A stretch of 64,000 nucleotides of DNA. It comes from an uncultured Erysipelotrichaceae bacterium (GTDB lineage: Bacteria > Bacillota_I > Bacilli_A > Erysipelotrichales > Erysipelotrichaceae). The translations under genes and the position numbers were made by a program. Numbering within the stretch: the stretch's first letter is position 1; each line of letters opens with the position of its first letter. The DNA is taken from positions 1-64,000 of the forward strand of contig CADABS010000003.1 of assembly GCA_902786245.1 (NCBI GenBank), read 5' to 3'. Shown here piece after piece: positions 1 to 64,000 of this stretch. A model generated the notes under the pieces. That model ran no database searches. It was not told where the DNA came from and saw only the letters and a list, made by a program, of their open reading frames with translations.

Positions 1-4
1 TGAA

Positions 5-50
5 AAACGGAGGAATATGTCGAGATCATCTCGATATCTCCTCCATTTTC
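5..50 (-). terminator. Strong hairpin terminator
   Basis: The arms GGAGGA and TCCTCC enclose a perfect inner stem CGAGAT/ATCTCG. On the minus strand the hairpin is followed by GTTTTTCA, so it can end the minus-strand CHR operon. On the plus strand it is followed by ATTTTC, so it may work in both directions. Bases 51-120, between it and the first gene, hold nothing I recognise. Confidence 0.7.
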
Positions 51-120
51 TTTAACCGCCTCTTTCAGAGGCATACATTTTCAGCAGCCTCCCCGCAGGT
101 CCTCATATAGGCAATATGGA

Positions 121-690
121 TCAGAAACCGAGCAGAAGTCCGGCTGCACCGGCAATTATGATCATGAAGATCGGATGGAGCTTCGGCTTGAAGTGATTGA
201 ATGCCATCAGTCCGGCAAACAGCAGGATTGCTTTCCATTTAAACAGATCCATAACCGCGCCGGATGCCTTCCAGGCATCGACATTGAACAGCGCCATCAG
301 GAAGATACTGACAACGGCAGACAGGATGAATCCGACAACTGCCGGACGCAGACCCGTGAAGATACCCTGTACGACCTTGGCCTGCTTGAACTTCTCCAGC
401 ATTTTCGCAACGATGCAGATGACGATGATGCTCGGTGCGACCAGTGACAGCGTCGCAAACAGACCGCCGGCGATACCGAACATTTCATAGCCGACATAGG
501 TGGCCATATTGACACCGATCGGTCCCGGAGTGCTTTCCGATACCGCGATCATCGTTGTCAGCTGGTCCAGTGTAAACCAGCCGTATTTGATGGACATTTC
601 CCGCAGGAACGGAATGGATGCCAGACCGCCGCCGACCGCGAACAGACCGGTCTTGAAGAATTCCCAGCACATTAACAGGAAGGTATTCAT
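121..690 (-). CDS. Chromate/sulfate transporter (CHR family) half-subunit
   Basis: This 189-residue membrane protein is one half of a short-chain CHR pair; family members move chromate and, in some cases, sulfate. Visible signatures are the N-terminal KTGLFAVGGGLASIP motif and STPGPIGVNMATYVGY at about residues 52-67, followed by several hydrophobic segments. Single-domain CHR proteins usually act as heterodimers, and the partner gene lies directly upstream with an ATGA overlap. The start is set by GGAGG nine bases upstream. Chromate is an unlikely natural substrate near a sulfatase locus, so sulfate export is my inference. Confidence 0.9.
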   Translation of the reverse strand: MNTFLLMCWEFFKTGLFAVGGGLASIPFLREMSIKYGWFTLDQLTTMIAVSESTPGPIGVNMATYVGYEMFGIAGGLFATLSLVAPSIIVICIVAKMLEKFKQAKVVQGIFTGLRPAVVGFILSAVVSIFLMALFNVDAWKASGAVMDLFKWKAILLFAGLMAFNHFKPKLHPIFMIIIAGAAGLLLGF

Positions 691-1241
691 TTCGCTTCAC
701 CTCCCTTTTTCAGTTCCATGGAATACAGGACATATCCGGCAATTCCGGCGATAATGACCAGAATCACGGTTGAGATATTTGTAAATGTACTCAGCACCCA
801 GGCTGCCGCAAAGATGACAAAGGTAGGAATGCCCTTGACACCTTTTTTATACAGATTGATCACTGCCCGGGTCATCAGGACGCATACGGCAACCTGAATG
901 CCCCGCAGAGCAGACTGCACAGCCGGCAGATCCGAGAAGTTCTGAATCAGACCGCAGATGCAGGAAATAATGACAATGGAGGGAGAGACAACACCGAGGG
1001 TGGAAACAATGCCCCCGATGACGCCTTTTACCTTGTATCCGACAAACGTAGCTGTATTGACCGCGATGATACCCGGTGTTACCTGGCCGATGGCATAGTA
1101 ATCCATGATTTCATCTTCTGTTGCCCAGTGATATTTCTCGATGACTTCCCGCTGGATCATCGGCAGCATCGCATAGCCGCCGCCGAACGTGAACAGGCCC
1201 ATCTTGAACCAGGAAACATACAGGTTCCATAATTTCTTCAT
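687..1241 (-). CDS. Chromate/sulfate transporter (CHR family) half-subunit
   Basis: This is the partner half of the CHR pair, 184 residues. It has the KMGLFTFGGGYAMLPMIQ motif near the N-terminus and VTPGIIAVNTATFVGYK about 40 residues later, then three or four hydrophobic stretches. Its stop overlaps the start of the downstream half by four bases (ATGA), which implies translational coupling. GAGGT lies upstream of the ATG. It is co-directional with the AEC, TVP38 and ggt genes upstream, with only 65 bases between it and the AEC gene, so these may share a transcript. Confidence 0.9.
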   Translation of the reverse strand: MKKLWNLYVSWFKMGLFTFGGGYAMLPMIQREVIEKYHWATEDEIMDYYAIGQVTPGIIAVNTATFVGYKVKGVIGGIVSTLGVVSPSIVIISCICGLIQNFSDLPAVQSALRGIQVAVCVLMTRAVINLYKKGVKGIPTFVIFAAAWVLSTFTNISTVILVIIAGIAGYVLYSMELKKGGEAK

Positions 1242-1306
1242 ATCCGTACCTCAATTTCAAACAACTGATATTATGACTGAATTTATCCTGAATGTATAGA
1301 AAGATA

Positions 1307-2226
1307 CTACAGGATGGCATTCAGAAACATGACCCATACCGGAAGCAGGGCAATGGACAGCAGCGTCGTCATCACAACGACATTGGCCGCAAACTCCGTA
1401 TCCGCATGATACTGCTCAGCCAGCACTGCCGTGGTGCTGCCGGCCGGCATCGCCGCAAGCAGCACCGAGAGTCCTGTAATGACAGGATCGGGATGTACCA
1501 GCAGACATGCAAACAATACAATGCCGGGGATGATCAGAAGCCGGATCACAGCAAATGCCCAGGTATCTCCGGTAAACAGACCGCTGAAGCCGACTCCCCC
1601 ATGACCATGCCGAGAAACAGCATGATCAGCGGTGTGGAACTCCTTCCCAGCCCGCTCATCAGACTGCCGGCTGCGGATGGAACGGGAATCTGGAAGATCA
1701 TGATCACCAGACCGATCTCCAGAGCGATGATGCACGGATGCGTCAGAATGCTGCGGATGACAGCCCGGGTATCGCCTTTCTTTTCAAAATAGGCAACACC
1801 GGCCGACCACATGACGATTCGCAGCGGGATCAGATAGATCTGGCCGTACAGCAGTCCCATATCGCCATAGACGCCCTGGGCGACGGCATTGCCGAGAAAT
1901 CCGGCATTGGAACAGACGGTCGAAAACTGCAGAACCGCCTTGCGCTCATGGGCATAGCGGTTAAAGGCAAAACGGGCAATCAGGGTGCACAGTATCTGTA
2001 TACCCGTGGAAATCAGCAGAATGCCGATGAAATTCGTCAGGATCTGCCGGTTCATCTCGATCTGAAACGATGCGATGATACTGCATGGCAGCAGCAGATT
2101 GACTACCAGCTTTGACAGAACGCTGCGGTCGGAAGGTTTCAGTACATGAAACCTGCACAGCAGATATCCTGCCAGCATTTCCGCAAACATGACAAACTGA
2201 AGTACAAACAGAGAATTCAGATCCAT
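1307..2226 (-). pseudogene. AEC-family (auxin efflux carrier-like) permease, frameshifted
   Basis: Two overlapping frames together read as one AEC permease of about 305 residues. The first 210 residues end ...LFLGMVMG in one frame. The homologous continuation GVGFSGLFTGDTWAF lies in the next frame and runs to a TAG at 1307. The break is at a run of five G on the coding strand (C at 1596-1600); six would restore the whole protein. AEC proteins export small carboxylates such as malate and similar anions. The clean repair suggests either a recent mutation, a sequencing error, or slippage. The SD AAGGGGG precedes the ATG at 2226. Confidence 0.8.
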
Positions 2227-2229
2227 CTT

Positions 2230-2984
2230 CTACCCCCTTCTATGCAGACTGTACAGTCGGTTCCTCAGATGGCTGACGTGTTTCAGAACAGATTCTTTAT
2301 GGGTTGCCACCCATATAATGATCACAATCTGCATCACCAGGGAAAGTACCATAAACAGGTATTCTCCGCGGATCAGAAAATGTCCGGCAATACAATTGGA
2401 CAGAATCTGAATCCAGCAGGTAGACGCGATCGCAAAGACAAATTTTCTGCTGCTCATATCCGTATTCGCCGCAATATAAGGAATAATGCCGTTGGGAATT
2501 CCCGGAATCAGGCATGCCAAAGCTATCACGAATCCGCTGTGGGCATCATTGATCTTTGTGATCATCCTGCCTGAACGCAGCCCGGGAATCAGATCCCGGA
2601 TCCTGCTGCCCAGTTTTCTGGCAGCGCTGAATACCAGAAAATGTCCGCTGACAAAGCCGAGATAGGTTGCCGCAAAAGCCCGCCACCAGCTGAAAATCAG
2701 CCCGGCCGCAATCTGCACCGCCATGCCGGGTATGACGATACTGACAACCTGGATAATGCTGATCAGGTAAACACTGATCATTCCCATCCACTGTCCCTGC
2801 CGGTTCAGAAATTCCGAGATTTCCTCCTGGTTTCCTCTTTCAAGCATCCGGACCAGCGCAAGCAGTTCATCGCCGTAAATATGCGCAATGAGAAAACAGT
2901 CACTCCTATGACTGCTGCAATCAGTATCATTCCCAGGAACTGTCCTGCGCGGCTGTTCTTCTCATCATCAGACTGTTTCATCAT
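2230..2984 (-). pseudogene. TVP38/TMEM64 (DedA/VTT-like) membrane protein, frameshifted
   Basis: The intact part (2230-2847) reads as the core of a VTT-domain protein: VIPGMAVQIAAGLIF, the long loop with a GHFLVF motif, then LACLIPGIPNGIIPY. The N-terminus lies in another frame, from an ATG at 2984 (or 2981): MMKQSDDEKN, then one hydrophobic helix. The two frames join if the run of four T on the coding strand (A at 2893-2896) had five, giving ...GVTVFLIAHIYGDELLALVR. Function in the family is poorly defined, with lipid scrambling or transport suggested. The stop lies within the SD of the AEC gene, so the two are coupled. Confidence 0.75.
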
Positions 2985-3039
2985 GCAATCGGTATATCAC
3001 ATTACTGCATTCAGGAAAACAAACGAACACTGCTTTTCG

Positions 3040-4653
3040 TCAGAAGCAGGCAATATTGGAATCGGTTCTGCTTTCCGTGCCGCCGACCAGCACACCGTTG
3101 TCCAAACGCAGGATCATCTGGCCTCTGCCGAAGGAACCGCTGTCAAGCGCAGTGCTGATCTCATGTCCCTTCGCGGCAAGCTGCCTGGCGATGGCATTGT
3201 CAAACGAAGGTTCGACAATGACTTTCTTTCCGCTGATCCACTGCCATCTGGGCGCGTCGAGTGCCATCTGCGGATTCAGATGGAAATCGACGAAATTCAT
3301 GACGGTCTGGACATGGCCCTGCGGCTGCATATATCCGCCCATGACACCGAACGGACCGACAGCCTTTCCGTCTTTGCACAGGAAGCCGGGAATAATCGTA
3401 TGATAGGATTTCTTGCCCGGTGCCAGCGCATTCGCATCCTCCGGATTCAGCGAAAAATCGGCACCCCGGTTCTGCAGAGATACGCCATAGCCTTCCAGCA
3501 CGATGCCCGAACCGAATCCCATGTAATTGGACTGAATATAGGAAACCATGTTTCCTTCGCCGTCCGCCGTACACAGATAGACCGTTCCGCTCTTTGGCGG
3601 CTGTACAAATGAAGGCAGTGCGGATTTCTCCGTTATTTCCGCTGCCCGCATCTTTCCGTATTCATCCGAAAGGAAGAAAGCAGGATCCACTGTCATGCAT
3701 TTGGAATCGGTCACATAATGCTTGGCATCCGCAAATGCGATCTTCATTGCCTCGATCTGCTTATGATATGTATCCGCGCTGTCTTTTGCGGCAAATTCAA
3801 AATTCTTCAGAATATTCAATGCCATCAGGGCAGTGATACCCTGTCCGTTCGGCGGAATCTCACAGACATCATAGCCTCTGTAATTGACCGAGATCGGCGT
3901 GACCCATTCCGGCTGATATGACGCAAGATCTTCATAGCAGAAATATCCTCCGTCCCGCTCAGACTGACGGACGAACTGTTCCGCGATCTCGCCTTTATAG
4001 AATGCTTCACCGTCTGTTTCCGCAATCAGACGCAGTGTCTTTGCATGATTGGGAAGTCTGATGATATCGCCGAAATGATAGGATTCCCCGTCTTTCGTGA
4101 AGGTGCGGAACCATTCGTCATATTCCGGCTTTCCGTCAAACCGCTGATGGAAGATCTTTGTGCTTCTCTCCCACATCGCAGAAAGCATCGGACCGGCCGG
4201 ATAGCCTTCTTCCGCATAGCGGATGGCCGGAGCCAGGTCTTCCTGCAGACTGAGTTTTCCGAATCTTTTTACAAGCGCTGACCAGGCGCTGACGGCACCT
4301 GGAACCATGACCGGTGTCCAGCCGAATTTCGGCATGTTTCCGTCTTCCGTTTTTGCCTTGACCGCTTCCAGCGAAATGTTCATCGGAGCCCGGCCTGACG
4401 CATTGAGACCGTATAATGTATCCCTGACCCAGACCAGGGCAAAGGAATCGGAGCCCAGTCCGTTTGCGGTCGGTTCAACGACGGTCAGCGCTGCCGCTGT
4501 CGCAACTGCCGCATCAATTGCGTTGCCGCCTCTGCGCATGACTTCCAGTCCGGCAGCGGACGCAAGATTCGACCCGGTCGCGACCATGCCGTTGGCGGCG
4601 GTCACGCAGTACCGGTTGGACGCATAGGGCTGAAACAAAGGATCATACTTCAT
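3040..4653 (-). CDS. ggt: Gamma-glutamyltransferase family protein
   Basis: The 537-residue protein belongs to the Ntn-hydrolase gamma-glutamyltransferase family, which cleaves or transfers gamma-glutamyl groups of glutathione and related amides. Visible features are GMVATGSNLASAAGLEVMRRGGNAIDAAVA at the N-terminus (split here by ordinary residues), the autocleavage Thr at about residue 357 in SGTVYLCTADGEGN, and the GGYMQPQGH stretch. I place the start at MKYDP because AGGTG lies five bases upstream; the longer start has no SD. No signal peptide is visible, so it resembles the cytoplasmic YwrD-like branch rather than secreted enzymes. It lies 56 bases downstream of the SGNH gene. Confidence 0.9.
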   Translation of the reverse strand: MKYDPLFQPYASNRYCVTAANGMVATGSNLASAAGLEVMRRGGNAIDAAVATAAALTVVEPTANGLGSDSFALVWVRDTLYGLNASGRAPMNISLEAVKAKTEDGNMPKFGWTPVMVPGAVSAWSALVKRFGKLSLQEDLAPAIRYAEEGYPAGPMLSAMWERSTKIFHQRFDGKPEYDEWFRTFTKDGESYHFGDIIRLPNHAKTLRLIAETDGEAFYKGEIAEQFVRQSERDGGYFCYEDLASYQPEWVTPISVNYRGYDVCEIPPNGQGITALMALNILKNFEFAAKDSADTYHKQIEAMKIAFADAKHYVTDSKCMTVDPAFFLSDEYGKMRAAEITEKSALPSFVQPPKSGTVYLCTADGEGNMVSYIQSNYMGFGSGIVLEGYGVSLQNRGADFSLNPEDANALAPGKKSYHTIIPGFLCKDGKAVGPFGVMGGYMQPQGHVQTVMNFVDFHLNPQMALDAPRWQWISGKKVIVEPSFDNAIARQLAAKGHEISTALDSGSFGRGQMILRLDNGVLVGGTESRTDSNIACF

Positions 4654-4709
4654 ATATTCACCTGCAACTTTCATACGCAATCATAACAGAACCATGCTTA
4701 CATGGCACG

Positions 4710-5405
4710 TCAATCGCTAACCAGATGTTCATTCAGGAATGACAGGAATTTCGGTGTCCACCATTTCAGATACCCGGCTTTTACCGGATGTCTGGGATCA
4801 GCCATATACAGCGCATAGTCTTTCGGACTGACTGTACACATCTCTTCATCATTCCAGAGATCGATGATATCGATATTCCATTTATTTTTGATTTCATACA
4901 GGCGCTGTACCATGGACGCATACAGCGGGCTGTCATACTTTGTGCCGGTATAGAAGTATACCGGACAGTTCCATGTCTGTTTTGCATATGCAATGATATA
5001 TTCCATTGCCCCGGTAATCGTTTCCGTATCATACTGTCCGTTTCTGCTCAGCTGACCCAACGGCTTGTCTTTGGAGGCATCATTCGTGGACAGCTGACAG
5101 ATAAAAGCATCCGCTTTGATATCCTTCGGCAGTGTATGCATTCGTTCAATATAGTTATTTTCTTCGCTCGTAACCAGCGTCGTACCGCTGACGGCTTCCT
5201 TGATGGGAATGATCCCGGCAATCGCCTGCAGATATTCCACGAACGACTGCTCAAAGGAAGCAGCGCCGAATGTTACCGAACTGCCCAGAAAAATAATGGT
5301 CTTCCCCCGCAGCTTTGAATTTTCATCCGCCTGTACATTGGAAACATCATACTGTTCGCCATTGCCGGGCAGTTTTCTCAGCATCTCCATGATTTCATCA
5401 TCCAT
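4710..5405 (-). CDS. SGNH/GDSL-fold hydrolase
   Basis: The 231-residue protein has the block pattern of SGNH esterases and lipases. Block I GSSVTFGA carries the Ser nucleophile at about residue 42, an STNDAS block gives the Asn-Asp pair, and DPRHPVKAGY at the C-terminus supplies the Asp-x-x-His. No signal peptide is seen, so it is probably cytoplasmic. Substrates in the family range from acyl esters to acetylated sugars, and nothing here decides which. AAGGTG precedes the ATG. A TATAAT at 5428-5433 on the minus strand is the likely -10. It appears to head the minus-strand unit that includes ggt. Confidence 0.85.
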   Translation of the reverse strand: MDDEIMEMLRKLPGNGEQYDVSNVQADENSKLRGKTIIFLGSSVTFGAASFEQSFVEYLQAIAGIIPIKEAVSGTTLVTSEENNYIERMHTLPKDIKADAFICQLSTNDASKDKPLGQLSRNGQYDTETITGAMEYIIAYAKQTWNCPVYFYTGTKYDSPLYASMVQRLYEIKNKWNIDIIDLWNDEEMCTVSPKDYALYMADPRHPVKAGYLKWWTPKFLSFLNEHLVSD

Positions 5406-5493
5406 ATATGTTCACCTTCCGCATCCATTATAGACGCTTGCATGCAAAAACATGCTGTATTCTGTACAATAGATGTATGTGGAGGTTCATGCT

Positions 5494-6585
5494 ATGAAAG
5501 AAATATCCATGCTGATCAAACCTGCTTCTTCCCTGTGCAATCTGCGCTGCCGGTACTGTTTCTATGCGGATGTCAGCGAAAACCGCGATGTCGCAAGCAC
5601 CGGTGTCATGACGGATGAAACACTGGAGACCCTTGTAAAAAGAATTGCGGAAGAACTGCAGGAACAGGGAAAGGCAAACATCAGCTTCCAGGGCGGCGAG
5701 CCGACCGTCGCAGGTCTGGACTACTTTAAGAAATTCGCTTCTCTTCTGGATGCGCATCCGGGCATTGAAGTGCACTGGTCCATGCAGACAAATGCGACGC
5801 TTCTGACAGAAGAATTCGCACAGTTTCTCCATGAGAGAAACTTCCTGCTCGGCATCAGTCTGGACGGATATCAGTCCATGCATGATTCCAACCGCTATGA
5901 CGCAGAAAAGAAAGGTGCCTTCTACAGGGTCATGAAAGGCATCTCCCTGCTGGAAAAGGCAAAGGTCGAATACAATATCCTGACGGTCGTGACGCATGAA
6001 CTTTCAAAGCATCCCAAGGCGCTGTTCAGTTTCTATAAAGACCATCATTTTGACTACATCCAGCTGATCCCCTGCCTGCCGGAACTCAACGGAGATACCA
6101 GAGGACTGGCACTGCTGCCGGAAGACTATGCATCGTTTTACAATACGTTCTTTGACTGCTGGCGGAAAGACTTTGAAAAGGGCGGAAAAATGTCCGTCAA
6201 TCTGTTTGAAAACATCGCCGGTATGATGCAGGGTTTCCCACCCTATCAGTGCGGCTATATCGGCCGCTGTACGACCCAGTTCGTCATTGAATCCAATGGC
6301 GACGTATATCCCTGTGATTTCTACTGTCTGGATGAAAAGAGGCTCGGCAATCTGAATGATCTTTCTTTTGCACAGATGCGCGAAACCCCGCAGGCAAAAG
6401 AATTCATGGCGGCATCAAAATGCACAAAGGCACCCTGTGAAGGATGCCCGTATGTCCGTATGTGCAATGGCGGATGCCGCAGGCAGAATGTCTGCTGGCT
6501 GACGGATGACATCTGTGCCTACCGAGAGGTCCTGGATCATATCGTTCCCCAGATGACATCGATCATGCGCCGCAGTTCGAGTTAA
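5494..6585 (+). CDS. Anaerobic sulfatase-maturing enzyme (radical SAM, SPASM)
   Basis: This 363-residue radical SAM protein oxidises the active-site Cys (or Ser) of sulfatases to formylglycine without oxygen. The SAM cluster motif CNLRCRYC has Cys15, Cys19 and Cys22. The C-terminal SPASM region carries many cysteines (CGYIGRCTTQF, YPCDFYC, CTKAPCEGCPYVRMCNGGC) for two auxiliary 4Fe-4S clusters. The start is chosen at MKEISM because GGAGG lies eight bases upstream. It stands alone between divergent and convergent genes but must serve the four CxPxR sulfatases at 9.6, 11.2, 22.8 and 33.2 kb. Length matches the family (about 370-400). Confidence 0.93.
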   Translation: MKEISMLIKPASSLCNLRCRYCFYADVSENRDVASTGVMTDETLETLVKRIAEELQEQGKANISFQGGEPTVAGLDYFKKFASLLDAHPGIEVHWSMQTNATLLTEEFAQFLHERNFLLGISLDGYQSMHDSNRYDAEKKGAFYRVMKGISLLEKAKVEYNILTVVTHELSKHPKALFSFYKDHHFDYIQLIPCLPELNGDTRGLALLPEDYASFYNTFFDCWRKDFEKGGKMSVNLFENIAGMMQGFPPYQCGYIGRCTTQFVIESNGDVYPCDFYCLDEKRLGNLNDLSFAQMRETPQAKEFMAASKCTKAPCEGCPYVRMCNGGCRRQNVCWLTDDICAYREVLDHIVPQMTSIMRRSSS

Positions 6586-6653
6586 ACAAACAGATATTTC
6601 CTGATGTTCATGAATAACCGTGCGGGCAGAAAAATGATCAGATATTCTGTCAT
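6582..6653 (-). CDS. Possible 23-residue hydrophobic microprotein
   Basis: An ATG overlaps the stop of the preceding CHR gene in an ATGA arrangement and opens 23 codons (MTEYLIIFLPARLFMNIRK...). The peptide is hydrophobic in the middle and basic toward the end. Its TAA overlaps the last bases of the convergent radical SAM gene. The coupling is suggestive but the frame is too short to be convincing without conservation. Confidence 0.2.
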   Translation of the reverse strand: MTEYLIIFLPARLFMNIRKYLFV

Positions 6654-7213
6654 CCAATCAGCATATACAGAACGGTTCCGCAAATTGCTGTTCCGAAAAT
6701 GACCAGGATCGGATTCACCTTGTACTTTCGAAGCGCAAATAACGCGGTCAGAAACAGTATGAATTCGATGATCCTTAATCCGCGGATTTCTGAAATGCTG
6801 CCGGTTCCGAACAGAGCCATCATCAGGATCGTCAGTCCGGCAGATGCAATCATTGCGACAACTGCAGGCCGAAGTTCGCCGAGAACAGCTTTTATGATTC
6901 TGAGCTCACGGTATTTCGTATAGAAATATGCCAGGGTCAGGACGATGATCAGAGAAGGAAGGATACAGCCAAACGTACAGACAATTGCGCCGGGCAGACC
7001 TGCCATTTTCTGACCGACAAACGTTGCGCTGTTGACCGCGATCGGACCCGGTGTCATTTCAGCAATCGTTGTAAGATCGGCGTATTCCGCCATTGTCAGC
7101 CATTGTTTTCCCTCAACGACAAGATTCTGAATCAGCGGCATTGCCGCATATCCGCCGCCGAACGCAAACAGTCCGATCTGGAAATATACGATAAACAATT
7201 CAAGAAACAGCAT
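6650..7213 (-). CDS. Chromate/sulfate transporter (CHR family) half-subunit, second pair
   Basis: This 187-residue CHR half carries QIGLFAFGGGYAAMPLIQ near the N-terminus and TPGPIAVNSATFVGQKMAG at about residues 54-72, then hydrophobic segments. I start it at MLFLELF because this ATG shares a base with the TGA of the upstream half (TGATG). Longer in-frame starts would run into that gene. With its partner it forms the second CHR pair in the window, next to the sulfatase-maturing enzyme and controlled by a divergent LysR gene. Sulfate or another oxyanion is the likely cargo (inference). Confidence 0.9.
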   Translation of the reverse strand: MLFLELFIVYFQIGLFAFGGGYAAMPLIQNLVVEGKQWLTMAEYADLTTIAEMTPGPIAVNSATFVGQKMAGLPGAIVCTFGCILPSLIIVLTLAYFYTKYRELRIIKAVLGELRPAVVAMIASAGLTILMMALFGTGSISEIRGLRIIEFILFLTALFALRKYKVNPILVIFGTAICGTVLYMLIG

Positions 7214-7773
7214 CAGGCAGCCTCCCTGTTTCCCAAAGCGGAAACCGCAATACCGAGAACGATAAACAGAAGAATGATCGTGATCGATGACACTTTGAAG
7301 CACCATGCCGCAATGAATGCCGCAATCATCAGACAGATATTCATGATATTCTTCGCCTTGATCACATTGCCGGCAAGGTCGATGATCACATCGACAATAA
7401 TAGCTGCTACACCTGCCCGCATGACCCGCAATGCCGTCTGCACAATGAGATTGGAAGAGAATGCATCGTAGATCATACAGATAACACTGATGATTACGAT
7501 CGGCGGTATGACAGTTGCCAGTGCTGAAAGCAGCGCACCAGCAATTCCGGCAATACGGTATCCAAAGATCACTGCACTGTTGACAGCCAGCGCTCCCGGT
7601 GCCGACTGGGCAATCGCAGTCATATCAAGAACCTCTTCATCCGTGACCCATCCGAGTTCATCGCAGAACTTTTTCCGCATCATTCCGATGATCACAAAAC
7701 CGCCGCCGAAGGTGAATGCGGATATAGTCATCATTGACAGAAATAGTTCGAACAGACTGACATTTTTCTTCAT
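7213..7773 (-). CDS. Chromate/sulfate transporter (CHR family) half-subunit, second pair
   Basis: The upstream half of the second CHR pair, 186 residues. It has ISAFTFGGGFVIIGMM, then QSAPGALAVNSAVIFGYR, with several membrane segments after. The start MKKNVSLFEL is chosen because GAGGT lies seven bases upstream; a start five codons earlier has no SD. It is transcribed divergently from the LysR gene across 91 AT-rich bases, the usual layout for a LysR regulator and its target. Confidence 0.9.
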   Translation of the reverse strand: MKKNVSLFELFLSMMTISAFTFGGGFVIIGMMRKKFCDELGWVTDEEVLDMTAIAQSAPGALAVNSAVIFGYRIAGIAGALLSALATVIPPIVIISVICMIYDAFSSNLIVQTALRVMRAGVAAIIVDVIIDLAGNVIKAKNIMNICLMIAAFIAAWCFKVSSITIILLFIVLGIAVSALGNREAA

Positions 7774-7864
7774 GTTATTACCTCGCACGTGAATATTATA
7801 TGCGCTTTATATTCATATAAATATATTTATGTTAATATATTTTACATAATCGATAGGTAATAAT
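7774..7864. promoter_or_regulatory. Divergent CHR/LysR promoter region with palindrome
   Basis: The 91-base intergenic region is very AT-rich and contains a perfect 14-bp palindrome ATAAATATATTTAT at 7817-7830, flanked by imperfect extensions (CAT...ATG). LysR regulators bind AT-rich dyads in such divergent regions and usually repress their own gene while activating the neighbour. I could not assign clear -35 and -10 boxes because many TATA-like words overlap. Confidence 0.45.
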
Positions 7865-8737
7865 ATGACTCTGCGGCATCTGGAAATATTTATCGTTGTG
7901 TGCCGGACGATGTCCATGACCGGCGCAGCAGAAATACTGAACATGACACAGCCGGCTGTATCAAAAGCAGTCAGTGAACTGGAATCGTTTTATCATGTGA
8001 AACTGTTTGACCGTCTTAACCGACGGATCTATCTGACCGAAGCAGGCGAATCACTCCGTCGGTATTCTGAAGAAATCATAGCCCGTTTCGATGAATCTAT
8101 CAGTTTTCTACGGGACAGTTCTTCATTCTTCCGGTGCAGGCTGGCTGTCAACGTTTCTGTCGGCGAAACCGTTCTCGCCGATCTCATACAGTTCATCGGA
8201 GGAAAAATGCCGGATATCGATCTCAGCGTCAGCGTGCATAACAGCAGTACGATCCGGAAAATGCTTCATGAAAACGCGTGTGATATTGCAGTGATCGACA
8301 GTCCGGATGATCCCGATCTGGAATCTGTACCTCTTTTCCGTGAAACACTCCGTCTGTACTGTACAGATGCCTGCATCCCGGAACGATCGGTTTCATTGGA
8401 CCTGCTGAGGCAGAAACAGTTTCTGCTGCGGGAAGCCGGCTCAGGCATGCGCCGCTGCATCGAACCGCTGCTGCATAATCTGCACTGTTCTCCTGATCAG
8501 ATCACTGAAAGCATCTCGAATGACGTCCTTCTGCAGATGTGCCTGAACGGCAGCGGACTTGTACTGCTCAGCGACAGATACCTGAAAAAGCATCGGATCA
8601 GCGGCCTGCACCCTGTTGAAATCGCAGATCATACATTCATACGCAGCTATTCCCTCGTATCTCTGCGGGGCAAATACCTCAATAACGCCGTTACCCGGTG
8701 CATGAAAGTACTGCCGGAATACTTTTCCGGAATATGA
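7865..8737 (+). CDS. LysR-family transcriptional regulator
   Basis: This 290-residue protein has the LysR N-terminal winged helix: MTLRHLEIFIVVC, AAEILNMTQPAVSKAVSELE (helix-turn-helix, residues about 20-39), then LFDRLNRRIYLTEAGE. A substrate-binding domain of the periplasmic-binding type occupies residues about 90-290 and senses a small effector. AGGT precedes the ATG. Divergent placement next to the second CHR pair suggests that it controls that pair. An oxyanion or sulfated or thiol metabolite as effector would fit (inference), as CysB-type members sense sulfur status. Confidence 0.9.
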   Translation: MTLRHLEIFIVVCRTMSMTGAAEILNMTQPAVSKAVSELESFYHVKLFDRLNRRIYLTEAGESLRRYSEEIIARFDESISFLRDSSSFFRCRLAVNVSVGETVLADLIQFIGGKMPDIDLSVSVHNSSTIRKMLHENACDIAVIDSPDDPDLESVPLFRETLRLYCTDACIPERSVSLDLLRQKQFLLREAGSGMRRCIEPLLHNLHCSPDQITESISNDVLLQMCLNGSGLVLLSDRYLKKHRISGLHPVEIADHTFIRSYSLVSLRGKYLNNAVTRCMKVLPEYFSGI

Positions 8738-8766
8738 AAAAATGCTGCTGATACGCAGCACTTTGA
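8738..8766. terminator. Bidirectional terminator between convergent genes
   Basis: The stem TGCTGC/GCAGCA is flanked by an A-run on the left and CTTT on the right, between the convergent LysR and esterase genes. It can serve both strands. Confidence 0.55.
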
Positions 8767-8774
8767 CCCGCTGT

Positions 8775-9596
8775 TCAGAACAGCGGTTTTCTGTTTTCAT
8801 CCGGGATGAATCTGGCCAGCGCGTCCTGCAGACACAGATCCCAGAACCGCCATTCATGCGAGTATCCCGGGATCTCGAAGAATTCCGCGTCAAGTCCAAG
8901 TTCTTTCGCGTATTCCCGGAATGCCAGAAACGGTTTATAGGCAATCGGATCTTTGTCGCCGCTGGCAAAGTACAGTTTCGGCATGGATACGCCCTCCTCG
9001 ACATTCTTCCGGATGATATCCCAGAGATTCAGCGGTGAGTTCTTATAGCCTTCCATCCCGCCGAAGTTATTGATCAGGGTGACTTCCCTGGCCGCAAACG
9101 GATTGGCCGGATCGGGTTCTTTCAGTTCATTGGGAGAAGCCGAGAAACTGTAGGCAGCCGCGAACTTTTCGGGATGGGCAAAGGCATAGACGCATGTTCC
9201 CCTGCCGCCCATGGACAGACCGGCGATGAAGTTATCCTCCCGCTTCTGTGAAACGGGCAGCCAGCCGTAGACAGCCGGCATCAGTTCTTCAAAGAAATAA
9301 GAGAACATGTTATATCCCATGCTGAATGTCTTCCAGTCGATATAATTGGAATTCAGCGCAGAGGGCATGACCACTGCGATCTGCTTTTCACAGGCATACA
9401 GTTCGACATTGGACTTGCGCAGCCAGTCGGAATAGTCGCCGAATGTGCCGTGGAGAAGCCAGAGCACCTTGTACTTTTCACCGGACATATAGAAATCCTT
9501 CGGGTCTTTTCCATACGGCAGGTCCGGCAGGATCACATTGACGTCCGTCGTCCCGCAAAGGTATTTGCTTGTAAAACTCAGATGCAGTAATGACAT
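8775..9596 (-). CDS. Esterase, alpha/beta-hydrolase fold (EstA/tributyrin esterase-like)
   Basis: The 273-residue protein matches the esterase-D-like family. It has LLHGTFGDYSDW at about residues 47-58, the nucleophile elbow GLSMGG with Ser128, an acidic residue in SGDKDP, and His247 in GYSHEW. There is no signal peptide, so it is cytoplasmic. It is the last gene of the sulfatase/ABC run, with two bases between the upstream sulfatase stop and its own ATG. It may remove acyl (for example acetyl) groups from imported sugars. Related enzymes act on feruloyl or S-formyl esters, so the substrate is open. Confidence 0.88.
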   Translation of the reverse strand: MSLLHLSFTSKYLCGTTDVNVILPDLPYGKDPKDFYMSGEKYKVLWLLHGTFGDYSDWLRKSNVELYACEKQIAVVMPSALNSNYIDWKTFSMGYNMFSYFFEELMPAVYGWLPVSQKREDNFIAGLSMGGRGTCVYAFAHPEKFAAAYSFSASPNELKEPDPANPFAAREVTLINNFGGMEGYKNSPLNLWDIIRKNVEEGVSMPKLYFASGDKDPIAYKPFLAFREYAKELGLDAEFFEIPGYSHEWRFWDLCLQDALARFIPDENRKPLF

Positions 9597-9598
9597 GA

Positions 9599-11212
9599 TT
9601 ATTTCCCCTCTCTGTGCTTTCGCAGCAGTTCCATGACATGCGGCATTTTCATATCCGCCCAGATCGCGTCACGAACCAGTTTTCTTTCTTCATCATCGAT
9701 GCAGTTGGCCTTTAACATTGCCCACAGCATTTCATGATTGAATCTGGCATCGAAATCCAGTGGCACGGTATCACAGGTCCCCTGGTACCACTTCAGCATG
9801 GCTTTTTCCAGTTCGCGAATCTTTGACGCATACGCCGGATCATCGATTCTATTATAGCGTTCCTGCGGGTCAGCAGAAAGGTCATAGAATTCATCTGTTT
9901 CATCCTGGCGCATGATGTATTTATATGTGCCGTCAAAGATCATCGTTCCCTTGACATGCGTATCATCTTCCCGCTGTGCAGTCTGACGGGGCCAGTAGAC
10001 AAAGCTCGGCGGGGAACCGTTCGATCCGTTGATATGACTTTCATCACAGTGTTCTTCACCTGGCATTCTGCCGCCTTCGCAGAAGACATAGTCACGGAAT
10101 TTCGCGCTTCTGTCTGCCAGCACCGGTCTCAGGCTTCTGCCGAACTGGGTATGATCCGGCTTCACGCCTGCATAATCCATCACTGTCGCATAGAAGTCTA
10201 CCAATTCCACCAGGGCATCGCTTACACCCGGATCAACTGCTTCCCCGTTGGGAGGCTTGACGAGGAACGGTACTTTTGTCAGACAGTCTTCAAAGCAGTT
10301 CTGTGCCTTTTCCGGCAATCCGTAGTCACCGTCGAAATCGCCGTGGTCGCTCAGGAAGAAGATCGCTGTATCATCATAGATACCGGCTTCTTTCAGTGCT
10401 TCGCATACCCGTCTGAACTGGTCATCCACTTTCATGACCATGCCGAGATACACGGCTCTGAGTTCATCCCAGTCTTCTTCTGTATATGCCTGCATATGCT
10501 GCAGATCGCGCAGTCTCTGTTCCATCTTCGGCTTGCCCGTGCACTCTTCCGGTTTTACCCGCGGCGTCAGTTTTGTTCTGTCGATTGCCGAGAAATACGG
10601 TTCTTCCACCTGATAGGGCGTATGCGGATACATCAGTCCAACAAATCCGAGCAGCGGTTTGTCATTCACTGGATGCTTGATCCTGTGAATCAATGCATCT
10701 ACTGCCTCATCGTCCCTGGTATAGTTTTTTCCGTTTTCATCCAGTTTCAACTCACCGCCGAAATGAGAATAGAAGTTTTTGGAATCCATTGTCCCTCTGA
10801 CATCGGGATTCACCGTTCCTGGTGCCGGCTTTGTCTCACCGCCATAGAAGATTTCATCCGCGTTTTCTTCCAGCCATCCTTCATATTGGGCCGCATGCAG
10901 ATCATTTCTGGAATTCATCCATACATGGTATCCGTTGTCTTTCAGTTCATTGAACAGCGAACTCTCTCCGGGACGCAGCAGATGGGCCATAGTACGGTGT
11001 CCATGCACATGCGGATAGAGACCCGTAAAGAAAGAACATCTGCTTGGGACACAGACCGGGTTCTGGCAATAGGCATTGCGGAACGATACTGCCTCTGTTC
11101 TGGCAAATTCATCCAGGAACGGCGTCTTTGCGGCCGGATTGCCCATATGCCGCATCGTATCCCAGCGCATTTCATCCGGATTGAAAACAATAATATTCGG
11201 TCTCTCTGCCAT
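9599..11212 (-). CDS. Sulfatase (S1 type), formylglycine-dependent, cytoplasmic
   Basis: This 537-residue sulfatase has the metal-binding start NIIVFNPDEMRWD and the maturation motif CVPSR with Cys54, followed by the conserved FFTGLYPHVHGH. Another metal-binding stretch is FFLSDHGDFDGDYG. The sequence resembles choline-sulfatase/iduronate-sulfatase-like members more than the three shorter paralogues in this window. No signal peptide is present. The start at MAERPN is chosen for GGTGAG just upstream; the ATG follows the stop of the previous sulfatase by four bases. Its sulfated sugar substrate is unknown. Confidence 0.92.
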   Translation of the reverse strand: MAERPNIIVFNPDEMRWDTMRHMGNPAAKTPFLDEFARTEAVSFRNAYCQNPVCVPSRCSFFTGLYPHVHGHRTMAHLLRPGESSLFNELKDNGYHVWMNSRNDLHAAQYEGWLEENADEIFYGGETKPAPGTVNPDVRGTMDSKNFYSHFGGELKLDENGKNYTRDDEAVDALIHRIKHPVNDKPLLGFVGLMYPHTPYQVEEPYFSAIDRTKLTPRVKPEECTGKPKMEQRLRDLQHMQAYTEEDWDELRAVYLGMVMKVDDQFRRVCEALKEAGIYDDTAIFFLSDHGDFDGDYGLPEKAQNCFEDCLTKVPFLVKPPNGEAVDPGVSDALVELVDFYATVMDYAGVKPDHTQFGRSLRPVLADRSAKFRDYVFCEGGRMPGEEHCDESHINGSNGSPPSFVYWPRQTAQREDDTHVKGTMIFDGTYKYIMRQDETDEFYDLSADPQERYNRIDDPAYASKIRELEKAMLKWYQGTCDTVPLDFDARFNHEMLWAMLKANCIDDEERKLVRDAIWADMKMPHVMELLRKHREGK

Positions 11213-11216
11213 ATTC

Positions 11217-12716
11217 TCACCAGTTGTATGTATCGTACAGTTCTGCCGGTGCGTCATTTTCTTTCAGCAGCTCTCTGAGCGCTGCTTTCAGACGTGCCGT
11301 GACCTCTCTGTTTTCGATCGGATGCATTTCACCCGGATCTTCCTGCAGATCGAACAGCAGCTCACAGCCGGGCTTCAGTACATCGCCGGCCGGATATTTG
11401 TTCGGGGTCGGAACCGCGATGACATGACATCCCTTGGTAAAGGAGAATGGTTCTCTCCATTCTGCCTGCTGCAGTTCCTGCACCGAGAAACGTGCTCTCA
11501 TATGCGTAGGCATCAATGTATAGTCATAGCCCTGGGGAGCATCCTTCTTCGCCGCCAGCATCAGTTTGTATCTGCCGTCGGTAACATTCAGTGTTCCGCC
11601 ATGATAGCCGAACAGCGCATATTCACGGACGGATGTATCTTCCGCAACCGTCTTTCCCAGCGGCTTGCCGAGCATATCTTTCGGAATATCAATGTCGAAG
11701 AAATCCAGGACCGTCGGCGCGATATCGATGGTCTGCACCAGTGCCTGTCTTCTTTCGCCCTGTACTTTCGATCTGGGATCCCAGATAAAGAACGGCGTAT
11801 GCATGGTTTCCTGATAATCCGGCATGGATCCCTTGGACCACCAGCCGTGTTCCCCGAGCATATAGCCATGATCGGTATTGACGATCAGCATCGTATCCTT
11901 CCAGAGATCATACACATCGAACGCATCCAGTACCTTTCCGAGCGATTCATCGCAGAATGCCAGCAGAGCCAGATAATGCATGCGGAAGGAGCGGATCTCT
12001 TCTTCTGTTTCCGTGACCGGTGCATACGGCGGCCAGTCCAGTTCGCCGATCGTATCCGGATCGCAGATCTTTGAAATATACTGATCCGGCGTATCAAACG
12101 GTTCATGCGGATCAAACGTTTCGATCTGGATAAACCAGTTGTCATACTGGTGGTTCTTTTCGATGAAATCGATACCCTGGGCAAAGGTCCTTGCCTGCGG
12201 ATAATCCGCTGTACTCTGATAGCTTGCCCGGTTGAGCATATCCTGACCGTGCATGCGGTTGAACAGACTGCGCATCGGTGCCGGTGCTTTGTCAGAAAGC
12301 GGCCTGGAATGTGTGCTTTCCGGTACCGGTCCGGCACTTGCCTGCCAGGGATCGCCCTCTTGGCCTCTGTTGCATTCCCATGTACTGTATCTCGTGCAGT
12401 ATGTCGCACCGCCGTCCTCCACATAGTGGTTGTGATCGGTCACGATCCGGGAATAGATGCCGTTCTGTTTCAGAAGTTCCGGCATGGAATCATCAAACGG
12501 TTCCAGCGGACCCCAGCTTCTGTGCAGGAAGTTTGCTCTGCCGGTATGCAGCTCACGCCTTGCGGGCATGCAGGGCATACTGCAGACATAACTGTTGTCA
12601 AAGACTGCGGTATGTTCCGCCAGTCTTTTGAAATTCGGAAGTTCGATTGCCGTACCGCCATAACAGGGAAGATCCTGCAGACGGAGCGAATCATACATAA
12701 CCATGACAGCTTTCAT
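11217..12716 (-). CDS. Sulfatase (S1 type), paralogue A
   Basis: This 499-residue sulfatase begins MKAVMVMYDSLR and has the maturation site SMPCMPARRELHTGR with Cys49 (CxPxR). It is followed by the LHRSWGPLEPFDDSMP stretch shared with the sulfatases at 22.8 and 33.2 kb. The metal site NTDHGYMLGEHGWW lies near residue 285. There is no signal peptide. The start is set by AAGGAG upstream of the ATG at 12716. It belongs to the ABC-transporter transcript but is separated from the second permease by a hairpin. The pairing with an ABC importer argues for intracellular desulfation. Confidence 0.92.
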   Translation of the reverse strand: MKAVMVMYDSLRLQDLPCYGGTAIELPNFKRLAEHTAVFDNSYVCSMPCMPARRELHTGRANFLHRSWGPLEPFDDSMPELLKQNGIYSRIVTDHNHYVEDGGATYCTRYSTWECNRGQEGDPWQASAGPVPESTHSRPLSDKAPAPMRSLFNRMHGQDMLNRASYQSTADYPQARTFAQGIDFIEKNHQYDNWFIQIETFDPHEPFDTPDQYISKICDPDTIGELDWPPYAPVTETEEEIRSFRMHYLALLAFCDESLGKVLDAFDVYDLWKDTMLIVNTDHGYMLGEHGWWSKGSMPDYQETMHTPFFIWDPRSKVQGERRQALVQTIDIAPTVLDFFDIDIPKDMLGKPLGKTVAEDTSVREYALFGYHGGTLNVTDGRYKLMLAAKKDAPQGYDYTLMPTHMRARFSVQELQQAEWREPFSFTKGCHVIAVPTPNKYPAGDVLKPGCELLFDLQEDPGEMHPIENREVTARLKAALRELLKENDAPAELYDTYNW

Positions 12717-12746
12717 ATTCTCACTCCTTATTTTCTGTAATGAAAC

Positions 12747-12783
12747 AGCCTTACCGTTTCCAGATACCGGCAACGATAAGGCT
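12747..12783 (-). other. Intercistronic hairpin between ABC permease and sulfatase genes
   Basis: Twelve-base arms (AGCCTTACCGTT and AACGATAAGGCT, one mismatch) enclose a 13-base loop. On the minus strand it is followed only by GTTTC, not a strong U-run. It may therefore stabilise or process the mRNA, or attenuate transcription of the downstream sulfatases, rather than fully stop transcription. Confidence 0.5.
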
Positions 12784-12813
12784 TTTCAGTGATTCGAAAG
12801 GGAAATTTTGCTT

Positions 12814-13842
12814 TTATCCGGCAGTTCTTTCTGCCAGTGTTTTCTGTGCCAGTGCCTTGCGGGCTTTGCGGGCCTTGGCATAGGCAATCTTATGCTTGTT
12901 CGTGTTGTATACGACGAAGATCAGAAACAGTGTATAGACGATAACGTTCTGTACGCTGCTGGATACACCCAGTTTTGCCAAACCGAGGATCAGCAGATTG
13001 ACGGATACAGCACCTGCCAGAACACCGACTTCACGGTTGTTGCAGAGACCGCCGATCCATGCGCCGATGACCATCGGGAACATGTTCGAGAATACCTGAC
13101 CGTTGGAGCTCATGCCCAGGACCGGTGTCAGCGCTCCGCTGTATGCGGTTGTGAAGACACCTGCACAGGCAACCAGGATACCTGCGATCACATAGCTGAG
13201 AACACAGTTTGTGAAGATGTTGATACCTGCATCCGATGCCAGCTTCTGGCTTCCCTGAATTGCTCTGTAGCGGAAGCCGAATCTGGAGAACTGGAACAGA
13301 TAGTGGGCAATCAGAACGATGGCTGCGGTAATGATGATGATGAATGTGATATTCGAGAGAATTTCGACACCCGGACGGCCGAAGAAGATGACACCCTGCT
13401 GGTTGTTGATTGCGAAGCAGATGCATTCGAAGACCAGCGTCATGCCAAGGCCGAGTACCATCGGCAGGATCCGCAGATTGACGAACAGTGTACCGATCAG
13501 CAGACCGCACAGGCCGCCGATGACCATCGAGATCAGCAGGACGCCGATTCCGCCGAGTCCCAGGGACAGTGCGATATTTCCGCCGAAGATGACACCGACA
13601 TACATCTGGGCACCCATCGAGAGATCCATACGTCCGCAGTTCAGGTTGGTGCTGATTGCCAATGCGAATGCCAGCGATGAGATCAGATTACGGAACAGTG
13701 TTTTCACGTCTGCCATATTGTTGATGACGCCCATGCCTACAGCTGATCTGTCAATCACTTCCATGATTGCCCATACGATCAGCGGTACGGCAACGGCTTT
13801 GGCTATATGCAGCAGTGTATCTTTGATATTACTGTTTTTCAT
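12814..13842 (-). CDS. ABC transporter permease, ribose/monosaccharide type (second permease)
   Basis: The 342-residue membrane protein is of the RbsC-like branched permease family, with about eight to ten hydrophobic segments. A typical stretch is RMDLSMGAQMYVGVIFGG at about residues 71-88, and VIGAWIGGLCNNREVGVLAG lies near the C-terminus. GAGGAGG sits eight bases before the ATG. It is the last transport gene of the operon, after the binding protein. A second, different permease gene suggests a heterodimeric channel. Confidence 0.9.
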   Translation of the reverse strand: MKNSNIKDTLLHIAKAVAVPLIVWAIMEVIDRSAVGMGVINNMADVKTLFRNLISSLAFALAISTNLNCGRMDLSMGAQMYVGVIFGGNIALSLGLGGIGVLLISMVIGGLCGLLIGTLFVNLRILPMVLGLGMTLVFECICFAINNQQGVIFFGRPGVEILSNITFIIIITAAIVLIAHYLFQFSRFGFRYRAIQGSQKLASDAGINIFTNCVLSYVIAGILVACAGVFTTAYSGALTPVLGMSSNGQVFSNMFPMVIGAWIGGLCNNREVGVLAGAVSVNLLILGLAKLGVSSSVQNVIVYTLFLIFVVYNTNKHKIAYAKARKARKALAQKTLAERTAG

Positions 13843-13905
13843 GTTGTAATCCTCCTCATCACTGACATTTCAATTACAATTGATTCAAAACTCTGTTTCT
13901 TGTGA

Positions 13906-15171
13906 TTATTTGCCTAAGCGGGCATAGATTGCGTCATAGTCGAGCGCATAGATGTTGTTCTGGAATTCTTCGTTTGTCTTTGCGCCGCCTCTTTCTGTGA
14001 TCAGGCTGTTGACGAAGTCGATATCTGCGACCCATTTGTCTGTTGTATCCCAGGAAGCCATTGCTGTGAGCTGATCCGGAGAAGTAACCGCGTTCATTCT
14101 GAAGAGGTTGACAGCTGTTTCACCGTTTACGAGGTTGACATCATTGTGGCCTGTCAGAGTGTTGTAAACCTTTGCGAATGCCATCGCGGAAACGATCGAT
14201 GTGAACTTGACAGTGGACATGCTCAGTGTCTGGTTGCCGAAGGAGTCATTTGTTGTGATTGCTGTTGTCAGCGCATCGCCGAATGTTCCGAAACCGATCC
14301 ATGTGAAGTCTTTCTTCATTGCTGTTTCAAGTTCATTGACAGCTGTGCCGATCGAACCGATGACGTTCGGTGCTGTGAGGATATAGTCATACTTGCCTGT
14401 CTGCAGAGCAGCTGTCAGACCTTCTGTCCAGCCGTTCTGGTTTGTCATGCCAGGATAGCAGTAAACTGCGATACCCTTGTCATTGGTTGCTTCGATCGGT
14501 GAAGAGGACTGATACAGTTCTTCCTTGGACAGATCAAACTTCAGACCATACAGTTCTTCCAGTGCAGAAAGCATATTTGCGGAAATCTGTGTCTGCTGGT
14601 CGTTGCCCTGATAAGCACCGCCGGTTGCGATCAGATAGCCGTGTTCTGTGCTGACATCAATGTTCTCTTCCATCCATTCCTTGAAGAGTGCACCGGTTGC
14701 CGGCTGGTCAGCCTGGAAGCCGCCCGCAAAGTTGTCATATGCCGCTGCGTAAACCGCATCGTTTGCCGGACCGCGGCCGCCGTTTTCGACGAAGACCAGA
14801 CCCAGTTCCTGTGCCTTCATAACGAGCTGTTCTGTGTTGTCCTTGATCGGGTAGTAGTTGATGACTGCATCGCATCCTGCGTCTGCCGCATTCTCGAGGA
14901 ATGTCAGCGCTGCTTCCAGATCAGAGATAGCTTCCGAGAACATGAATTCACAGTTGTATTCCGGACCGATGTAGTTTCTGAAGTAATCTGCTCTGTTTGT
15001 GCTTTCGTCGTTCAGTGCCACTTCCAGGACACCGATCTTGAAACTCTGATTCGAAGCGGATCCGCCTTCACCGGAATCTGTACCGGATGCACCGCCGTCG
15101 CTGCATCCTGCCAGCATGGTCGCTGCCAGAGCAATCGCTGCTCCTTTTTTCAGTAAATTTTTGAATGACAT
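13906..15171 (-). CDS. ABC sugar-binding lipoprotein
   Basis: The 421-residue protein has a signal peptide (MSFKNLLKKGAAIALAATML) and a lipobox LAGC with Cys23, then a Ser/Gly-rich linker, so it is anchored outside the membrane. The rest reads as a type I periplasmic-binding fold: a β-strand FKIGVLEVAL, DAGCDAVINYYP, and a hinge-type pattern. Such proteins capture monosaccharides or small glycosides. It lies between two permease genes. Abundance of this transcript could be higher than its neighbours, as often seen. The ligand is probably a sulfated or amino sugar, judging by the operon (inference). Confidence 0.9.
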   Translation of the reverse strand: MSFKNLLKKGAAIALAATMLAGCSDGGASGTDSGEGGSASNQSFKIGVLEVALNDESTNRADYFRNYIGPEYNCEFMFSEAISDLEAALTFLENAADAGCDAVINYYPIKDNTEQLVMKAQELGLVFVENGGRGPANDAVYAAAYDNFAGGFQADQPATGALFKEWMEENIDVSTEHGYLIATGGAYQGNDQQTQISANMLSALEELYGLKFDLSKEELYQSSSPIEATNDKGIAVYCYPGMTNQNGWTEGLTAALQTGKYDYILTAPNVIGSIGTAVNELETAMKKDFTWIGFGTFGDALTTAITTNDSFGNQTLSMSTVKFTSIVSAMAFAKVYNTLTGHNDVNLVNGETAVNLFRMNAVTSPDQLTAMASWDTTDKWVADIDFVNSLITERGGAKTNEEFQNNIYALDYDAIYARLGK

Positions 15172-15221
15172 TTTCTTTCTCTCCTTTTCAATTATATGAT
15201 TTTGTCATCGTGTTATTCTGT

Positions 15222-16232
15222 TTAGAACTGCTGTCTGGACGGCAGTGTCTTCGGACGTTCGCTGTTCAGGAAGACCAGCAGAAGGAAGATCACACCGCGC
15301 ACGCCCTGGATCATTGTGGAAGAGACACCCAGCATCAGAAGTCCCTTGTCCAGGATCGTTACTGTAATAGCACCGATCAGACCTGCAAAGCAGTTGGATT
15401 TTGTACCGCCGAAGATCGACATACCGCCAAGGACAGTTGCGAGCATGACATCCATACCCATACCGGCGCCGACATTCGAAGCGACATTCGCGGTTCTCAG
15501 TGTCTGGAATACACCTGCCAGACCGACGCCGATGCCGGCAAACAGGAATGACAGATACAGTGTTTTTGTTTTATTGATACCGGTCTGTACTGCACAGGTT
15601 TCGTTGCCGCCGATGAATCTCAGCTTGCGGCCGATCGCTGTTCTGTGATACAGGATCAGACAGGTCAGGAAGTAGAGCACGAATGCGATATAGCGGAAGT
15701 TTCCTTCCAGTGCCTGGCAGCTCTTGAAGTCAACCTTCAGAGGAGCCGCACCGACGAGTACGATACATAATGCGCTGTAGATCGACTGGGCCACGATAGC
15801 GACCATCGCCGGCATGATTTTGAATACCACCCCCAGCGTACAGTTGATCATCATGATGCCGATGCCGCACAGGGCTGTGACCAGGATCAGCACCAGCATG
15901 CTGTTGGTTGCCTGATAGGCCATCGCTCCGATGACACAGGCAAGACCCATGACCGCGCCGACCGAGAAGTCGATGTTGCCGGTCGTATAGATGAATGCCA
16001 CGCCGGTTGCCAGTGTGCCGATGATCAGCGACTGGTTGAAGATACCGGTGATGACCGATGCCTTCAGGAACTTTCCGCCGGTCAGTACAACGAACAGCAG
16101 GAACAGTACCACAAGCATTGTCAGCGGGAAGATGATCGGGAAGAACCGGTGATTCTTGATGATGTTGATGCGGTCGATCAGCGTCAGCTGAGGAGCGCGT
16201 TCTTCATTGATTGCGTCAGATTTCGTTGTCAT
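15222..16232 (-). CDS. ABC transporter permease, ribose/monosaccharide type (first permease)
   Basis: This 336-residue RbsC-like permease has a cytosolic N-terminus of about 30 residues, then multiple hydrophobic helices. Family signatures are TTGNIDFSVGAVMGLACVIGA at about residues 85-105 (near the canonical GGIDLSVGS) and MDVMLATVLGGMSIFGG near the C-terminus. AGGAGG is upstream of the ATG, 12 bases after the stop of the ATPase gene. It pairs with the second permease and the two-domain ATPase. Confidence 0.92.
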   Translation of the reverse strand: MTTKSDAINEERAPQLTLIDRINIIKNHRFFPIIFPLTMLVVLFLLFVVLTGGKFLKASVITGIFNQSLIIGTLATGVAFIYTTGNIDFSVGAVMGLACVIGAMAYQATNSMLVLILVTALCGIGIMMINCTLGVVFKIMPAMVAIVAQSIYSALCIVLVGAAPLKVDFKSCQALEGNFRYIAFVLYFLTCLILYHRTAIGRKLRFIGGNETCAVQTGINKTKTLYLSFLFAGIGVGLAGVFQTLRTANVASNVGAGMGMDVMLATVLGGMSIFGGTKSNCFAGLIGAITVTILDKGLLMLGVSSTMIQGVRGVIFLLLVFLNSERPKTLPSRQQF

Positions 16233-16244
16233 CCTGATTCCTCC

Positions 16245-17750
16245 TTAGATCATGCAGTCGATCAGTTCTGTATTGTCGAATCCGTCAGGTCTCAGGAATT
16301 CGCCGGTGATTTCACCATCCCGCATGATCAGCAGACGGTCCGCCATACCGCAGAGTTCCGGAAGTTCTTCCGAAATCAGTACGATCGACTTGCCTTTCTT
16401 TTTCATATCATTGATCAGTTTGTACATCGCTGCCTTGACACCGATGTCAACGCCTCTGGTCGGGCAGTCAAGAATCAGCACCTGCGAATCCGCTGCGAGC
16501 CATTTGCCGAAGACAACCTTCTGCTTGTTGCCGCCGGACATCGCACTGACCGGCTGGAAGATGTTATTGCACTTGATTGCCAGGTTGTCTACCTGCAGCT
16601 GTGCGTAGTCTCTTTCCTTCTTATCGGAAATGAAGATGCCGTTTGAATTTGCCTTATAGCCGGTACTCTGGATATTGACGCCGATCGATCCGTTGAGAAC
16701 CAGAGATTCCTGGTCACGGTTCTTGGAGACATAGCCCATACCGTTTTTGAATGCGATCTCGGGTGTTTTGATCTCGGTGCCGGTAGCTGTCATCGTGACC
16801 TTTCCGTCGACGATGTCTTCCAGACCGTACAGCGCTCTGCCCAGTGTATGCATGCCGCATTCGGACAGGCCGCCGATTCCGAGGATTTCACCTTTATGCA
16901 GTTCCAGATTGAAGCAGAGCAGATCCTGCATCGTTGTGATGTTTTCCGCTCTCAGCACAACCTCTTCATCATATCCGTCCATATCGGAACGGTAGTAGTC
17001 GCCTTTGACCTCACGGCCGATCATCATCTTTTTGATCAGATCCGGATCATATTCATCTTTTTCAAGAGAACCGATGATGTCGCCGTCGCGCAGGACTGTC
17101 AGGGTATCGCATTTATCCATGATTTCTTCCAGGTCATGGCTGATGAATACGACTGCCTTGTTGTCATCCGCTGCTTTGCGCATCAGCTTGTACAGGATTT
17201 CACGGCCGCTTTCCGAAAGGGCTGTCGTTGTTTCATCGACAACGAACATTTCCGGATCATGCGCCATGGTCTTGGCAATTTCGATCAGCTTGCGCTGTTC
17301 CATGTTGTACATCCTTGTAACTCTGGCGGCGTTGATGTCTGTGACACCGATGCTCTCCAGTGCTTTCTGTGCTTCCGCGACCATTTTTTTCTTTGAGATG
17401 ACCGGTCCGACTCTGAATCTGTCATAGTCGCCGATGAAGATGTTTTCCGCAACCGAGATGGTAGGAACCGTTCCCATTTCCTGAACGATAATTCCGATGC
17501 CGTTATGCAGGGCTTCCAGGGAATCCTTGGGTTTCCAGGGCTGTCCCTTGTAGAACATCTCACCGCTGGTTGCAGGCTGGATACCAGCGATGATCGATGT
17601 GACGGTGGATTTGCCCGATCCGTTTTCACCGATCAGTCCGCGGATCTCGCCGCGCTTGATCGTCATGTTTACGTTGTGCAAAGCAACAGTCACACCGAAG
17701 TTTTTGTTCAGGTTCTTCACCTCAACCAGAACTTCACCTTTTTCAGCCAT
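16245..17750 (-). CDS. ABC transporter ATPase with two nucleotide-binding domains (RbsA/MglA type)
   Basis: The 501-residue ATPase has two ABC domains. The first has Walker A GENGSGKST at about residue 40, and its signature is degenerate (MYNMEQRKLIEIAK, lacking the usual LSxGxxQ). The second has the signature MSGGNKQKVVFGKWL and the Walker B LILDCPTRGVDIG. Asymmetric domains are normal for sugar ABC ATPases of this kind. The start at MAEKGE is chosen for AGGAGGTG upstream. It is the first gene of the ABC operon, and its promoter must lie in 17751-17877. Confidence 0.93.
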   Translation of the reverse strand: MAEKGEVLVEVKNLNKNFGVTVALHNVNMTIKRGEIRGLIGENGSGKSTVTSIIAGIQPATSGEMFYKGQPWKPKDSLEALHNGIGIIVQEMGTVPTISVAENIFIGDYDRFRVGPVISKKKMVAEAQKALESIGVTDINAARVTRMYNMEQRKLIEIAKTMAHDPEMFVVDETTTALSESGREILYKLMRKAADDNKAVVFISHDLEEIMDKCDTLTVLRDGDIIGSLEKDEYDPDLIKKMMIGREVKGDYYRSDMDGYDEEVVLRAENITTMQDLLCFNLELHKGEILGIGGLSECGMHTLGRALYGLEDIVDGKVTMTATGTEIKTPEIAFKNGMGYVSKNRDQESLVLNGSIGVNIQSTGYKANSNGIFISDKKERDYAQLQVDNLAIKCNNIFQPVSAMSGGNKQKVVFGKWLAADSQVLILDCPTRGVDIGVKAAMYKLINDMKKKGKSIVLISEELPELCGMADRLLIMRDGEITGEFLRPDGFDNTELIDCMI

Positions 17751-17877
17751 ATGTGACACCTCCTGATTCTCTTGTATTTCTCTTTGCACCTATAAGATAG
17801 CGGTTTCAGGGAACTGCACTCTACTGCTTAATCGATATCGTAAGGACAGTTTTTCGACTTGTTGAAAATCCTATAAC

Positions 17878-17913
17878 AAAAAAACGACTTCCTGTATAAC
17901 AGAAAATCGTTTT
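17878..17913 (-). terminator. Rho-independent terminator after the YdjC gene
   Basis: On the minus strand AAAACGATTTTCTG pairs with CAGGAAGTCGTTTT across a five-base loop (14 pairs with G-U), followed by a U-run. It separates the two-component/YdjC unit from the ABC operon. Bases 17751-17877 therefore hold the ABC operon promoter, for which I could not choose a clear -35/-10 pair. Confidence 0.85.
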
Positions 17914-17919
17914 TCTTTC

Positions 17920-18705
17920 CTATTCTGTGATCTGTGCAGCGATATCCCTGAATGTAATCAGTTCAATATCATTTTTCCGGATCCATTCATGTATTTTTTC
18001 CGATGTCACTGCCTCCAGATCCTTCCTTCGGCAGATATTGAACGGCAGACGCAGCGTATCGCTGTCGAGAAATCCGCAATGGGTGATCAGATATCCGTAT
18101 CCGTGACCGAGATACCCGCTTCTGTCTTCCAGAATATACGACAGCGGATCTTCATTCAGCTGCTGTTCCATCGTTCCGAAAGTATACCAGCCCATGGAAG
18201 GCATCACCGCATCCGGCAGCTTTGCAAAATCCATGGAATACGGAACACTATATTCATGGACCAGTGCTCTGATGACATCGGTTGTTTTCTTTGTCATATA
18301 CGCATGGCCATGCACATAATCCGGTTTTCTGCCCGTCATCTGTATAAACCGTTCAATCTGGGCATGGAATTCCGCATACAGTTCTTCGGTGCAGACATGG
18401 TCCATTCCGTTTTCTTCATGATCCAGTGCTTTGTTTTCCCGGATGCTCAGAAATGAGCCGTCTTCATGACAGAGCGACGGCACTGCCCTGTATCCAAGTA
18501 CACTGGGACCGTTGACCGCATTCAGATCAATTCCGAAAGCCGCCCGATCCAGCAGCGGTATGATCAGTGATACGCATTGTTCTGCGTATGGCATATTGGC
18601 AAACAGACCGGTATTCCGGATAATCCCGTGTTCAATGGCATACACCGCCCCATGCGCAGTGCCCATGGTAATTCCGAAATCATCTGATTGGACAAGCAGC
18701 TTCAT
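17920..18705 (-). CDS. YdjC/ChbG-family carbohydrate deacetylase
   Basis: The 261-residue protein matches YdjC-like deacetylases, which remove N-acetyl groups from amino-sugar oligosaccharides using a metal ion. The metal site is visible as VQSDDFG at residues 5-11 and HGH at about residues 132-134. The catalytic region near the C-terminus (ITFRDIAAQ) is typical. Its start overlaps the stop of the YesN-type regulator gene by ATGA, so it is translated with the regulators. Presence beside sulfatases suggests that the glycan contains N-acetylated amino sugars (inference). Confidence 0.85.
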   Translation of the reverse strand: MKLLVQSDDFGITMGTAHGAVYAIEHGIIRNTGLFANMPYAEQCVSLIIPLLDRAAFGIDLNAVNGPSVLGYRAVPSLCHEDGSFLSIRENKALDHEENGMDHVCTEELYAEFHAQIERFIQMTGRKPDYVHGHAYMTKKTTDVIRALVHEYSVPYSMDFAKLPDAVMPSMGWYTFGTMEQQLNEDPLSYILEDRSGYLGHGYGYLITHCGFLDSDTLRLPFNICRRKDLEAVTSEKIHEWIRKNDIELITFRDIAAQITE

Positions 18706-20249
18706 TTCTTCTTTTCCTCGGCCGGCGTGATACCGAATTCTTTTTTATAGGAAGCCGCAAAATGCGAGAAGTTGGAGTATCCCATCTGGATGGCAACGCT
18801 GCTTACGGATAAAGATGTTGTCTGCAGCAGTTCTCTGGCCGCCAGCATTTTCTGTTCAATAATATAAGACTTGATCGATTTGCCTGTTTCCTTCTTGAAG
18901 ATCCTGGTCAGATAATCTTCATTCAGATGCAGAAGCTCCGTAAGATCCTCTTTCCGGATATTGTCGCCGAGATGTTCGTCGATATAGTCTTTGATCGTCG
19001 AAACGATGCTTTTGCTGTCCTCTGTTTTGCTTTCACTGTCATAAACAGACGCAATCAGATGAATCAGTTCCTCCATTGCGGACTGTGAATGCATGGCATC
19101 TGCATACAGACGCTCATTCTTACCTTCTTTCATAACAGCCTGGATATCGACAGAATGTCCGATTGTCAGCATCAGACGGGTAATATCACGGTAGATGGAA
19201 ATCAGAACGCTCTGATTCAGATGCCCTTCCGCCGCATAGCTGCGCAGAAGTCTGACTGCGTCCTCTTCCATCGCTGCACCGCCACTGTTCTGCAGGATCA
19301 TATTCCAGCGGTAGAACTGTTCCTTGTATTCATTGTCTGCACTGACGCTCTGTTCAACAAACAGACCTTTCTGACCGGTTACATTGGCATTGCGCAGGCT
19401 GATCAGATACTGCCATTTATCATGAAGAGCTGAGAATTCTCCCTCTCCTGCAATATAGTATGCAATACTGCATGGCATATACATGTCATACATGTTTTCA
19501 AGATAGTGCAGAAGCTGAACCAGTTCTTCCCTGCCGAGTTCTCCGGTTTTTGCCTGTACTGCCAGGGCAAAGGTCTTCGGCTCCATGAGTGCCGCAACCC
19601 GGTTGTATTTCTTTTTATCAAAGATATCCCGGATGGCATTATGCATGACCAGTACCAGACTGTGCTCTGTCCAGTCCTTGATCTTTTCCGTCTGCTGAAC
19701 ATACTGCAGCAGAACCAGGTATACCGGCCGATCCGCCGCCGGGAAATCCGGCAGCCCCTGCAGGGCATCCTCCTGTATGGTATGCATGATATAGCCGCGC
19801 CACATACTGCTGGCAATTTCAGCTTCATTATTGGAATAGGAACGGCCAAGATCCGCCATTGCTTTCCTGGAGCTCTCCTCTGCAATCGTCTGCAGCGCCT
19901 TTTCGACCTTTTCACGGATCCTGTGATAGGGTGCCGGCTGAACGATGTAATCCGATACCCCAAGACGGATTGCCTCCTGGGCATAGGTAAAATCCGAATG
20001 GCATGTCAGAAAAAGAATCTTTGTCTGATATCCCTGGTCACGCACCCAGGTGCTCAGGTCGATCCCGGTTTCCACAGGCATTTCAATATCGCACAGCATC
20101 ACATCCGGTACGCTTCTGGCAAAGGAAATTCTCGCTTCCATCGCGTTCTGTGCTGTATCCACTTCATTGAAACCGATTGACTGCCAGTCGATCCCGGTTT
20201 TGAGACCGGTGAGCGTTGCCAGCTGATCATCCACAATTAACAGTTTCAT
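18702..20249 (-). CDS. Response regulator, YesN type (REC + AraC HTH)
   Basis: The 515-residue regulator has a receiver domain at residues about 1-120: KLLIVDDQ, the phospho-acceptor Asp in MLCDIEMP, and Lys near SDYIVQPAP, where the usual Lys after the β5 strand seems replaced by Gln. A long middle region follows, then two AraC helix-turn-helix motifs at the C-terminus (EDLTELLHLNEDYLTRIFKKE and VAIQMGYSNFSHFAASYKKEFG). The start at MKLLIVD is set by GAGG six bases upstream, inside the end of the kinase gene. It probably activates the neighbouring transport and sulfatase genes. Confidence 0.92.
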   Translation of the reverse strand: MKLLIVDDQLATLTGLKTGIDWQSIGFNEVDTAQNAMEARISFARSVPDVMLCDIEMPVETGIDLSTWVRDQGYQTKILFLTCHSDFTYAQEAIRLGVSDYIVQPAPYHRIREKVEKALQTIAEESSRKAMADLGRSYSNNEAEIASSMWRGYIMHTIQEDALQGLPDFPAADRPVYLVLLQYVQQTEKIKDWTEHSLVLVMHNAIRDIFDKKKYNRVAALMEPKTFALAVQAKTGELGREELVQLLHYLENMYDMYMPCSIAYYIAGEGEFSALHDKWQYLISLRNANVTGQKGLFVEQSVSADNEYKEQFYRWNMILQNSGGAAMEEDAVRLLRSYAAEGHLNQSVLISIYRDITRLMLTIGHSVDIQAVMKEGKNERLYADAMHSQSAMEELIHLIASVYDSESKTEDSKSIVSTIKDYIDEHLGDNIRKEDLTELLHLNEDYLTRIFKKETGKSIKSYIIEQKMLAARELLQTTSLSVSSVAIQMGYSNFSHFAASYKKEFGITPAEEKKK

Positions 20250-21867
20250 CTGTTGCCTCACTATTCATTTTCATCGGAATCATCAGATCCACTTTAGCGC
20301 CATTATTATTGGAAAACAGAACCGAACAGTCATCCCCGTAAAGCATCCGGAAACGAAGAAGTGTGTTTGCCATGCCGATGTGATTCTGCTGTTTGACCTG
20401 ATCTATATCCTGGTTCAGCAGTTTCAGCATATCTTTATCGTATCCCCTGCCATTGTCTCTGACCGTAATGATTGCATATTTCTGATCATCAAGACTTCGG
20501 ACCGCTGTCTGAATCCGGATGATCAGCGGATTATCCGGTACAGAACCGTATTTACAGGAATTCTCAAGAATCGTTAACAGCGATACCGGCGGAATCGCGA
20601 AGTCATCCAGTTCCGGGTCGCTCTCAATGACGATCATCGGTTTCAACGGCTGACCGATTCCCTGCAGCTTGATATAGTCCTCGCACATCTTCAGTTCTTC
20701 TTTCAAAGGAACCGAATCATTGTCAAAGTTCAGGGTATAGCGCAGGTTGGTCGATAACAGCAGTGCCGTCTGCTTGACGCCGTCCATATTGCCGGTGCTT
20801 GCCATCGCATAGATGTTTTTCAGACAGTTCAGGAAGAAGTGCCTGCGGATCTGCAGACGCAGCGCATCTGTCTTGGCACGTCTGGCAGTCAGACGCTGCT
20901 CATAGGATTCGATCTTGGCATCGCGCAGATGATCCATCATTGTATTGAATGTATCTGAAATCGCAGCGAGTTCCTTGCTTGTGCCTTCCGGCAGTCTCTT
21001 CTCCATATCGCCGCTGCCGATTTCATCCATGACTGTTTCCATTTCCGACATCGGTTTCAGAATCGTACGGCGAAGGTAGAACATGGTAACAGCCAATGAA
21101 AGTACAGCTACGCCGACAAACAGATAGCCGAAATAATAGAGCCAGCGGAAGTCGTAATAATAGATAACACTGTACAGCATCCGCATGCCGAGCAGATTCG
21201 TTTCGGAAAGCATATACTGCCTGCCGAGAGAATGAACGATTTCAGGTTCCGTAATCTTTGCCGGTATCGGATCAGATACACTTCTCTGCCACAAAGCGCT
21301 GGAAAGGAAGTCTTCTCCGCGCTTGAATACGATTGAACCGGGAATGTTGTAAATGTTTGAAGACGTTGCGGCCAGACGGCGGATCGAAATGACCGCGGTA
21401 ATCACAGTGTCATCCGCTATTGCATTGCGGACCATGTAATACTGGCCGTCCTGTTCATCCAGATACCAGCCGCGGTCGCCGAACGAATCATATCGAGCCT
21501 GATAGCCGGTAAAAACCTTGTCCACTCTGTTCAGCTCACGGCCTTCTTCATCAAAGAATACCAGTTCCGTGATGGCGCTGTTTTCATTGACAAACTCATT
21601 TGCGGACACGATCAGATCATCATATGTTTCACTGAGTTCCTTCGCATACAGGAACTGATCGATTTTCTGAATTTCATCCCGCAGGTTCGCCGCATATGTA
21701 TTCATCGTATCCGTCTGGTAGGACCATTGTTCTGTGATCAGTCTGTCCGTGAAATTTCCAAGCAAAAAGAAGTACAGAACGATCAGAGGTATCTGTACCA
21801 GTGAAACCGCCGCCAGGATCATTCCCTGGGCGGATCTTTTATTCGTTTTTGTACTTCTTTGCGTCAA
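20227..21867 (-). CDS. Sensor histidine kinase, YesM/LytS type
   Basis: This is a 546-residue kinase with a TM segment at about residues 15-37, an extracellular sensor region of about 240 residues, a second TM at about 265-290, HAMP, and a His_kinase block. The phospho-acceptor His lies in RRHFFLNCLKN, and the ATP-binding Asn in LTILENSCKYG and DNGRGYD follow. I read the start as TTG at 21867 with GAGG upstream, because the only other in-frame ATG would begin inside the first membrane helix. It ends 22 bases inside the regulator gene. Confidence 0.9.
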   Translation of the reverse strand: MTQRSTKTNKRSAQGMILAAVSLVQIPLIVLYFFLLGNFTDRLITEQWSYQTDTMNTYAANLRDEIQKIDQFLYAKELSETYDDLIVSANEFVNENSAITELVFFDEEGRELNRVDKVFTGYQARYDSFGDRGWYLDEQDGQYYMVRNAIADDTVITAVISIRRLAATSSNIYNIPGSIVFKRGEDFLSSALWQRSVSDPIPAKITEPEIVHSLGRQYMLSETNLLGMRMLYSVIYYYDFRWLYYFGYLFVGVAVLSLAVTMFYLRRTILKPMSEMETVMDEIGSGDMEKRLPEGTSKELAAISDTFNTMMDHLRDAKIESYEQRLTARRAKTDALRLQIRRHFFLNCLKNIYAMASTGNMDGVKQTALLLSTNLRYTLNFDNDSVPLKEELKMCEDYIKLQGIGQPLKPMIVIESDPELDDFAIPPVSLLTILENSCKYGSVPDNPLIIRIQTAVRSLDDQKYAIITVRDNGRGYDKDMLKLLNQDIDQVKQQNHIGMANTLLRFRMLYGDDCSVLFSNNNGAKVDLMIPMKMNSEATDETVNCG

Positions 21868-21880
21868 ATTGTATTTCCTC

Positions 21881-22804
21881 TTACTGTATACGATCCAGGT
21901 GGAAATGCAGAGCACCGATCAGGTTTGCGTCATTGCCATAGCGGCAGGTTACGATCTCCGGTGTGCAGAACGGAACATAGGGGAATTCCGCGACTTTTTC
22001 CTGCAGACATTCCCGGATGATATCCGTAACTTCTTTCCGGGCGCTGATTCCGCCGCCGATCGCATAGCATTCCAGATCCAGAACAGACTGTACGGCATAG
22101 ATGCCTGCGACTGCGCGGCGTCCGAATTCTTTCAGTGCGTCATGGGCGTCCGGATCTCCTGCGTCATAGGCTTCAAAGAAACTGATACCGGTAAACTTTG
22201 CAGGATCTTCGTTCTTTCTTTCGGCATACATGCGCATCAGTGCAGGCGCGGAAGTATCTCCGGCCCAGATCAGGCCCATGGCATTCATATAGTTCAGCGG
22301 TTCATCGGCGAAACGGCGGAAATCTTTTAACAGCCAGGAGAATTCTCCGGCACCGCCGGTAGCTCCCATCCACACTTTACGATTTAATACTACACCTCCG
22401 CCGATACCGGTTCCAAGAACAATAACAGCCCCGCTGTTATGGCCGGCCAAAGCGCCGTCCCCGACTTCTGCCATCGCGGCGCATTTGCCGTCATTGGCCA
22501 GTGTCACCGGAAGACCGAAACGCTCCTGAAGCATTTTTCCAAACGGAGTATCACGGAAGAAGTGGAAAGAACCGCCGGTACAGGCAATTCCTTCCTCCGT
22601 ATTGATCCGGCCCGGCATCGATACCGCGATTCCTTCGATCTGCCCGCGGTACGGATTTGCCGCTTTGACGATATCTTCCAGCAGCTTTTCCAGATTCTCT
22701 GTCTCTGCCGGGAACTTTCCATGTTCCAGGATTTCTGCCTTTTCATTCATCAGGGCGTATTTGATAAATGTACCGCCCATATCCAATACAAAGTATTTCT
22801 TCAT
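21881..22804 (-). CDS. ROK-family sugar kinase
   Basis: The 307-residue protein is a ROK kinase: ATP site DMGGTFIKYALMN at the N-terminus, the sugar-binding LANDGKCAAMAE, and VLGTGIGGGVVLN. The usual ROK zinc motif (CxCGxxGCxE) is absent; the region reads AGEFSWLLKDFRRF. This is seen in some N-acetylmannosamine or glucose kinase relatives, so the substrate is uncertain. GAGG lies seven bases before the ATG at 22804, which overlaps the end region of the upstream sulfatase gene (TAATATG). It likely phosphorylates the desulfated sugar. Confidence 0.88.
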   Translation of the reverse strand: MKKYFVLDMGGTFIKYALMNEKAEILEHGKFPAETENLEKLLEDIVKAANPYRGQIEGIAVSMPGRINTEEGIACTGGSFHFFRDTPFGKMLQERFGLPVTLANDGKCAAMAEVGDGALAGHNSGAVIVLGTGIGGGVVLNRKVWMGATGGAGEFSWLLKDFRRFADEPLNYMNAMGLIWAGDTSAPALMRMYAERKNEDPAKFTGISFFEAYDAGDPDAHDALKEFGRRAVAGIYAVQSVLDLECYAIGGGISARKEVTDIIRECLQEKVAEFPYVPFCTPEIVTCRYGNDANLIGALHFHLDRIQ

Positions 22805-22805
22805 A

Positions 22806-24311
22806 TTATTCCTCGATTCCGTAACGGTGATACAGTTCTTTCGGTGCATCTGTTTCATGCATGTATTGCCGGATCAGTCCTTTCATCTTTGCGACTGCTT
22901 CCGCATCTTCGATTTCATGGAGCTGTCCCGGATCTTCTTTCAGATTGTACAGACGGCTGCTTCTTGCCTGGGCTGCGCCGCCGACCATACTGCCGAGGCA
23001 TCTGATCTTCATTGTGCGCATTCCCTTTGTGAAAGAGAACGGTGCCGCCGGCTGCCAGTCAGCCAGTTCCTGCGGGCTGAAGCGGGCCCGCATATGGGTA
23101 GGCATCAGCGTATATTCATAATACGGATCTTCCGGATGCTCCGGTGCATTCATATACAGATATTCACCATCGGTGACAATGATCTCATCGCCATGAAATC
23201 CGAAGACGACATAGTCATGGATCTTCTCACCCTTGCCGATGACATTGCAGAGCGGCTTGCCGGTCATATCCTTCGGGATATCCAGTCCGAAGTATTCCAG
23301 AACGGTAGGTGCCAAGTCGCTCATCTGTACAAACGCATCGCTGTGCTTTCCGGCACAGTCGAAACGGGGATCATAGACATACAGCGGCGTATGGGCGATT
23401 TCATTCCAGCACGGCATTGCCGTCTTTCCCCACCAGTCATGCTCGCCCAGCAGGAAGCCATGGTCGGTGCAAACGATGAACATCGTGTCTTTCCAGAGAT
23501 CATATTCATCCATCTTATCCAGCACTTTGCCAAGATAGACATCGCATTTCTCAAGCAGCGCCGCATAGTAGTTCTTTGTTGTGCGGATGACTTCTTCGCT
23601 TTCCTGCACAGTCGCATACGGCGGCCAGTCCGCACCGAGCGCGTCTTCTCCCTTGAGCGAACCTTCAAAATGCTCTCTGTATTTTTCATCGCAGAAGAAC
23701 GGCTCATGCGGATCAAAGCATTCGATCTGCAGGAACCACTGATCTGCTTCATGGTTGATATCAATGAATTCAAGACCCGTATTGACTGTCTCTGCCAGCG
23801 GTGTCAGTTCCTCTCTGCACTGGAATGTGCGGTTGACCTGGTCATGGGTACGCATTGCGGCACCCAGGGGGAAGTTCCACATCATTTCACCGGCTTTGAA
23901 GACCGACTTCTTATTCGGTTCCATGGTCAGTCTTTCTTTCCAGGGATCGCCTTCCTGGCCGCGGATGCATTCCCAGGAGGAATACCTTGTATGATACGTT
24001 CCGCCGCCGTCTTCCCAATAGTGCTGGTGATCGGAGACAAGATGCGAACAGATGCCATTGTTCTTCAGGATTTCCGGCATGGAATCGTCAAACGGTTCCA
24101 GCGGTCCCCAGCTGCGGTGCAGGAAATTCGGACGGCCGGTGTGCAGTTCGCGTCTGGCCGGCATGCAGGGCATACTGCCGACATAGCAGTTTTCAAACTG
24201 CACTGCCTTTTCCGCAAGACGGAGGAAATTTGGTGTTTTTGTCCAGTCGCAGCCATAACTCTGCAGCATATGCCTGTTGAGTGAATCGTACATTAACATG
24301 ATTGCTTTCAT
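22806..24311 (-). CDS. Sulfatase (S1 type), paralogue B
   Basis: A 501-residue sulfatase with the same architecture as paralogue A: MKAIMLMYDSLNR, Cys49 in SMPCMPARRELHTGR, RSWGPLEPFDDSMP, and the metal site CTDHGFLLGEHDWWG. No signal peptide. AGGAG lies nine bases before the ATG; a GTG two codons earlier is too close to the SD. It heads a unit of sulfatase, ROK kinase, YesM, YesN and YdjC. Three such paralogues imply several sulfated positions or sugars, or successive steps on one glycan. Confidence 0.92.
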   Translation of the reverse strand: MKAIMLMYDSLNRHMLQSYGCDWTKTPNFLRLAEKAVQFENCYVGSMPCMPARRELHTGRPNFLHRSWGPLEPFDDSMPEILKNNGICSHLVSDHQHYWEDGGGTYHTRYSSWECIRGQEGDPWKERLTMEPNKKSVFKAGEMMWNFPLGAAMRTHDQVNRTFQCREELTPLAETVNTGLEFIDINHEADQWFLQIECFDPHEPFFCDEKYREHFEGSLKGEDALGADWPPYATVQESEEVIRTTKNYYAALLEKCDVYLGKVLDKMDEYDLWKDTMFIVCTDHGFLLGEHDWWGKTAMPCWNEIAHTPLYVYDPRFDCAGKHSDAFVQMSDLAPTVLEYFGLDIPKDMTGKPLCNVIGKGEKIHDYVVFGFHGDEIIVTDGEYLYMNAPEHPEDPYYEYTLMPTHMRARFSPQELADWQPAAPFSFTKGMRTMKIRCLGSMVGGAAQARSSRLYNLKEDPGQLHEIEDAEAVAKMKGLIRQYMHETDAPKELYHRYGIEE

Positions 24312-24326
24312 ATCCACACACTCCTT

Positions 24327-24422
24327 TTATCTGTTTATCCGTATACCATTGTCTTTGAAAAGCATCTGTGCCTCCGCCAATTCTTCGACATGATGATGAC
24401 AGATTTCCGACTTTTCCCGCAA
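24327..24422 (-). CDS. Possible small protein or gene remnant, 31 codons
   Basis: Between the GH3 terminator and the sulfatase, a frame from a TTG at 24422 reads REKSEICHHHVEELAEAQ, then MLFKDNGIRINR and TAA. The amino-acid make-up is protein-like (charged, amphipathic) and GGGAG lies seven bases before the TTG. However, the SD is the 3' arm of the terminator. It could be a remnant of a larger gene, a leader peptide, or chance. Confidence 0.2.
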   Translation of the reverse strand: MREKSEICHHHVEELAEAQMLFKDNGIRINR

Positions 24423-24443
24423 AAAAAGACTCCCGGAGGAGTC
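24421..24443 (-). terminator. Rho-independent terminator after the GH3 gene
   Basis: The stem GACTCC/GGAGTC with a four-base loop is followed on the minus strand by TTTTTTT. It ends the pfk-pgi-GH3 unit. Confidence 0.9.
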
Positions 24444-24448
24444 CTGGA

Positions 24449-26890
24449 TCAAAGCACTTCTGTCTCGCAGATATAGGAACGTTTTCCCATTACACAGACC
24501 TTTTCACCGGTCAGTTCCACTGTCTTTGAGACGGGCAGACAATCGGAACTGTCACCGCAGTATACCGTCAGTTCGCCCGGTTCGACAACGAATTCCATAT
24601 CTTCATTGTAATATCCGAGCTGTGCCAGTTTCAGACGGAACTTCACGGTCTTCTTTTCACCCGCCTCCAGATGTACCTTGCGGAATCCGGAAAGCTGAAT
24701 GACAGGTCTTGTCACATGGGCACCGAAGAAATGCGTATAGAGCTGTACGGCTTCATCACCGGCTCTGTCTCCGGTATTGGCCGCATCGCAGCAGATTTCC
24801 AGTATACCGTCCGTCGGACATGTATCTGCCGTGCGCAGATTGGAAATCTCAAAGGATGTATAGCTAAGGCCATGGCCGAAGTGATACAGCGGATCGGAAG
24901 GTCCGTCGACATAGCCGCCCGAGAAGATGCTCGATGCGGTAATATCACCGCCCGATCTGTAGCCGGAACCGGCTCTGTGATTGTAGAAAACCGGGATCTG
25001 ACCGGCCGAGCGGGGAACCGACATCGTCAGTTTTCCGGAAGGATTGACCGTACCGTCCAGCACATCTGCGACTGCCTCTGCCGCATGCTGACCGGGCATG
25101 AATGCCTCGATGACCGCATTGGCATGTTCATCTGCCCAGTTGACGGCAAATACACCCGGGCCATAGAGAATGACGACCAGCGGTTTTCCTGTCTTTGCGA
25201 CTTCTTCCAGCAGTTCCTGCTGGACACCCGGCAGATCCAGATACTGTCTGTCTTTGCCTTCGCCTCCGGTGACATTGACCCAGCCGCAGTTTCCGCCAAG
25301 CGCCATGATCACCGCATCCGCCTGTTCAGCCGCTTCCACTGCCTCTTTGAATCCGTCTCTGGAAGGACCGGTAATATCGCAGCCCTTTGCATAAACAGTC
25401 TCAGTCCGTGCGGATAATGCTTCCTTCAGCGTTGTGGCGCCCATATTGCGCAGAACGGTATTCATATCGGAAAGCTTTGCCTTGTCCTCTTTTGAGAACA
25501 TGTCATACATTGTTGCGAACGGACCCTTCGGCAGCTTTTTGTCCTTGTTTTCCGTTTCCAGTTTCTTCTGTTCATCCGCAATGCCGCCGAATGTCGTTTC
25601 CTGACCGCTGGAACCCGCCTGCATCATTTCGATATATGCCGGATAGGTATAGCCGGAAACAGGATAGCGCAGGCTGTCCGCATGGGGACCGATCACCGCC
25701 AGCTTTGTACCCTTCTTCAGCGGCAGAACGCCATCGTTTTTCAGCAGAACGATGGATTTCTGTGCAATCTCATAGCTGAGTTTTTCCTTTTCGGCATTGG
25801 CCATTGCCGTACTGACTTTTTCCGTATCCGCATACGGATTTTCAAACAGACCCATATCGAACTTGATCTTGAGAATGCGGCGTACCGATTCATCGATCAG
25901 TTCTTCGGAAATTCTTCCTTCTCTGACATATTCCGGCAGATGGCGGAATGCCGCACCGACCGGGATTTCCGTATCGCAGCCGCCCAGTTTTGCCAAGAGA
26001 CCCGCTTCTTCATACGTCTTTGACAGCTTGTAATAGTTATACAGCTTCAGTACGGCTGCACCGTCACTGGTAAGCATACCCTTGAAGCCCATGGTATCTC
26101 TGAGCAGGGTGCGGGCGATTTTCTTGTTTGTAATGACCGGCTGTCCGTCGATTTCGCCGTAGTTGGCCATCATACCGCCAAGACCCGCTTCTTTATCGCA
26201 GGCTTCAAACGGCGTCGCATAGACTTCATACAGCTCGCGGTCATTGATCCTTGCCTGAGCTGTATTCAGACCGCCCTGGGTCGACGCATATCCGAGGAAA
26301 TGCTTGGCAATACAGCTGACGCCTTCTGCCTGCATGCCCCTGACATAATTGATGCCGAACTGGGAAATCAGATATGGATCTTCGCCATACGTTTCATAGG
26401 TTCTGCCCCAGCGCGGATCATTGGAGACATCGATGACCGGACTCATCGCGGAAGTAATACCGACCGCGCGGCTTTCCTGGCCGATGATATGCGTCATCTT
26501 CTCTGCCAGTTCCGGTTCCCATGTACAGCCGAGGTTGATCTGGGCAGGGAACAGGGTTCCGCCGGCAGCCGGATAGCCGCAGAGATTCTCTGACTGCAGC
26601 GCGACCGGTATACCGAGTCTTGTTTCTTCCACGAAGTATCTCTGTACTTCATTGGTGATCTCCGCGATCTGCTTCGGATCGACAAGTCCGACCAGGGAAT
26701 ACTGGGTAAAGCGGCCGTGTCCGTCCGGGAATTTTTCTTTCAGAAGTTCTTTATTCAGTTTTCCGTCCTGAATAAACGACGCCGCCAGATCGCCGCAGAG
26801 CTGGGCTGCTTTTTCTTCCAGCGTCATGCGGGAGAGAAGGTCTTCGATTCTTTCTTCTGTACTGAAGGACGGATCTTTATATTTTTCCAT
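24449..26890 (-). CDS. Glycoside hydrolase family 3 (beta-glycosidase)
   Basis: An 813-residue GH3 enzyme. The N-terminal TIM-barrel domain carries KHFLGYAS and the nucleophile Asp276 in MLTSDGAAV. The middle alpha/beta-sandwich domain has KNDGVLPLKKG and IALGGNCGWVNVTGGEGKDR, and a fibronectin-III-like C-terminal domain ends the protein. There is no signal peptide, so it acts inside the cell on imported β-glycosides. AAGGAG precedes the ATG. It lies 11 bases downstream of the isomerase gene, in the same transcript, under the ROK operator upstream. Specificity (glucoside, xyloside or glucosaminide) cannot be read from the sequence. Confidence 0.92.
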   Translation of the reverse strand: MEKYKDPSFSTEERIEDLLSRMTLEEKAAQLCGDLAASFIQDGKLNKELLKEKFPDGHGRFTQYSLVGLVDPKQIAEITNEVQRYFVEETRLGIPVALQSENLCGYPAAGGTLFPAQINLGCTWEPELAEKMTHIIGQESRAVGITSAMSPVIDVSNDPRWGRTYETYGEDPYLISQFGINYVRGMQAEGVSCIAKHFLGYASTQGGLNTAQARINDRELYEVYATPFEACDKEAGLGGMMANYGEIDGQPVITNKKIARTLLRDTMGFKGMLTSDGAAVLKLYNYYKLSKTYEEAGLLAKLGGCDTEIPVGAAFRHLPEYVREGRISEELIDESVRRILKIKFDMGLFENPYADTEKVSTAMANAEKEKLSYEIAQKSIVLLKNDGVLPLKKGTKLAVIGPHADSLRYPVSGYTYPAYIEMMQAGSSGQETTFGGIADEQKKLETENKDKKLPKGPFATMYDMFSKEDKAKLSDMNTVLRNMGATTLKEALSARTETVYAKGCDITGPSRDGFKEAVEAAEQADAVIMALGGNCGWVNVTGGEGKDRQYLDLPGVQQELLEEVAKTGKPLVVILYGPGVFAVNWADEHANAVIEAFMPGQHAAEAVADVLDGTVNPSGKLTMSVPRSAGQIPVFYNHRAGSGYRSGGDITASSIFSGGYVDGPSDPLYHFGHGLSYTSFEISNLRTADTCPTDGILEICCDAANTGDRAGDEAVQLYTHFFGAHVTRPVIQLSGFRKVHLEAGEKKTVKFRLKLAQLGYYNEDMEFVVEPGELTVYCGDSSDCLPVSKTVELTGEKVCVMGKRSYICETEVL

Positions 26891-26901
26891 GGTCTTTCTC
26901 C

Positions 26902-28155
26902 TTATTTTCCAAGCGCATTGAACATGCGTACTTTATACGCTTCCACACCGGGCTGATCAAACGGATCAACTCCCATGATGCCGCAGGATACATAGCAGGC
27001 AAACTGGAAGAACCAGAACAGCTGACCGAAATGATAGGCATCGATTCTGCCGATCTGAATTACATTGCACGGGAACTTCTGGGCATGGGCTGCCAGCGTT
27101 GCCTCATATGCAGCCTTATTGATATCGAAGAAATCCTTGCCGTTTAGATAATCAAAGCGGTCATCTGCTTCATCTGCTTCAATGACCAGAGAATCCTGCT
27201 GTTCCTTCACATTCAGGAATGTCTCAAAGATCATGTTCTCTCCATCCTGGATATACTGGCCGATGGAATGAAGCTGTTCGGTAAATTCACCGGTGACCGG
27301 GAATATACCCTTTCCGTCTTTGCCTTCGCTCTCGGCAAACAGCTGCGTCCACCAGTAGAAGAAGTTTCTGAACTGGGGTTCAAAAGACGACAGCATCTCG
27401 ATTTTCCATCCGTTTCTGTAATACAGATTCCGCAGGGCCGCATACCGGTATGCATCATTGCTTTCCGCCGGTGCGCTGCGCAGCTGTTTCTGCATATCCG
27501 CAGCACCCTGTACGACGGAGCGGATATCGATTCCTGCCACTGCCATCGGCAGCAGTCCGACATTGGAGATCGCTGTAAAGCGGCCGCCGATATCCAGCGG
27601 GAAATCGATGAATTCATATCCCTGTTCCTGACAGAGTTCATCCAGACGGCTGCCCCTGGTACCGGTGCAGATGACTCTGGACGCATAGTCTTTGCCGTAT
27701 CTTTCCTTCAGTGCCTTCCGCAGCAGACGGAAGGAAGAACCCGGTTCCAGCGTTTCAAAGTTCTTGGCGATGCAGTCGATGAAGAAGTCTTTTCCTTCCA
27801 GCTGCTTCAGCATCCGGTTCAGTGCATTGGCCGAAAGCGTATTGCCGGCATAGATGATTTCCGGGGCATCCGGTGTCCGCAGTGCTTCGATCACGGATCT
27901 TGCCGCATTGTTGGATCCGCCGACACCGATCAGTACGAATGCATCGGATGTCTTCCGGATCTTTTCCGCGATTTCTTCAATGCGGCTGACTTTTTCTCCA
28001 TCCGCCCATTCTTCTGTATTCAGCCAGCCCAGGCTGTCCGCATATTTTTCTTCACCTTTCTGCGCTCTTGTGAGAACATCCGTGTTCTCTGCCATGATCT
28101 GATTCAGCTGACTCTGCAGTGTTTCCTGCAGACCTGTAACATCCAGACGGATCAT
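26902..28155 (-). CDS. pgi: Phosphoglucose isomerase-like protein with altered phosphate loop
   Basis: This 417-residue protein aligns along its length with Bacillota phosphoglucose isomerases: LIGVGGSNNAARSVIEAL, DIGGRFTAISNVGLLPMAVAG, WWTQLFAESEGKDGKG, FTEQLHSIGQYIQDG and ACYVSCGIMGVDPFDQPGVEAYK. However, the phosphate-binding loop, normally SKSGTTTE or SKTFTT, reads AKNFETLE (residues 130-137). It has lost the Ser and one Thr and gained a Glu. It may isomerise a different sugar or sugar phosphate. The start at MIRLDV is set by AAAGGGG and an ATGA overlap with the phosphofructokinase gene. Confidence 0.85.
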   Translation of the reverse strand: MIRLDVTGLQETLQSQLNQIMAENTDVLTRAQKGEEKYADSLGWLNTEEWADGEKVSRIEEIAEKIRKTSDAFVLIGVGGSNNAARSVIEALRTPDAPEIIYAGNTLSANALNRMLKQLEGKDFFIDCIAKNFETLEPGSSFRLLRKALKERYGKDYASRVICTGTRGSRLDELCQEQGYEFIDFPLDIGGRFTAISNVGLLPMAVAGIDIRSVVQGAADMQKQLRSAPAESNDAYRYAALRNLYYRNGWKIEMLSSFEPQFRNFFYWWTQLFAESEGKDGKGIFPVTGEFTEQLHSIGQYIQDGENMIFETFLNVKEQQDSLVIEADEADDRFDYLNGKDFFDINKAAYEATLAAHAQKFPCNVIQIGRIDAYHFGQLFWFFQFACYVSCGIMGVDPFDQPGVEAYKVRMFNALGK

Positions 28156-29330
28156 ATTCTTTCCCCTTTCACAAATACTTTCATCGGACTGAGCGGTCCG
28201 CCCAGCAGCGGCCGGCACCAGTCTTTGAATGCCGGCGTGACACCGTTTCCGTTTTCATTGATGAATTCGGCAGGCATTGTCTTTTCATGCATCATGACTT
28301 CATCGATGGAAACAAGGAATGTCTCCATCACATACGGTTCATCGGATGTTCTGCGGAAAGCAACCATCTTTCCGCTTTCCCCGGCCAGTGCCGCTCTGCA
28401 TGCTTCCTGACCGGCGATGACTGCCTCCTGCACATCGATATCGCTGCGCAGACCGATCGAAGCCCTGCCCAGCAGGCCCGGCTTTTCGCCTCTTGCTTTA
28501 TAGCCTAGCCGCTGAATGACAAGATTTGCCAGATGTGCACTGACATCGCCGAAGTATACGGAACGGCCGACTTTAAAGATCGGCTTTACGACAGGATTTC
28601 CTTCTTTGTCTTTCAAACCTTCGCTTGCCACAACGACAATTCCCGACTTTGTTTTCAGCAGTTCTTCAATATCATGGATATACTGCTCTTCATCAAAGGG
28701 CACTTCCGGCAGATAGATCAGATCCGGCTTCAGCCCGTCTTCATCTTCCGCCATGGCACTGGCTGCCGTGATCCATCCGGCATTTCTGCCGGACGCCTCG
28801 AGCACAGCGACATGGATGGCAAGACCGCTGACATCCGCCAGCAGTTCTTTCGTATTTTCTGCCATGAACCTTGCGGCACTGGCAAAACCGGGACTGTGGT
28901 CGGTGACCGCAATATCGTTATCCGTTGTCTTGGGAATGCCCATAACTTTGATATCCAGACCCTTTTTCTCACACATCCGGTACATCTTTCCGCATGTATC
29001 CATCGTACCGTTGCCGCCGTTGAACAGAATGTATCCGATATTGTATTTCACGCATACTTCTGCCATTCTTTCATATTCAGCTTCTTCCAGCTGATCACGC
29101 GATGTGCCGATTGCACTGCCGGGGGTTGTCAGAAGTCTTTCCAGTACATCTGCAGGCACATCGGTCAGATCAATCAGTTTTTCTTTCATCAGACCGCCGG
29201 TGCCGTATTCCGCCGCATAGACTCTGTCAATCATTTCAGATGCCTGTGCTTCTTTCACCGCACCGTAGAGGGAGGCGTTGATCACTGCCGTCGGTCCGCC
29301 GCCGTGGACCATCAGAATATTCTGTTTCAT
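28152..29330 (-). CDS. Phosphofructokinase (PfkA family), mixed ATP/PPi signature
   Basis: A 392-residue PfkA-family protein with GGGPTAVINASLYG at the N-terminus, GGNGTMDT at residues 105-112 and GIPKTTDND at 131-139. Pyrophosphate enzymes usually have Asp where Gly108 sits (GGNDS) together with Lys134; ATP enzymes of the bacterial type have Gly at both. Gly with Lys resembles the ATP-using trypanosomatid form, so the phosphoryl donor is uncertain. AGGAGG lies four bases before the ATG. The gene is preceded by a good promoter and two operator palindromes, and followed by pgi with an ATGA overlap. Confidence 0.88.
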   Translation of the reverse strand: MKQNILMVHGGGPTAVINASLYGAVKEAQASEMIDRVYAAEYGTGGLMKEKLIDLTDVPADVLERLLTTPGSAIGTSRDQLEEAEYERMAEVCVKYNIGYILFNGGNGTMDTCGKMYRMCEKKGLDIKVMGIPKTTDNDIAVTDHSPGFASAARFMAENTKELLADVSGLAIHVAVLEASGRNAGWITAASAMAEDEDGLKPDLIYLPEVPFDEEQYIHDIEELLKTKSGIVVVASEGLKDKEGNPVVKPIFKVGRSVYFGDVSAHLANLVIQRLGYKARGEKPGLLGRASIGLRSDIDVQEAVIAGQEACRAALAGESGKMVAFRRTSDEPYVMETFLVSIDEVMMHEKTMPAEFINENGNGVTPAFKDWCRPLLGGPLSPMKVFVKGERI

Positions 29331-29341
29331 GACTCCTCCTA

Positions 29342-29425
29342 TTAATTAAATGTTTTAACTAATTACATGATACAGAAACGCAGCGGCCTTTGCAAGATAA
29401 TTTATTAAAATGTTTAATAAATTAT
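29342..29425 (-). promoter_or_regulatory. pfk-pgi-GH3 promoter with two ROK-type operators
   Basis: On the minus strand TTGCAA (29395-29390), a 17-bp spacer and TATCAT (29372-29367) form a promoter. One operator, TTAATTAAA-TGT-TTTAACTAA, lies at 29342-29362 just downstream of the -10. A second, TTTATTAAA-ATG-TTTAATAAA (29401-29421), lies just upstream of the -35, and its arms extend to a perfect 13-bp inverted repeat (29397-29409 and 29413-29425). The arrangement fits repression by the ROK regulator encoded next door. Confidence 0.75.
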
Positions 29426-29435
29426 CCGTGCATAA

Positions 29436-29457
29436 TGAAAACCCGGTTTCCCGGGTT
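29436..29457 (-). terminator. Weak terminator of the ROK regulator gene
   Basis: AACCCGG pairs with CCGGGTT over a four-base loop, touching the stop codon, followed by TTTTCATT on the minus strand. The U-run is short, so some read-through into the pfk unit is possible. Confidence 0.5.
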
Positions 29458-30662
29458 CATCTGACAAAGTATTTATCTAAGCAGACAGCAGCCGCTGCGG
29501 CGGCACCGCCGTATTCATCAAAGAATACATACCGGATCTGTGTATGGTCTGTATCTGCCGAATACGAATATCTGCGCATGACCTGTTCTGCTGTATTCCG
29601 GTTCTGTTCCAGTGCGAACATCGGCCCGCCCAGAACGATCAGATCCGGATTCATGAACGAAATGATATTGGCCAGTGCAGTTCCCATATAATGCATGGCT
29701 GAATCCATGAGTCTTCCGATATCTGCGTCCCCTGCCGTCTGGGCCTGATGGATATGGTCGACCGTCAGTTTTTCCGGATCGCTGCAGATTTCCGCCAGCA
29801 CCGGTGCCTTTCCTTCTTTCAGCAGTTCCCCGGCAGTTTTCAGAACATACCGCAGGCTGGAAAATTCTTCCAGTGTTTTTCCGGATACGGGATCCATGAC
29901 CATATGGCCGATTTCCCCGGCGGCACCGTATTCGCCGCGGACGCTGCGGTTCTGCAGGATCATCGGTCCGGCAATGCCCCAGGAGGCATAGCATAGGACA
30001 AAGGAATCACAGCCGGCAACGGCTTCCGGATAAAACAGAGACAGCAGAATGGTTCTTGCCCGGACATTGTTTTCAATACGCACCGGCAGTCCGTATCTTT
30101 CTGCGATTTCATCTGCCGGCCGCTGATTCTGCCAGGAAGAACGGTGGGAATCGATCTGACAGACCGTACCTGTATGGGCGTCGACGACCGCCGGCACGGC
30201 AACGCCGATACCGATCAGCCGGTTCCAGAGATCCGGATGGGAATCGCGGACCGAATCGATCAGCCTGCAGAGCGACTGCATCATCCTGCCGTAATCCGCA
30301 GGCATGACCTTTTCTTCTCCTTTCACCGCCATATTGCCTTTCAGATCGCATATGCAGTAATGCGTTCTGTCCCGGCCCAGTGAAATACCCAGTGCATATT
30401 TCGCATCCGGCACATAATCCAGCAGAACCGGATGCCGTCCTGCCTTTCCGGTTTTCTCACCCGGCTGATCCGGTATTTCCTGCAGAATTCCGTCTGTGAT
30501 CAGTTCCGCCGTGATATTGGTGATCGTCGGCGGCGTCAGTTCCAGCATTTCCGCAATCTGCGCCCGGGAAAGCGGTCCGTACCGGTAAAGAAGCGACTTG
30601 ATCAGTGTTATGTTTTCCTGTTTGGCAATGATCTGGTTTTTGCCGTAATTCCTGACAGCCAT
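29457..30662 (-). CDS. ROK-family transcriptional repressor (NagC/XylR type)
   Basis: A 401-residue ROK regulator. The N-terminal winged helix spans residues about 15-75 (LIKSLLYRYGPLSRAQIAEMLELTPPTITNI broken here into its recognition helix TPPTITNITAELI). The sugar-binding ROK domain follows: ISLGRDRTHYCICDLKG, RIENNVRAR, ASWGIAGPMILQ, GEIGHMVMDP. The usual zinc Cys cluster after GHM is missing. It sits between its two presumed targets, pfk-pgi-GH3 downstream and tpi-larA divergent, and all three promoters carry the same palindrome. GGAGG precedes the ATG. Confidence 0.92.
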   Translation of the reverse strand: MAVRNYGKNQIIAKQENITLIKSLLYRYGPLSRAQIAEMLELTPPTITNITAELITDGILQEIPDQPGEKTGKAGRHPVLLDYVPDAKYALGISLGRDRTHYCICDLKGNMAVKGEEKVMPADYGRMMQSLCRLIDSVRDSHPDLWNRLIGIGVAVPAVVDAHTGTVCQIDSHRSSWQNQRPADEIAERYGLPVRIENNVRARTILLSLFYPEAVAGCDSFVLCYASWGIAGPMILQNRSVRGEYGAAGEIGHMVMDPVSGKTLEEFSSLRYVLKTAGELLKEGKAPVLAEICSDPEKLTVDHIHQAQTAGDADIGRLMDSAMHYMGTALANIISFMNPDLIVLGGPMFALEQNRNTAEQVMRRYSYSADTDHTQIRYVFFDEYGGAAAAAAVCLDKYFVR

Positions 30663-30675
30663 AGCACCTCCGCGA

Positions 30676-30701
30676 TTAATTAAATCGTTTTATATATTAT
30701 A
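30676..30701 (-). promoter_or_regulatory. ROK regulator -10 box and autoregulatory operator
   Basis: TATAAT (30701-30696, minus strand) is the likely -10. The palindrome TTAATTAAA-TCG-TTTTATATA at 30676-30696 lies just downstream in the leader. One arm matches the operator consensus exactly; the other is degenerate. This suggests weak autoregulation. No clear -35 was found. Confidence 0.5.
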
Positions 30702-30745
30702 TGATACTTTTATCCGGACAGTTACTGTTTTTACGGATTCAGGGC

Positions 30746-30799
30746 TTGATTAATTAATCATTTTAACTTATTATCTAATTAGTTAATCGTTTTAATTAA
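30746..30799 (+). promoter_or_regulatory. tpi-larA promoter with two ROK-type operators
   Basis: TTGATT (30746-30751), 17 bp and TATTAT (30769-30774) form the promoter. Operator TTAATTAAT-CAT-TTTAACTTA (30750-30770) fills the -35/-10 spacer. A second, TTAGTTAAT-CGT-TTTAATTAA (30779-30799), covers the transcription start and ends next to the SD. Repressor bound here would block polymerase directly. Confidence 0.75.
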
Positions 30800-30811
30800 T
30801 TGGAGGATGCC

Positions 30812-31657
30812 ATGAAACATATTTATCTGAATCTCAAGCGATTCGATATTCCCGGGGAATACGGCGGTGTCAATTCGCTCTGCCCTGCCCCGGAATACGG
30901 CAGCACCATTATCCGTTCCGTACAGGACGCACTGTCCGTCTATGACCCGGATGAAACAGACTTCACGATTTTCTTTCCGGAAGCGCATATCCTCTCTGCC
31001 GTCAGTGCTAAAAATCCTGACAGCGCGCTGATGATCGGTGCCCAGTCTGCCGACCGGGCAGATACCGCCCCGGGCGGAAACTTCGGTGCCTTTACTTCCA
31101 GACGCCCTGCTGCGGCAGTCAGAGCACTCGGCTGCGAAGCCGTTATGATCGGGCATTGTGAAGAACGCAATGAAAAAAGACAGCTTCTGCGCGATGCCGG
31201 CGTATCCGATGAACAGGCATCCGCTGTCATCAATAAAGCACTGAATGACGAGATCCGCTGTGCTGTCAGCCGCGGTCTGAAAGTACTCTACTGCATCGGC
31301 GAAAGAAGCGAAGAACAGGAACGCTGGCAGGAAGTACTGCAGGCGCAGATCGAAACCGGGCTGCAGGATATTGACAGAACCGGCGTTGTCATCGCCTATG
31401 AGCCGGTCTGGTCGATCGGACCGGGCAAAACGCCTGCCGACAGACCGTATATCGATAAAGTCGCCCGCTTCATTCACAGCCTGGATCTGCAGCTCGATGT
31501 CGTATACGGCGGCGGTCTGAAAAAAGACAATGCGGAAATGCTGGCATCCATCGAAGACATCAGCGGCGGCCTGATCGCACTGACCCGCTTTGCCGGCGAT
31601 ATCGGTTTCTATCCGGATGAATATCTGGAAATCATACGCTTATATACAGGAAAATAA
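30812..31657 (+). CDS. Triose-phosphate isomerase-like protein (divergent)
   Basis: The 281-residue protein is a TIM homologue with NLK at residues 7-9, the catalytic His115 in IGHCEER (usually IGHSERR), catalytic Glu197 in AYEPVWSIGPGKTP, and YGGGLKKDN in place of YGGSVNP. It is longer than the usual 250 residues. Such divergence is seen in TIM-like enzymes acting on other phosphates, for example tetrulose phosphates (EryH type), so triose phosphate is not assured. GGAGG lies five bases before the ATG, immediately after the second operator. It is followed after nine bases by the LarA-like gene. Confidence 0.82.
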   Translation: MKHIYLNLKRFDIPGEYGGVNSLCPAPEYGSTIIRSVQDALSVYDPDETDFTIFFPEAHILSAVSAKNPDSALMIGAQSADRADTAPGGNFGAFTSRRPAAAVRALGCEAVMIGHCEERNEKRQLLRDAGVSDEQASAVINKALNDEIRCAVSRGLKVLYCIGERSEEQERWQEVLQAQIETGLQDIDRTGVVIAYEPVWSIGPGKTPADRPYIDKVARFIHSLDLQLDVVYGGGLKKDNAEMLASIEDISGGLIALTRFAGDIGFYPDEYLEIIRLYTGK

Positions 31658-31666
31658 GGAGAAAGC

Positions 31667-33148
31667 ATGAAACATTTGGAATTCGAATACGGCGCCGGCA
31701 CAATGGGCGCAGATCTGCCTGATTCAACCGATGTATTTATTCCCGGCGAGACTGTACAGGATCCGCCGTTTATCCCGGAAGACCGGCTGGAAGAAGCATA
31801 CCTGGAAAGCATCCGCAATCCGATCGGCATGAAACCTGTCACCGAACTGGTCCATAAGGGATCAAAAGTCGTCTTCGTCGTACCGGACAGAGTCAAAGGC
31901 GGCGAACAGAAGACAAGCCACCGCAAGCTTTCCATCAAATATCTTCTGAATGAACTGTACAGCGCCGGTGTGGAACCGCAGGATATCCTCTTCATCATTT
32001 CCAACGGTCTCCATCCCCGCAGCACCGAACAGGACGCAAAAGCGATCTTCGGCCAGGAAATCTTCGATGCTTTCTGGAGCAGCGGACAGATCATTTCTCA
32101 TGACTCGGAAGATTCGGAACATATGATCGACCTCGGCACGACCAGACGCGGCGATCCTGTCGTCATGAACAAGTATGTTTTTGACGCAGACCTGCCGATC
32201 CTGATCGGACATGTCCAGGGCAACCCTTACGGCGGCTATTCCGGCGGCTATAAGCACAGCGCGACCGGCATTACCAACTGGAGATGCATCGCCTCCCATC
32301 ATGTACCGGCAGTCATGCACAGAGAAGACTTCACACCGGTAAACAACGGTTCTCTGATGAGAAACAAATTCGATGAAATTTCCATGCATATGGAAGAAAA
32401 GATGGGCCATCCCTTCTTCTGCTGCGATGCAGTTCTGGATTCCAAATCGCGCCAGATCAGAATTTTCAGCGGATATGCAAAGGAAATGATGCCTTTATCC
32501 TGGAAAGTCGCAGACAGGCGCACATATGTCCACTGGGCCGAAAAGAAATACGATGTCATCGTCTTCGGCATGCCCCAGAAGTTCCATTACGGCGACGGCA
32601 TGGGCACCAATCCGATCATGATGATGCAGGCACTCAGTGCCCAGGTGCTCCGCCACAAAAGAATCATGAGCGACCGCTGCGTCATTATCTGTTCCTCCCT
32701 GTGCAACGGCTTCTTCAATGATAAAAAATGGCCGTATCTCAGGGAACTCTATGAATGGTTCCAGCACGACCAGATGAACCAGCTTCCCGATATGAACCGG
32801 CTCGGCGAATACTTTGCGACAAACGAAGAATACATCCGCCAGTACCGCTTCGCCAATGCCTTCCATCCGTTCCACGGCTTCTCGATGATGAGCTGCGGAC
32901 ACATTGCCGAAATGAACACCAGCGCGCTCTACATCGTCGGTGCGGAAGATCCGGGCTATGCCAGAGGCATGGGTCTCAAGACCAGAGCCACCTTTGAAGA
33001 AGCACTGGAAGACGCAAAAAAGAAATATGTCGGCGAAAACCCGAATATTCTGGCGCTGCCACTGACATTCAAAACCGCTGCCGTCCATCTCTGCATGAAA
33101 GATCCCGACCAGGATCCGATGGATGAATACGGACACATGCATAAATGA
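31667..33148 (+). CDS. LarA-like nickel-pincer racemase/epimerase
   Basis: A 493-residue protein of the LarA (DUF2088) superfamily, whose members racemise or epimerise 2-hydroxy acids with a nickel-pincer cofactor. The N-terminal domain has VVFVVPDRV and SNGLHPRST with His116, matching the first catalytic His. HVQGNPYGGYSGGYKHS carries Lys196, matching the Lys that binds the cofactor. The position of the second catalytic His appears to be Tyr (NPYGGYSGG versus PHxxAGxSGG). No larB, larC or larE cofactor genes are in the window. Its place after the TIM-like gene suggests a sugar acid or hydroxy acid substrate. Confidence 0.75.
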   Translation: MKHLEFEYGAGTMGADLPDSTDVFIPGETVQDPPFIPEDRLEEAYLESIRNPIGMKPVTELVHKGSKVVFVVPDRVKGGEQKTSHRKLSIKYLLNELYSAGVEPQDILFIISNGLHPRSTEQDAKAIFGQEIFDAFWSSGQIISHDSEDSEHMIDLGTTRRGDPVVMNKYVFDADLPILIGHVQGNPYGGYSGGYKHSATGITNWRCIASHHVPAVMHREDFTPVNNGSLMRNKFDEISMHMEEKMGHPFFCCDAVLDSKSRQIRIFSGYAKEMMPLSWKVADRRTYVHWAEKKYDVIVFGMPQKFHYGDGMGTNPIMMMQALSAQVLRHKRIMSDRCVIICSSLCNGFFNDKKWPYLRELYEWFQHDQMNQLPDMNRLGEYFATNEEYIRQYRFANAFHPFHGFSMMSCGHIAEMNTSALYIVGAEDPGYARGMGLKTRATFEEALEDAKKKYVGENPNILALPLTFKTAAVHLCMKDPDQDPMDEYGHMHK

Positions 33149-33184
33149 CGAAAACAGGGGCTGATACTTCAGTCCCTGTCATCT

Positions 33185-34651
33185 TTACAGACCAAGCCGG
33201 ACATACTGCTCTGCAGGTGCTTCGGCTTTTTTCATTTCTTCCTTCAGAAGCCTGATCATACAGGCTTCCGTTTCCGGATCATCGAGGGGATGAACCTGCA
33301 GCGGATCCTTCTGCCGGTCAAACAGCATCGTGCCGTACTGCACATGGCTGCTGTAGCGGTAGTAGCGTTTTCTGTCATAGCGCTCATCCCCCGGAATTTT
33401 CAGTACAGGCACATGATCCGCAAAGGCAAAGTCTCTGCACAGCAGATCGTCCGCCTGGGTGATTTCTTCTTTTTTCATGTATTTTTTGATATGCGCAGGC
33501 ATCAGGGTGTACTGGTACAGCGGTGCGTTGTCTCTGTTTCCGGCCCGCATATATGTATACCTGCCGTCCGTCACATTGACATGCATGCCGAAGTATCCGT
33601 AGAGAATGGAATCATGGATCTTTTCTTTCCCTGCCAGCAGCCCCAGAATCGATTCTCCGGTCATATGTCTGCCTTTTTCAACACCGAAGAAATCCAGTAC
33701 CGTTGGGGCAATATCCGGTGTCTGAGCCAGTCCGTGACAGACCGTTCCGTCCGCTTCCGGATGGCGGGGATCATGCAGGAAGAACGGAATATTTGCCAAT
33801 TCATCATAGACCGGCGGATAGTTCTTTCCGACATATCCTTTTTCTCCCAGCAGGAAACCGTGATCCGTATTGACAATTAACATCGTGTCTTTCCACAGAT
33901 CATGTTCATCAAAGAAATCCAGGATCCTGCCAAGATATGCATCGCACATGGTGACGAGTGCTTTGTAATTGCGGATAAAGCCTCTGACCTTGCCCTGTTC
34001 ATCTGTTTCATATCTGCGGTACTCCGGCCAGTCATCCGTGCTTTCTTCTCCCGGATAAAGATCTTTATATTTCTGCGGCACAAAGAACGGCTCATGGGGA
34101 TCGAAATATTCCAATTGCAGAAACCATCTGTCCTGATCCGCATGTTCCTGCAGGAACTCCATGCCTTTTGCAAAACTGCGGACATGGCATGTCTCTGCCT
34201 CTTCTGCCATTGCTCTGCGGTTGATTGCATCCTGCTGCCGCGATGTCAGCGGTCCGTCAAAGTCTGCCGGATCTGCCTTCCATGCGTCGCCTTCCTGTCC
34301 CCGGACAAATTCAAAGGAACTGTAATTCGTCCAGTAATTCGCACCGCCTGCCTCCCAGTAATGGCAGTGGTCTGTCACCAGATGGCTCCAGATCCCGTGT
34401 TCTCCCAACATGGCCGGCATCGATTCATCAAAGGGTTCAAACGGGCTCCAGCTGCGGTGCAGAAAGTTCAGTCTGCCGGTATGCAGTTCCCTTCTGGCCG
34501 GCATACAGGGCATACTGCCGGTAAAGAAATGATCAAAGACAGCGGAATGTTCCGCCAGGCGCTTAAAGTTCGGTGTATATGTATCCCTGCATCCATACGG
34601 TTCCAGAAACCGTTTATTCAGTGAATCATACATGATCATGACAGCTTTCAT
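33185..34651 (-). CDS. Sulfatase (S1 type), paralogue C
   Basis: A 488-residue sulfatase related to paralogues A and B: MKAVMIMYDSLNKRF, Cys49 in SMPCMPARRELHTGR, RSWSPFEPFDESMP, and metal site NTDHGFLLGEKGYVGK. The first metal-site residues are conserved. It is cytoplasmic by the lack of a signal peptide. GGAGG lies eight bases before the ATG. It stands alone on the minus strand, convergent with the LarA-like gene and divergent from a decayed Gfo/Idh gene, so it may be a stray member of the locus with its own promoter. Confidence 0.92.
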   Translation of the reverse strand: MKAVMIMYDSLNKRFLEPYGCRDTYTPNFKRLAEHSAVFDHFFTGSMPCMPARRELHTGRLNFLHRSWSPFEPFDESMPAMLGEHGIWSHLVTDHCHYWEAGGANYWTNYSSFEFVRGQEGDAWKADPADFDGPLTSRQQDAINRRAMAEEAETCHVRSFAKGMEFLQEHADQDRWFLQLEYFDPHEPFFVPQKYKDLYPGEESTDDWPEYRRYETDEQGKVRGFIRNYKALVTMCDAYLGRILDFFDEHDLWKDTMLIVNTDHGFLLGEKGYVGKNYPPVYDELANIPFFLHDPRHPEADGTVCHGLAQTPDIAPTVLDFFGVEKGRHMTGESILGLLAGKEKIHDSILYGYFGMHVNVTDGRYTYMRAGNRDNAPLYQYTLMPAHIKKYMKKEEITQADDLLCRDFAFADHVPVLKIPGDERYDRKRYYRYSSHVQYGTMLFDRQKDPLQVHPLDDPETEACMIRLLKEEMKKAEAPAEQYVRLGL

Positions 34652-34784
34652 CTCAGATTCCTCCACGTATACAATACATGCATGCAGAAAGCCGTACTGC
34701 CCGGGAAGCGGAATCTTATTGTCACAAAAGCGACATCTGCAGGAAAAGAAAGAACTCCTGTATAATCAGAAGAAGAAAGAGGCT

Positions 34785-35437
34785 GTGAATAAAATACGAT
34801 ACGGGATCATATCCTGCGCATCCATCGTCCCCCGCTTCGCGCAGGGAATGGAACTGACTGAAACAGGAACCGTCTGTGCGATAGCGTCCAGGGATCCTGC
34901 AAAAGCACGGAAACTGGCAGAGGAACTGTCCATCCCGAAAGCATACGGAGATTACCAGGCACTGCTCGATGACCCGGACATTGATGCAGTATATATCCCG
35001 CTGATCAACAGTATGCATTATCCATACGCAAAGAAAGCACTGCTTTACCGGAAAGCATGTACTGACGGAAAAGCCGTTCGTCATACACAGCCGGGAAGCG
35101 GAAGAACTGTTCACGATTGCCCGGGAAAAGAAACAGTTCTCTGGCGGTATGGGCTGTATCCCAGGATGTACTCTTTGACAACGGCCTGACAATATACTTT
35201 GACCATAGCCGCATCTTTATCCCGGATTTCTGGAAAGCCGGCACTGCCGTGATCGAAGCAGAAGGAAAAGAACAGGAAACCATTCACTGTCCCTGTTCCT
35301 TTGAATTCCAATTTGAACTTTCCCATTACAATGCATGTATCCGGGAAGGCAGATGGTCCAGCCCCATCACCGCTCCTGAGAAAACAATCCGGTATATCCG
35401 GTTCTGTGAAGATTTGAAGAAAGCATGGTCAAAGTAA
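34785..35437 (+). pseudogene. Gfo/Idh/MocA oxidoreductase remnant
   Basis: From a GTG at 34785 the frame reads NKIRYGIISCASIVPRFAQG, a Rossmann start, down to HYPYAKKALL. The expected GKHVLTEKPFVIHSREAEEL continues in another frame, and a third frame then supplies LAVWAVSQDVLFDNG and FIPDFWKAGTAVIEAEGKE to a TAA at 35437. Two frameshifts and an internal loss of roughly 100 residues show that it is dead. Intact members have about 320-350 residues and oxidise sugars or sugar acids with NAD(P). It was probably once part of the glycan locus. Confidence 0.8.
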
Positions 35438-35454
35438 CTGTGCTTTTTTATGTA

Positions 35455-36933
35455 TCAGCGCACATGCACGGCAATGCCGGCATATCGGGTAAAGGACGGG
35501 AATCCTTCTGTTTCCGCGGCAGCGTAAATGATAAACTGATCGCCTTCCGTACTGTCATCGGGAACCCGGAAAGATACACTTCCGTCTTCCTCCTGCAGCA
35601 CCTGCGGTGTACGTTCACCCTGATAGACCGTACCGGGTTCATAGACGAACCAGCGCGTCTGTACCGGTCTGCCGTCTGCGGATGAAACCGTGACTGCCGG
35701 TGTGATACTTTCTCCGGCAAGCGCATCGATATCGCTCTCTGCCGCAGTGATGACAGGGGGATGCGGACATTCGTCATATGCCCTGACACACCAGTCGGCT
35801 CTGGCAGCCCATTCTTTCTGGAAGGCATACAGGAACGGATTGATGTTATCTTCCGGTTTCCCGAACAGCGGACGCTTCGGTGTGATTTCCTCACCGTCAT
35901 TAAACAGTCTTCCTACAACGGTTCCGTATCTGCCGTCCTCCAGACCTCTGAGTCCATTCGGAAGCAGCGGGACCCAGGTCATACTGTCGCCTTCTCCCAG
36001 CCAGTCATAGCGGTCAAAATCCACTCTCGGCATCATTTCAAGACCGAAGTCGATATAGGTCATCTGTCCGAACTGACGGTTTTCCGGTTCTCCTTTGATA
36101 TATGTGCCGTCGCCCATCAGAATGGTCTTTTCCATCAGCGGTCCGTGATTGAATTTGATATTTTCTTTCAGCCAGGGTGCCTTATATGTATCGATACTGT
36201 CGGGCTGCGTCGAGACCGAAGAGAAGAATCCGCCATAGCCGAATTCGCTTCTCAGCAGAACGATATCTTTCCATGTATCTGCCGCATGATCCAGCCAGCT
36301 GTTATCCTGTCCCTTGCCGTCGATAACACCCAGGATTCTCACCTTCTGACAGACCCTGCCATAAACATCCTGCCACTGTGCACTGTTTTTGTATTCTTCT
36401 TCAATGGACATCAATGCCCGGACAACCGTATTGATGCCGCCCCAGGACTGGATATACAGCGGCCGTTCATCTTCATCCAGCATCAGCTTTCTGATGAATT
36501 CCGAGCCTTCCGTAGGATTTCTGACATCGCCTTCAAAAGCGATATTTCCATAGTAAATTCTTGAAAGCATTTCTTCCGGTGAAGGATAATCCGGATCATG
36601 CCTGCACAGATTCGGCCAGACCGATGCATATTCGTTTTTAAACAATGATTCGATCCATCCTTCTTCAAACGGTCTGTATTCCTTCAGATCCTTTGCGGCA
36701 GGATCCGGTCCGGGCGGATGCTTTTCTGTTTCATATGCCCGTCTGCCGGAACAGCTGTAATGCGGTGTTACTTCACCGAGCGTATGGATACCATCTCCGT
36801 TGAAATGATATTTGGAGGCAGTATAGACAATTCCCTGTACATCCAGATCATTCAGATGCAGACAGATGTGGATCATGGAATTCATGTCATCGCATTCCAT
36901 GTCGGTTGTAATTACTGTACGGACTTTTTCCAT
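35455..36933 (-). CDS. DUF1593 nucleoside-hydrolase-like protein
   Basis: The 492-residue protein begins RTVITTDMECDDMNSMIHI, the Asp-rich metal site of nucleoside-hydrolase folds as modified in DUF1593 proteins. These are found beside polysaccharide-degrading genes and include proteins once annotated as cellulose-binding. Residues about 1-360 form this domain, and a C-terminal β-rich region of about 90 residues (TPAVTVSSADGRPVQTRW...) resembles the Ig-like Sde0182 C-terminal domain. There is no signal peptide, which is unusual since many relatives are secreted. The substrate is unknown. AGGAG precedes the ATG. Confidence 0.82.
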   Translation of the reverse strand: MEKVRTVITTDMECDDMNSMIHICLHLNDLDVQGIVYTASKYHFNGDGIHTLGEVTPHYSCSGRRAYETEKHPPGPDPAAKDLKEYRPFEEGWIESLFKNEYASVWPNLCRHDPDYPSPEEMLSRIYYGNIAFEGDVRNPTEGSEFIRKLMLDEDERPLYIQSWGGINTVVRALMSIEEEYKNSAQWQDVYGRVCQKVRILGVIDGKGQDNSWLDHAADTWKDIVLLRSEFGYGGFFSSVSTQPDSIDTYKAPWLKENIKFNHGPLMEKTILMGDGTYIKGEPENRQFGQMTYIDFGLEMMPRVDFDRYDWLGEGDSMTWVPLLPNGLRGLEDGRYGTVVGRLFNDGEEITPKRPLFGKPEDNINPFLYAFQKEWAARADWCVRAYDECPHPPVITAAESDIDALAGESITPAVTVSSADGRPVQTRWFVYEPGTVYQGERTPQVLQEEDGSVSFRVPDDSTEGDQFIIYAAAETEGFPSFTRYAGIAVHVR

Positions 36934-37046
36934 GATAGTCTCCTGCTGATTTGTTTTTTTAATCTTAACAGATATCTGTTCCCTGATTACAAACGGAGCA
37001 GAAAAGTAATCATTCTTTTTTCACCGCTGACGGTCTGATTCCGCAA

Positions 37047-37075
37047 TTGTACTTTTCTCTGCGAAAGAATACAAT
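37047..37075 (+). promoter_or_regulatory. Promoter of metF-metH operon
   Basis: TTGTAC (37047-37052), a 17-bp spacer and TACAAT (37070-37075) give a good sigma-A-type promoter. The leader to the metF ATG is about 35 bases and shows no riboswitch. The remaining 36934-37046 holds only AT-rich spacer. Confidence 0.7.
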
Positions 37076-37116
37076 CTATTCAAAGATATGCATGAATACA
37101 GACAGGAGGCGGCCGT

Positions 37117-37977
37117 ATGCGGATGAAAGATGTACTGGAACAGGATAAAGTCACATTGTCTTTTGAAGTGTTTCCCCCGAAACGGGCAGACGGTTACGCT
37201 GCAGTGGAAACTGCCGTGGAAAAGATTGCGGAACTGCATCCCGATTTCATGTCCATCACCTACGGTGCCGGCGGCTCTACAGCCGGTTTCACCATGGAAA
37301 TCGCAAAAACGCTGAAGCAGAAAAACAATGTTACAGTCCTGCCCCATCTCACCTGTGTCAGTTCATCCCGGGAATACGTGAGCAGTATGCTGGATCAGTT
37401 CAGAGAAGCAGGGGTTGAAAACATCATGGCTCTGCGCGGCGATCTGCCTCTGGAGGGAGAAATACTCCATGACTTTGAACATGCCGAAGACCTGATCCGG
37501 TTCATCAAAGAACGCAGCGATCTGTGCATCGGCGGTGCCTGCTATCCGGAAGGACATATCGAAAGTGCAAATAAAACAGAAGACATCGGATATCTCAAAC
37601 GCAAGGTCGATGCCGGATGCGATTTCCTGACGACCCAGATGTTCTTCGACAATACGATCCTGTATAACTTTCTCTACCGGATCCGGGAAGTTGGTATCCA
37701 TGTGCCGGTCCTTGCCGGCATCATGCCGGTCACGACCGCAAAACAGCTTAAAAGAAGCATCGCCCTTTCCGGCACGAATGTACCGGAACGTTTCCGGGCG
37801 ATCGTCGATCATTTCGGCGATGATCCCGAAGCGATGAAACAGGCCGGCATCATCTATGCCTGTGAACAGATCATCGATCTGATTGCCAACGGCATTACCC
37901 ATATCCACATTTACAGCATGAACAAGCCGGATGTTGCGGCTGCCATCATGAACAATCTGAAAGGCATTCTCAAATGA
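37117..37977 (+). CDS. metF: 5,10-methylenetetrahydrofolate reductase
   Basis: A 286-residue MetF: SFEVFPPKRADGY at the N-terminus, TYGAGGSTAGFTMEIA, LPHLTCVSSSREY, NIMALRGDLP, and AGCDFLTTQMFFDN. It interconverts methylene-THF and methyl-THF on a TIM barrel with FAD. AGGAGG lies seven bases before the ATG. Its stop overlaps the reactivation-domain gene by four bases. In this context it can run toward methyl-THF for methionine synthesis or, with a THF-dependent demethylase nearby, in the oxidative direction. Confidence 0.95.
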   Translation: MRMKDVLEQDKVTLSFEVFPPKRADGYAAVETAVEKIAELHPDFMSITYGAGGSTAGFTMEIAKTLKQKNNVTVLPHLTCVSSSREYVSSMLDQFREAGVENIMALRGDLPLEGEILHDFEHAEDLIRFIKERSDLCIGGACYPEGHIESANKTEDIGYLKRKVDAGCDFLTTQMFFDNTILYNFLYRIREVGIHVPVLAGIMPVTTAKQLKRSIALSGTNVPERFRAIVDHFGDDPEAMKQAGIIYACEQIIDLIANGITHIHIYSMNKPDVAAAIMNNLKGILK

Positions 37978-38636
37978 GACGCCCTGATGACAGAGAAATC
38001 CTGCGCTATCTCAGCTATAAAGGAATCACCGGTGAAACAGAAGAAATCAGAGAACTGATCCGGCGCTGCCGGGATCTTCTGGAACCGGTACTGCGGCCCC
38101 GCAGCTGTGTCAGGTTCTTTGATGTCACCTGTGAAGAAAACCGTCTGTGCATCGGTTCCCTGAAGACTGACAGCCGCAGCCTGTACAGAAACATGAAGGG
38201 ATGTACACAGGCAGCCGTCATGGCCTGTACCCTGGGCATTGAAACAGACCGCCTGATCCAGAGAAAGCAGCTGACATCGATGAGCGAATCCGCCTGCCTG
38301 GATGCCATGGCTTCCGCATATATTGAAGCCTGGTGCGATGAAGTCAATGAACGCATCCGCACAGACGCAGCCAAAGAAAACCTGTACTGCCGTCCCCGCT
38401 TTTCACCTGGATACGGCGATCTGCCCCTTGCCATGCAGAAAGAAATCTTTTCCCTGATGCCTGTCACGAAGGAAACCGGCATCACCCTGACGGACAGCTG
38501 TCTGATGATACCTTCCAAGTCGGTCACCGCCATCATCGGCATGTCTATCGAAAACAGAAACTGCATCCTGCAGGGATGTGAAGAATGTACGCAATCTGCC
38601 ACCTGCGCATACAGCCGCAGCGGAGAAAATATATGA
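37974..38636 (+). CDS. Stand-alone methionine synthase reactivation-domain protein
   Basis: This 220-residue protein matches the C-terminal AdoMet-binding activation domain of cobalamin-dependent methionine synthase. Its RFSPGYGDLPLAMQ and KSVTAIIG are the usual signature, and Cys residues cluster near the end (CILQGCEECTQSATC). The domain re-methylates oxidised cob(II)alamin with AdoMet. It overlaps metF and metH by ATGA on both sides, so the three are made together. The split arrangement is typical of Bacillota whose MetH lacks this domain. Confidence 0.88.
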   Translation: MRRPDDREILRYLSYKGITGETEEIRELIRRCRDLLEPVLRPRSCVRFFDVTCEENRLCIGSLKTDSRSLYRNMKGCTQAAVMACTLGIETDRLIQRKQLTSMSESACLDAMASAYIEAWCDEVNERIRTDAAKENLYCRPRFSPGYGDLPLAMQKEIFSLMPVTKETGITLTDSCLMIPSKSVTAIIGMSIENRNCILQGCEECTQSATCAYSRSGENI

Positions 38637-41026
38637 AAACAATACGTGAAATACTGAATCATGAATGGATCTTCTTTGACGGAGGATCGGGAACACTGCT
38701 GCAGGGCATGGGTCTGCGCGGCGGCGAACAGAGCGAAACCTGGAATCTTTCCCATCCCGACAGGATCAAAGAACTCTATAAAGGCTATCTGAATGCCGGA
38801 TGCACGGTATTCAATACCAATACCTTCGGTGCCAACCGCTTCCATGATCCGGAAAACCTTGAAGAAACCGTCCGGGCAGGTGTCCGCCTAGCCCATGAAG
38901 CACGCACAGAAACAGGCAGACAGGACAATGCCTATATTGCCCTGGATATCGGTCCGACCGGAAAACTGCTCGAACCGATGGGAGATCTTTCCTTTGACGA
39001 TGCCGTCGATGCATTCAAAGAAGTCATCCGGTACGGATTGGAAGAACATCCGGATCTGGTTCTGATCGAAACCATGAGTGACAGTCTTGAGGCAAAAGCA
39101 GCCCTGCTTGCCGCAAAAGAATCCTGCGGTCTGCCGGTATTCATCACCTGCACCTTTGACGCAAAAGGAAAGATGTTAACCGGCGGAACCGTACAGTCGC
39201 TGATTCCGATGCTGGAAGGTCTCGGTGCGGATGCGGTAGGCATCAACTGTTCGCTCGGACCCCGGGAGATGATCCCGATCATCGAAGATCTTGTAAACAT
39301 CGCTTCGGTGCCGGTCATCGTCAATCCCAATGCCGGCCTGCCTGAAACAAGACACGGCCGTACGGTATATAAAATCGGTCCGGAAGAATTCGCTTCCTGC
39401 ATGAAGGATATCGCTCTGCTCGGTGTACAGGGTGTCGGCGGATGCTGCGGAACAACACCGGAACATATCCGCAGAGTGATTGATGAAGTCAGTTCTCTTC
39501 CGTTTGCACCGCAGACCGTGAAGAATCATACCTATGTGACATCCTACGCATCGGCAGTGGAAATATCGCAGACACCCGTCATCATCGGCGAACGGATCAA
39601 TCCGACCGGCAAGAAGAAATTCCAGCAGGCACTGCGTGACAGAAACATTGAATATGTTCTCTCTCAGGGTCTGGAACAGGAAGATGCCGGAGCGGATATT
39701 CTCGATGTCAATGTCGGCGTTCCCGGTATTGATGAAAAGGCAATGATGGAAACCGTCATCGGCAGACTGCAGGCAGTGACATCTCTGCCCCTGCAGATCG
39801 ATTCCTCCGATCCGGCCGTACTGGAAAGAGCCATGCGCATCTACAACGGCAGACCGATGATCAACTCGGTCAGCGGCAAACAGGAATCCATGCATGCCGT
39901 ATTCCCGATTGCGAAGAAATACGGTGCCCTCATTGTCGCATTGTGCCTGGATGAAAACGGCATTCCCGCAACAGCCGACGGCAGGATCGCCATTGCCGAA
40001 AAGATTATTCATACCGCCGAAGAATACGGCATCCGCAGAAACAGTCTGATCATCGACGGTCTGACAATGACCATCTCCTCGGATACCTCTGCCGCAAAAA
40101 CGACCCTGGAAACGATCCGGCGGGCCAAAGAAGAACTCGGCTGCCAGACGATCCTGGGAGTATCCAATGTCTCCTTCGGTCTGCCCCAGCGTTCCCTGGT
40201 CAATGCGAATTTCCTGACCATGGCCATGGCAAACGGACTTTCCTGTGCAATCATGAATCCCAATAATACCGAGATGATGGCTGCCTTTATCACATCAAAA
40301 GCATTATTGAATCATGATCCGCAATGCCAGACATATATCGCTTCTTTTGCCGGGACAGAGACGCAGACCAGAACCCTGCAGAAGGCAGAACAGACAGTGA
40401 CAGCAGATTCCCTGCGGGCATGTGTCACCGGCGGTCTCAGCGAACAGGCAGTTCTGAAAACAAAACAGGCTCTGCAGGATGGCAGAGACCCGATGGACAT
40501 CATCAATAACGATCTGATTCCTGCCCTCGATGAAGTCGGACAGGGTTTTGAAAAAGGAACACTGTATCTGCCTCAGCTGCTGATGAGCGCGGATGCGGCC
40601 AAGGCAGCCTTTGCGGTCGTACGCGAAAGCATGCATACCGAAAATCAGACATCAGCCGGCAGGATCATCATGGCTACGGTCAAAGGCGATATCCATGATA
40701 TCGGCAAGAACATCGTCAAGGTTCTTCTGGAAAACTATGGCTATGATGTGATCGATCTGGGCAAGGACGTTCCGCCGGAAACGATTGTCGATACTGCCGT
40801 CAAAGAGAATATTCAGCTGGTCGGCTTATCCGCATTGATGACAACAACGGTCGGTGCGATGGAAGAAACGATCCGGTTGATGCGTCAGAAAAAGCCTGAT
40901 ACAAAGATTATTGTCGGCGGTGCAGTCCTGACCCGGGAATACGCCGATCAGATCGGGGCGGATGCCTATGGCAAAGATGCCATGGCAACGGTCCGCTATG
41001 CGGACAGTATCTTTAAAAACAAATAA
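38633..41026 (+). CDS. metH: Cobalamin-dependent methionine synthase without activation domain
   Basis: A 797-residue MetH. The homocysteine/zinc domain (about 1-300) has Cys206 (INCSLGP) and Cys271-Cys272 (GGCCGTTPEH). The folate domain (about 320-570) has GERINPTGKKKFQQAL. The cobalamin cap and Rossmann domains (about 580-797) carry His688 in GDIHDIGKN. It ends there, and the reactivation domain is the preceding gene. The start at MKTIRE follows from the ATGA overlap. It transfers methyl from methyl-THF to homocysteine and requires the B12 uptake encoded at 48-49 kb. Confidence 0.95.
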   Translation: MKTIREILNHEWIFFDGGSGTLLQGMGLRGGEQSETWNLSHPDRIKELYKGYLNAGCTVFNTNTFGANRFHDPENLEETVRAGVRLAHEARTETGRQDNAYIALDIGPTGKLLEPMGDLSFDDAVDAFKEVIRYGLEEHPDLVLIETMSDSLEAKAALLAAKESCGLPVFITCTFDAKGKMLTGGTVQSLIPMLEGLGADAVGINCSLGPREMIPIIEDLVNIASVPVIVNPNAGLPETRHGRTVYKIGPEEFASCMKDIALLGVQGVGGCCGTTPEHIRRVIDEVSSLPFAPQTVKNHTYVTSYASAVEISQTPVIIGERINPTGKKKFQQALRDRNIEYVLSQGLEQEDAGADILDVNVGVPGIDEKAMMETVIGRLQAVTSLPLQIDSSDPAVLERAMRIYNGRPMINSVSGKQESMHAVFPIAKKYGALIVALCLDENGIPATADGRIAIAEKIIHTAEEYGIRRNSLIIDGLTMTISSDTSAAKTTLETIRRAKEELGCQTILGVSNVSFGLPQRSLVNANFLTMAMANGLSCAIMNPNNTEMMAAFITSKALLNHDPQCQTYIASFAGTETQTRTLQKAEQTVTADSLRACVTGGLSEQAVLKTKQALQDGRDPMDIINNDLIPALDEVGQGFEKGTLYLPQLLMSADAAKAAFAVVRESMHTENQTSAGRIIMATVKGDIHDIGKNIVKVLLENYGYDVIDLGKDVPPETIVDTAVKENIQLVGLSALMTTTVGAMEETIRLMRQKKPDTKIIVGGAVLTREYADQIGADAYGKDAMATVRYADSIFKNK

Positions 41027-41029
41027 AAT

Positions 41030-41060
41030 GCCTGCGGTATCGATGGATACTGCAGGCTTT
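41030..41060. terminator. Bidirectional terminator between metH and folD
   Basis: The 12-bp stem GCCTGCGGTATC/GATACTGCAGGC with loop GATG is followed by TTT on the plus strand and ATTTTATTTG on the minus strand, between convergent metH and folD. Confidence 0.85.
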
Positions 41061-41070
41061 CATTGCTGTG

Positions 41071-41949
41071 CTACTCTGCGGCAGGTACGTTATTCTTTTC
41101 GTACTGTCTCTTTGCGGCCTGCGCAACATGATCCGCAAGAACCGTGGAAGTGACAGATCCGACACCGCCCGGTACCGGCGTGATGTATCTGACGATCGGT
41201 TCGACTTCCTCAAAGAGCACATCGCCGCACAGCTTCCCCTTTTTCTCATTCCAGGAAATACCGACATCGATGACCGTCTGCCCTTCAGAGAAATACTCTT
41301 TTCCGAGCATTTCCGGCTGTCCGACTGCCGCAATGACGATATCCGCCTTTCTGGTAACAGACGGAAGATCGACGGTTCTTGTATGGCAGATCGTTACGGT
41401 GGCGTTGCGGTTTAATAACATCATCGCCAGCGGTTTGCCTACCACAAGTGAACGGCCGACCACAACGATGTTTTTGCCTTTGATTTCGATTCCGTAGTAA
41501 TCGAGGATTTCAATCGCGGCCTGGGCTGTGCACGGCGCGAATCCCTGCGGCTTGTTGATGAAGATACCTGTCAGCGATGCGTCAGTGCATCCGTCGATGT
41601 CTTTTTCAAAGGCAATCATCTTTCTTGCCTTTTCGGAATCCAGACGCTTGGGCAGCGGCCTAAACATCAGGATGCCGTGGACACTTTCATCTTCGTTGAG
41701 CGACTGCAGGATCCCATCGAATTCTTCCTGTTCCGTCTCTCTGGGCAGGGTGACATATTTTACTTCGATACCGGCATCCGCACAGCGCTTGGAAGCGCCT
41801 TTTTCATAGGAAATATCCGATTCATTCTCACCGACTCTGAGAATTGCCAGCTGCGGTGTGATACCGTGCTGCTTCAGTTCCTGTACCGCTGCCTGGGTCC
41901 TTGCCCGGATCGCAGCGGCTGCTTCTTTTCCCTTCAGTAACTCAGCCAT
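41071..41949 (-). CDS. folD: Methylenetetrahydrofolate dehydrogenase/cyclohydrolase
   Basis: A 292-residue FolD, which converts methylene-THF to formyl-THF via methenyl-THF. Visible motifs are the Tyr-x-x-x-Lys pair in SYEKGASKR, HGILMFRPLPK, DIDGCTDASLTG, and the nucleotide-binding VVGRSLVVGKPLAM. The cyclohydrolase Tyr-Lys pair is intact. AGGAGG lies seven bases upstream, inside the end of fchA, with which it overlaps by eight bases. With FchA it handles the oxidised C1-THF pool. Confidence 0.95.
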   Translation of the reverse strand: MAELLKGKEAAAAIRARTQAAVQELKQHGITPQLAILRVGENESDISYEKGASKRCADAGIEVKYVTLPRETEQEEFDGILQSLNEDESVHGILMFRPLPKRLDSEKARKMIAFEKDIDGCTDASLTGIFINKPQGFAPCTAQAAIEILDYYGIEIKGKNIVVVGRSLVVGKPLAMMLLNRNATVTICHTRTVDLPSVTRKADIVIAAVGQPEMLGKEYFSEGQTVIDVGISWNEKKGKLCGDVLFEEVEPIVRYITPVPGGVGSVTSTVLADHVAQAAKRQYEKNNVPAAE

Positions 41950-42574
41950 TGATCAGCCTCCTGACAATATTGTCATATGTCTGCAGTGCTTTTTTGCTGT
42001 AAGTATCCAGCATTTCTCTGCATTCCGCATTCATCGCATCCGCAAATTCTCTGTCTTTCATCAGCCGCGTATTGACGATGACATTCATATATCCGCCATA
42101 CAGTGCACCATGGGCAAGCATGACCGATGTCGCCGCATCCGATACCGCCAGTTTCGATCCGATGACGGCAAGTCTTTCATCCAGTTCAATGACCCTTGCG
42201 CACAGCTTCATGATATGACGCGGCGGCTGGGCTGCTTCATGAAGGCAGCTTTCCATCTTTTCGGCATATCCTTCGCTGTCCTTCGGCAGCGCATATGCTT
42301 TTGCCAGCGGCTCAAACGCTTCCGCATCTTCATCGATGCACTGCAGAAGATCCTTCCGCAGCGTATCCGCTTCGTCTTTGATCGCGGTCAGTTCTTCTGT
42401 ATAGTCAAGAAACTTCTTCTTTCCGATTGTCAGATTCGTTACCATTTCCGCAAGAGAAGCCCCCAGTGAGCCGGCCAATGCGCTGACACCGCCTCCGCCC
42501 GGAACCGGATCCTTTGAAGCTGCTTTTTCCGTAAAGCCATAGAGATGATCTTTGTATTCTGTCCATTCAGACAT
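41942..42574 (-). CDS. fchA: Formiminotetrahydrofolate cyclodeaminase/methenyl-THF cyclohydrolase
   Basis: This 210-residue helical protein belongs to the FTCD C-terminal family, which forms methenyl-THF from formimino-THF or acts as a cyclohydrolase. Conserved DPVPGGGGVSALAGSLGASLAEMV lies at residues about 22-45 (shown here only in part: PGGGGVSALAGSLGASL). AGGAGG precedes the ATG. It overlaps folD. In acetogens and purinolytic or glycine-using anaerobes this pair feeds formyl-THF; no formyl-THF synthetase gene is in the window. Confidence 0.92.
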   Translation of the reverse strand: MSEWTEYKDHLYGFTEKAASKDPVPGGGGVSALAGSLGASLAEMVTNLTIGKKKFLDYTEELTAIKDEADTLRKDLLQCIDEDAEAFEPLAKAYALPKDSEGYAEKMESCLHEAAQPPRHIMKLCARVIELDERLAVIGSKLAVSDAATSVMLAHGALYGGYMNVIVNTRLMKDREFADAMNAECREMLDTYSKKALQTYDNIVRRLING

Positions 42575-42760
42575 ACTGCGTCCTCCTGTTATCGTTCTGC
42601 TTTCAGTTTATATGCAATTGCCGGATTCGGAAATCCTTTATTTGCAGGATTCTCCCCTGCCGAAACCGTACAAAAACATGATTCCCGCATTTCTGACGGT
42701 TATTTCTCTGTAAAAAACATTGTTTCTGCGGATTATGGACATTCATCTTTTTTCCTAAGA

Positions 42761-42781
42761 TATAAATGAATTCCCGGGAAA
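42761..42781 (+). promoter_or_regulatory. -10 region and TTCCCGGGAA palindrome before the 71-residue protein
   Basis: TATAAA at 42761-42766 is a possible -10, with TGGACA 19 bases upstream. Directly downstream, TTCCCGGGAA (42771-42780) is a perfect 10-bp palindrome. The same core TCCCGGGAA occurs upstream of the SDR operon at 44801-44809. This suggests shared control, perhaps by the PucR-type regulator between them (inference). The rest of 42575-42822 is an AT-rich divergent promoter region. Confidence 0.4.
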
Positions 42782-42822
42782 GAATTCAATAAAAAAACAT
42801 AATTATTAACAGGAGGAAAATC

Positions 42823-43038
42823 ATGGCATTATCATTAGATTCCAAAATCAGAGACATCATGCGTTCCGAAGAAGGCAGAGCAGTCATGGAAAAATACGCA
42901 CCGGGCTCCACAAAGGATCCGCGTATGAAGCTGGTCGGCGGCCTGACATACCGCAAGCTGCTGTCCTATCCTGAATCCGCTGATGTCGCAAAATTCGCAG
43001 ATCAGCTGGATGCAGATCTGAAGGCCTGCTCCAAATAA
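42823..43038 (+). CDS. Small conserved-looking protein, 71 residues
   Basis: A small soluble protein (MALSLDSKIRDIMRSEEGRA..., then VMEKYAPGSTKDPRMKLVGGL) with no membrane segment. A strong SD (AGGAGG) and its own promoter and terminator show it is a real gene. The pattern of a short helix, MxKYxPG, then basic MKLVGG and a C-terminal amphipathic helix resembles a stand-alone helical domain. I do not recognise a function. Its promoter shares a palindrome with the SDR operon, so it may be a partner of that pathway. Confidence 0.8.
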   Translation: MALSLDSKIRDIMRSEEGRAVMEKYAPGSTKDPRMKLVGGLTYRKLLSYPESADVAKFADQLDADLKACSK

Positions 43039-43045
43039 TCCACTG

Positions 43046-43072
43046 AAAAAGATGCGATTTGCATCTTTTTTT
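43046..43072. terminator. Bidirectional terminator
   Basis: AAAAAGATGC and GCATCTTTTT enclose a five-base loop, with further T on the plus strand. It lies between the convergent small-protein and PucR-type genes and serves both. Confidence 0.9.
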
Positions 43073-44571
43073 CATGTCTGCTTGATCAGTTTCTCCGTTT
43101 CCACCGCTTTCAGTATGATTTCCAGAAGCAGCCGGTCATCCGAATTATCCAGATTGATCTGCAGATCCCTTTCAATTCTTGCAATTCTGTCGATCAGGGT
43201 CGAGCGGTGTACATAAAGCCTTTTGGCTGCGGAAGTAAAGGACATATTCTCCTCCAGGAATACCCGCAGTGTTTCAAAATACGAAACGCCGGAACTGCTG
43301 TCATGTTCGAGAAGTTCTTTCAGTCCTTTGGGAAAATACGCTTCTGCCGGCAGATCGCCGAGAGAATTGATGATCAGCGAAGTCAGTGCATAATCCGAGA
43401 AATAATACAGTTTCTCTTCCGGCTTCATCAGCTGTCCGTTGCCCAGTGCCGAGAGTGCCTGGGCATAGTAGATGCGGATCGAATACAGGTCCGAGAAACC
43501 TTCCGATACACCGGCAGTCAGATTCATACTCTGTACGAATTCATTCAGTTTTTCTCTGGTTCCTTCCCTGTTTTCCATAAAGCAGACCATGTCCGGTTCC
43601 GTGATCAGGGCACAGCTGTTCGGGAAGGTTTCCTCAAACAGATCGCATATATAGCTGGCCGGTATCCGGTTTTTTCTGCCGCTGTATTCCAGGCAGACAC
43701 AGGCATATTCAGTTTTGCGGTTGGCCGCATTCAGGGCCCATCTCTGCGAAGGAGTGATCGGCTGTTCTTCCAGCAATGTCCTGAACAGCGCTTTCATCGA
43801 AGACTGTTCATTGTACAGGATCTGCGGGTTCTTCCGGATCGCCTGTTCCAGCATCCAGGCAAGAAACTCTGCCAGCCGCTCCTCGCCGGCATCGAAATCC
43901 GCATCGCCCTGCCAGATACAGAGACATCCCTGGTACTGGTCATTCTGGTCGAACAGATTGACATTCAGCGTCTTTACCCCGTTCACATCGAGCCGGATGG
44001 CTCCCTTTTTCTCGGTCATCAGATCGGATTCATGGAGAAAAGACGACAGATTCTGTGAACTCAGAAAACCGTTATTATCCGCATCCCAGTGGGAAAGCAG
44101 ATCTTCCTGTGTCACTGCGATGATCCGGAATGAAGCATCCAGCACGATCATCGGCTTATTGATGATTTTCTCGGAACATTCCAGGATGGAACGGATATCT
44201 CCTTCATTGAGCAGATACCGGTACAGTTCTTTCTCCCAGCTGTCATAGCGGTCATAAATATCCTGGATCGCCTGAAAGACGCGGAAAAAATCCGCTTTGT
44301 TATGGACCGTGATCAGACACATCCGGTCGCTGTAGTATTTCATGCGGATGTTTTCGCCGATGCATACAAGCACGGAATTCCTGCGGATCTGCGGCCGGTG
44401 CGGCAGATGCTCTGCCGTCGCCAGATACAGACAGTCCGACGCAAAAACATCTTCGCTTTCCATGTAGAACTGCGGCCTGCCCAGAACCAGTTCCGTGCTG
44501 CAGGGGCCGCTGATTGAAACATTGTATTTCTGCTTCAGTCCGCGGTAAATGATATCTCCGTTCAGTTTCAT
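43072..44571 (-). CDS. PucR/CdaR-family transcriptional regulator
   Basis: The 499-residue regulator ends with a PucR-type helix-turn-helix: FLEENMSFTSAAKRLYVHRSTLIDRI, then RIERDLQINLDN (shown in part). A GGDEF-like middle region and an N-terminal sensory part of about 250 residues precede it. PucR/CdaR regulators activate pathways for purines, sugar diacids and various organic compounds. I start it at MKLNGD; the TATAAT of its promoter ends only six bases before this ATG, so the mRNA may be almost leaderless. It is transcribed away from the SDR operon and is the best candidate for its control. Confidence 0.88.
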   Translation of the reverse strand: MKLNGDIIYRGLKQKYNVSISGPCSTELVLGRPQFYMESEDVFASDCLYLATAEHLPHRPQIRRNSVLVCIGENIRMKYYSDRMCLITVHNKADFFRVFQAIQDIYDRYDSWEKELYRYLLNEGDIRSILECSEKIINKPMIVLDASFRIIAVTQEDLLSHWDADNNGFLSSQNLSSFLHESDLMTEKKGAIRLDVNGVKTLNVNLFDQNDQYQGCLCIWQGDADFDAGEERLAEFLAWMLEQAIRKNPQILYNEQSSMKALFRTLLEEQPITPSQRWALNAANRKTEYACVCLEYSGRKNRIPASYICDLFEETFPNSCALITEPDMVCFMENREGTREKLNEFVQSMNLTAGVSEGFSDLYSIRIYYAQALSALGNGQLMKPEEKLYYFSDYALTSLIINSLGDLPAEAYFPKGLKELLEHDSSSGVSYFETLRVFLEENMSFTSAAKRLYVHRSTLIDRIARIERDLQINLDNSDDRLLLEIILKAVETEKLIKQT

Positions 44572-44577
44572 ATCTTC

Positions 44578-44609
44578 ATTATACAGCACCCGTCATTTTG
44601 TAGGTGCTG
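44578..44609 (-). promoter_or_regulatory. PucR gene -10 box and inverted repeat
   Basis: TATAAT lies at 44583-44578 (minus strand). Immediately upstream, CAGCACC (44584-44590) and GGTGCTG (44603-44609) form a perfect 7-bp inverted repeat with a 12-bp spacer, in the place of the -35/-10 spacer. It is a candidate operator for autoregulation or divergent control. The rest of 44610-44837 shows no gene. Confidence 0.45.
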
Positions 44610-44798
44610 AATTTGTTTCTGAAATCATAATTTACGGGTATCCGGCATGAAATTTATTTTTTATCATGTTTTCTTTTTCTTCAAAACAGCAGAATCCGGT
44701 ATATGCCGCCCGGCAAATAGTCCTGTTTCCATACTGAAAAAACCATGTTTCCTCGTCTTTCTGCAGCTCTGCGCTCTTTTTACAATAAAGATGTATTC

Positions 44799-44810
44799 AA
44801 TCCCGGGAAT
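44799..44810 (+). promoter_or_regulatory. TCCCGGGA palindrome before the SDR operon
   Basis: AATCCCGGGAAT, about 28 bases upstream of the SDR ATG, shares its core with the element before the 71-residue protein. A TACAAT at 44781-44786 could be the -10. Confidence 0.4.
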
Positions 44811-44837
44811 ACGCTTTTAAGCGAGGAGGAAAACAAT

Positions 44838-45743
44838 ATGCCCTTTACACCTGGCGACAGATCCATGCTGGAAGGATATCTGCGCGATGCCCGTCCTTTT
44901 GCGGATATGTTCTCCGTCAAAGGAAAAACCGCAATCGTTACCGGCGGCTCTTCCGGTCTGGGTTTCGATATCACGCTGCGTCTGCTGCAGGGCGGCGCCA
45001 ATGTCATGATCGCATCCTATTCCGAACTGGAACGTGATACGGCATTGGAACTGCTGAAAGAAGCAGGCTTTGATGAAACAGTCGGCTTCTGTCTGACCGA
45101 TGTATCCAAAGAAGAACAGGTCAGCCGGATGGTGGATTACACAGTCGAAACATTCGGCTCGGTCGATATCTACGTCAACTGCGCTGCTACATGGAACTAT
45201 GCAAAGATCTATGATCTGCCGGCAGAAGACCTGCAGAAGGTATTCTCTGTCAATGTATACGGTGCCTTCTACGGTCTGAAATATGTCAGCCGCTATATGA
45301 AGGAACATGAGATTCCCGGCAAGATCGTCCTGATCTCGTCCAACTGCCCGATCATGCCGTATCCGGTATTCGGCGGCTATCCGCACTACGCTTCCAGTAA
45401 GGCAGCCATCATGGGTCTGACTGTGGAAACAGCGAAGGAACTCAAGCGCTTCGGCATCATGGTCAATTCGGTCGCCCCCGGCGGCATGGTTACACCCGGC
45501 TCTGCCGGCAACCTGGCCAGTGAAAGCCTGACCGAAGAACAGCAGGATGAATTCTATGATGAACTGATGGTCTGGCAGACAGACGGACAGATGCAGGTCG
45601 ATCAGATCGGCATCATGGCTTATACACTGTGCACACCGGTGGCAGACGGAATTACCGGTGAAGTCATCATGGTCGACGGCGGCGCTACCCATAATATCGT
45701 GAAATTCCAGCCGGCGATCGACGCCTATCCGGAAGAGGAGTAA
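44838..45743 (+). CDS. Short-chain dehydrogenase/reductase (SDR)
   Basis: A 301-residue classical SDR. The nucleotide site is TGGSSGLGFDI at residues about 34-44, NCAATWNYAKIYD follows (NNAG equivalent, NCAA), the catalytic Ser lies in VLISSNCP, and Tyr-Lys in YPHYASSKAA. The C-terminus has VNSVAPGGMVTPG. An N-terminal extension of about 25 residues precedes the Rossmann fold. GAGGAGG lies eight bases before the ATG. It is first in an operon with the Cys-rich protein and the THF methyltransferase, so it likely oxidises or reduces the demethylated product or its precursor. Confidence 0.9.
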   Translation: MPFTPGDRSMLEGYLRDARPFADMFSVKGKTAIVTGGSSGLGFDITLRLLQGGANVMIASYSELERDTALELLKEAGFDETVGFCLTDVSKEEQVSRMVDYTVETFGSVDIYVNCAATWNYAKIYDLPAEDLQKVFSVNVYGAFYGLKYVSRYMKEHEIPGKIVLISSNCPIMPYPVFGGYPHYASSKAAIMGLTVETAKELKRFGIMVNSVAPGGMVTPGSAGNLASESLTEEQQDEFYDELMVWQTDGQMQVDQIGIMAYTLCTPVADGITGEVIMVDGGATHNIVKFQPAIDAYPEEE

Positions 45744-45749
45744 TAATCT

Positions 45750-46979
45750 ATGACAAAGAAAATCGATGAAAGAATCCCCCAGGATTCCGGCAACGGAGCT
45801 GCGTTTAAAACATACAATGCAGTACAGTCCCCCTGGAACAAACTGATGTCCTACCAGGACGCCCTCCACTACGCTTCCAGATTCGAAGCAGTGCTGAGTG
45901 CAGCGGTAGCCCAGGCATACCGGATCATCATTCCCGACTATGCGACAAGAGCCGATGAAATGTGCAAGGAAGCCTACGGCAGACTGCTCTACACGGGTCT
46001 GAACTATCCCAACGATGACGGCTTCGGCATCCATCCGTTCATGTGCGGCTCCTACCCCGGAGCACTGATCGGCGACAAGGGCGATGACGCCCTGCTCATG
46101 TGCGGCAGATGCCAGGACTTCGGCACATACAGATGCGAAAAAGAACTGGATGTCTGCGACTGGGACATCTGCGGATCGGAACTCTGCCGGGCAACGACCA
46201 TGTCTCTGCAGGGACAGGCCGATGCGACTGAAACAAGACACAGAAAAGGCCATAAGCTGGACTATCTGATGGTCGAAGCCAAAGGCTGCGGCGACAGACA
46301 CTGCCGTATCATCGCGGAAAGCCGTGAGAAATACCCTGCACCTGAACATGCTCTCTGGGAATCCTTCGGACCGGCTGTATCTGACGAATACAAGAAGTAC
46401 ACAGAGGAAGAAGACTGTGTTTCTGAATCCATGATGTTCAGAGAAGAATGCGATTATCATTTCGTCAACGGCACGAACAATGAAACAGATTCCTCCAACC
46501 AGATGGTCAATCTGTCCACTGCCGCTTCTCTGTACCTTCTGCCGGCGATCGACAATGCTGCAAAGCTCGGCTATACAACCCCTGAAAACGCAGAATGGAT
46601 CAAGAAGTGCGTTCTCGAAGCTGCCGGAAAAGCGATGTTCGGTGAAAGATATGCAATCAGGGCATGCCGGGAATGGCTCGGTGTTCCCAATACCATCGGC
46701 GAAGACGGAAGACTGCTCGGCGGTGTCATTGAGATGCTGCTGCAGTCCCTTGTCTGCAATTATGAAATCGAAGCCTTCAACAAAGATGAAGTCATCTATG
46801 TCATCGACCGCGGCGGTCTGGCAATCACAGGCACCCAGTCCCTGGTAGAAGCACACCTCTATATGTGGCAGGGCATGGTCAAAACACTGGTCAACGCACA
46901 GTGGTCGGTCTGGGAAGAAGATTCTCCGAAAGGCAAGATGCGGATCAAAATCGCTAAGAAGATCGACAAGTTCATGTAA
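45750..46979 (+). CDS. Cysteine-rich protein of unknown function
   Basis: I do not recognise this 409-residue soluble protein with confidence. It has 15 cysteines, eight of them between residues 118 and 185 (MCGRC, RCE, VCDWDICGSELC, GCGDRHC). This looks like a metal or Fe-S site. The pattern CDW...ELCRATT...GCGDRHCRI recalls the Cys-rich core of V4R or L-2-amino-thiazoline-4-carboxylate-hydrolase-like proteins (tentative). The C-terminal half (residues about 250-409) is mostly helical. GAGGAG overlaps the stop of the SDR gene, and the THF methyltransferase follows 14 bases on. It may be the substrate-handling subunit. Confidence 0.6.
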   Translation: MTKKIDERIPQDSGNGAAFKTYNAVQSPWNKLMSYQDALHYASRFEAVLSAAVAQAYRIIIPDYATRADEMCKEAYGRLLYTGLNYPNDDGFGIHPFMCGSYPGALIGDKGDDALLMCGRCQDFGTYRCEKELDVCDWDICGSELCRATTMSLQGQADATETRHRKGHKLDYLMVEAKGCGDRHCRIIAESREKYPAPEHALWESFGPAVSDEYKKYTEEEDCVSESMMFREECDYHFVNGTNNETDSSNQMVNLSTAASLYLLPAIDNAAKLGYTTPENAEWIKKCVLEAAGKAMFGERYAIRACREWLGVPNTIGEDGRLLGGVIEMLLQSLVCNYEIEAFNKDEVIYVIDRGGLAITGTQSLVEAHLYMWQGMVKTLVNAQWSVWEEDSPKGKMRIKIAKKIDKFM

Positions 46980-46993
46980 GGGAGTCCGTACAT

Positions 46994-48025
46994 ATGAATA
47001 AAAACATATTTAAAGATGATGAATGGAAACGCTCTGAACACATGGCTGTCCGCGAAAACGCAGGATACTATCTGTTCACCCATCAGCTCGAAGAAGTTAG
47101 CGGTCCGGACGCAGGAAAATTCCTGGACTGGATCTGCCCCAACAACATCGCAAATCTGAAAGTCGGCAGAGACCGCTATACGACCATTCTCAATGAGGAA
47201 GGCGAAATCATCGATGACGTCGTCGTCATGCGCATGGACGAAGAAAAATACTGGGTATCCACCCTGTATGCGACAAAGCTGGATGACTGGATCTATTATC
47301 ATTCCGATGACTACGATATCGATTTCTCCGAAATCACCGAAGACTGGCATATGTTCTCTGTCCAGGGTCCCAAATCCAAAGACATCATGAACGGACTCAT
47401 CGAAGGCGGCGTCGAGGATCTGCGCTTCTTCGCCAACCGGAACGCTGTCATGAACGGCATGGATGTCATTATCAACCGGGGCGGATTCACCGGTGAAAAA
47501 TTCGGCTATGAAGTTTACTGCACACCGGATGATGCGGATGCGGTACAGGATCTGATCGATGCGGCTGTAAAGGAAGCAGGCGGAAAAGAAGTTACGGAAT
47601 TCCAGGTATTCGCCTGGACCCTGCCGACCGAAGCAGGCTTCTACTACATGCGCGATCTCAACCGGACCAACCCGTTTGAAGTCGGACTCGAAAAGAATAT
47701 CAACTGGGACAAAGAATTCATCGGCAAGGAAGCCCTTCTCAAAGTGAAAGAAAACGGTCCTGCCAGAGAGATGGTCGGATTCGAAGTCTGCGATGAAAAC
47801 GAAAACTTCTACATCCGTTCCAAGCAGTACGGCGGACCGGGTGAACCGGTATACATCGACGGTGAAGAAGAGGAAGTCGGCAGAGTATCCAAGCTCGTCT
47901 ATTCCTATGTCAAGAACGTCAATAACGGCTATATTCTCGCTAAAAAAGACAAACTGCATATCGGCGATCATATTACCATTCACGGCACAAAGTGCGTGAT
48001 TACGGAAAAGAACTGGCTCGGCTGA
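46994..48025 (+). CDS. GcvT/DmdA/LigM-like THF-dependent methyltransferase (demethylase)
   Basis: A 343-residue protein of the aminomethyltransferase fold, which moves methyl or aminomethyl groups to tetrahydrofolate. Landmarks are DRYTTILNEEGEIIDDVVV at residues about 58-76, FSVQGPKSKDI at about 119-129, GGFTGEKFGYEVY at about 163-175, and the C-terminal barrel with EEVGRVSKLVYSYVKN. No glycine-cleavage genes (gcvP, gcvH) are nearby, so a demethylase like DmdA (dimethylsulfoniopropionate) or LigM/DesA (methoxyaromatics) is more likely than GcvT itself. Its methyl-THF product can be used by MetF and MetH encoded 6-9 kb away. Confidence 0.85.
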   Translation: MNKNIFKDDEWKRSEHMAVRENAGYYLFTHQLEEVSGPDAGKFLDWICPNNIANLKVGRDRYTTILNEEGEIIDDVVVMRMDEEKYWVSTLYATKLDDWIYYHSDDYDIDFSEITEDWHMFSVQGPKSKDIMNGLIEGGVEDLRFFANRNAVMNGMDVIINRGGFTGEKFGYEVYCTPDDADAVQDLIDAAVKEAGGKEVTEFQVFAWTLPTEAGFYYMRDLNRTNPFEVGLEKNINWDKEFIGKEALLKVKENGPAREMVGFEVCDENENFYIRSKQYGGPGEPVYIDGEEEEVGRVSKLVYSYVKNVNNGYILAKKDKLHIGDHITIHGTKCVITEKNWLG

Positions 48026-48036
48026 TGTCCGTAAAC

Positions 48037-48066
48037 AAAGCAGGAAGGAAATCCCTCCTGCTTTTT
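48037..48066. terminator. Bidirectional terminator
   Basis: AAAGCAGGA pairs with TCCTGCTTT around an inner GG/CC, followed by TTTTATC. It separates the demethylase operon from the convergent ECF gene. Confidence 0.85.
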
Positions 48067-48067
48067 A

Positions 48068-48568
48068 TCATGCATGAATATACGACAATGCCTTCTGCAG
48101 CGGCTTAAACAGCAATAAGCAGATCACAAAATTGCTTACCCCATGGACAAGATCATAGGGAATGCCCGCAATCCACCATGCCACAGCCGCATTCCATCCG
48201 GCAGTCACCAATGTAAACAGCGAACAGAATGCCCCGAACAATAATCCGAATGCGCCGGCCAGAATACTGTATACCAGCGGATCCTGAGATGACGGAACAA
48301 GCACCGTGAACAGGATCAGAAGCGGCCAGATATAGAAGTATACCGCTGACCATGTCGCAATGCCCCACCACATGCACTCAAGCACTGCAAACAGCAGAGA
48401 TGCCGCAAGTGTCATTTTCCATCCGAAACGTCTGGTAAATACAATGACAAGCAAAGTGATCAGTTCGACATTCGCAATCGAATTCAGAGAGAACTTTGCG
48501 GCTTCCATAATCGCGGTCATAGCCGCTGTATAAGTGATCTGCCGCAGAACCCTTCCCTGCTCAGTCAT
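48068..48568 (-). CDS. ECF-type transporter substrate-binding (S) component, probably for cobalamin
   Basis: A 166-residue membrane protein with about five or six hydrophobic segments, the size of energy-coupling-factor S components. The DUF4430 gene before it and the cobalamin riboswitch upstream point to B12 or a corrinoid as cargo. Trp-rich loops (CMWWGIATWSAVYFYIW) are visible. It overlaps the DUF4430 gene by TAATG. The shared ECF ATPases and T component are not in this window, as is normal for group II systems. Confidence 0.78.
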   Translation of the reverse strand: MTEQGRVLRQITYTAAMTAIMEAAKFSLNSIANVELITLLVIVFTRRFGWKMTLAASLLFAVLECMWWGIATWSAVYFYIWPLLILFTVLVPSSQDPLVYSILAGAFGLLFGAFCSLFTLVTAGWNAAVAWWIAGIPYDLVHGVSNFVICLLLFKPLQKALSYIHA

Positions 48569-48975
48569 TACTTTTCATAGGCAAGACGGTAGACACCGCC
48601 GTCTTCGACCGGCTGTGTATCCGCACCGTACTGTCCCATATCCCCGTTGACATAGATTGCCCAATAGGACTGATCAACGCTGTAATCCGCTGTTTCTCCA
48701 TTGACAGTTTCAATGAACAGACCGTAATCGCCGACTGATCCCTCATAACTGAAATCTCCGGATTTCTGTACTTCATCCATCAGCTGTGACAGATATTCCG
48801 CATCTGTCTTCACGGAATATGTTTTTGTTTCACCCTTGGAATCGACGACTTCCAGTGTAACTTCCTTGGAACCTTCCTGCGCAGCCGGCTGATTGTTTCT
48901 CCAGATGAAGAACATTCCCAATGCCAGTACAAGAACAAGTGCCAGTGCGATCCATTTTTTTGCAGTGTTTTTCAT
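48568..48975 (-). CDS. DUF4430 protein, membrane-anchored, probable corrinoid-binding
   Basis: This 135-residue protein has an N-terminal signal-anchor (KKWIALALVLVLALGMFFIW) with no lipobox Cys, then the DUF4430 domain (about 45-135) ending YWAIYVNGDMGQYGADTQPVEDG. This domain resembles the C-terminal β-domain of transcobalamin and intrinsic factor. In Bacillota it often accompanies B12 transporters. The start at MKNTAKK follows GGGAGG at eight bases. It may hand cobalamin or cobinamide to the S component outside the membrane. Confidence 0.82.
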   Translation of the reverse strand: MKNTAKKWIALALVLVLALGMFFIWRNNQPAAQEGSKEVTLEVVDSKGETKTYSVKTDAEYLSQLMDEVQKSGDFSYEGSVGDYGLFIETVNGETADYSVDQSYWAIYVNGDMGQYGADTQPVEDGGVYRLAYEK

Positions 48976-49054
48976 GTGTTTTTCCTCCCTTAACAAGACG
49001 GACACACGAAAAAAACTGTTTTCGCATCTGTGTCCGTGTTTCTGATTTCCCGCA

Positions 49055-49230
49055 GTACACGTTCGGATCTGCAGGCAGGTCTCCTGGCTTGGCTGTCATC
49101 ATATCTGCCGCCTTCTCGTTTCCAATGGCATATGGCAGATACTCCTGCTTCACAGTGACGGGTTCGCTCCGGACTCTCACCGGATTCCCTTTTCAAAACG
49201 ACCAGTGCTTATGCACTCGTTTCACCTGCA
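49055..49230 (-). ncRNA. Cobalamin riboswitch
   Basis: On the minus strand the leader carries the B12 box AGCCAGGAGACCTGCC (about 49087-49072). The upstream core has GGGAATCCGGTGAGAGTCC and GAACCCGTCACTGTGA, the classic cobalamin-riboswitch blocks, and a 5' stem near 49202-49228 (AGTGC...GCACT). It precedes the DUF4430/ECF genes, so cobalamin should shut them off. Between it and the SD (49003-49042) a further hairpin, ACGGACAC/GTGTCCGT with inner CGAAAA/TTTTCG, is a candidate expression platform. Confidence 0.93.
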
Positions 49231-49246
49231 TTCCTTTTCTTCATTT

Positions 49247-49315
49247 TTACGGCTGATACTGCATGTGCGCCGCATCGATATTATACAGCATATCGTTCAG
49301 ACAGCGCTGTGCAAG
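49247..49315 (-). repeat. Duplicated 3' end of luxS (remnant)
   Basis: On the minus strand these 69 bases repeat the last 22 codons and stop of luxS (49958-50026) with five differences, four of them changing the residue (for example Tyr to Cys, His to Asn). A 38-base block around the stop (49244-49281 and 49955-49992) is identical. The remnant is not part of any gene. The DUF1835-like gene lies exactly between the two copies. Confidence 0.9.
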
Positions 49316-49323
49316 ATTCCTTG

Positions 49324-49926
49324 TTATTCAACCGGATATAATTTCTGAAACCGGTCATTCAGATAATACCAGCTGACCAGAATACCCTTCTCCTGCAGTA
49401 TTCTGTATACCGCTTCTGCAGGACTGATGCATGCATCAAGATAACTGTCATAGATGCTTTCCGGCACCGTGATCAGTTTCCCGTCCGTCACTGTCCTGAG
49501 AATACCGTTTTCTTTCAGAGCATTTTCCCACATATGCGCATACAGACCGGCAGGTACAGAAACCGGATCGGATGAAATATCTGTATCCGGAAGCGCATCA
49601 CAGAGAATGATTTTTGTCTGCTGCATACCCCGCTTTTCCAGTGCCTGGCAGAACATGCAGAAAGCTGAAAGTTCATGCGGATTTCCACTGATCCAGAACA
49701 CCGCATCCTCAGGACTGCTCAGAACAGCTTCCAGACAGTACCGGTTGTTTCCCGTATTGACTGCCGGACAGCCGAGTTTCCTCAGATATCTGTTTCTTTC
49801 TTCCGGATCAGAAGTCAGCAGTCTGCCCAGTGAAAGATCCTCCGGATATGCAATGGTCTCTTCCGGCAGAACATTCAATTCTGCGATTGCATGGTTTTTC
49901 CTGTTTTCATCAAAGAATACATACAT
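49324..49926 (-). CDS. DUF1835/DUF3658-like protein (tentative)
   Basis: The 200-residue protein begins MYVFFDENRKNHA. The pattern EETIAYPEDLSLGRLL, then VFWISGNPHELSAFCMFCQAL and a C-terminal helical part resembles DUF1835 plus DUF3658, a pair of unknown function. No membrane segment. I place the start at the ATG preceded by AGGA at seven bases; an upstream ATG has a weaker SD. It lies between luxS and the copied luxS tail, so it looks like an inserted gene. Confidence 0.6.
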   Translation of the reverse strand: MYVFFDENRKNHAIAELNVLPEETIAYPEDLSLGRLLTSDPEERNRYLRKLGCPAVNTGNNRYCLEAVLSSPEDAVFWISGNPHELSAFCMFCQALEKRGMQQTKIILCDALPDTDISSDPVSVPAGLYAHMWENALKENGILRTVTDGKLITVPESIYDSYLDACISPAEAVYRILQEKGILVSWYYLNDRFQKLYPVE

Positions 49927-49957
49927 ATGATTATCCTGCATATACTGCAGATTCTTT

Positions 49958-50437
49958 TTACGGCTGATACTGCATGTGCGCCGCATCGATATGATACAGC
50001 GTATTGTTCAGATAGCGCTGGGCAAGGATCTTTGCGATCGGCAGATTCTGATCCAGCCAGTTGCCGCATTCCTCTGCCTTAGCGCCGGGGATTTCTCCTT
50101 CAAAATCCCGGATGAACTCAAACATCGCTGTCAGTAAAGGAATGATATCCTCTGATTTTCTGTCACCGGCCAGAATCAGATAGAATCCGGTTCTGCATCC
50201 CATCGGTCCGAAGTAGACGACACTGTCTTTCCATTCCGGTTCATTTCTGAGATAGGTTGCGCCAAGATGCTCAAAGGTATGCACTTCCGCTGTATTCATG
50301 ACCGGTTCCCTGTTCGGCGCCGTCATGCGGATGTCGAATGTCGTGAGAACCGTATCGTTGAATGTATCTTTTCTTGAAACATAAACACCCGGTTCAAGGA
50401 CCAGATGATTGACCTGGAAACTGGCAATCTTTTCCAT
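49958..50437 (-). CDS. luxS: S-ribosylhomocysteine lyase
   Basis: A 159-residue LuxS, which splits S-ribosylhomocysteine into homocysteine and the AI-2 precursor. The metal site HTFEH lies at residues about 53-57 with Cys in GPMGCRTGFY at about 83. It recycles the product of methylation reactions and yields homocysteine for MetH. Its ATG overlaps the stop of the S9 peptidase gene (TAATG). The last 22 codons are present a second time 640 bases downstream. Confidence 0.95.
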   Translation of the reverse strand: MEKIASFQVNHLVLEPGVYVSRKDTFNDTVLTTFDIRMTAPNREPVMNTAEVHTFEHLGATYLRNEPEWKDSVVYFGPMGCRTGFYLILAGDRKSEDIIPLLTAMFEFIRDFEGEIPGAKAEECGNWLDQNLPIAKILAQRYLNNTLYHIDAAHMQYQP

Positions 50438-52416
50438 TATTCTTCTCCTTTTTTCAGATATGTATTGAGCCAGTCTGTCATTTCCTTCAGACGGCGTACT
50501 CTGTGCTTCGGCTTTCCGCTGCGGGAAAGACCGTGGTTTTCTCCTTCGAAAATGACCATCTTCGAAGGAATATCGAAATATTTCATGGCAGTAAACATCT
50601 CAATGCCCTGCTCCAGCGGACAGTTGTAATCGCACAGACTGTGAATAAACAGGATCGGCGTCTTTGCCTGATCTGCGTATTTCAGCGGAGACTGATCCCA
50701 CATCTTCTGCATATCGGTCCATGGCGTTGCGGCCATTTCATTGGAATCAAAGGTTACACCGATTTCACTGGAACCGAAATCCGCTACCCAGTTGGAAACG
50801 CTGCGCTGCGAACAGATTGCTTTGAATCTGTCGGTATGGCCTTCGATCCAGTTGCACATGAAGCCGCCGTAGCTGCCGCCGGAAACACCCAGTCTCTCTG
50901 CATTGATCTGCGGATATTCTTTCAATATATGATCCGTAAACTCCATCAGATCCTGATAATCGATTGTTCCGTATTTTCCCCGGAGATCCGCAAATTCTTC
51001 GCCGTATCCTTCTGAACCGCGGGGATTGCAGAAGAAGACGAAATATCCCTTCGATGCCCATGCCTGCATCTCATGATAGAACAGACGTCCGTAGGCGGCT
51101 CTCGGTCCGCCATGGACTTCCAGAACACCGGGATATGTCTTTGTTTCATCATAGCCGTACGGCTTCAGAACCCATCCGTCCACAGCAAACCCGTCTGAAT
51201 CGACAAAGGATGCCGGAATGCTTTCCGATACAAAGCAATCTTTCAGCCATGGATTCAGATCATCAATGCATTCATATGATCCGTCATCAGCGTTTCCGGT
51301 AAATACTTTATTCAATCCGTCTTTTTCACTGGCAATGAAGCATACCTGATCTTCATGGATATCCAGACAGGCAATGGCACCTTCCTGCAGGTCAATCACT
51401 TTCCTGACGGTTCCTGCATCCAGTCTGTAAAGATCAGTGCTGTATCCTTTCATTGCCTGAAAGAACAGACCCTGCTCTGTGCTGTGAAGAATATCACCGC
51501 CCGGACGCATCGTATCCGCCATCGGGGTATCGCCGATGGCATAGATACTGTTATCGTAAATGACTTCATACTGCTTCTTCTCAAAGTCATATCTGTAAAG
51601 GTCGCAGAGCTGACCATTGCCCCAGGTCTTCATATCCGATGCCGCAAAGACGATGCCTGTTTCATCCATCGAAGCAGTATCGATACGCAGGGTGTCAGCC
51701 GGAACCGCTGTGATGGTTTCCTGTGTATGCAGGTCATAGATGACCATTTCCGTTGTCACCGGTATCAGATCCCGGTATGTTCTGCAGGTATATGCAATTC
51801 TGTCTGCTTTGATATCGAACCAGAGCACATTGGCATCCTCCGGCGTGATCCTTGTACATGTATTTGTCTCTTCTTCATAGATGTACAGACCGTTTCGCTT
51901 GCCGGAGATATAGCCCCTGCCGTTGCCCCAGAAAGGAACTTCCTCGAAGATATGATAATCGAGTTCTTCTCTGCACAGATCCTCTGAAACAAGCGTGGGA
52001 TCCGGTTTGTTTCTGTCTTTGAGTATCCGTACCAGGTACTTTCCTGCGGATATTTTTTTAATTCCCGTGACATCCGCATCGATCCGGAATGCCGGATATG
52101 CTTCGCCGCCATGGACAGGCAGACGGTAGAACGCTGTCTTCTCGCCGATATCTTTCGGTGTATCTTCTTCGTTTCTCTCCGTGATGAAAAGCAGTGTTTC
52201 ATCATCATCCCAGATATAGGAGGAACATCTGCCGGTATGGGTCATCTGACAGATTCTTTTTGTTTCGGTATCCACCGTATGAATATCGCTGCGGTAATTG
52301 TTTTTGTCACGGTCCGGTGTGATTGTCACATATGCGAAATGCTTTCCGTTGGGAGAAAAACGGATATTGTTCGCACAGACTGTTTTTGTAATATCTTCCA
52401 GTTCAATCAGACGCAT
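50437..52416 (-). CDS. S9-family (prolyl oligopeptidase-type) peptidase
   Basis: A 659-residue peptidase. Residues about 1-400 form a β-propeller of WD-like repeats that gates the active site. The C-terminal hydrolase domain has GGPRAAYGRLFYHE, the nucleophile Ser in GVSGGSYGGFMCNW, Asp in FIHSLCDYNCPLEQ, and His in GENHGLSRSGKP. It resembles acylaminoacyl-peptidases/dipeptidyl aminopeptidases and has no signal peptide. The start at MRLIELED is chosen for AAGGA eight bases upstream. It is cotranscribed with luxS. Confidence 0.92.
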   Translation of the reverse strand: MRLIELEDITKTVCANNIRFSPNGKHFAYVTITPDRDKNNYRSDIHTVDTETKRICQMTHTGRCSSYIWDDDETLLFITERNEEDTPKDIGEKTAFYRLPVHGGEAYPAFRIDADVTGIKKISAGKYLVRILKDRNKPDPTLVSEDLCREELDYHIFEEVPFWGNGRGYISGKRNGLYIYEEETNTCTRITPEDANVLWFDIKADRIAYTCRTYRDLIPVTTEMVIYDLHTQETITAVPADTLRIDTASMDETGIVFAASDMKTWGNGQLCDLYRYDFEKKQYEVIYDNSIYAIGDTPMADTMRPGGDILHSTEQGLFFQAMKGYSTDLYRLDAGTVRKVIDLQEGAIACLDIHEDQVCFIASEKDGLNKVFTGNADDGSYECIDDLNPWLKDCFVSESIPASFVDSDGFAVDGWVLKPYGYDETKTYPGVLEVHGGPRAAYGRLFYHEMQAWASKGYFVFFCNPRGSEGYGEEFADLRGKYGTIDYQDLMEFTDHILKEYPQINAERLGVSGGSYGGFMCNWIEGHTDRFKAICSQRSVSNWVADFGSSEIGVTFDSNEMAATPWTDMQKMWDQSPLKYADQAKTPILFIHSLCDYNCPLEQGIEMFTAMKYFDIPSKMVIFEGENHGLSRSGKPKHRVRRLKEMTDWLNTYLKKGEE

Positions 52417-52458
52417 ATTCATGTTTCCTTTTCTATATACGCATAATTCTATCAGATA

Positions 52459-52486
52459 TAGTCGCGACTTGCTTTTTTGATATACT
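52459..52486. promoter_or_regulatory. Divergent promoters with AGTCGCGACT palindrome
   Basis: TGATATACT (52478-52486) is an extended -10 for the plus-strand ABM gene, and TGATAGAAT on the minus strand is one for the peptidase. Between them AGTCGCGACT (52460-52469) is a perfect 10-bp palindrome, GC-rich in an AT-rich region, and could bind a regulator of both. Confidence 0.4.
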
Positions 52487-52508
52487 AAGGTTAAAGGAGC
52501 CAACAATC

Positions 52509-52841
52509 ATGAGTATAACAGTTAACATTTATTACACGGGCGAAAACGGAAACGCAAGGAAATTCGCTGAAGAAATGGTCAGCGCCGGTGTTGCGGCAAA
52601 GATCCGGGCAGAAGAAGGAAATCTGAAATATGAGTATTTCTTTCCCATGGAGGATCCCGAAACCGTACTGCTGATCGATTCCTGGGAAAATCAGGCTGCC
52701 ATTGATGCCCATCACGCTTCACCGATGATGGGTGAAATCGCTGCTCTCAGAGATAAATATGACCTGCATATGAAGGCTGAACGCTATGTCTCCGACGCGG
52801 ACGGATTCAGTGCCCATGACCAGGCATTCATCCGTCAGTAA
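52509..52841 (+). CDS. Antibiotic-biosynthesis-monooxygenase (ABM) domain protein
   Basis: This 110-residue protein has the ABM dimeric alpha/beta-barrel fold: SITVNIYYTGE, EEGNLKYEYFFPMEDPETVLLIDSW split by its helix, AIDAHHASPMM. Members act as quinol monooxygenases (YgiN) or stress-related proteins, and many have no known substrate. AAAGGAG precedes the ATG. It is followed by the pyrophosphatase gene after 18 bases and may share its transcript. Confidence 0.85.
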   Translation: MSITVNIYYTGENGNARKFAEEMVSAGVAAKIRAEEGNLKYEYFFPMEDPETVLLIDSWENQAAIDAHHASPMMGEIAALRDKYDLHMKAERYVSDADGFSAHDQAFIRQ

Positions 52842-52859
52842 TCAGGAAAGGTTCGGTAT

Positions 52860-54494
52860 ATGATCAATCGTGAGCCTGTATATATTACAGGTCATCTGCA
52901 TCCGGATACAGACTCTGTCGTTTCGGCGATCGCCTATGCCTTCTACAAAAAGACACAGGGAGAACAAGCGGTTGCCTGCCGTCTGGGTGAACTGAACCGG
53001 GAGACAAAATGGCTGCTGGACAGATTCGGCTATGAAGCACCGGTACTGTTGAAAGATGCACGCAAGACCTTGGCCGAGATCGAACTCGATTCACCGGAAT
53101 ATATCACACCGCAGACCACGGTGCTGGAGACGATCCGGCGTATGCATGAATGCGACCGGAACTCTTTTGCCGTACTCAATGAAGACCGAACCATTGCCGG
53201 CTATGTATCCAAAACAGATCTGGCAAATATCGCCCTGGGCGATACAGCTGCTGAAATCGAACTGCTGCGGATGACACCGCTGGAAGATATCGTCAGGACA
53301 ATCGACGGAAAACTGATTTATTCCGATGAACAGACCCACTGCAACGGCAAGGTCTCGATCATTGCCCATAACGCAAACGGCACATCCAACTATGAGATCA
53401 AAGACCGTATTGTCATCGTCGGCAATGATCCCCAGGCGCACATCGATCTGATCCGCCGGGGAGCCGGCATTCTCATCGCCGTCTGGGCTGAGAAGATCAG
53501 CGAAGATGTCATTGAAGCCGCAAAGGAATACCACTGTCCGATCATCATCTCCGGACACGGCTCCATGAATACATCGAGATATCTGTATTTTGCGCCGCCC
53601 GTCAGTCTGATCATGACGAAAAATCCCGTATGTTTCCGCAGCGATATGTATGCGGAAGACGTGGGAAACAAGATGCTGAAAACAAGATACCGCTCCTACC
53701 CTGTCATCGACGAAGAAGGAAAGCTGTTCGGCTATGCGGCAAGATACCATGTTCTGAACATGAAGAACCGCCGGATCATTCTGGTTGACCATAATGAATT
53801 CTCCCAGAGTGTCCATGCGATCGAAAAAGCTCAGATTCTCGAAGTTGTCGACCATCACAGAATCAATGACTTTGCGACAAGCCAGCCGGTATCGTTCCGC
53901 AATGAGATCATCGGCTCCACCGCCACGATCATCGCAACGATCTTCCGGGAAAACCAGATCCTGATGCCGAAGGAACTGGCCGGGCTGCTGCTGGGTGCGA
54001 TCCTCTCGGATACACTGGTCTTCCAGTCACCTACCACAACGAAAAAAGACCGCGATGCGGCAAATATCCTCGCTGCTCTGGCAGATCTCGATATTGAACA
54101 GTTCGCTGCGGAGATGTTCACATCCGCAGCCGGCGATGCCGATCTTTCCATATCGGAAATGATCGTACAGGATATCAAGAGCTTTGATATCAACGGATAC
54201 CGGGCAATGATTTCACAGAATATCGTCGCATCCGTTGATGATATCCGGAAGCGCGGCAAGGAAATCGAAGCCGATATGCGCACACTGACAAACAAAAAAG
54301 AACTGGATCTGCTGGTCGTATGCTTTACCTCCGTCATGGATGACGGATCTGTATTCTACAGCTGCGGTCAGCACGCAGATATCTGCCAGGACGCATTCCC
54401 GGATCTTCCGGGTGAAACGCATTCCCTGCAGAAGGGAATCTATTCCCGCAAAAAGCAGATTCTGCCGGCACTGATCCAGGCAGCGGAAAGCTGA
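52860..54494 (+). CDS. Manganese-dependent inorganic pyrophosphatase with CBS domains
   Basis: A 544-residue family II pyrophosphatase. The DHH domain starts with GHLHPDTDSVVSA (Mn site) and continues at DHNE and VVDHHRI; between these an insert of about 230 residues holds two CBS domains and a DRTGG-type domain. These bind adenine nucleotides and regulate the enzyme. The C-terminal DHHA2 domain ends the protein. It hydrolyses PPi to phosphate. Free PPi could also matter to the phosphofructokinase if that enzyme uses PPi. The gene has its own terminator. Confidence 0.93.
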   Translation: MINREPVYITGHLHPDTDSVVSAIAYAFYKKTQGEQAVACRLGELNRETKWLLDRFGYEAPVLLKDARKTLAEIELDSPEYITPQTTVLETIRRMHECDRNSFAVLNEDRTIAGYVSKTDLANIALGDTAAEIELLRMTPLEDIVRTIDGKLIYSDEQTHCNGKVSIIAHNANGTSNYEIKDRIVIVGNDPQAHIDLIRRGAGILIAVWAEKISEDVIEAAKEYHCPIIISGHGSMNTSRYLYFAPPVSLIMTKNPVCFRSDMYAEDVGNKMLKTRYRSYPVIDEEGKLFGYAARYHVLNMKNRRIILVDHNEFSQSVHAIEKAQILEVVDHHRINDFATSQPVSFRNEIIGSTATIIATIFRENQILMPKELAGLLLGAILSDTLVFQSPTTTKKDRDAANILAALADLDIEQFAAEMFTSAAGDADLSISEMIVQDIKSFDINGYRAMISQNIVASVDDIRKRGKEIEADMRTLTNKKELDLLVVCFTSVMDDGSVFYSCGQHADICQDAFPDLPGETHSLQKGIYSRKKQILPALIQAAES

Positions 54495-54524
54495 CAGACA
54501 GTCTGAATGGCTGTCTGTTTTTCT
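54494..54524 (+). terminator. Rho-independent terminator of the pyrophosphatase gene
   Basis: ACAGACAG pairs with CTGTCTGT over a nine-base loop and is followed by TTTTTCTTT. It touches the stop codon. A TATAAT at 54536-54541 is the likely -10 of the next gene. Confidence 0.88.
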
Positions 54525-54572
54525 TTGGGCAGCGATATAATAAAAACAGAAAAACAAAGGAGAAAACATCAT

Positions 54573-55448
54573 ATGCTGTACGGAGCACTGGAGACAGGCG
54601 GAACCAAGATGGTCTGCGCTGTCGGAAACGAAAACGGAGAAATACTGGAACAGATATCCATCCCGACCCTGACACCGGAAGAAACCATGCCGGAGATCAT
54701 CCGCTGGTTCAGCGATAAGCAGATCGCAGCACTGGGCATTGCCTGCTTCGGCCCGATCGATCTGCACAGAGATTCACCTACATACGGCTATATCACATCG
54801 ACCCCGAAACTGGCTTGGGCCAATTATCCGATCGTCCGGGTCATGCAGGAAGCGCTGCATGTACCGGTCGGATTCGATACCGATGTCAACGGATCGCTGC
54901 TGGGCGAGATGACATGGGGATGCGCCAAAGGACTGACCGATGCCATCTATATCACGATCGGCACCGGCATCGGCGGCGGTGTCATGACAAACGGAAAACT
55001 GCTGCATGGAATGCTGCATCCGGAACTCGGACATATGATGCTGGCGAAGCATCCCGATGATCCCTACAAAGGAAAATGCCCGTATCACGGCACCTGCTTC
55101 GAAGGACTCGCAGCCGGACCGGCAATCGAAGAACGCTGGGGAAAGTCAGGAAATGAACTGCAGAACCGGCCGGAAGTATGGGAACTGGAAAGCTGGTATA
55201 TCGCCCAGGCTCTGTCTGTGTATATCCTGACGCTGAGCCCGCAGAAGATCATTCTCGGCGGCGGTGTCATGCATCAGGAATCTCTGTTCCCGCTGATCCG
55301 GAAACAGACGCTGCATATTCTCAACGGATACCTGCATACACAGGAACTGCAGGACATTGACAATTACATCGTTCCGGCCAGTCTCAATGATAATCAGGGC
55401 ATCATGGGATGCATCAAGCTGGCAATGGATGAACTTGCGCAGCAGTAA
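54573..55448 (+). CDS. ROK-family fructokinase
   Basis: The 291-residue kinase has ALETGGTKMVCAVG, a GFDTDVNGSLLGE sugar site, TIGTGIGGGVM, and a complete zinc motif H...CPYHGTCFEGLAAGPAI. This is typical of ROK fructokinases (ScrK/GmuE type) acting on fructose or mannose. AGGAG lies ten bases before the ATG. It stands alone between two terminators. It differs from the zinc-less ROK kinase at 21.9 kb. Confidence 0.9.
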   Translation: MLYGALETGGTKMVCAVGNENGEILEQISIPTLTPEETMPEIIRWFSDKQIAALGIACFGPIDLHRDSPTYGYITSTPKLAWANYPIVRVMQEALHVPVGFDTDVNGSLLGEMTWGCAKGLTDAIYITIGTGIGGGVMTNGKLLHGMLHPELGHMMLAKHPDDPYKGKCPYHGTCFEGLAAGPAIEERWGKSGNELQNRPEVWELESWYIAQALSVYILTLSPQKIILGGGVMHQESLFPLIRKQTLHILNGYLHTQELQDIDNYIVPASLNDNQGIMGCIKLAMDELAQQ

Positions 55449-55537
55449 ACCCGGTCTCTCATATTAAACAGGCATGCAGAATCATCTGTAAACCTTTTTC
55501 TCTGATGCGGATATCTCTGTTCTGGACCATCCATAAG

Positions 55538-55580
55538 AAAAAAGGAATTCACCGGTCATGCCGGGAATTCCATGTTTTTT
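55538..55580. terminator. Bidirectional terminator between kinase and flavodoxin
   Basis: GGAATTC-A-CCGG and CCGG-GAATTCC form a long stem with loop TCATG, flanked by AAAAAA and TTTTTT. It can stop transcription in both directions. Confidence 0.88.
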
Positions 55581-55998
55581 AAGCTAAAGATTCGCCAAGT
55601 GTACGGCACTCAGCCAATGCCGCATCATCAGGTGCTTCCATGCAGATAACATAAGGCACTGTATCAGCACCGGCTGCTTCTGTGCGGGCCTGCCAGTCTT
55701 CCATCCAGGCACCGTTGCCCCAGCCCCAGGAACCGAATAATCCGACTTTCTTTCCTGCCAGTGCTCCTTCAACGGAAGCGAACATCGGTTCAAACTCTGA
55801 TTCTTCAAGAACTTCAGCACCCATTGCCGGACATCCGAATGCAATGGCGTCATAATCATTGACCATATCCGCTGTGAATTCAGAAGGTCCCATCACTGTG
55901 ACCTGTGCCCCTTTGGCTTCCATGCCTTCCTTGACTGCCTGTGCCATAGCCTCGGTGTTGCCCGTGCCGCTCCAGAATACGATTGCTGTTTTGCTCAT
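55579..55998 (-). CDS. Flavodoxin
   Basis: A 139-residue short-chain flavodoxin with FMN phosphate loop SGTGNTEAMA at residues 10-19, the 50s loop GCPAMGAE, and the 90s loop GSWGWGNGAW. It carries one-electron transfers, replacing ferredoxin under iron limitation. AAGGAG precedes the ATG. It follows DUF3793 by 20 bases and is under the twin operators upstream. Radical SAM and MetH-like enzymes nearby may use it as an electron donor (inference). Confidence 0.93.
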   Translation of the reverse strand: MSKTAIVFWSGTGNTEAMAQAVKEGMEAKGAQVTVMGPSEFTADMVNDYDAIAFGCPAMGAEVLEESEFEPMFASVEGALAGKKVGLFGSWGWGNGAWMEDWQARTEAAGADTVPYVICMEAPDDAALAECRTLGESLA

Positions 55999-56018
55999 GT
56001 TTTTCTCCTTTTTCTTTT

Positions 56019-56570
56019 TCAGCTTTTTTTTACGATCAGCCGGTCAATCTGTTCACCATTTTTCAGCCGGCGTGAATACAGTTCAGTACATTTTTTATAC
56101 AGTGAGAATGTCTTTCTTGCCTCTTCCTCATGGGAGTATGCTTTCCATACATCTGCACATACATAGTCTTTTCTTCCTTCCATAAAGCAGACCACATCCG
56201 TTTCCGGGTAGCCCAGGAAGAAGCCTATTTCATGGGGAAATTCTTTACATTCCCTGATTCTTCTGGAGAGACGGCATACACAGCGGGTAACATCTTCCGG
56301 TGTATAGCCGAGTCCTTCAAGAACTTCTCTGGCAACATTGCGCCGTATATCCTCTGCCAGATCAGATTCCCGATAGATATAGATGAGCACTCTGCCTTTG
56401 CGGAAACAAAGAGGAATCAGCCGCAGACCGTTCTTCCGCAGTTTTGCATTGATTCCGGATATCTGCGCACGCAGTTTTTTGCGGTCTTCACAGGCAGTCG
56501 TGAACAGACTGGCTGTTTTCAGTCCGGCCAGAGTCGGCGAACAGTAGCGGATGATTTCCGTGTCTGACAT
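56019..56570 (-). CDS. DUF3793 protein
   Basis: This 183-residue soluble protein matches DUF3793, of unknown function and often paired with flavodoxin: YCSPTLAGLKTASLF, then LIPLCFRKGRVLIYIYR, GYTPEDVTRCV, FPHEIGFFLGYPETDVVCFM. The second of two adjacent ATG codons is better spaced from GGGAGG. The association with flavodoxin points to iron or redox management. Its promoter carries twin operators. Confidence 0.85.
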   Translation of the reverse strand: MSDTEIIRYCSPTLAGLKTASLFTTACEDRKKLRAQISGINAKLRKNGLRLIPLCFRKGRVLIYIYRESDLAEDIRRNVAREVLEGLGYTPEDVTRCVCRLSRRIRECKEFPHEIGFFLGYPETDVVCFMEGRKDYVCADVWKAYSHEEEARKTFSLYKKCTELYSRRLKNGEQIDRLIVKKS

Positions 56571-56583
56571 CATTCCTCCCTTA

Positions 56584-56641
56584 AGTTAGTTTATACTAAC
56601 TTATGCAGTTAGATTATACTAACTCGGTTTCTGAAAGTCAA
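56584..56641 (-). promoter_or_regulatory. DUF3793-flavodoxin promoter with twin operators
   Basis: On the minus strand TTGACT (56641-56636), 17 bp and TATAAT (56618-56613) form a near-ideal promoter. AGTTAG-ATTATA-CTAACT at 56607-56624 overlaps the -10. A second copy, AGTTAG-TTTATA-CTAACT at 56584-56601, covers the start region and SD side. The two 18-mers differ at one base and are centred 23 bp apart. This is a typical repressor layout, and a DtxR/MntR- or Fur-class metalloregulator is plausible. Confidence 0.8.
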
Positions 56642-56651
56642 TAAAGATTAA

Positions 56652-56676
56652 AACCGGCGCAGCCATTGCCGCGCCG
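56652..56676 (-). terminator. Terminator of the alpha/beta-hydrolase gene
   Basis: CGGCGC and GCGCCG enclose a ten-base loop; on the minus strand GTTTTAATC follows. Confidence 0.65.
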
Positions 56677-56694
56677 ATTCTGTATATATTCTGT

Positions 56695-57585
56695 CTATTC
56701 TTTTTCAAACCAGTCGGATAGAATCGATCCGAGCCAGATTTCACAGGCTCTGGCAAGGTTTTCCTGTTCATCGCTGATTGCGCCTGTTTTCTGATACATC
56801 GGATCACCGGCAAATTCAGGATTGTTATATTCCATGAACCCCTGTACCGCATCTTCATAGGTACGCTCTGTCAGGTCGACGCCGCCGGTCTTCATATGCT
56901 CAATATAGACCGGATATCTGTCTTTCATTGCGTCCGTTCCGGTCTGTACCAGAACTGCCGGGCTGACATGGGCACCGATATCGCACAGGCGGATCTGCGT
57001 ATCATCGACAAACGGCGATACCATGATAAGGCCTTTCACCGGGAATCCCTTTTCTTTCAGGAAAGTACATGCACCGACCATCAGATAGGCACCGGCTGTA
57101 AATCCCATCATGGCAAATTTCTTTGCGTCCAGGCTGAATTCACTGGCATGAATGGCAAAATACATAACGGTATCGCGGATTTCTTCCTGCGGATAAGGAA
57201 TCTGATGCACATCGATCGTCGCGTAATTGATACTGATGATGACAGATTCCCACTGGTCTGCTGCTCTTTCACAGAATGTATCCAGCTGATCGGCATCGCC
57301 GTCCATGAACGAACCGCCATGGGCAATAAAGACTGCCGGATAAGACTCCTTCGCAATCCCATGCGGTTTATACAGATTGACCGCAACGCTTTCCAGCCCG
57401 TCTCTTGGCACAATGATTCTTTTGCCGATTCTTTCACTGTCGCCTTTCTTCTGCTTTTCTCTGGCTGCGGCTGCCTGCTTCTCCAACTGTCTGTCAAATG
57501 CATGCGGATGCAGACGGAGATAGAGATAATACGCTGCCATGATCAGCAGAAATACGCCGAATATATTAATCAGAAGATTTCCCAT
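56695..57585 (-). CDS. Membrane-anchored alpha/beta-hydrolase with Thr at the nucleophile position
   Basis: A 296-residue protein with an N-terminal anchor (LLINIFGVFLLIMAAYYLYL), a charged linker, then a carboxylesterase-like fold. The oxyanion motif HGGSF lies at about residue 89. The nucleophile elbow reads GFTAGAYL where relatives have GDSAGG, so Thr replaces the catalytic Ser. It may be inactive, or use Thr. The start is set by GGAGG nine bases upstream, inside the PAP2 gene, with which it overlaps by 20 bases. Confidence 0.8.
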   Translation of the reverse strand: MGNLLINIFGVFLLIMAAYYLYLRLHPHAFDRQLEKQAAAAREKQKKGDSERIGKRIIVPRDGLESVAVNLYKPHGIAKESYPAVFIAHGGSFMDGDADQLDTFCERAADQWESVIISINYATIDVHQIPYPQEEIRDTVMYFAIHASEFSLDAKKFAMMGFTAGAYLMVGACTFLKEKGFPVKGLIMVSPFVDDTQIRLCDIGAHVSPAVLVQTGTDAMKDRYPVYIEHMKTGGVDLTERTYEDAVQGFMEYNNPEFAGDPMYQKTGAISDEQENLARACEIWLGSILSDWFEKE

Positions 57586-58519
57586 TTTTGTGTTCCTCCC
57601 ATTTTGCAAATATCAGCGGCACGATATACACTGCCGTGAAAAATGTCATAAAGCCTCTTGTCAGTCCATACCATTTATAAGCCAGGATATTCTCCAGAGC
57701 AAGCGGGATGATCAGCCATGCGAGCAGAACACCGCCCAGTCCGGTCACCATTCTGAATATGCGGTCTCTTTTTGTGACTGCCGGTGCAAACCGGATATAC
57801 TTCTCTTCCAGATACCAGCCTGCATGCACACCGAGGAAGTACCCGACGGCTTCGAAAGCACTGAGTTTCATTTCTTCCGGATCGACCCTCAGGATTCCGC
57901 TGTCATAATCCATCGGATAGCTTTTCACCTCAAAATAGATCAGTGCCAGAATACCTGCGGCTGCCGCTCCCGCCAGCATATGCATTCTGTTTCCTTTTCC
58001 CGATGCATTGAACAGTCTGACAGATGCGGCGGTCAGCGGTATACTGACAAGAAATCCCGTCAGAACATCCTGCGGTGTATGATATCCCAGATAGCATCGG
58101 GAAAACATGATCAGAAATACGCAGCCGATACTCACAGGCAGGATCCATTTTGCTTTATGTCTGCGGATCCAGCCCAGCAGCAGCCATTCGCTGGAAGCTG
58201 CCTGACTGTGTCCGCTCGGGAACGAATAGCCTCTGGCATGTCTGATGCCGCCCGGTGCCGGTATGATCCGGGCATCCCGGATCCATGGCCTGTATACGCA
58301 GGCAGTCATTTTGATCAGTGCATTTGCCAGATTTCCAAGTGAAAAACTGAAAAACAGCAGTATCCCGGTTTTCTTGTCAGACAGCCAGTAGAAGATACAG
58401 GGAAGGATCAGGGACAGCGCACCGCCTCCGATATCGCTGATCAATATAACGATTTCTTCAATCACAGGTCCCAGAAAAAGTCTGGTTTCCTGCAGCCAGA
58501 GCAGTATATCCATATCCAT
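57566..58519 (-). CDS. PAP2-family membrane phosphatase
   Basis: A 317-residue integral membrane protein with about eight hydrophobic segments. PAP2 motifs are KMTACVYRPW (motif 1 variant, K-x6-RP), PSGHSQAAS with the catalytic His, and SRCYLGYHTPQDV with the second His. These hydrolyse undecaprenyl or phosphatidyl phosphates at the membrane. The -10 TATAAT (58534-58529) lies only nine bases before the ATG, so the leader is very short. It overlaps the hydrolase gene downstream. Confidence 0.9.
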   Translation of the reverse strand: MDMDILLWLQETRLFLGPVIEEIVILISDIGGGALSLILPCIFYWLSDKKTGILLFFSFSLGNLANALIKMTACVYRPWIRDARIIPAPGGIRHARGYSFPSGHSQAASSEWLLLGWIRRHKAKWILPVSIGCVFLIMFSRCYLGYHTPQDVLTGFLVSIPLTAASVRLFNASGKGNRMHMLAGAAAAGILALIYFEVKSYPMDYDSGILRVDPEEMKLSAFEAVGYFLGVHAGWYLEEKYIRFAPAVTKRDRIFRMVTGLGGVLLAWLIIPLALENILAYKWYGLTRGFMTFFTAVYIVPLIFAKWEEHKNGKSSD

Positions 58520-58586
58520 AGTGAGATAATTATATACTGATTCCGCTGTTTCGTTCTTTACAAAACGGTAAAGAAACCGATTCAGT

Positions 58587-58595
58587 TGCTATAAT
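58587..58595 (+). promoter_or_regulatory. Extended -10 promoter of the MBL-fold gene
   Basis: TGCTATAAT is an extended -10 (TGnTATAAT), 25 bases before the ATG at 58620. No good -35 is visible, as expected for this class. Confidence 0.6.
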
Positions 58596-58619
58596 GAATA
58601 CATAGAGGAGAACCATGCC

Positions 58620-60927
<2,308 letters not shown>

Positions 60928-60936
60928 AGCAGAACG

Positions 60937-60972
60937 AAAAGATAATGCTCACAATGAGTATTATCTTTTTTT
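60937..60972 (+). terminator. Rho-independent terminator of the GH1 gene
   Basis: AAAAGATAATGCTCA pairs with TGAGTATTATCTTTT over a three-base loop and runs into TTTTTTT. Confidence 0.9.
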
Positions 60973-60992
60973 CTGCGGAATGTGGTATGATA

Positions 60993-61105
60993 TTCACGTG
61001 CGAGGGAGTAGCAGGCGCAAGCGGAAACGTCGACATCACGGATCATGACCCGGCATTCCATAATTGCGAGACTCACACATGCATTGCCATGTGTGAATGA
61101 TTTAT
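60993..61105 (+). ncRNA. yybP-ykoY-like (Mn2+) riboswitch candidate
   Basis: An extended -10 TGGTATGAT (60983-60991) opens a leader of about 165 bases. It contains GAGGGAGTAGC (61003-61012), a small GGCGCAAGC hairpin with GGAAAC, then GTCGACATCACGG (61029-61041) and ACCCGGCA, the order of conserved blocks in the yybP-ykoY manganese aptamer. ATTCAC near its 5' end can pair with GTGAAT near 61093. The competing hairpin TCACACATG/CATGTGTGA (61072-61095) may form the switch. The assignment is from motif memory. Confidence 0.6.
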
Positions 61106-61160
61106 ACCGTTTGGATATGGCATGCGCTGTATCCGTTTTTCTTTCAGGAGGTATTTGAAA

Positions 61161-62807
61161 ATGAAAAAGGAAATCCGCATTGATAAAAACACCTTGAAAA
61201 AATTCATGGATGTTTCCGGGGGCAAAGTCTTTCTGCTGCCCGTCATCCTGACGCTGGTCCTGGCCGCAGCCATCTGGTATTTTTTCCTGCCGCCGCTGAA
61301 TCTGAAGTCATCCGCATTCTGGATGTTTCTGGCATTCCTGCTGATCGTATACATCGTTCTCAGCGGTCTTTACGCATCCGTCAAAAAACAGCAGGCTGCT
61401 CTGAAATTTCCATCATATGCACTGATTCTCATCGTCATATGCTATATTCTGATGATGCTGTACAGCACCCGGATCTTCCATGCAAAGAAGTACAGTGAAA
61501 TCCTGCAGGTGCAGGAAGCATCTATTGAGGTAATTCCTTCTGTTTCCGGTTCCTCTTCGATAGCCCTGATGGATACGGCAAGCGCAGAGCGTCTCGGCGA
61601 CCGCAGAATCGGTTCTCTGACCGATGTCGTCAGCCAGTTCAATGTCAGTTCCTATATGCAGATCAATTATCATGACACCCCGGTCAAGGTGGCACCGCTT
61701 GCCTATGACGGCTTCTTCAAATGGAATGCAAACCGCAGCAGCGGCATCCCGGGCTATGTTCTGGTGAATCCTGTCGATATGTCCGCTGACTATGTTTCTC
61801 TGCAGCAGAAAATGCGGTATGTACCGTCTGCTTACTTTTCTGATAATCTCTACCGGAAGATCCGCTTCCGCTATCCGTCTGCCATGTTCGGCAACCTGCA
61901 TTTCGAAATCGATGAAGACGGCAATCCGATGTATGTCGCATCCGTCTATGACCATTCCATCGGACTGTTCGGCGGAACCGTCGTTACCGGTGCGATCCTG
62001 ATCGATCCGGTCACAGGGACCATGGAAAAATATGAAGCAGGTACCGTACCGCAGTGGGTCGATGTCGTCTATGAAGGAGACCTGCTCTGCACCCAGTACA
62101 ATGATCATGCCCAGCTGCAGCACGGTTTCTTCAACAGTATCTTCTCGCAGACCGACTGCCGGCAGATCACGACGATTCAGTCGGAAGATGAAGACGGCGA
62201 CAGTGTCCGCTATCAGGATTACGGCTATATCGCAAAAGACGGCGATATCTGGATGTATACCGGTGTTACATCCGTCAACGGAGATTCCTCGAATATCGGA
62301 TTCATCCTGGCCAATGAGCGTACCAGCGAAACAAGATTCGTCACCTGCGCCGGTGCGGATGAATTCTCCGGTATGAAGAGCGCAGAAGGCGAAGTACAGG
62401 AAAAAGGCTATATCGCATCTTTCCCGAGCCTGATCAATGTCGAAGGAAAACCGGCCTATATCATGGTGCTGAAAGACGCAAACGGTCTGGTCAAGATGTA
62501 TGCGGCAGTAGATGTCGAACAGTACAACACCGTCGTCACCGCACCTACCCAGGCAGAATGCCTTGAAAAATTCCAGGCGCTTGTGTCCGACGGCATGCCG
62601 GTCGATACATCCGCATTTGAAACAAAGACGATTGTCATCGAAAAGATCCAGACAATGGATCATGACGGCAATACATGGATCTATATCGTCGACAGCGACA
62701 GAAACATCTATAAGGCAAAATACGCAGATGTGCTGCAGATGCTGCTGGTGGATGAAGGCGATACTGTCACGATTGCGACGGACGGTACCGTGTTTACAAT
62801 GAAATAA
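61161..62807 (+). CDS. Membrane protein of unknown function, behind a putative Mn2+ riboswitch
   Basis: A 548-residue protein with three hydrophobic segments near residues 25-43, 52-68 and 82-100, then about 450 residues of β-rich extracellular or cytosolic domain with many short repeats (YVLVNPVDMSADYV, FGGTVVTGAILIDPVTG, DGDIWMYTGVTSVNGD, GNTWIYIVDSDRNIY). I do not recognise the family. AGGAGG lies nine bases before the ATG. The leader suggests control by Mn2+, so a role in manganese handling or in a Mn-dependent envelope process is a hypothesis. Confidence 0.8.
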   Translation: MKKEIRIDKNTLKKFMDVSGGKVFLLPVILTLVLAAAIWYFFLPPLNLKSSAFWMFLAFLLIVYIVLSGLYASVKKQQAALKFPSYALILIVICYILMMLYSTRIFHAKKYSEILQVQEASIEVIPSVSGSSSIALMDTASAERLGDRRIGSLTDVVSQFNVSSYMQINYHDTPVKVAPLAYDGFFKWNANRSSGIPGYVLVNPVDMSADYVSLQQKMRYVPSAYFSDNLYRKIRFRYPSAMFGNLHFEIDEDGNPMYVASVYDHSIGLFGGTVVTGAILIDPVTGTMEKYEAGTVPQWVDVVYEGDLLCTQYNDHAQLQHGFFNSIFSQTDCRQITTIQSEDEDGDSVRYQDYGYIAKDGDIWMYTGVTSVNGDSSNIGFILANERTSETRFVTCAGADEFSGMKSAEGEVQEKGYIASFPSLINVEGKPAYIMVLKDANGLVKMYAAVDVEQYNTVVTAPTQAECLEKFQALVSDGMPVDTSAFETKTIVIEKIQTMDHDGNTWIYIVDSDRNIYKAKYADVLQMLLVDEGDTVTIATDGTVFTMK

Positions 62808-62816
62808 AGGATTTTG

Positions 62817-62854
62817 AAAAGCTGTCACGCTGAACTCAGCGCGGCAGCTTTTTC
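62817..62854. terminator. Bidirectional terminator
   Basis: AAAAGCTG and CAGCTTTT form the outer stem with CGCTG/CAGCG inside, loop AACT. T-runs on both sides serve the membrane protein gene and the DUF1653 gene. Confidence 0.85.
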
Positions 62855-63137
62855 ATTTTCCCAATGCTTTCAGATCCGTATCAGACGCATATTCAAATCT
62901 GTATTTCTGTAAATACTGCGGATATTTATCATGGTCTGTTTCACCGTAAAACATTTCATACGGGCGGGCAAATACCCTCTGCTCTCCATATAAGGCCCTG
63001 TAAATGACAAGTTTCTCACCGGTTTCCGTATGCTCTGCCGTACCCAGATACAGGTACAGATATTCCGTCCCTTCCGGATCAGCCGTTTCTCTTTTGAAAT
63101 GCCGGAGTATATCGCCATGTGTGAATTCTTCTGCCAT
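62853..63137 (-). CDS. DUF1653 protein
   Basis: A 94-residue protein with the DUF1653 pattern: LRHFKRE, YLYLYLGTAEHTETGEKLVIYRALYG (shown in part in the family as AxHTETxE), then FARPYEMFYGE. The domain is a small β-barrel of unknown function, seen alone or fused to other enzymes. The ATG follows the stop of the upstream dehydrogenase gene by three bases, so it is cotranscribed. Confidence 0.85.
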   Translation of the reverse strand: MAEEFTHGDILRHFKRETADPEGTEYLYLYLGTAEHTETGEKLVIYRALYGEQRVFARPYEMFYGETDHDKYPQYLQKYRFEYASDTDLKALGK

Positions 63138-63140
63138 GGA

Positions 63141-64000
63141 TCAGTCCGCCACCTTTTCATATGTATGGGCAGCACTGCTTCTTTCCATGGCCTCCATGAT
63201 CTTCAGCACATGCAGAGCCAGTGATGCATCGGTACGGGGTGTTCCGCCGGCCCGGATGCACAGAGCCAGATCATACGGTCCGATGCCCCTGCATTCATCC
63301 GTATATGCATTGACCGGTTCCAGTTTCACTGCCTGAGGATTGCTCATATCCGCCGGAATAGCCGGTGTAAAATAGACATCTCCGCCGAAATGATTCGGAT
63401 CTGCCAGTTTCAGCATGCCTTTTCTGCCGTAGATCATAAAGTCTGCCCGGTCGATCAGATGGCTTTCACTGTCGTCGTGCAGCGTACCTGTTACGCCGTT
63501 TTTCAGTTTCAGGACCGCTGTCAGAATGCTTTCATTCGGCGTACTGATCATCTTTCCGTAATCCGGACTGCTCTCAAGGATACAGGTTCTTTCCGGATAC
63601 GGTGCTTTCAGGAACGCGGCTGTTTCTTCTGCTTCCCCGAGCAGACCGCACAGCGCTGTCAGATAATAGACGACATAATCGCGCAGAATACCCGCTCCCG
63701 GCTGCCGCAGGAACGGAAACCAGGAAGTCAGAATATCATTGTTCCGGCAGATGGAGATACTGAAACTGTTGATATCGCCCAGCATACCTTCTTCAATTGC
63801 CTTCTTCGCTGTTTCACAGGCACTGCCCAGGAATGTATCCGGGGCAGAGCACAGATACAGTCCCTTTTCTTCTGCCAGACCGATCAGTTCCTCTGCTTCT
63901 TCTGATGTTACGGTAATTGTCTTTTCGGTATAGACGTGCTTTCCGGCATTCAATGCCTGCCGGATCAGGGAGGCATGGCTGCCTACCGGTGTCAGGATGA
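63141..64000 (-). CDS. Gfo/Idh/MocA-family oxidoreductase, N-terminus beyond the window
   Basis: The frame is open to the window edge and enters as ILTPVGSHASLIRQAL, then NAGKHVYTEKTITVTSEEAEEL, the hallmark EKxxxx Lys region of these NAD(P)-dependent sugar dehydrogenases. The substrate-binding domain follows (GMLGDINSFSIS, GAGILRDYVVYYLTALCGLLG, VNAYTDECRGIGP). At least 286 residues are visible, out of about 350 usually. The Rossmann start is missing only because of the cut. It is intact, unlike the remnant at 34.8 kb. Confidence 0.9.
   Translation of the reverse strand, partial: ILTPVGSHASLIRQALNAGKHVYTEKTITVTSEEAEELIGLAEEKGLYLCSAPDTFLGSACETAKKAIEEGMLGDINSFSISICRNNDILTSWFPFLRQPGAGILRDYVVYYLTALCGLLGEAEETAAFLKAPYPERTCILESSPDYGKMISTPNESILTAVLKLKNGVTGTLHDDSESHLIDRADFMIYGRKGMLKLADPNHFGGDVYFTPAIPADMSNPQAVKLEPVNAYTDECRGIGPYDLALCIRAGGTPRTDASLALHVLKIMEAMERSSAAHTYEKVAD

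Follow-up and report, generated by a model that had tools for sequence, protein, structure and literature searches.

In the genome of an uncultured Erysipelotrichaceae bacterium, five palindromes lie around a ROK-family regulator gene, which is situated between a pfk-pgi-GH3 gene set and a tpi-larA gene pair. This arrangement raises the question of which protein recognizes the palindromes and what kind of sugar the neighboring enzymes serve. We analyzed a stretch of 64,000 nucleotides (contig CADABS010000003.1, positions 1 to 64,000; hereafter the window) together with related genomes and control loci. Judging from the sequence, the five palindromes are very probably the operators of the ROK protein encoded between them, which would control a local regulon by sugar-relieved repression, the targets being an enzyme set for a special sugar.

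Table 1. Features of the ROK locus (window coordinates; a dot marks features to which no strand is assigned)
Feature	Coordinates	Strand	Basis or remark
Intrinsic terminator-like hairpin, just 3' of GH3 gene	24426..24445	-	
GH3 glycoside hydrolase, last gene of pfk operon	24449..26890	-	family search
pgi paralogue, altered phosphate-binding loop (SKSGTT to AKNFET)	26902..28155	-	
pfk paralogue, PPi-dependent type (PRK14072)	28152..29330	-	family search
Operator, pfk proximal	29342..29362	.	3' of -10, covers predicted transcription start; kept in G041 and G103
Predicted pfk promoter, TTGCAA-17-TATCAT	29367..29395	-	-35 identical and 17-nt spacer in three genomes
Operator, pfk distal	29396..29426	.	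14-bp perfect arms, 21-bp core 29401-29421; adjoins -35; kept in G041 and G103
ROK-family regulator, N-terminal winged helix-turn-helix, 401 aa	29457..30662	-	family searches, structure matches
Weaker operator-like palindrome	30676..30696	.	14 bp 5' of ROK start codon; not kept in relatives
Predicted tpi promoter, TTGATT-17-TATTAT	30746..30774	+	layout common to three genomes
Operator, tpi	30750..30770	.	occupies spacer, contacts both hexamers of tpi promoter
Operator, tpi	30779..30799	.	on predicted transcription start, immediately 5' of ribosome-binding site
tpi paralogue, catalytic Lys/His/Glu retained, loop-8 phosphate clamp replaced	30812..31657	+	
larA, single-histidine (Asn) subfamily of nickel-pincer-nucleotide enzymes	31667..33148	+	family and structure matches

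Palindromes in the window, its genome, and related genomes

The initial annotation had reported five copies of a 21-bp palindrome, and direct reading of the sequence located all five where it had placed them. On the better strand, the mismatches to its pattern numbered zero at 29342, one at 30779, two each at 29401 and 30750, and three at 30676; four palindromes are strong, and the copy at the ROK promoter (30676) is weaker. The perfect arms at 29401, described as 13 bp long, are actually 14 bp long (29396–29409 and 29413–29426, with a gap of 3 nt). A scan of the window allowing up to three mismatches returned the five sites (10 matches on both strands), compared to 0.02 matches expected from 100 dinucleotide shuffles.

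Orthologues of the ROK protein were found in four of the 70 genus genomes searched: its own genome (G000) and the genomes G041, G011, and G103 (64%, 62%, and 57% identity to the ROK protein of the window, respectively). The gene order tpi-larA, ROK, and pfk-pgi-GH3 is retained in G041 (locus L010, in a Solobacterium sp. MAG from sheep jejunum) and in G103, with pgi identities of 78–79%, and four sites stand at matching places on both promoters in the two genomes. In the G041 genome, all four matches with three or fewer mismatches fall at this orthologous locus. The ROK protein of G011 has the same recognition helix as that of the window and lies in a different neighborhood; no site with two or fewer mismatches was found in G011, and the best score there by the site model described below (14.8) lies just 5' of its own ROK start. 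The G011 genome contains no detectable TPI, so its assembly may miss genes.

The placement of the sites relative to the predicted promoters was compared among the window, G041, and G103. At tpi-larA, the spacing within the pair is 29 bp in each genome, with one site filling the spacer between the TTGATT-like and TATTAT-like hexamers and the other covering the transcription start. At pfk-pgi-GH3, the sites flank TTGCAA-17-TATCAT (the -10 hexamer in G041 is TATTCT) and are spaced by 59, 69, and 59 bp; the single change, of 10 bp or about one helical turn, may have arisen by chance. The initial annotation had assigned sites to three promoters. This held for pfk-pgi-GH3 and tpi-larA, whereas the case for the ROK promoter is weak, as the 30676-type site is kept in neither G041 nor G103 and the ROK gene has no recognizable consensus promoter. 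In L010 (11213–11310) and in another locus, L080 (8314–8400), the pfk -35 hexamer (TTGCAA) appeared by eye to lie within an intrinsic terminator of the ROK gene, so that the end of the ROK unit and the pfk promoter are interlaced.

One may suspect that the palindromes are AT-rich promoter or leader-RNA elements rather than protein operators, given that the sites are AT-rich and that two of them lie within predicted leaders. However, the shuffled sequences contain practically no such matches, and related genomes retain both the symmetry and the spacing. Moreover, each promoter has one site that is placed upstream of it or inside it and hence lies outside its transcript. We consider this explanation extremely improbable.

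The window's own genome (2,747,971 bases in 102 contigs, 96.5% complete) was scanned with the same pattern. Nine sites had three or fewer mismatches, and all four with two or fewer are those of this locus. The three-mismatch sites consist of 30676 and four places elsewhere, and the reversed control pattern gave counts of 4 and 3; thus, 30676 is inseparable from chance on mismatch count alone. A site model was built from 12 training sites of the three genomes (four from the window, with 30676 excluded), and 150 candidates were scored per genome. With 150 of the 302 candidates in the own genome scored, all five window sites exceeded any other reported match, and 30676 reached 12.3 bits against 10.1 bits for the sole match elsewhere. 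Leave-one-out scores of the training sites ranged from 25.7 to 36.7, and the best independent match in the window scored 9.5. The initial annotation had claimed a self-contained regulon and suggested a genome scan for the consensus; the scan confined the strong sites, those with two or fewer mismatches, to this locus. A chance origin of the palindromes was rejected on the basis of the shuffles and the genome scans.

The ROK protein as the probable binder of the sites

The protein encoded between the sites possesses a ROK domain (PF00480, E 6.4e-29, residues 91–377) and aligns with Mlc and NagC structures from residue 13; its MarR-like helix-turn-helix match (23.5 bits) is slightly below the cut-off of 24.6. 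All four orthologues possess the sugar-binding ExGH motif, which reads GEIGH or GELGH. Mlc-type repressors need the cysteines of a zinc site, and this site (CxCGxxGC) is absent from the four orthologues, a point against the proposed ROK regulation, and present in the ROK proteins of three other loci (L011, L082, and L083). The best curated matches were NagC (133.7 bits, cut-off 650) and Mlc (115.4 bits, cut-off 530), and identity with either was rejected.

The motif was also observed beside more distant ROK genes. Three loci whose ROK proteins share 28–31% identity with that of the window carry the same motif: in G018, a sulfoquinovose operon that includes a ROK gene has the site 15 bp 5' of its first gene; in L011, from a Clostridia MAG, one site precedes the ROK gene by about 110 bp; and in G055, a site is located about 290 bp beyond the end of the ROK gene. 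In G033, the motif occurs in the gap before a ROK gene at a non-sulfoquinovose locus. Overall, the motif was present in all three sulfoquinovose loci with a ROK gene and in none of the 12 sampled from the class that lacked a ROK match. The sulfoquinovose operons were called by sulfoquinovose isomerase matches of 223–393 bits (the sole family match, below the cut-off of 700) plus DUF4867, and that of G018 also by a GH31 match (PRK10426, 784 bits, cut-off 553). Among 10 larA-tpi loci without ROK (183 kb), two motif matches were found, both in AT-rich loci and neither within the gap 5' of tpi. One match was found among 38 other loci of the ROK search (the G055 locus), and none among 18 housekeeping loci. 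Against a link of motif and ROK, five of nine distant HTH-ROK loci (L013 and L134–L137) lacked the motif, and G011, despite the shared recognition helix, has no good site. The larA and sulfoquinovose genome sets are samples, and 10 of the 11 larA loci outside the own genome were fetched. This co-occurrence supports the ROK protein as the putative binder of the sites.

The locus encodes other regulators nearby, an AraC-type two-component response regulator (18702–20261) and a LysR-type protein (7865–8737), to either of which the sites might belong. This is very unlikely: G103 has the sites and its sequenced 18.3 kb matches neither gene, and unrelated ROK operons elsewhere are also accompanied by the motif. 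Perfect palindromes of 21 bp are not usual for AraC-type response regulators or LysR proteins.

From these observations, we infer that the ROK protein binds the sites, that it represses rather than activates, and that a sugar is the signal. A ROK dimer, or a dimer of dimers, would bind the paired sites at both promoters. At tpi-larA, the bound protein would cover the spacer between the -35 and -10 hexamers and the transcription start, and at pfk-pgi-GH3 it would bracket the promoter, blocking RNA polymerase in both cases; binding of a sugar or sugar derivative in the ROK domain would then release it from the DNA. Activation by the bound ROK protein, at least at pfk, would agree with the distal palindrome (29396–29426) adjoining the pfk -35 hexamer and with an upstream copy being kept in three genomes. 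Yet each conserved pair also includes a site that covers the transcription start or falls within the promoter spacer, as expected of repression, and activation is unlikely. As for the extent of the proposed repression, the genome scan, the conservation in relatives, and the tracking of ROK genes by the motif point to a strictly local ROK regulon, which would consist of two small operons and perhaps weak self-control of ROK.

Sulfoquinovose operons were also observed in other settings. The own genome contains a separate one (L145; contig C64, 4973–9990) encoding GH31 YihQ-like, SLA-reductase-like, DUF4867, and SQ-isomerase-like proteins, with neither a ROK gene nor an operator. ROK-family regulators together with a candidate 21-bp operator occur within the sulfoquinovose operons of L082, L117, and L011; a literature search found no paper linking sulfoquinovose with 'ROK family'. 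Kinship with the sulfoquinovose ROK proteins was considered as substrate evidence and is weakened by the tree, which does not join the three motif-bearing relatives with the ROK protein of the window.

Predicted target enzymes and their possible substrate

The pfk-pgi-GH3 operon probably ends at the terminator-like hairpin after GH3, and tpi-larA faces a convergent sulfatase gene. These two boundaries limit the predicted regulon to pfk-pgi-GH3, tpi-larA, and perhaps ROK; an extension of the pfk operon into the sulfatase, kinase, and two-component genes was rejected on account of the terminator.

The pfk, pgi, and tpi genes are divergent, specialized paralogues and not the main glycolytic genes of the cell. 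The genome encodes a separate housekeeping TPI (299.5 bits against 113.6 for the regulated copy, Pfam model), a separate housekeeping PGI (411.9 against 73.3 bits, Pfam model), and five PFKs in all. Control of central glycolysis was rejected, given the existence of the housekeeping copies, and the 'glycolytic' annotations at this locus are misleading. In loop 8, GGL[IV][AG]LT[RKN]F was found in all 13 larA-linked TPI paralogues and GGAS in all three housekeeping copies; the regulated tpi product thus lacks the GGAS clamp of a canonical triosephosphate isomerase. Likewise, the PGI loop SKSGTT is AKNFET in three of three paralogues. In TPI and PGI, these loops bind the phosphate of the substrate.

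In the LarA of the window, Asn replaces the second catalytic His (QGNPYGGYSGG), as it does in L010 and in the Blautia wexlerae LarA structure 9Q3J; the position is that given for single-His LarA in an excerpt of PMC12611868. It matches 9Q3J with 995 bits and the Streptococcus plurextorum structures 9Q2U and 9Q3K with 809 bits. According to the same excerpt, structures of these enzymes exist and an unidentified ligand was seen, no lactate racemization was found, and the reaction is not known, the substrate being left open (PMC12611868). LarC (PF01969), taken as a marker of NPN cofactor synthesis, is encoded in four of the five genomes searched, including the own genome, and a tpi paralogue lies immediately 5' of larA in all 10 fetched class loci. 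Our literature search found no paper on LarA together with these neighbor genes. The shared control would join pfk-pgi-GH3 and tpi-larA into one pathway and indicate which enzymes to assay together, and the ligand of the ROK protein would directly read out the pathway substrate.

Leads to the substrate were sought in the neighbor genes. The window encodes four sulfatases, a sulfatase-maturase-like protein, a chromate-transporter pair, a ChbG/YdjC-like deacetylase, and a sugar ABC transporter. The ten other larA-tpi loci contain relatives of an SsuA-like protein (seven loci), TauE (six), NagB-like proteins (eight), and amidohydrolases (six), and several contain a class II aldolase; the SsuA-like protein itself scores 50.7 bits, below the cut-off of 163.5. 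Taken together, these genes point to a sulfated or sulfonated sugar (or amino sugar), and a pathway for such a sugar may serve as a lead. Two loci do not readily fit it: L097, which has a fructose-PTS subunit, and L106, which has none of these genes.

In its most specific and rather doubtful form, this lead would place under the operators a second, glycolysis-like route dedicated to a 6-sulfated or 6-sulfonated sugar, in which the PGI, PFK, and TPI paralogues yield a sulfo-triose that passes to LarA and the ROK protein senses the sugar. The phosphate-binding loops of PGI and TPI would have been rebuilt for the sulfo group, and LarA without the second histidine would convert the sulfo-triose, possibly by C2 oxidation eliminating sulfate or sulfite. 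If so, the uncharacterized single-His LarA group would gain a function.

Several further features of these loci were noted. An anaerobic-sulfatase-maturase-like gene (TIGR03942, 329.8 bits, cut-off 349.45) and the chromate-transporter pair lie near the LysR gene (window 5473–7788), and the larA-tpi loci L098 and L099 likewise have a chromate-transporter pair and a LysR-type gene. In L097, two adjacent genes resembling split transketolase halves by eye (6665–8417) are located just 5' of tpi-larA, and a fructose-PTS EIIC gene and a class II aldolase gene lie near the pair. A GFO/IDH/MocA oxidoreductase gene in the window (34632–35437) is apparently broken, with a match in a 185-aa frame only and none in the next (106 aa).

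Comparison with known systems

The nearest parallel in gene content is the larA neighborhood of S. plurextorum, in which the same gene set (pgi, fructose-6-phosphate phosphotransferase, and tpi) stands beside an Asn-type LarA; regulation is not mentioned in the excerpt describing it (PMC12611868). The Sulfo-EMP2 pathway for sulfoquinovose likewise employs a PfkA-family kinase and a class II aldolase, as outlined in an excerpt of PMC9594981. Unlike that pathway, the predicted regulon has no SqvD-type isomerase, and the sulfoquinovose operon of the own genome is located elsewhere, with neither ROK nor the motif.

With regard to the regulator, NagC and Mlc share the combination of a helix-turn-helix and a ROK domain, but the ROK protein of the window scores far below their cut-offs, lacks the zinc-site cysteines, and appears to be local rather than global. 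The XylR (ROK) regulons of Firmicutes resemble the present locus in that AT-rich inverted repeats accompany a ROK regulator at the locus encoding it. The motifs of XylR vary by group, and a 25-bp repeat, ACTTattAAAnnnnnTTTaaAAAgt, was demonstrated by EMSA in C. acetobutylicum (excerpt of PMC2873477). In contrast, the repeat in the window is 21 bp long, no xylose genes belong to the predicted regulon, and its putative targets are paralogues of glycolysis enzymes.

Follow-up and report, generated by a model that had tools for sequence, protein, structure and literature searches.

The closest described systems to the locus analysed here are enzymes built on the GcvT fold. In the TMAO demethylase Tdm of Methylocella silvestris (PDB 9q59, NF053776), a Cys-metal-binding domain is joined to a GcvT-fold domain and the one-carbon (C1) unit leaves at the formaldehyde level, with release of formaldehyde (PMC12560246). 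LigM, DesA, BrdA and SesA share the fold and pass C1 units from aromatic substrates to tetrahydrofolate (THF). The GcvT-type domains of sarcosine oxidase alpha and dimethylglycine dehydrogenase produce methylene-THF and rely on a flavin oxidase domain, while GcvT of the glycine-cleavage system has the same fold with a conserved Asp and Glu.

The window, a stretch of 64,000 nucleotides from an uncultured Erysipelotrichaceae bacterium, contains an operon encoding a short-chain oxidoreductase (SDR), a Cys-rich protein (CysR) and a GcvT-like protein, next to a gene for a PucR-type regulator. This cassette resembles Tdm in that a putative Cys-metal-binding protein accompanies a GcvT-fold protein. 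However, Tdm is one polypeptide with DUF1989 instead of a V4R-like partner, it has no SDR, and its reaction is independent of THF. LigM, DesA, BrdA and SesA are single proteins that are not part of a CysR/SDR/PucR cassette, and, in contrast to sarcosine oxidase alpha and dimethylglycine dehydrogenase, the cassette has no flavin oxidase domain.

Gene layout of the locus

The following features were found between positions 37117 and 49244 of the window.

37117-37977, + strand, MetF
37974-38636, + strand, ORF with a MetH-reactivation domain (Met_synt_B12-type)
38633-41026, + strand, MetH, 797 aa
41071-41949, - strand, FolD, methylene-THF dehydrogenase/cyclohydrolase (PF02882/PF00763)
41942-42574, - strand, FchA, methenyl-THF cyclohydrolase (PF04961, E 1.8e-56)
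42823-43038, + strand, conserved small protein of 71 aa, convergent to PucR
43072-44589, - strand, PucR-type transcriptional regulator, divergent from the operon (PF13556, E 2e-17)
44838-45743, + strand, 301-aa oxidoreductase of the classical SDR type, opening the operon (PF13561/PF00106)
45750-46979, + strand, CysR, Cys-rich protein, 409 aa, no match in Pfam or NCBIfam
46994-48025, + strand, GcvT-like protein, predicted GcvT-fold folate-type C1 transferase, 343 aa (PF01571, E 1.5e-46)
48068-48568, - strand, ECF-S
48568-49005, - strand, DUF4430
49057-49244, - strand, cobalamin riboswitch (104 bits, E 6e-25)

All genes that the earlier note had named between 37117 and 49230 lie where it placed them; the 71-aa gene had been overlooked. 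The three genes that it described as an operon are closely spaced, with 6 nt between SDR and CysR and 14 nt between CysR and the GcvT-like gene. The SDR starts at the ATG at 44838, ahead of which stands the Shine-Dalgarno-like sequence GAGGAGGAAA, and it retains the motifs TGGSSGLG and YASSK. For PucR, the in-frame ATG at 44571, which opens the conserved MKLN, is the likely start.

The MetH of the window is split: the 797-aa protein lacks the reactivation domain and is preceded by the separate Met_synt_B12 reactivation-type ORF (37974-41026), both forming one run with MetF. At 48068-49244 the cobalamin riboswitch lies upstream of DUF4430 and the ECF S component, judged by position to be a B12 importer. 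Further out, at 34632-35437, a Gfo/Idh/MocA-like oxidoreductase appears to be split between frames that overlap (185 and 106 aa) and is probably a pseudogene.

The cassette is conserved in gut bacteria

GTDB contigs were scanned with CysR, which gave 57 further loci onto which the genes of the window were then mapped, with genes called by a codon-model caller. These loci belong to gut Erysipelotrichaceae, Lachnospiraceae and others, and the window belongs to an Erysipelotrichaceae genome of a ruminant-gut type, its nearest CysR relatives being encoded in MAGs of Solobacterium/Erysipelotrichaceae from the gut of goat, cattle, sheep and deer. PucR was found beside CysR in all 53 testable loci, the GcvT-like gene in 52 of 52 testable loci and the SDR in 55 of the 57. 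The operon is thus real and conserved, since a set found in nearly all 57 loci goes beyond chance, and the three genes do occur together in other genomes; their absence as a set elsewhere, which the earlier note had named as refuting its reading, is thereby disproved. No publication on this cassette was found in the literature, and as far as could be found the operon is undescribed.

A second subfamily (L048-L055, L059), in which CysR shows 53-55% identity, has the gene order CysR-GcvT-SDR, and some of its loci carry a second SDR together with Fhs-FchA-FolD. Further-diverged CysR-GcvT pairs were found in L074, L075, L079, L080, L095 and L096. The most diverged of these, L096, keeps the 71-aa gene, the GcvT-like gene, CysR and PucR and lacks the SDR, which indicates that CysR, the GcvT-like protein and PucR form the core, and not the SDR. 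The gene caller picked up the 71-aa gene in 32 of the 57 related loci as well as in the window. Its product (SLDSKIRDIMRSEEGRAVMEKYAPGSTKDP...) has no match in Pfam or PDB and accompanies the cassette even in L096, with 62% identity.

One genome (G399) holds three copies. In the window's own phylum the only convincing match among 392 sampled genomes was that of the window itself, the only other listed match being a 51-residue stretch containing stops. In the phylum of Blautia, 3 of 398 genomes gave a convincing match. Such a patchy distribution fits an accessory catabolic trait. No transporter or additional enzyme is conserved across the loci, and because transporters vary by locus the substrate cannot be read from the neighbouring genes. 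The entire 12-kb block was rejected as a single functional unit, since nothing recurs outside the stretch from PucR to the GcvT-like gene and the 71-aa gene.

CysR is an undescribed protein family with a putative zinc site

No sequence match to CysR was found in Pfam, NCBIfam or PDB, in agreement with its description as novel in the earlier note, and CysR is an undescribed protein family. As for the V4R family of Pfam, none of 10 diverse CysR members had a relevant Pfam match. AlphaFold2 models were of middling confidence for the whole protein (pLDDT 70.6) and of low confidence for the N-terminal half alone (59.3). For both models the top structure matches were TRAPP BET3, H-NOX and the V4R phenol sensors PoxR, MopR and DmpR. 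Foldseek gave a probability of 1.00 with a best E of only 2.7e-3, and Z reached 8.4 (whole) and 9.6 (N-terminal half), not far above the noise quoted for the tool. In these models CysR looks like two tandem domains of the V4R/BET3/phenol-sensor type, at about 35-193 and 250-409. Unlike the V4R sensors and BET3, it has no Pfam sequence match, its modelled domains are in tandem, and it is not fused to a regulator.

H95, C136, W138, C146, E176, C185 and C287 are conserved over all CysR subfamilies (alignment A3), and the first V4R-like domain bears conserved Cys/Glu residues. The zinc of phenol sensors has three Cys and one Glu as its ligands (PMC10715001). The order of C146, E176, C180 and C185 recalls this zinc site, which is a resemblance only, and C180 is replaced by Ala in part of the second subfamily. 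The Cys/Glu site of CysR probably binds zinc.

The GcvT-like protein forms its own clade

With 159.2 bits against PF01571 (gathering score 25.6), the GcvT-like protein is a member of the GcvT-fold (aminomethyltransferase) superfamily. It stays under every NCBIfam equivalog cut-off: 132.6 bits for TIGR00528 (GcvT; cut-off 235.85), 119 for NF053776 (Tdm; 1100), 114 for DmdA (410), 67 for DesA (800) and 64 for LigM (580). No DUF1989 is present in its 343 residues.

A tree of 23 rows was made, comprising 11 cassette proteins, four true GcvT, YgfZ, two Tdm-like proteins and domains of the sarcosine oxidase/dimethylglycine dehydrogenase (SoxA/DMGDH) type. The 11 cassette proteins form one clade (support 100/100), which excludes the GcvT of E. 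coli, Phaeobacter, Bacteroides and the window's own genome, as well as the Tdm-like rows. E. coli YgfZ also falls outside, on a long branch that leaves its own placement unsure. The protein therefore groups with neither YgfZ nor true GcvT, either of which the earlier note had named as refuting its reading. Its nearest neighbours are the SoxA/DMGDH-type domains, with weak support (88/75).

D74, D75 and E173 are invariant, and the catalytic-type Asp is found in all 11 rows. At the positions of R223 and Y101, folate contacts of E. coli GcvT (numbered without the first Met; PMC12560246), the GcvT-like proteins have V/I/L and M/F, so that both contacts are lost, just as in the SoxA/DMGDH-type rows. 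From its sequence, the GcvT-like protein is predicted to transfer C1 units to THF.

A role as the glycine-cleavage T-protein was rejected on the low TIGR00528 score, the separate clade and the distribution of GcvH. No GcvH was found in 9 of 20 carriers, including the complete genome of Blautia parvula, while the SHMT-family control matched in 20 of 20. The absence of GcvH in these carriers argues that the cassette does not serve glycine cleavage. The earlier note was right that no glycine-cleavage genes lie near the operon. They are present in the genome all the same, where a separate second GcvT, a true one, is found together with GcvH at G000:C13, away from the cassette.

Folate genes recur beside the cassette, MetF and MetH do not

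Of 51 loci, 16 have FolD-FchA in the neighbourhood of the cassette and the remaining 35 have no linked folate genes. The arrangements are at least three: upstream of PucR, downstream as in L012/L046, and downstream as in L053/L055/L059. Fhs (FTHFS, 918 bits) is linked in nine loci, and in two (L046, L053) a formate/nitrite channel (FNT) comes after FolD. A 936-aa flavin/iron-sulfur NAD(P) oxidoreductase (cluster 9, e.g. L003 2416-5226) adjoins FolD-FchA in L003, L004, L008 and L024 and lies farther away in L021; it could act as electron acceptor.

MetF, MetH, the MetH activator, ECF-S, DUF4430 and the genes of the outer flanks were linked in none of the 51 other loci. The MetF-MetH pair of the window is most likely a chance neighbour of the cassette, and MetH may plausibly consume the B12 that is imported under riboswitch control. 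B12 uptake as a component of the cassette was rejected on the same count (0/51). Corrinoid-dependent O-demethylases differ from the cassette, which has no cognate corrinoid protein and activator; the sole proteins of this kind close by in the window are MetH and its activator.

Oxidation of methyl-THF to formate would require MetF (MTHFR). Among the nine genomes with linked Fhs-FchA-FolD, no MTHFR match was found in seven (L005, L009, L012, L013, L046, L053, L056), whereas those of L055 and L059 have one. It was also absent from the genomes of L010 and L019, and present in 16 of the 25 carrier genomes checked. The SHMT-family control matched in all MetF-less genomes checked. Entry of the C1 unit as methyl-THF is therefore unlikely in these genomes, as is oxidation of methyl-THF by MetF in those with linked Fhs-FchA-FolD. 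As evidence for entry at the methylene level this is strong, not final, because most of the genomes are MAGs whose completeness is unknown and whose lineages are related.

These data bear on a THF-dependent demethylase like LigM, DesA or DmdA, in which the SDR would improve a methoxy or methyl leaving group, CysR would bind the substrate and the GcvT-like protein would move CH3 to THF, the resulting 5-methyl-THF then being oxidised by MetF or used by MetH. The GcvT fold is common to the methyl-transferring LigM, DesA and DmdA, MetF-MetH and FolD-FchA are close by in the window, and MTHFR does occur in most carrier genomes checked. The absence of MetF/MetH linkage elsewhere, the genomes without MTHFR and scores far under the LigM, DesA and DmdA cut-offs speak against it, and we consider it unlikely. 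In the earlier note, which had raised such a demethylation, the methyl-THF could serve methionine synthesis or be oxidised by MetF with FolD/FchA. FolD and FchA stand as partners and MetF does not. Together with Fhs and, in two loci, the formate channel, they fit formate and not methionine as the outlet. Its wider idea of an undescribed conserved operon passing C1 units to folate probably holds, without MetF, MetH, the reactivator and B12 uptake as parts.

A putative C1-releasing module

We propose, with a probability of roughly 45%, that the cassette works as an inducible module of catabolism which releases C1 units and yields methylene-THF and then formate and ATP. The substrate would be a small dietary compound, probably hydrophobic or aromatic, with an alcohol group that the SDR oxidises (or reduces). 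CysR would bind this substrate and a metal, probably zinc, and act as partner of the GcvT-like protein, and together they would move a formaldehyde-level C1 unit to THF to give 5,10-methylene-THF. FolD and FchA could convert this to formyl-THF with a gain of NAD(P)H, and Fhs could convert formyl-THF to formate and ATP, the formate leaving through the FNT channel in some species. PucR would be the substrate sensor. Tdm offers a precedent for coupling a Cys-metal domain to a GcvT fold (PMC12560246), and BrdA one for taking a methylene group from an aromatic (PMC5547118). We infer the metal, the CysR/GcvT-like complex, the substrate class, the direction, the oxidation level and the use of THF. 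With low confidence, we favour the retro-aldol loss of a hydroxymethyl group beside a ketone made by the SDR, a route that needs no extra oxidant. Other candidate substrates are methylenedioxy, methoxy and N-methyl compounds.

If the C1 unit were the methylene bridge of a methylenedioxyphenyl compound, the pair would be a THF-dependent demethylenase comparable to BrdA (berberine) and SesA (sesamin), which are GcvT-like and THF-dependent. BrdA moves the methylene residue to THF (PMC5547118), so that no MetF would be needed, and a V4R-like CysR could bind an aromatic. On the other hand, BrdA homologues work as single purified proteins that need no CysR or SDR partner, and they are annotated as LigM-like, while the GcvT-like protein scores poorly against the LigM model. 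This makes a demethylenase improbable.

In some diverged loci, PanB-fold proteins stand beside the CysR-GcvT pairs: three in L075 (11810-19020), three in L095 (6227-17376) and one in L023 (8194-9060). MFS transporters and LuxR/PucR regulators lie alongside, with further dehydrogenases in L075 and L095. Aligned to E. coli PanB, the PanB-like proteins have lost residues that correspond to the Asp/Glu metal ligands of PanB. The proteins of L075 and L095 are therefore not ordinary PanB, and the PanB-like proteins are an undescribed group; as backing for hydroxymethyl chemistry they were given little weight.

The direction could also be the reverse: methylene-THF made from formate by Fhs-FchA-FolD would be the donor, the pair would add a hydroxymethyl or methyl group to an acceptor, and the SDR would then reduce what is formed, either in a biosynthesis or to dispose of electrons. 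Fhs, FchA, FolD and FNT are reversible, so their linkage does not fix the direction, and L075 and L095 contain PanB-like proteins, relatives of which take methylene-THF as donor. This is nevertheless distinctly unlikely: the divergent PucR suggests a substrate-induced catabolism, the PanB-like proteins have lost residues that correspond to the metal-binding Asp/Glu of PanB, and no further biosynthetic gene is conserved.

It is highly improbable that no C1 chemistry takes place at all and that CysR and the GcvT-like protein are a ligand-binding or scaffold pair around the SDR. V4R and folate folds do serve as sensors or in assembly, as in YgfZ, V4R/H-NOX-type domains are mostly sensors, and two folate contacts of the GcvT-like protein are lost. 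Yet the linkage to Fhs-FchA-FolD-FNT and the catalytic-type Asp in every row argue for catalysis, and L096 retains the pair with PucR and the 71-aa gene where the SDR is gone, which makes the pair the core.

Extended beyond this locus, the proposed C1-releasing module may represent a new class of two-protein, oxygen-independent enzymes, made of a V4R-type metal/substrate binder and a GcvT-fold partner, with substrate-specific paralogues (three in one genome labelled Mogibacterium), by which gut anaerobes turn plant-derived hydrophobic compounds into methylene-THF, formate and ATP. We regard this generalisation as tentative, and rather doubtful in its full scope. The proposed module itself is directly testable, since the cassette is carried by the cultured species Blautia schinkii, Blautia parvula and Fusibacillus kribbianus. 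If it holds true, an enzyme family so far undescribed would gain a name, and methylene-THF would replace methyl-THF as the product to expect. It would also give ruminant and other gut bacteria a route from dietary compounds to formate, a main substrate of methanogens.
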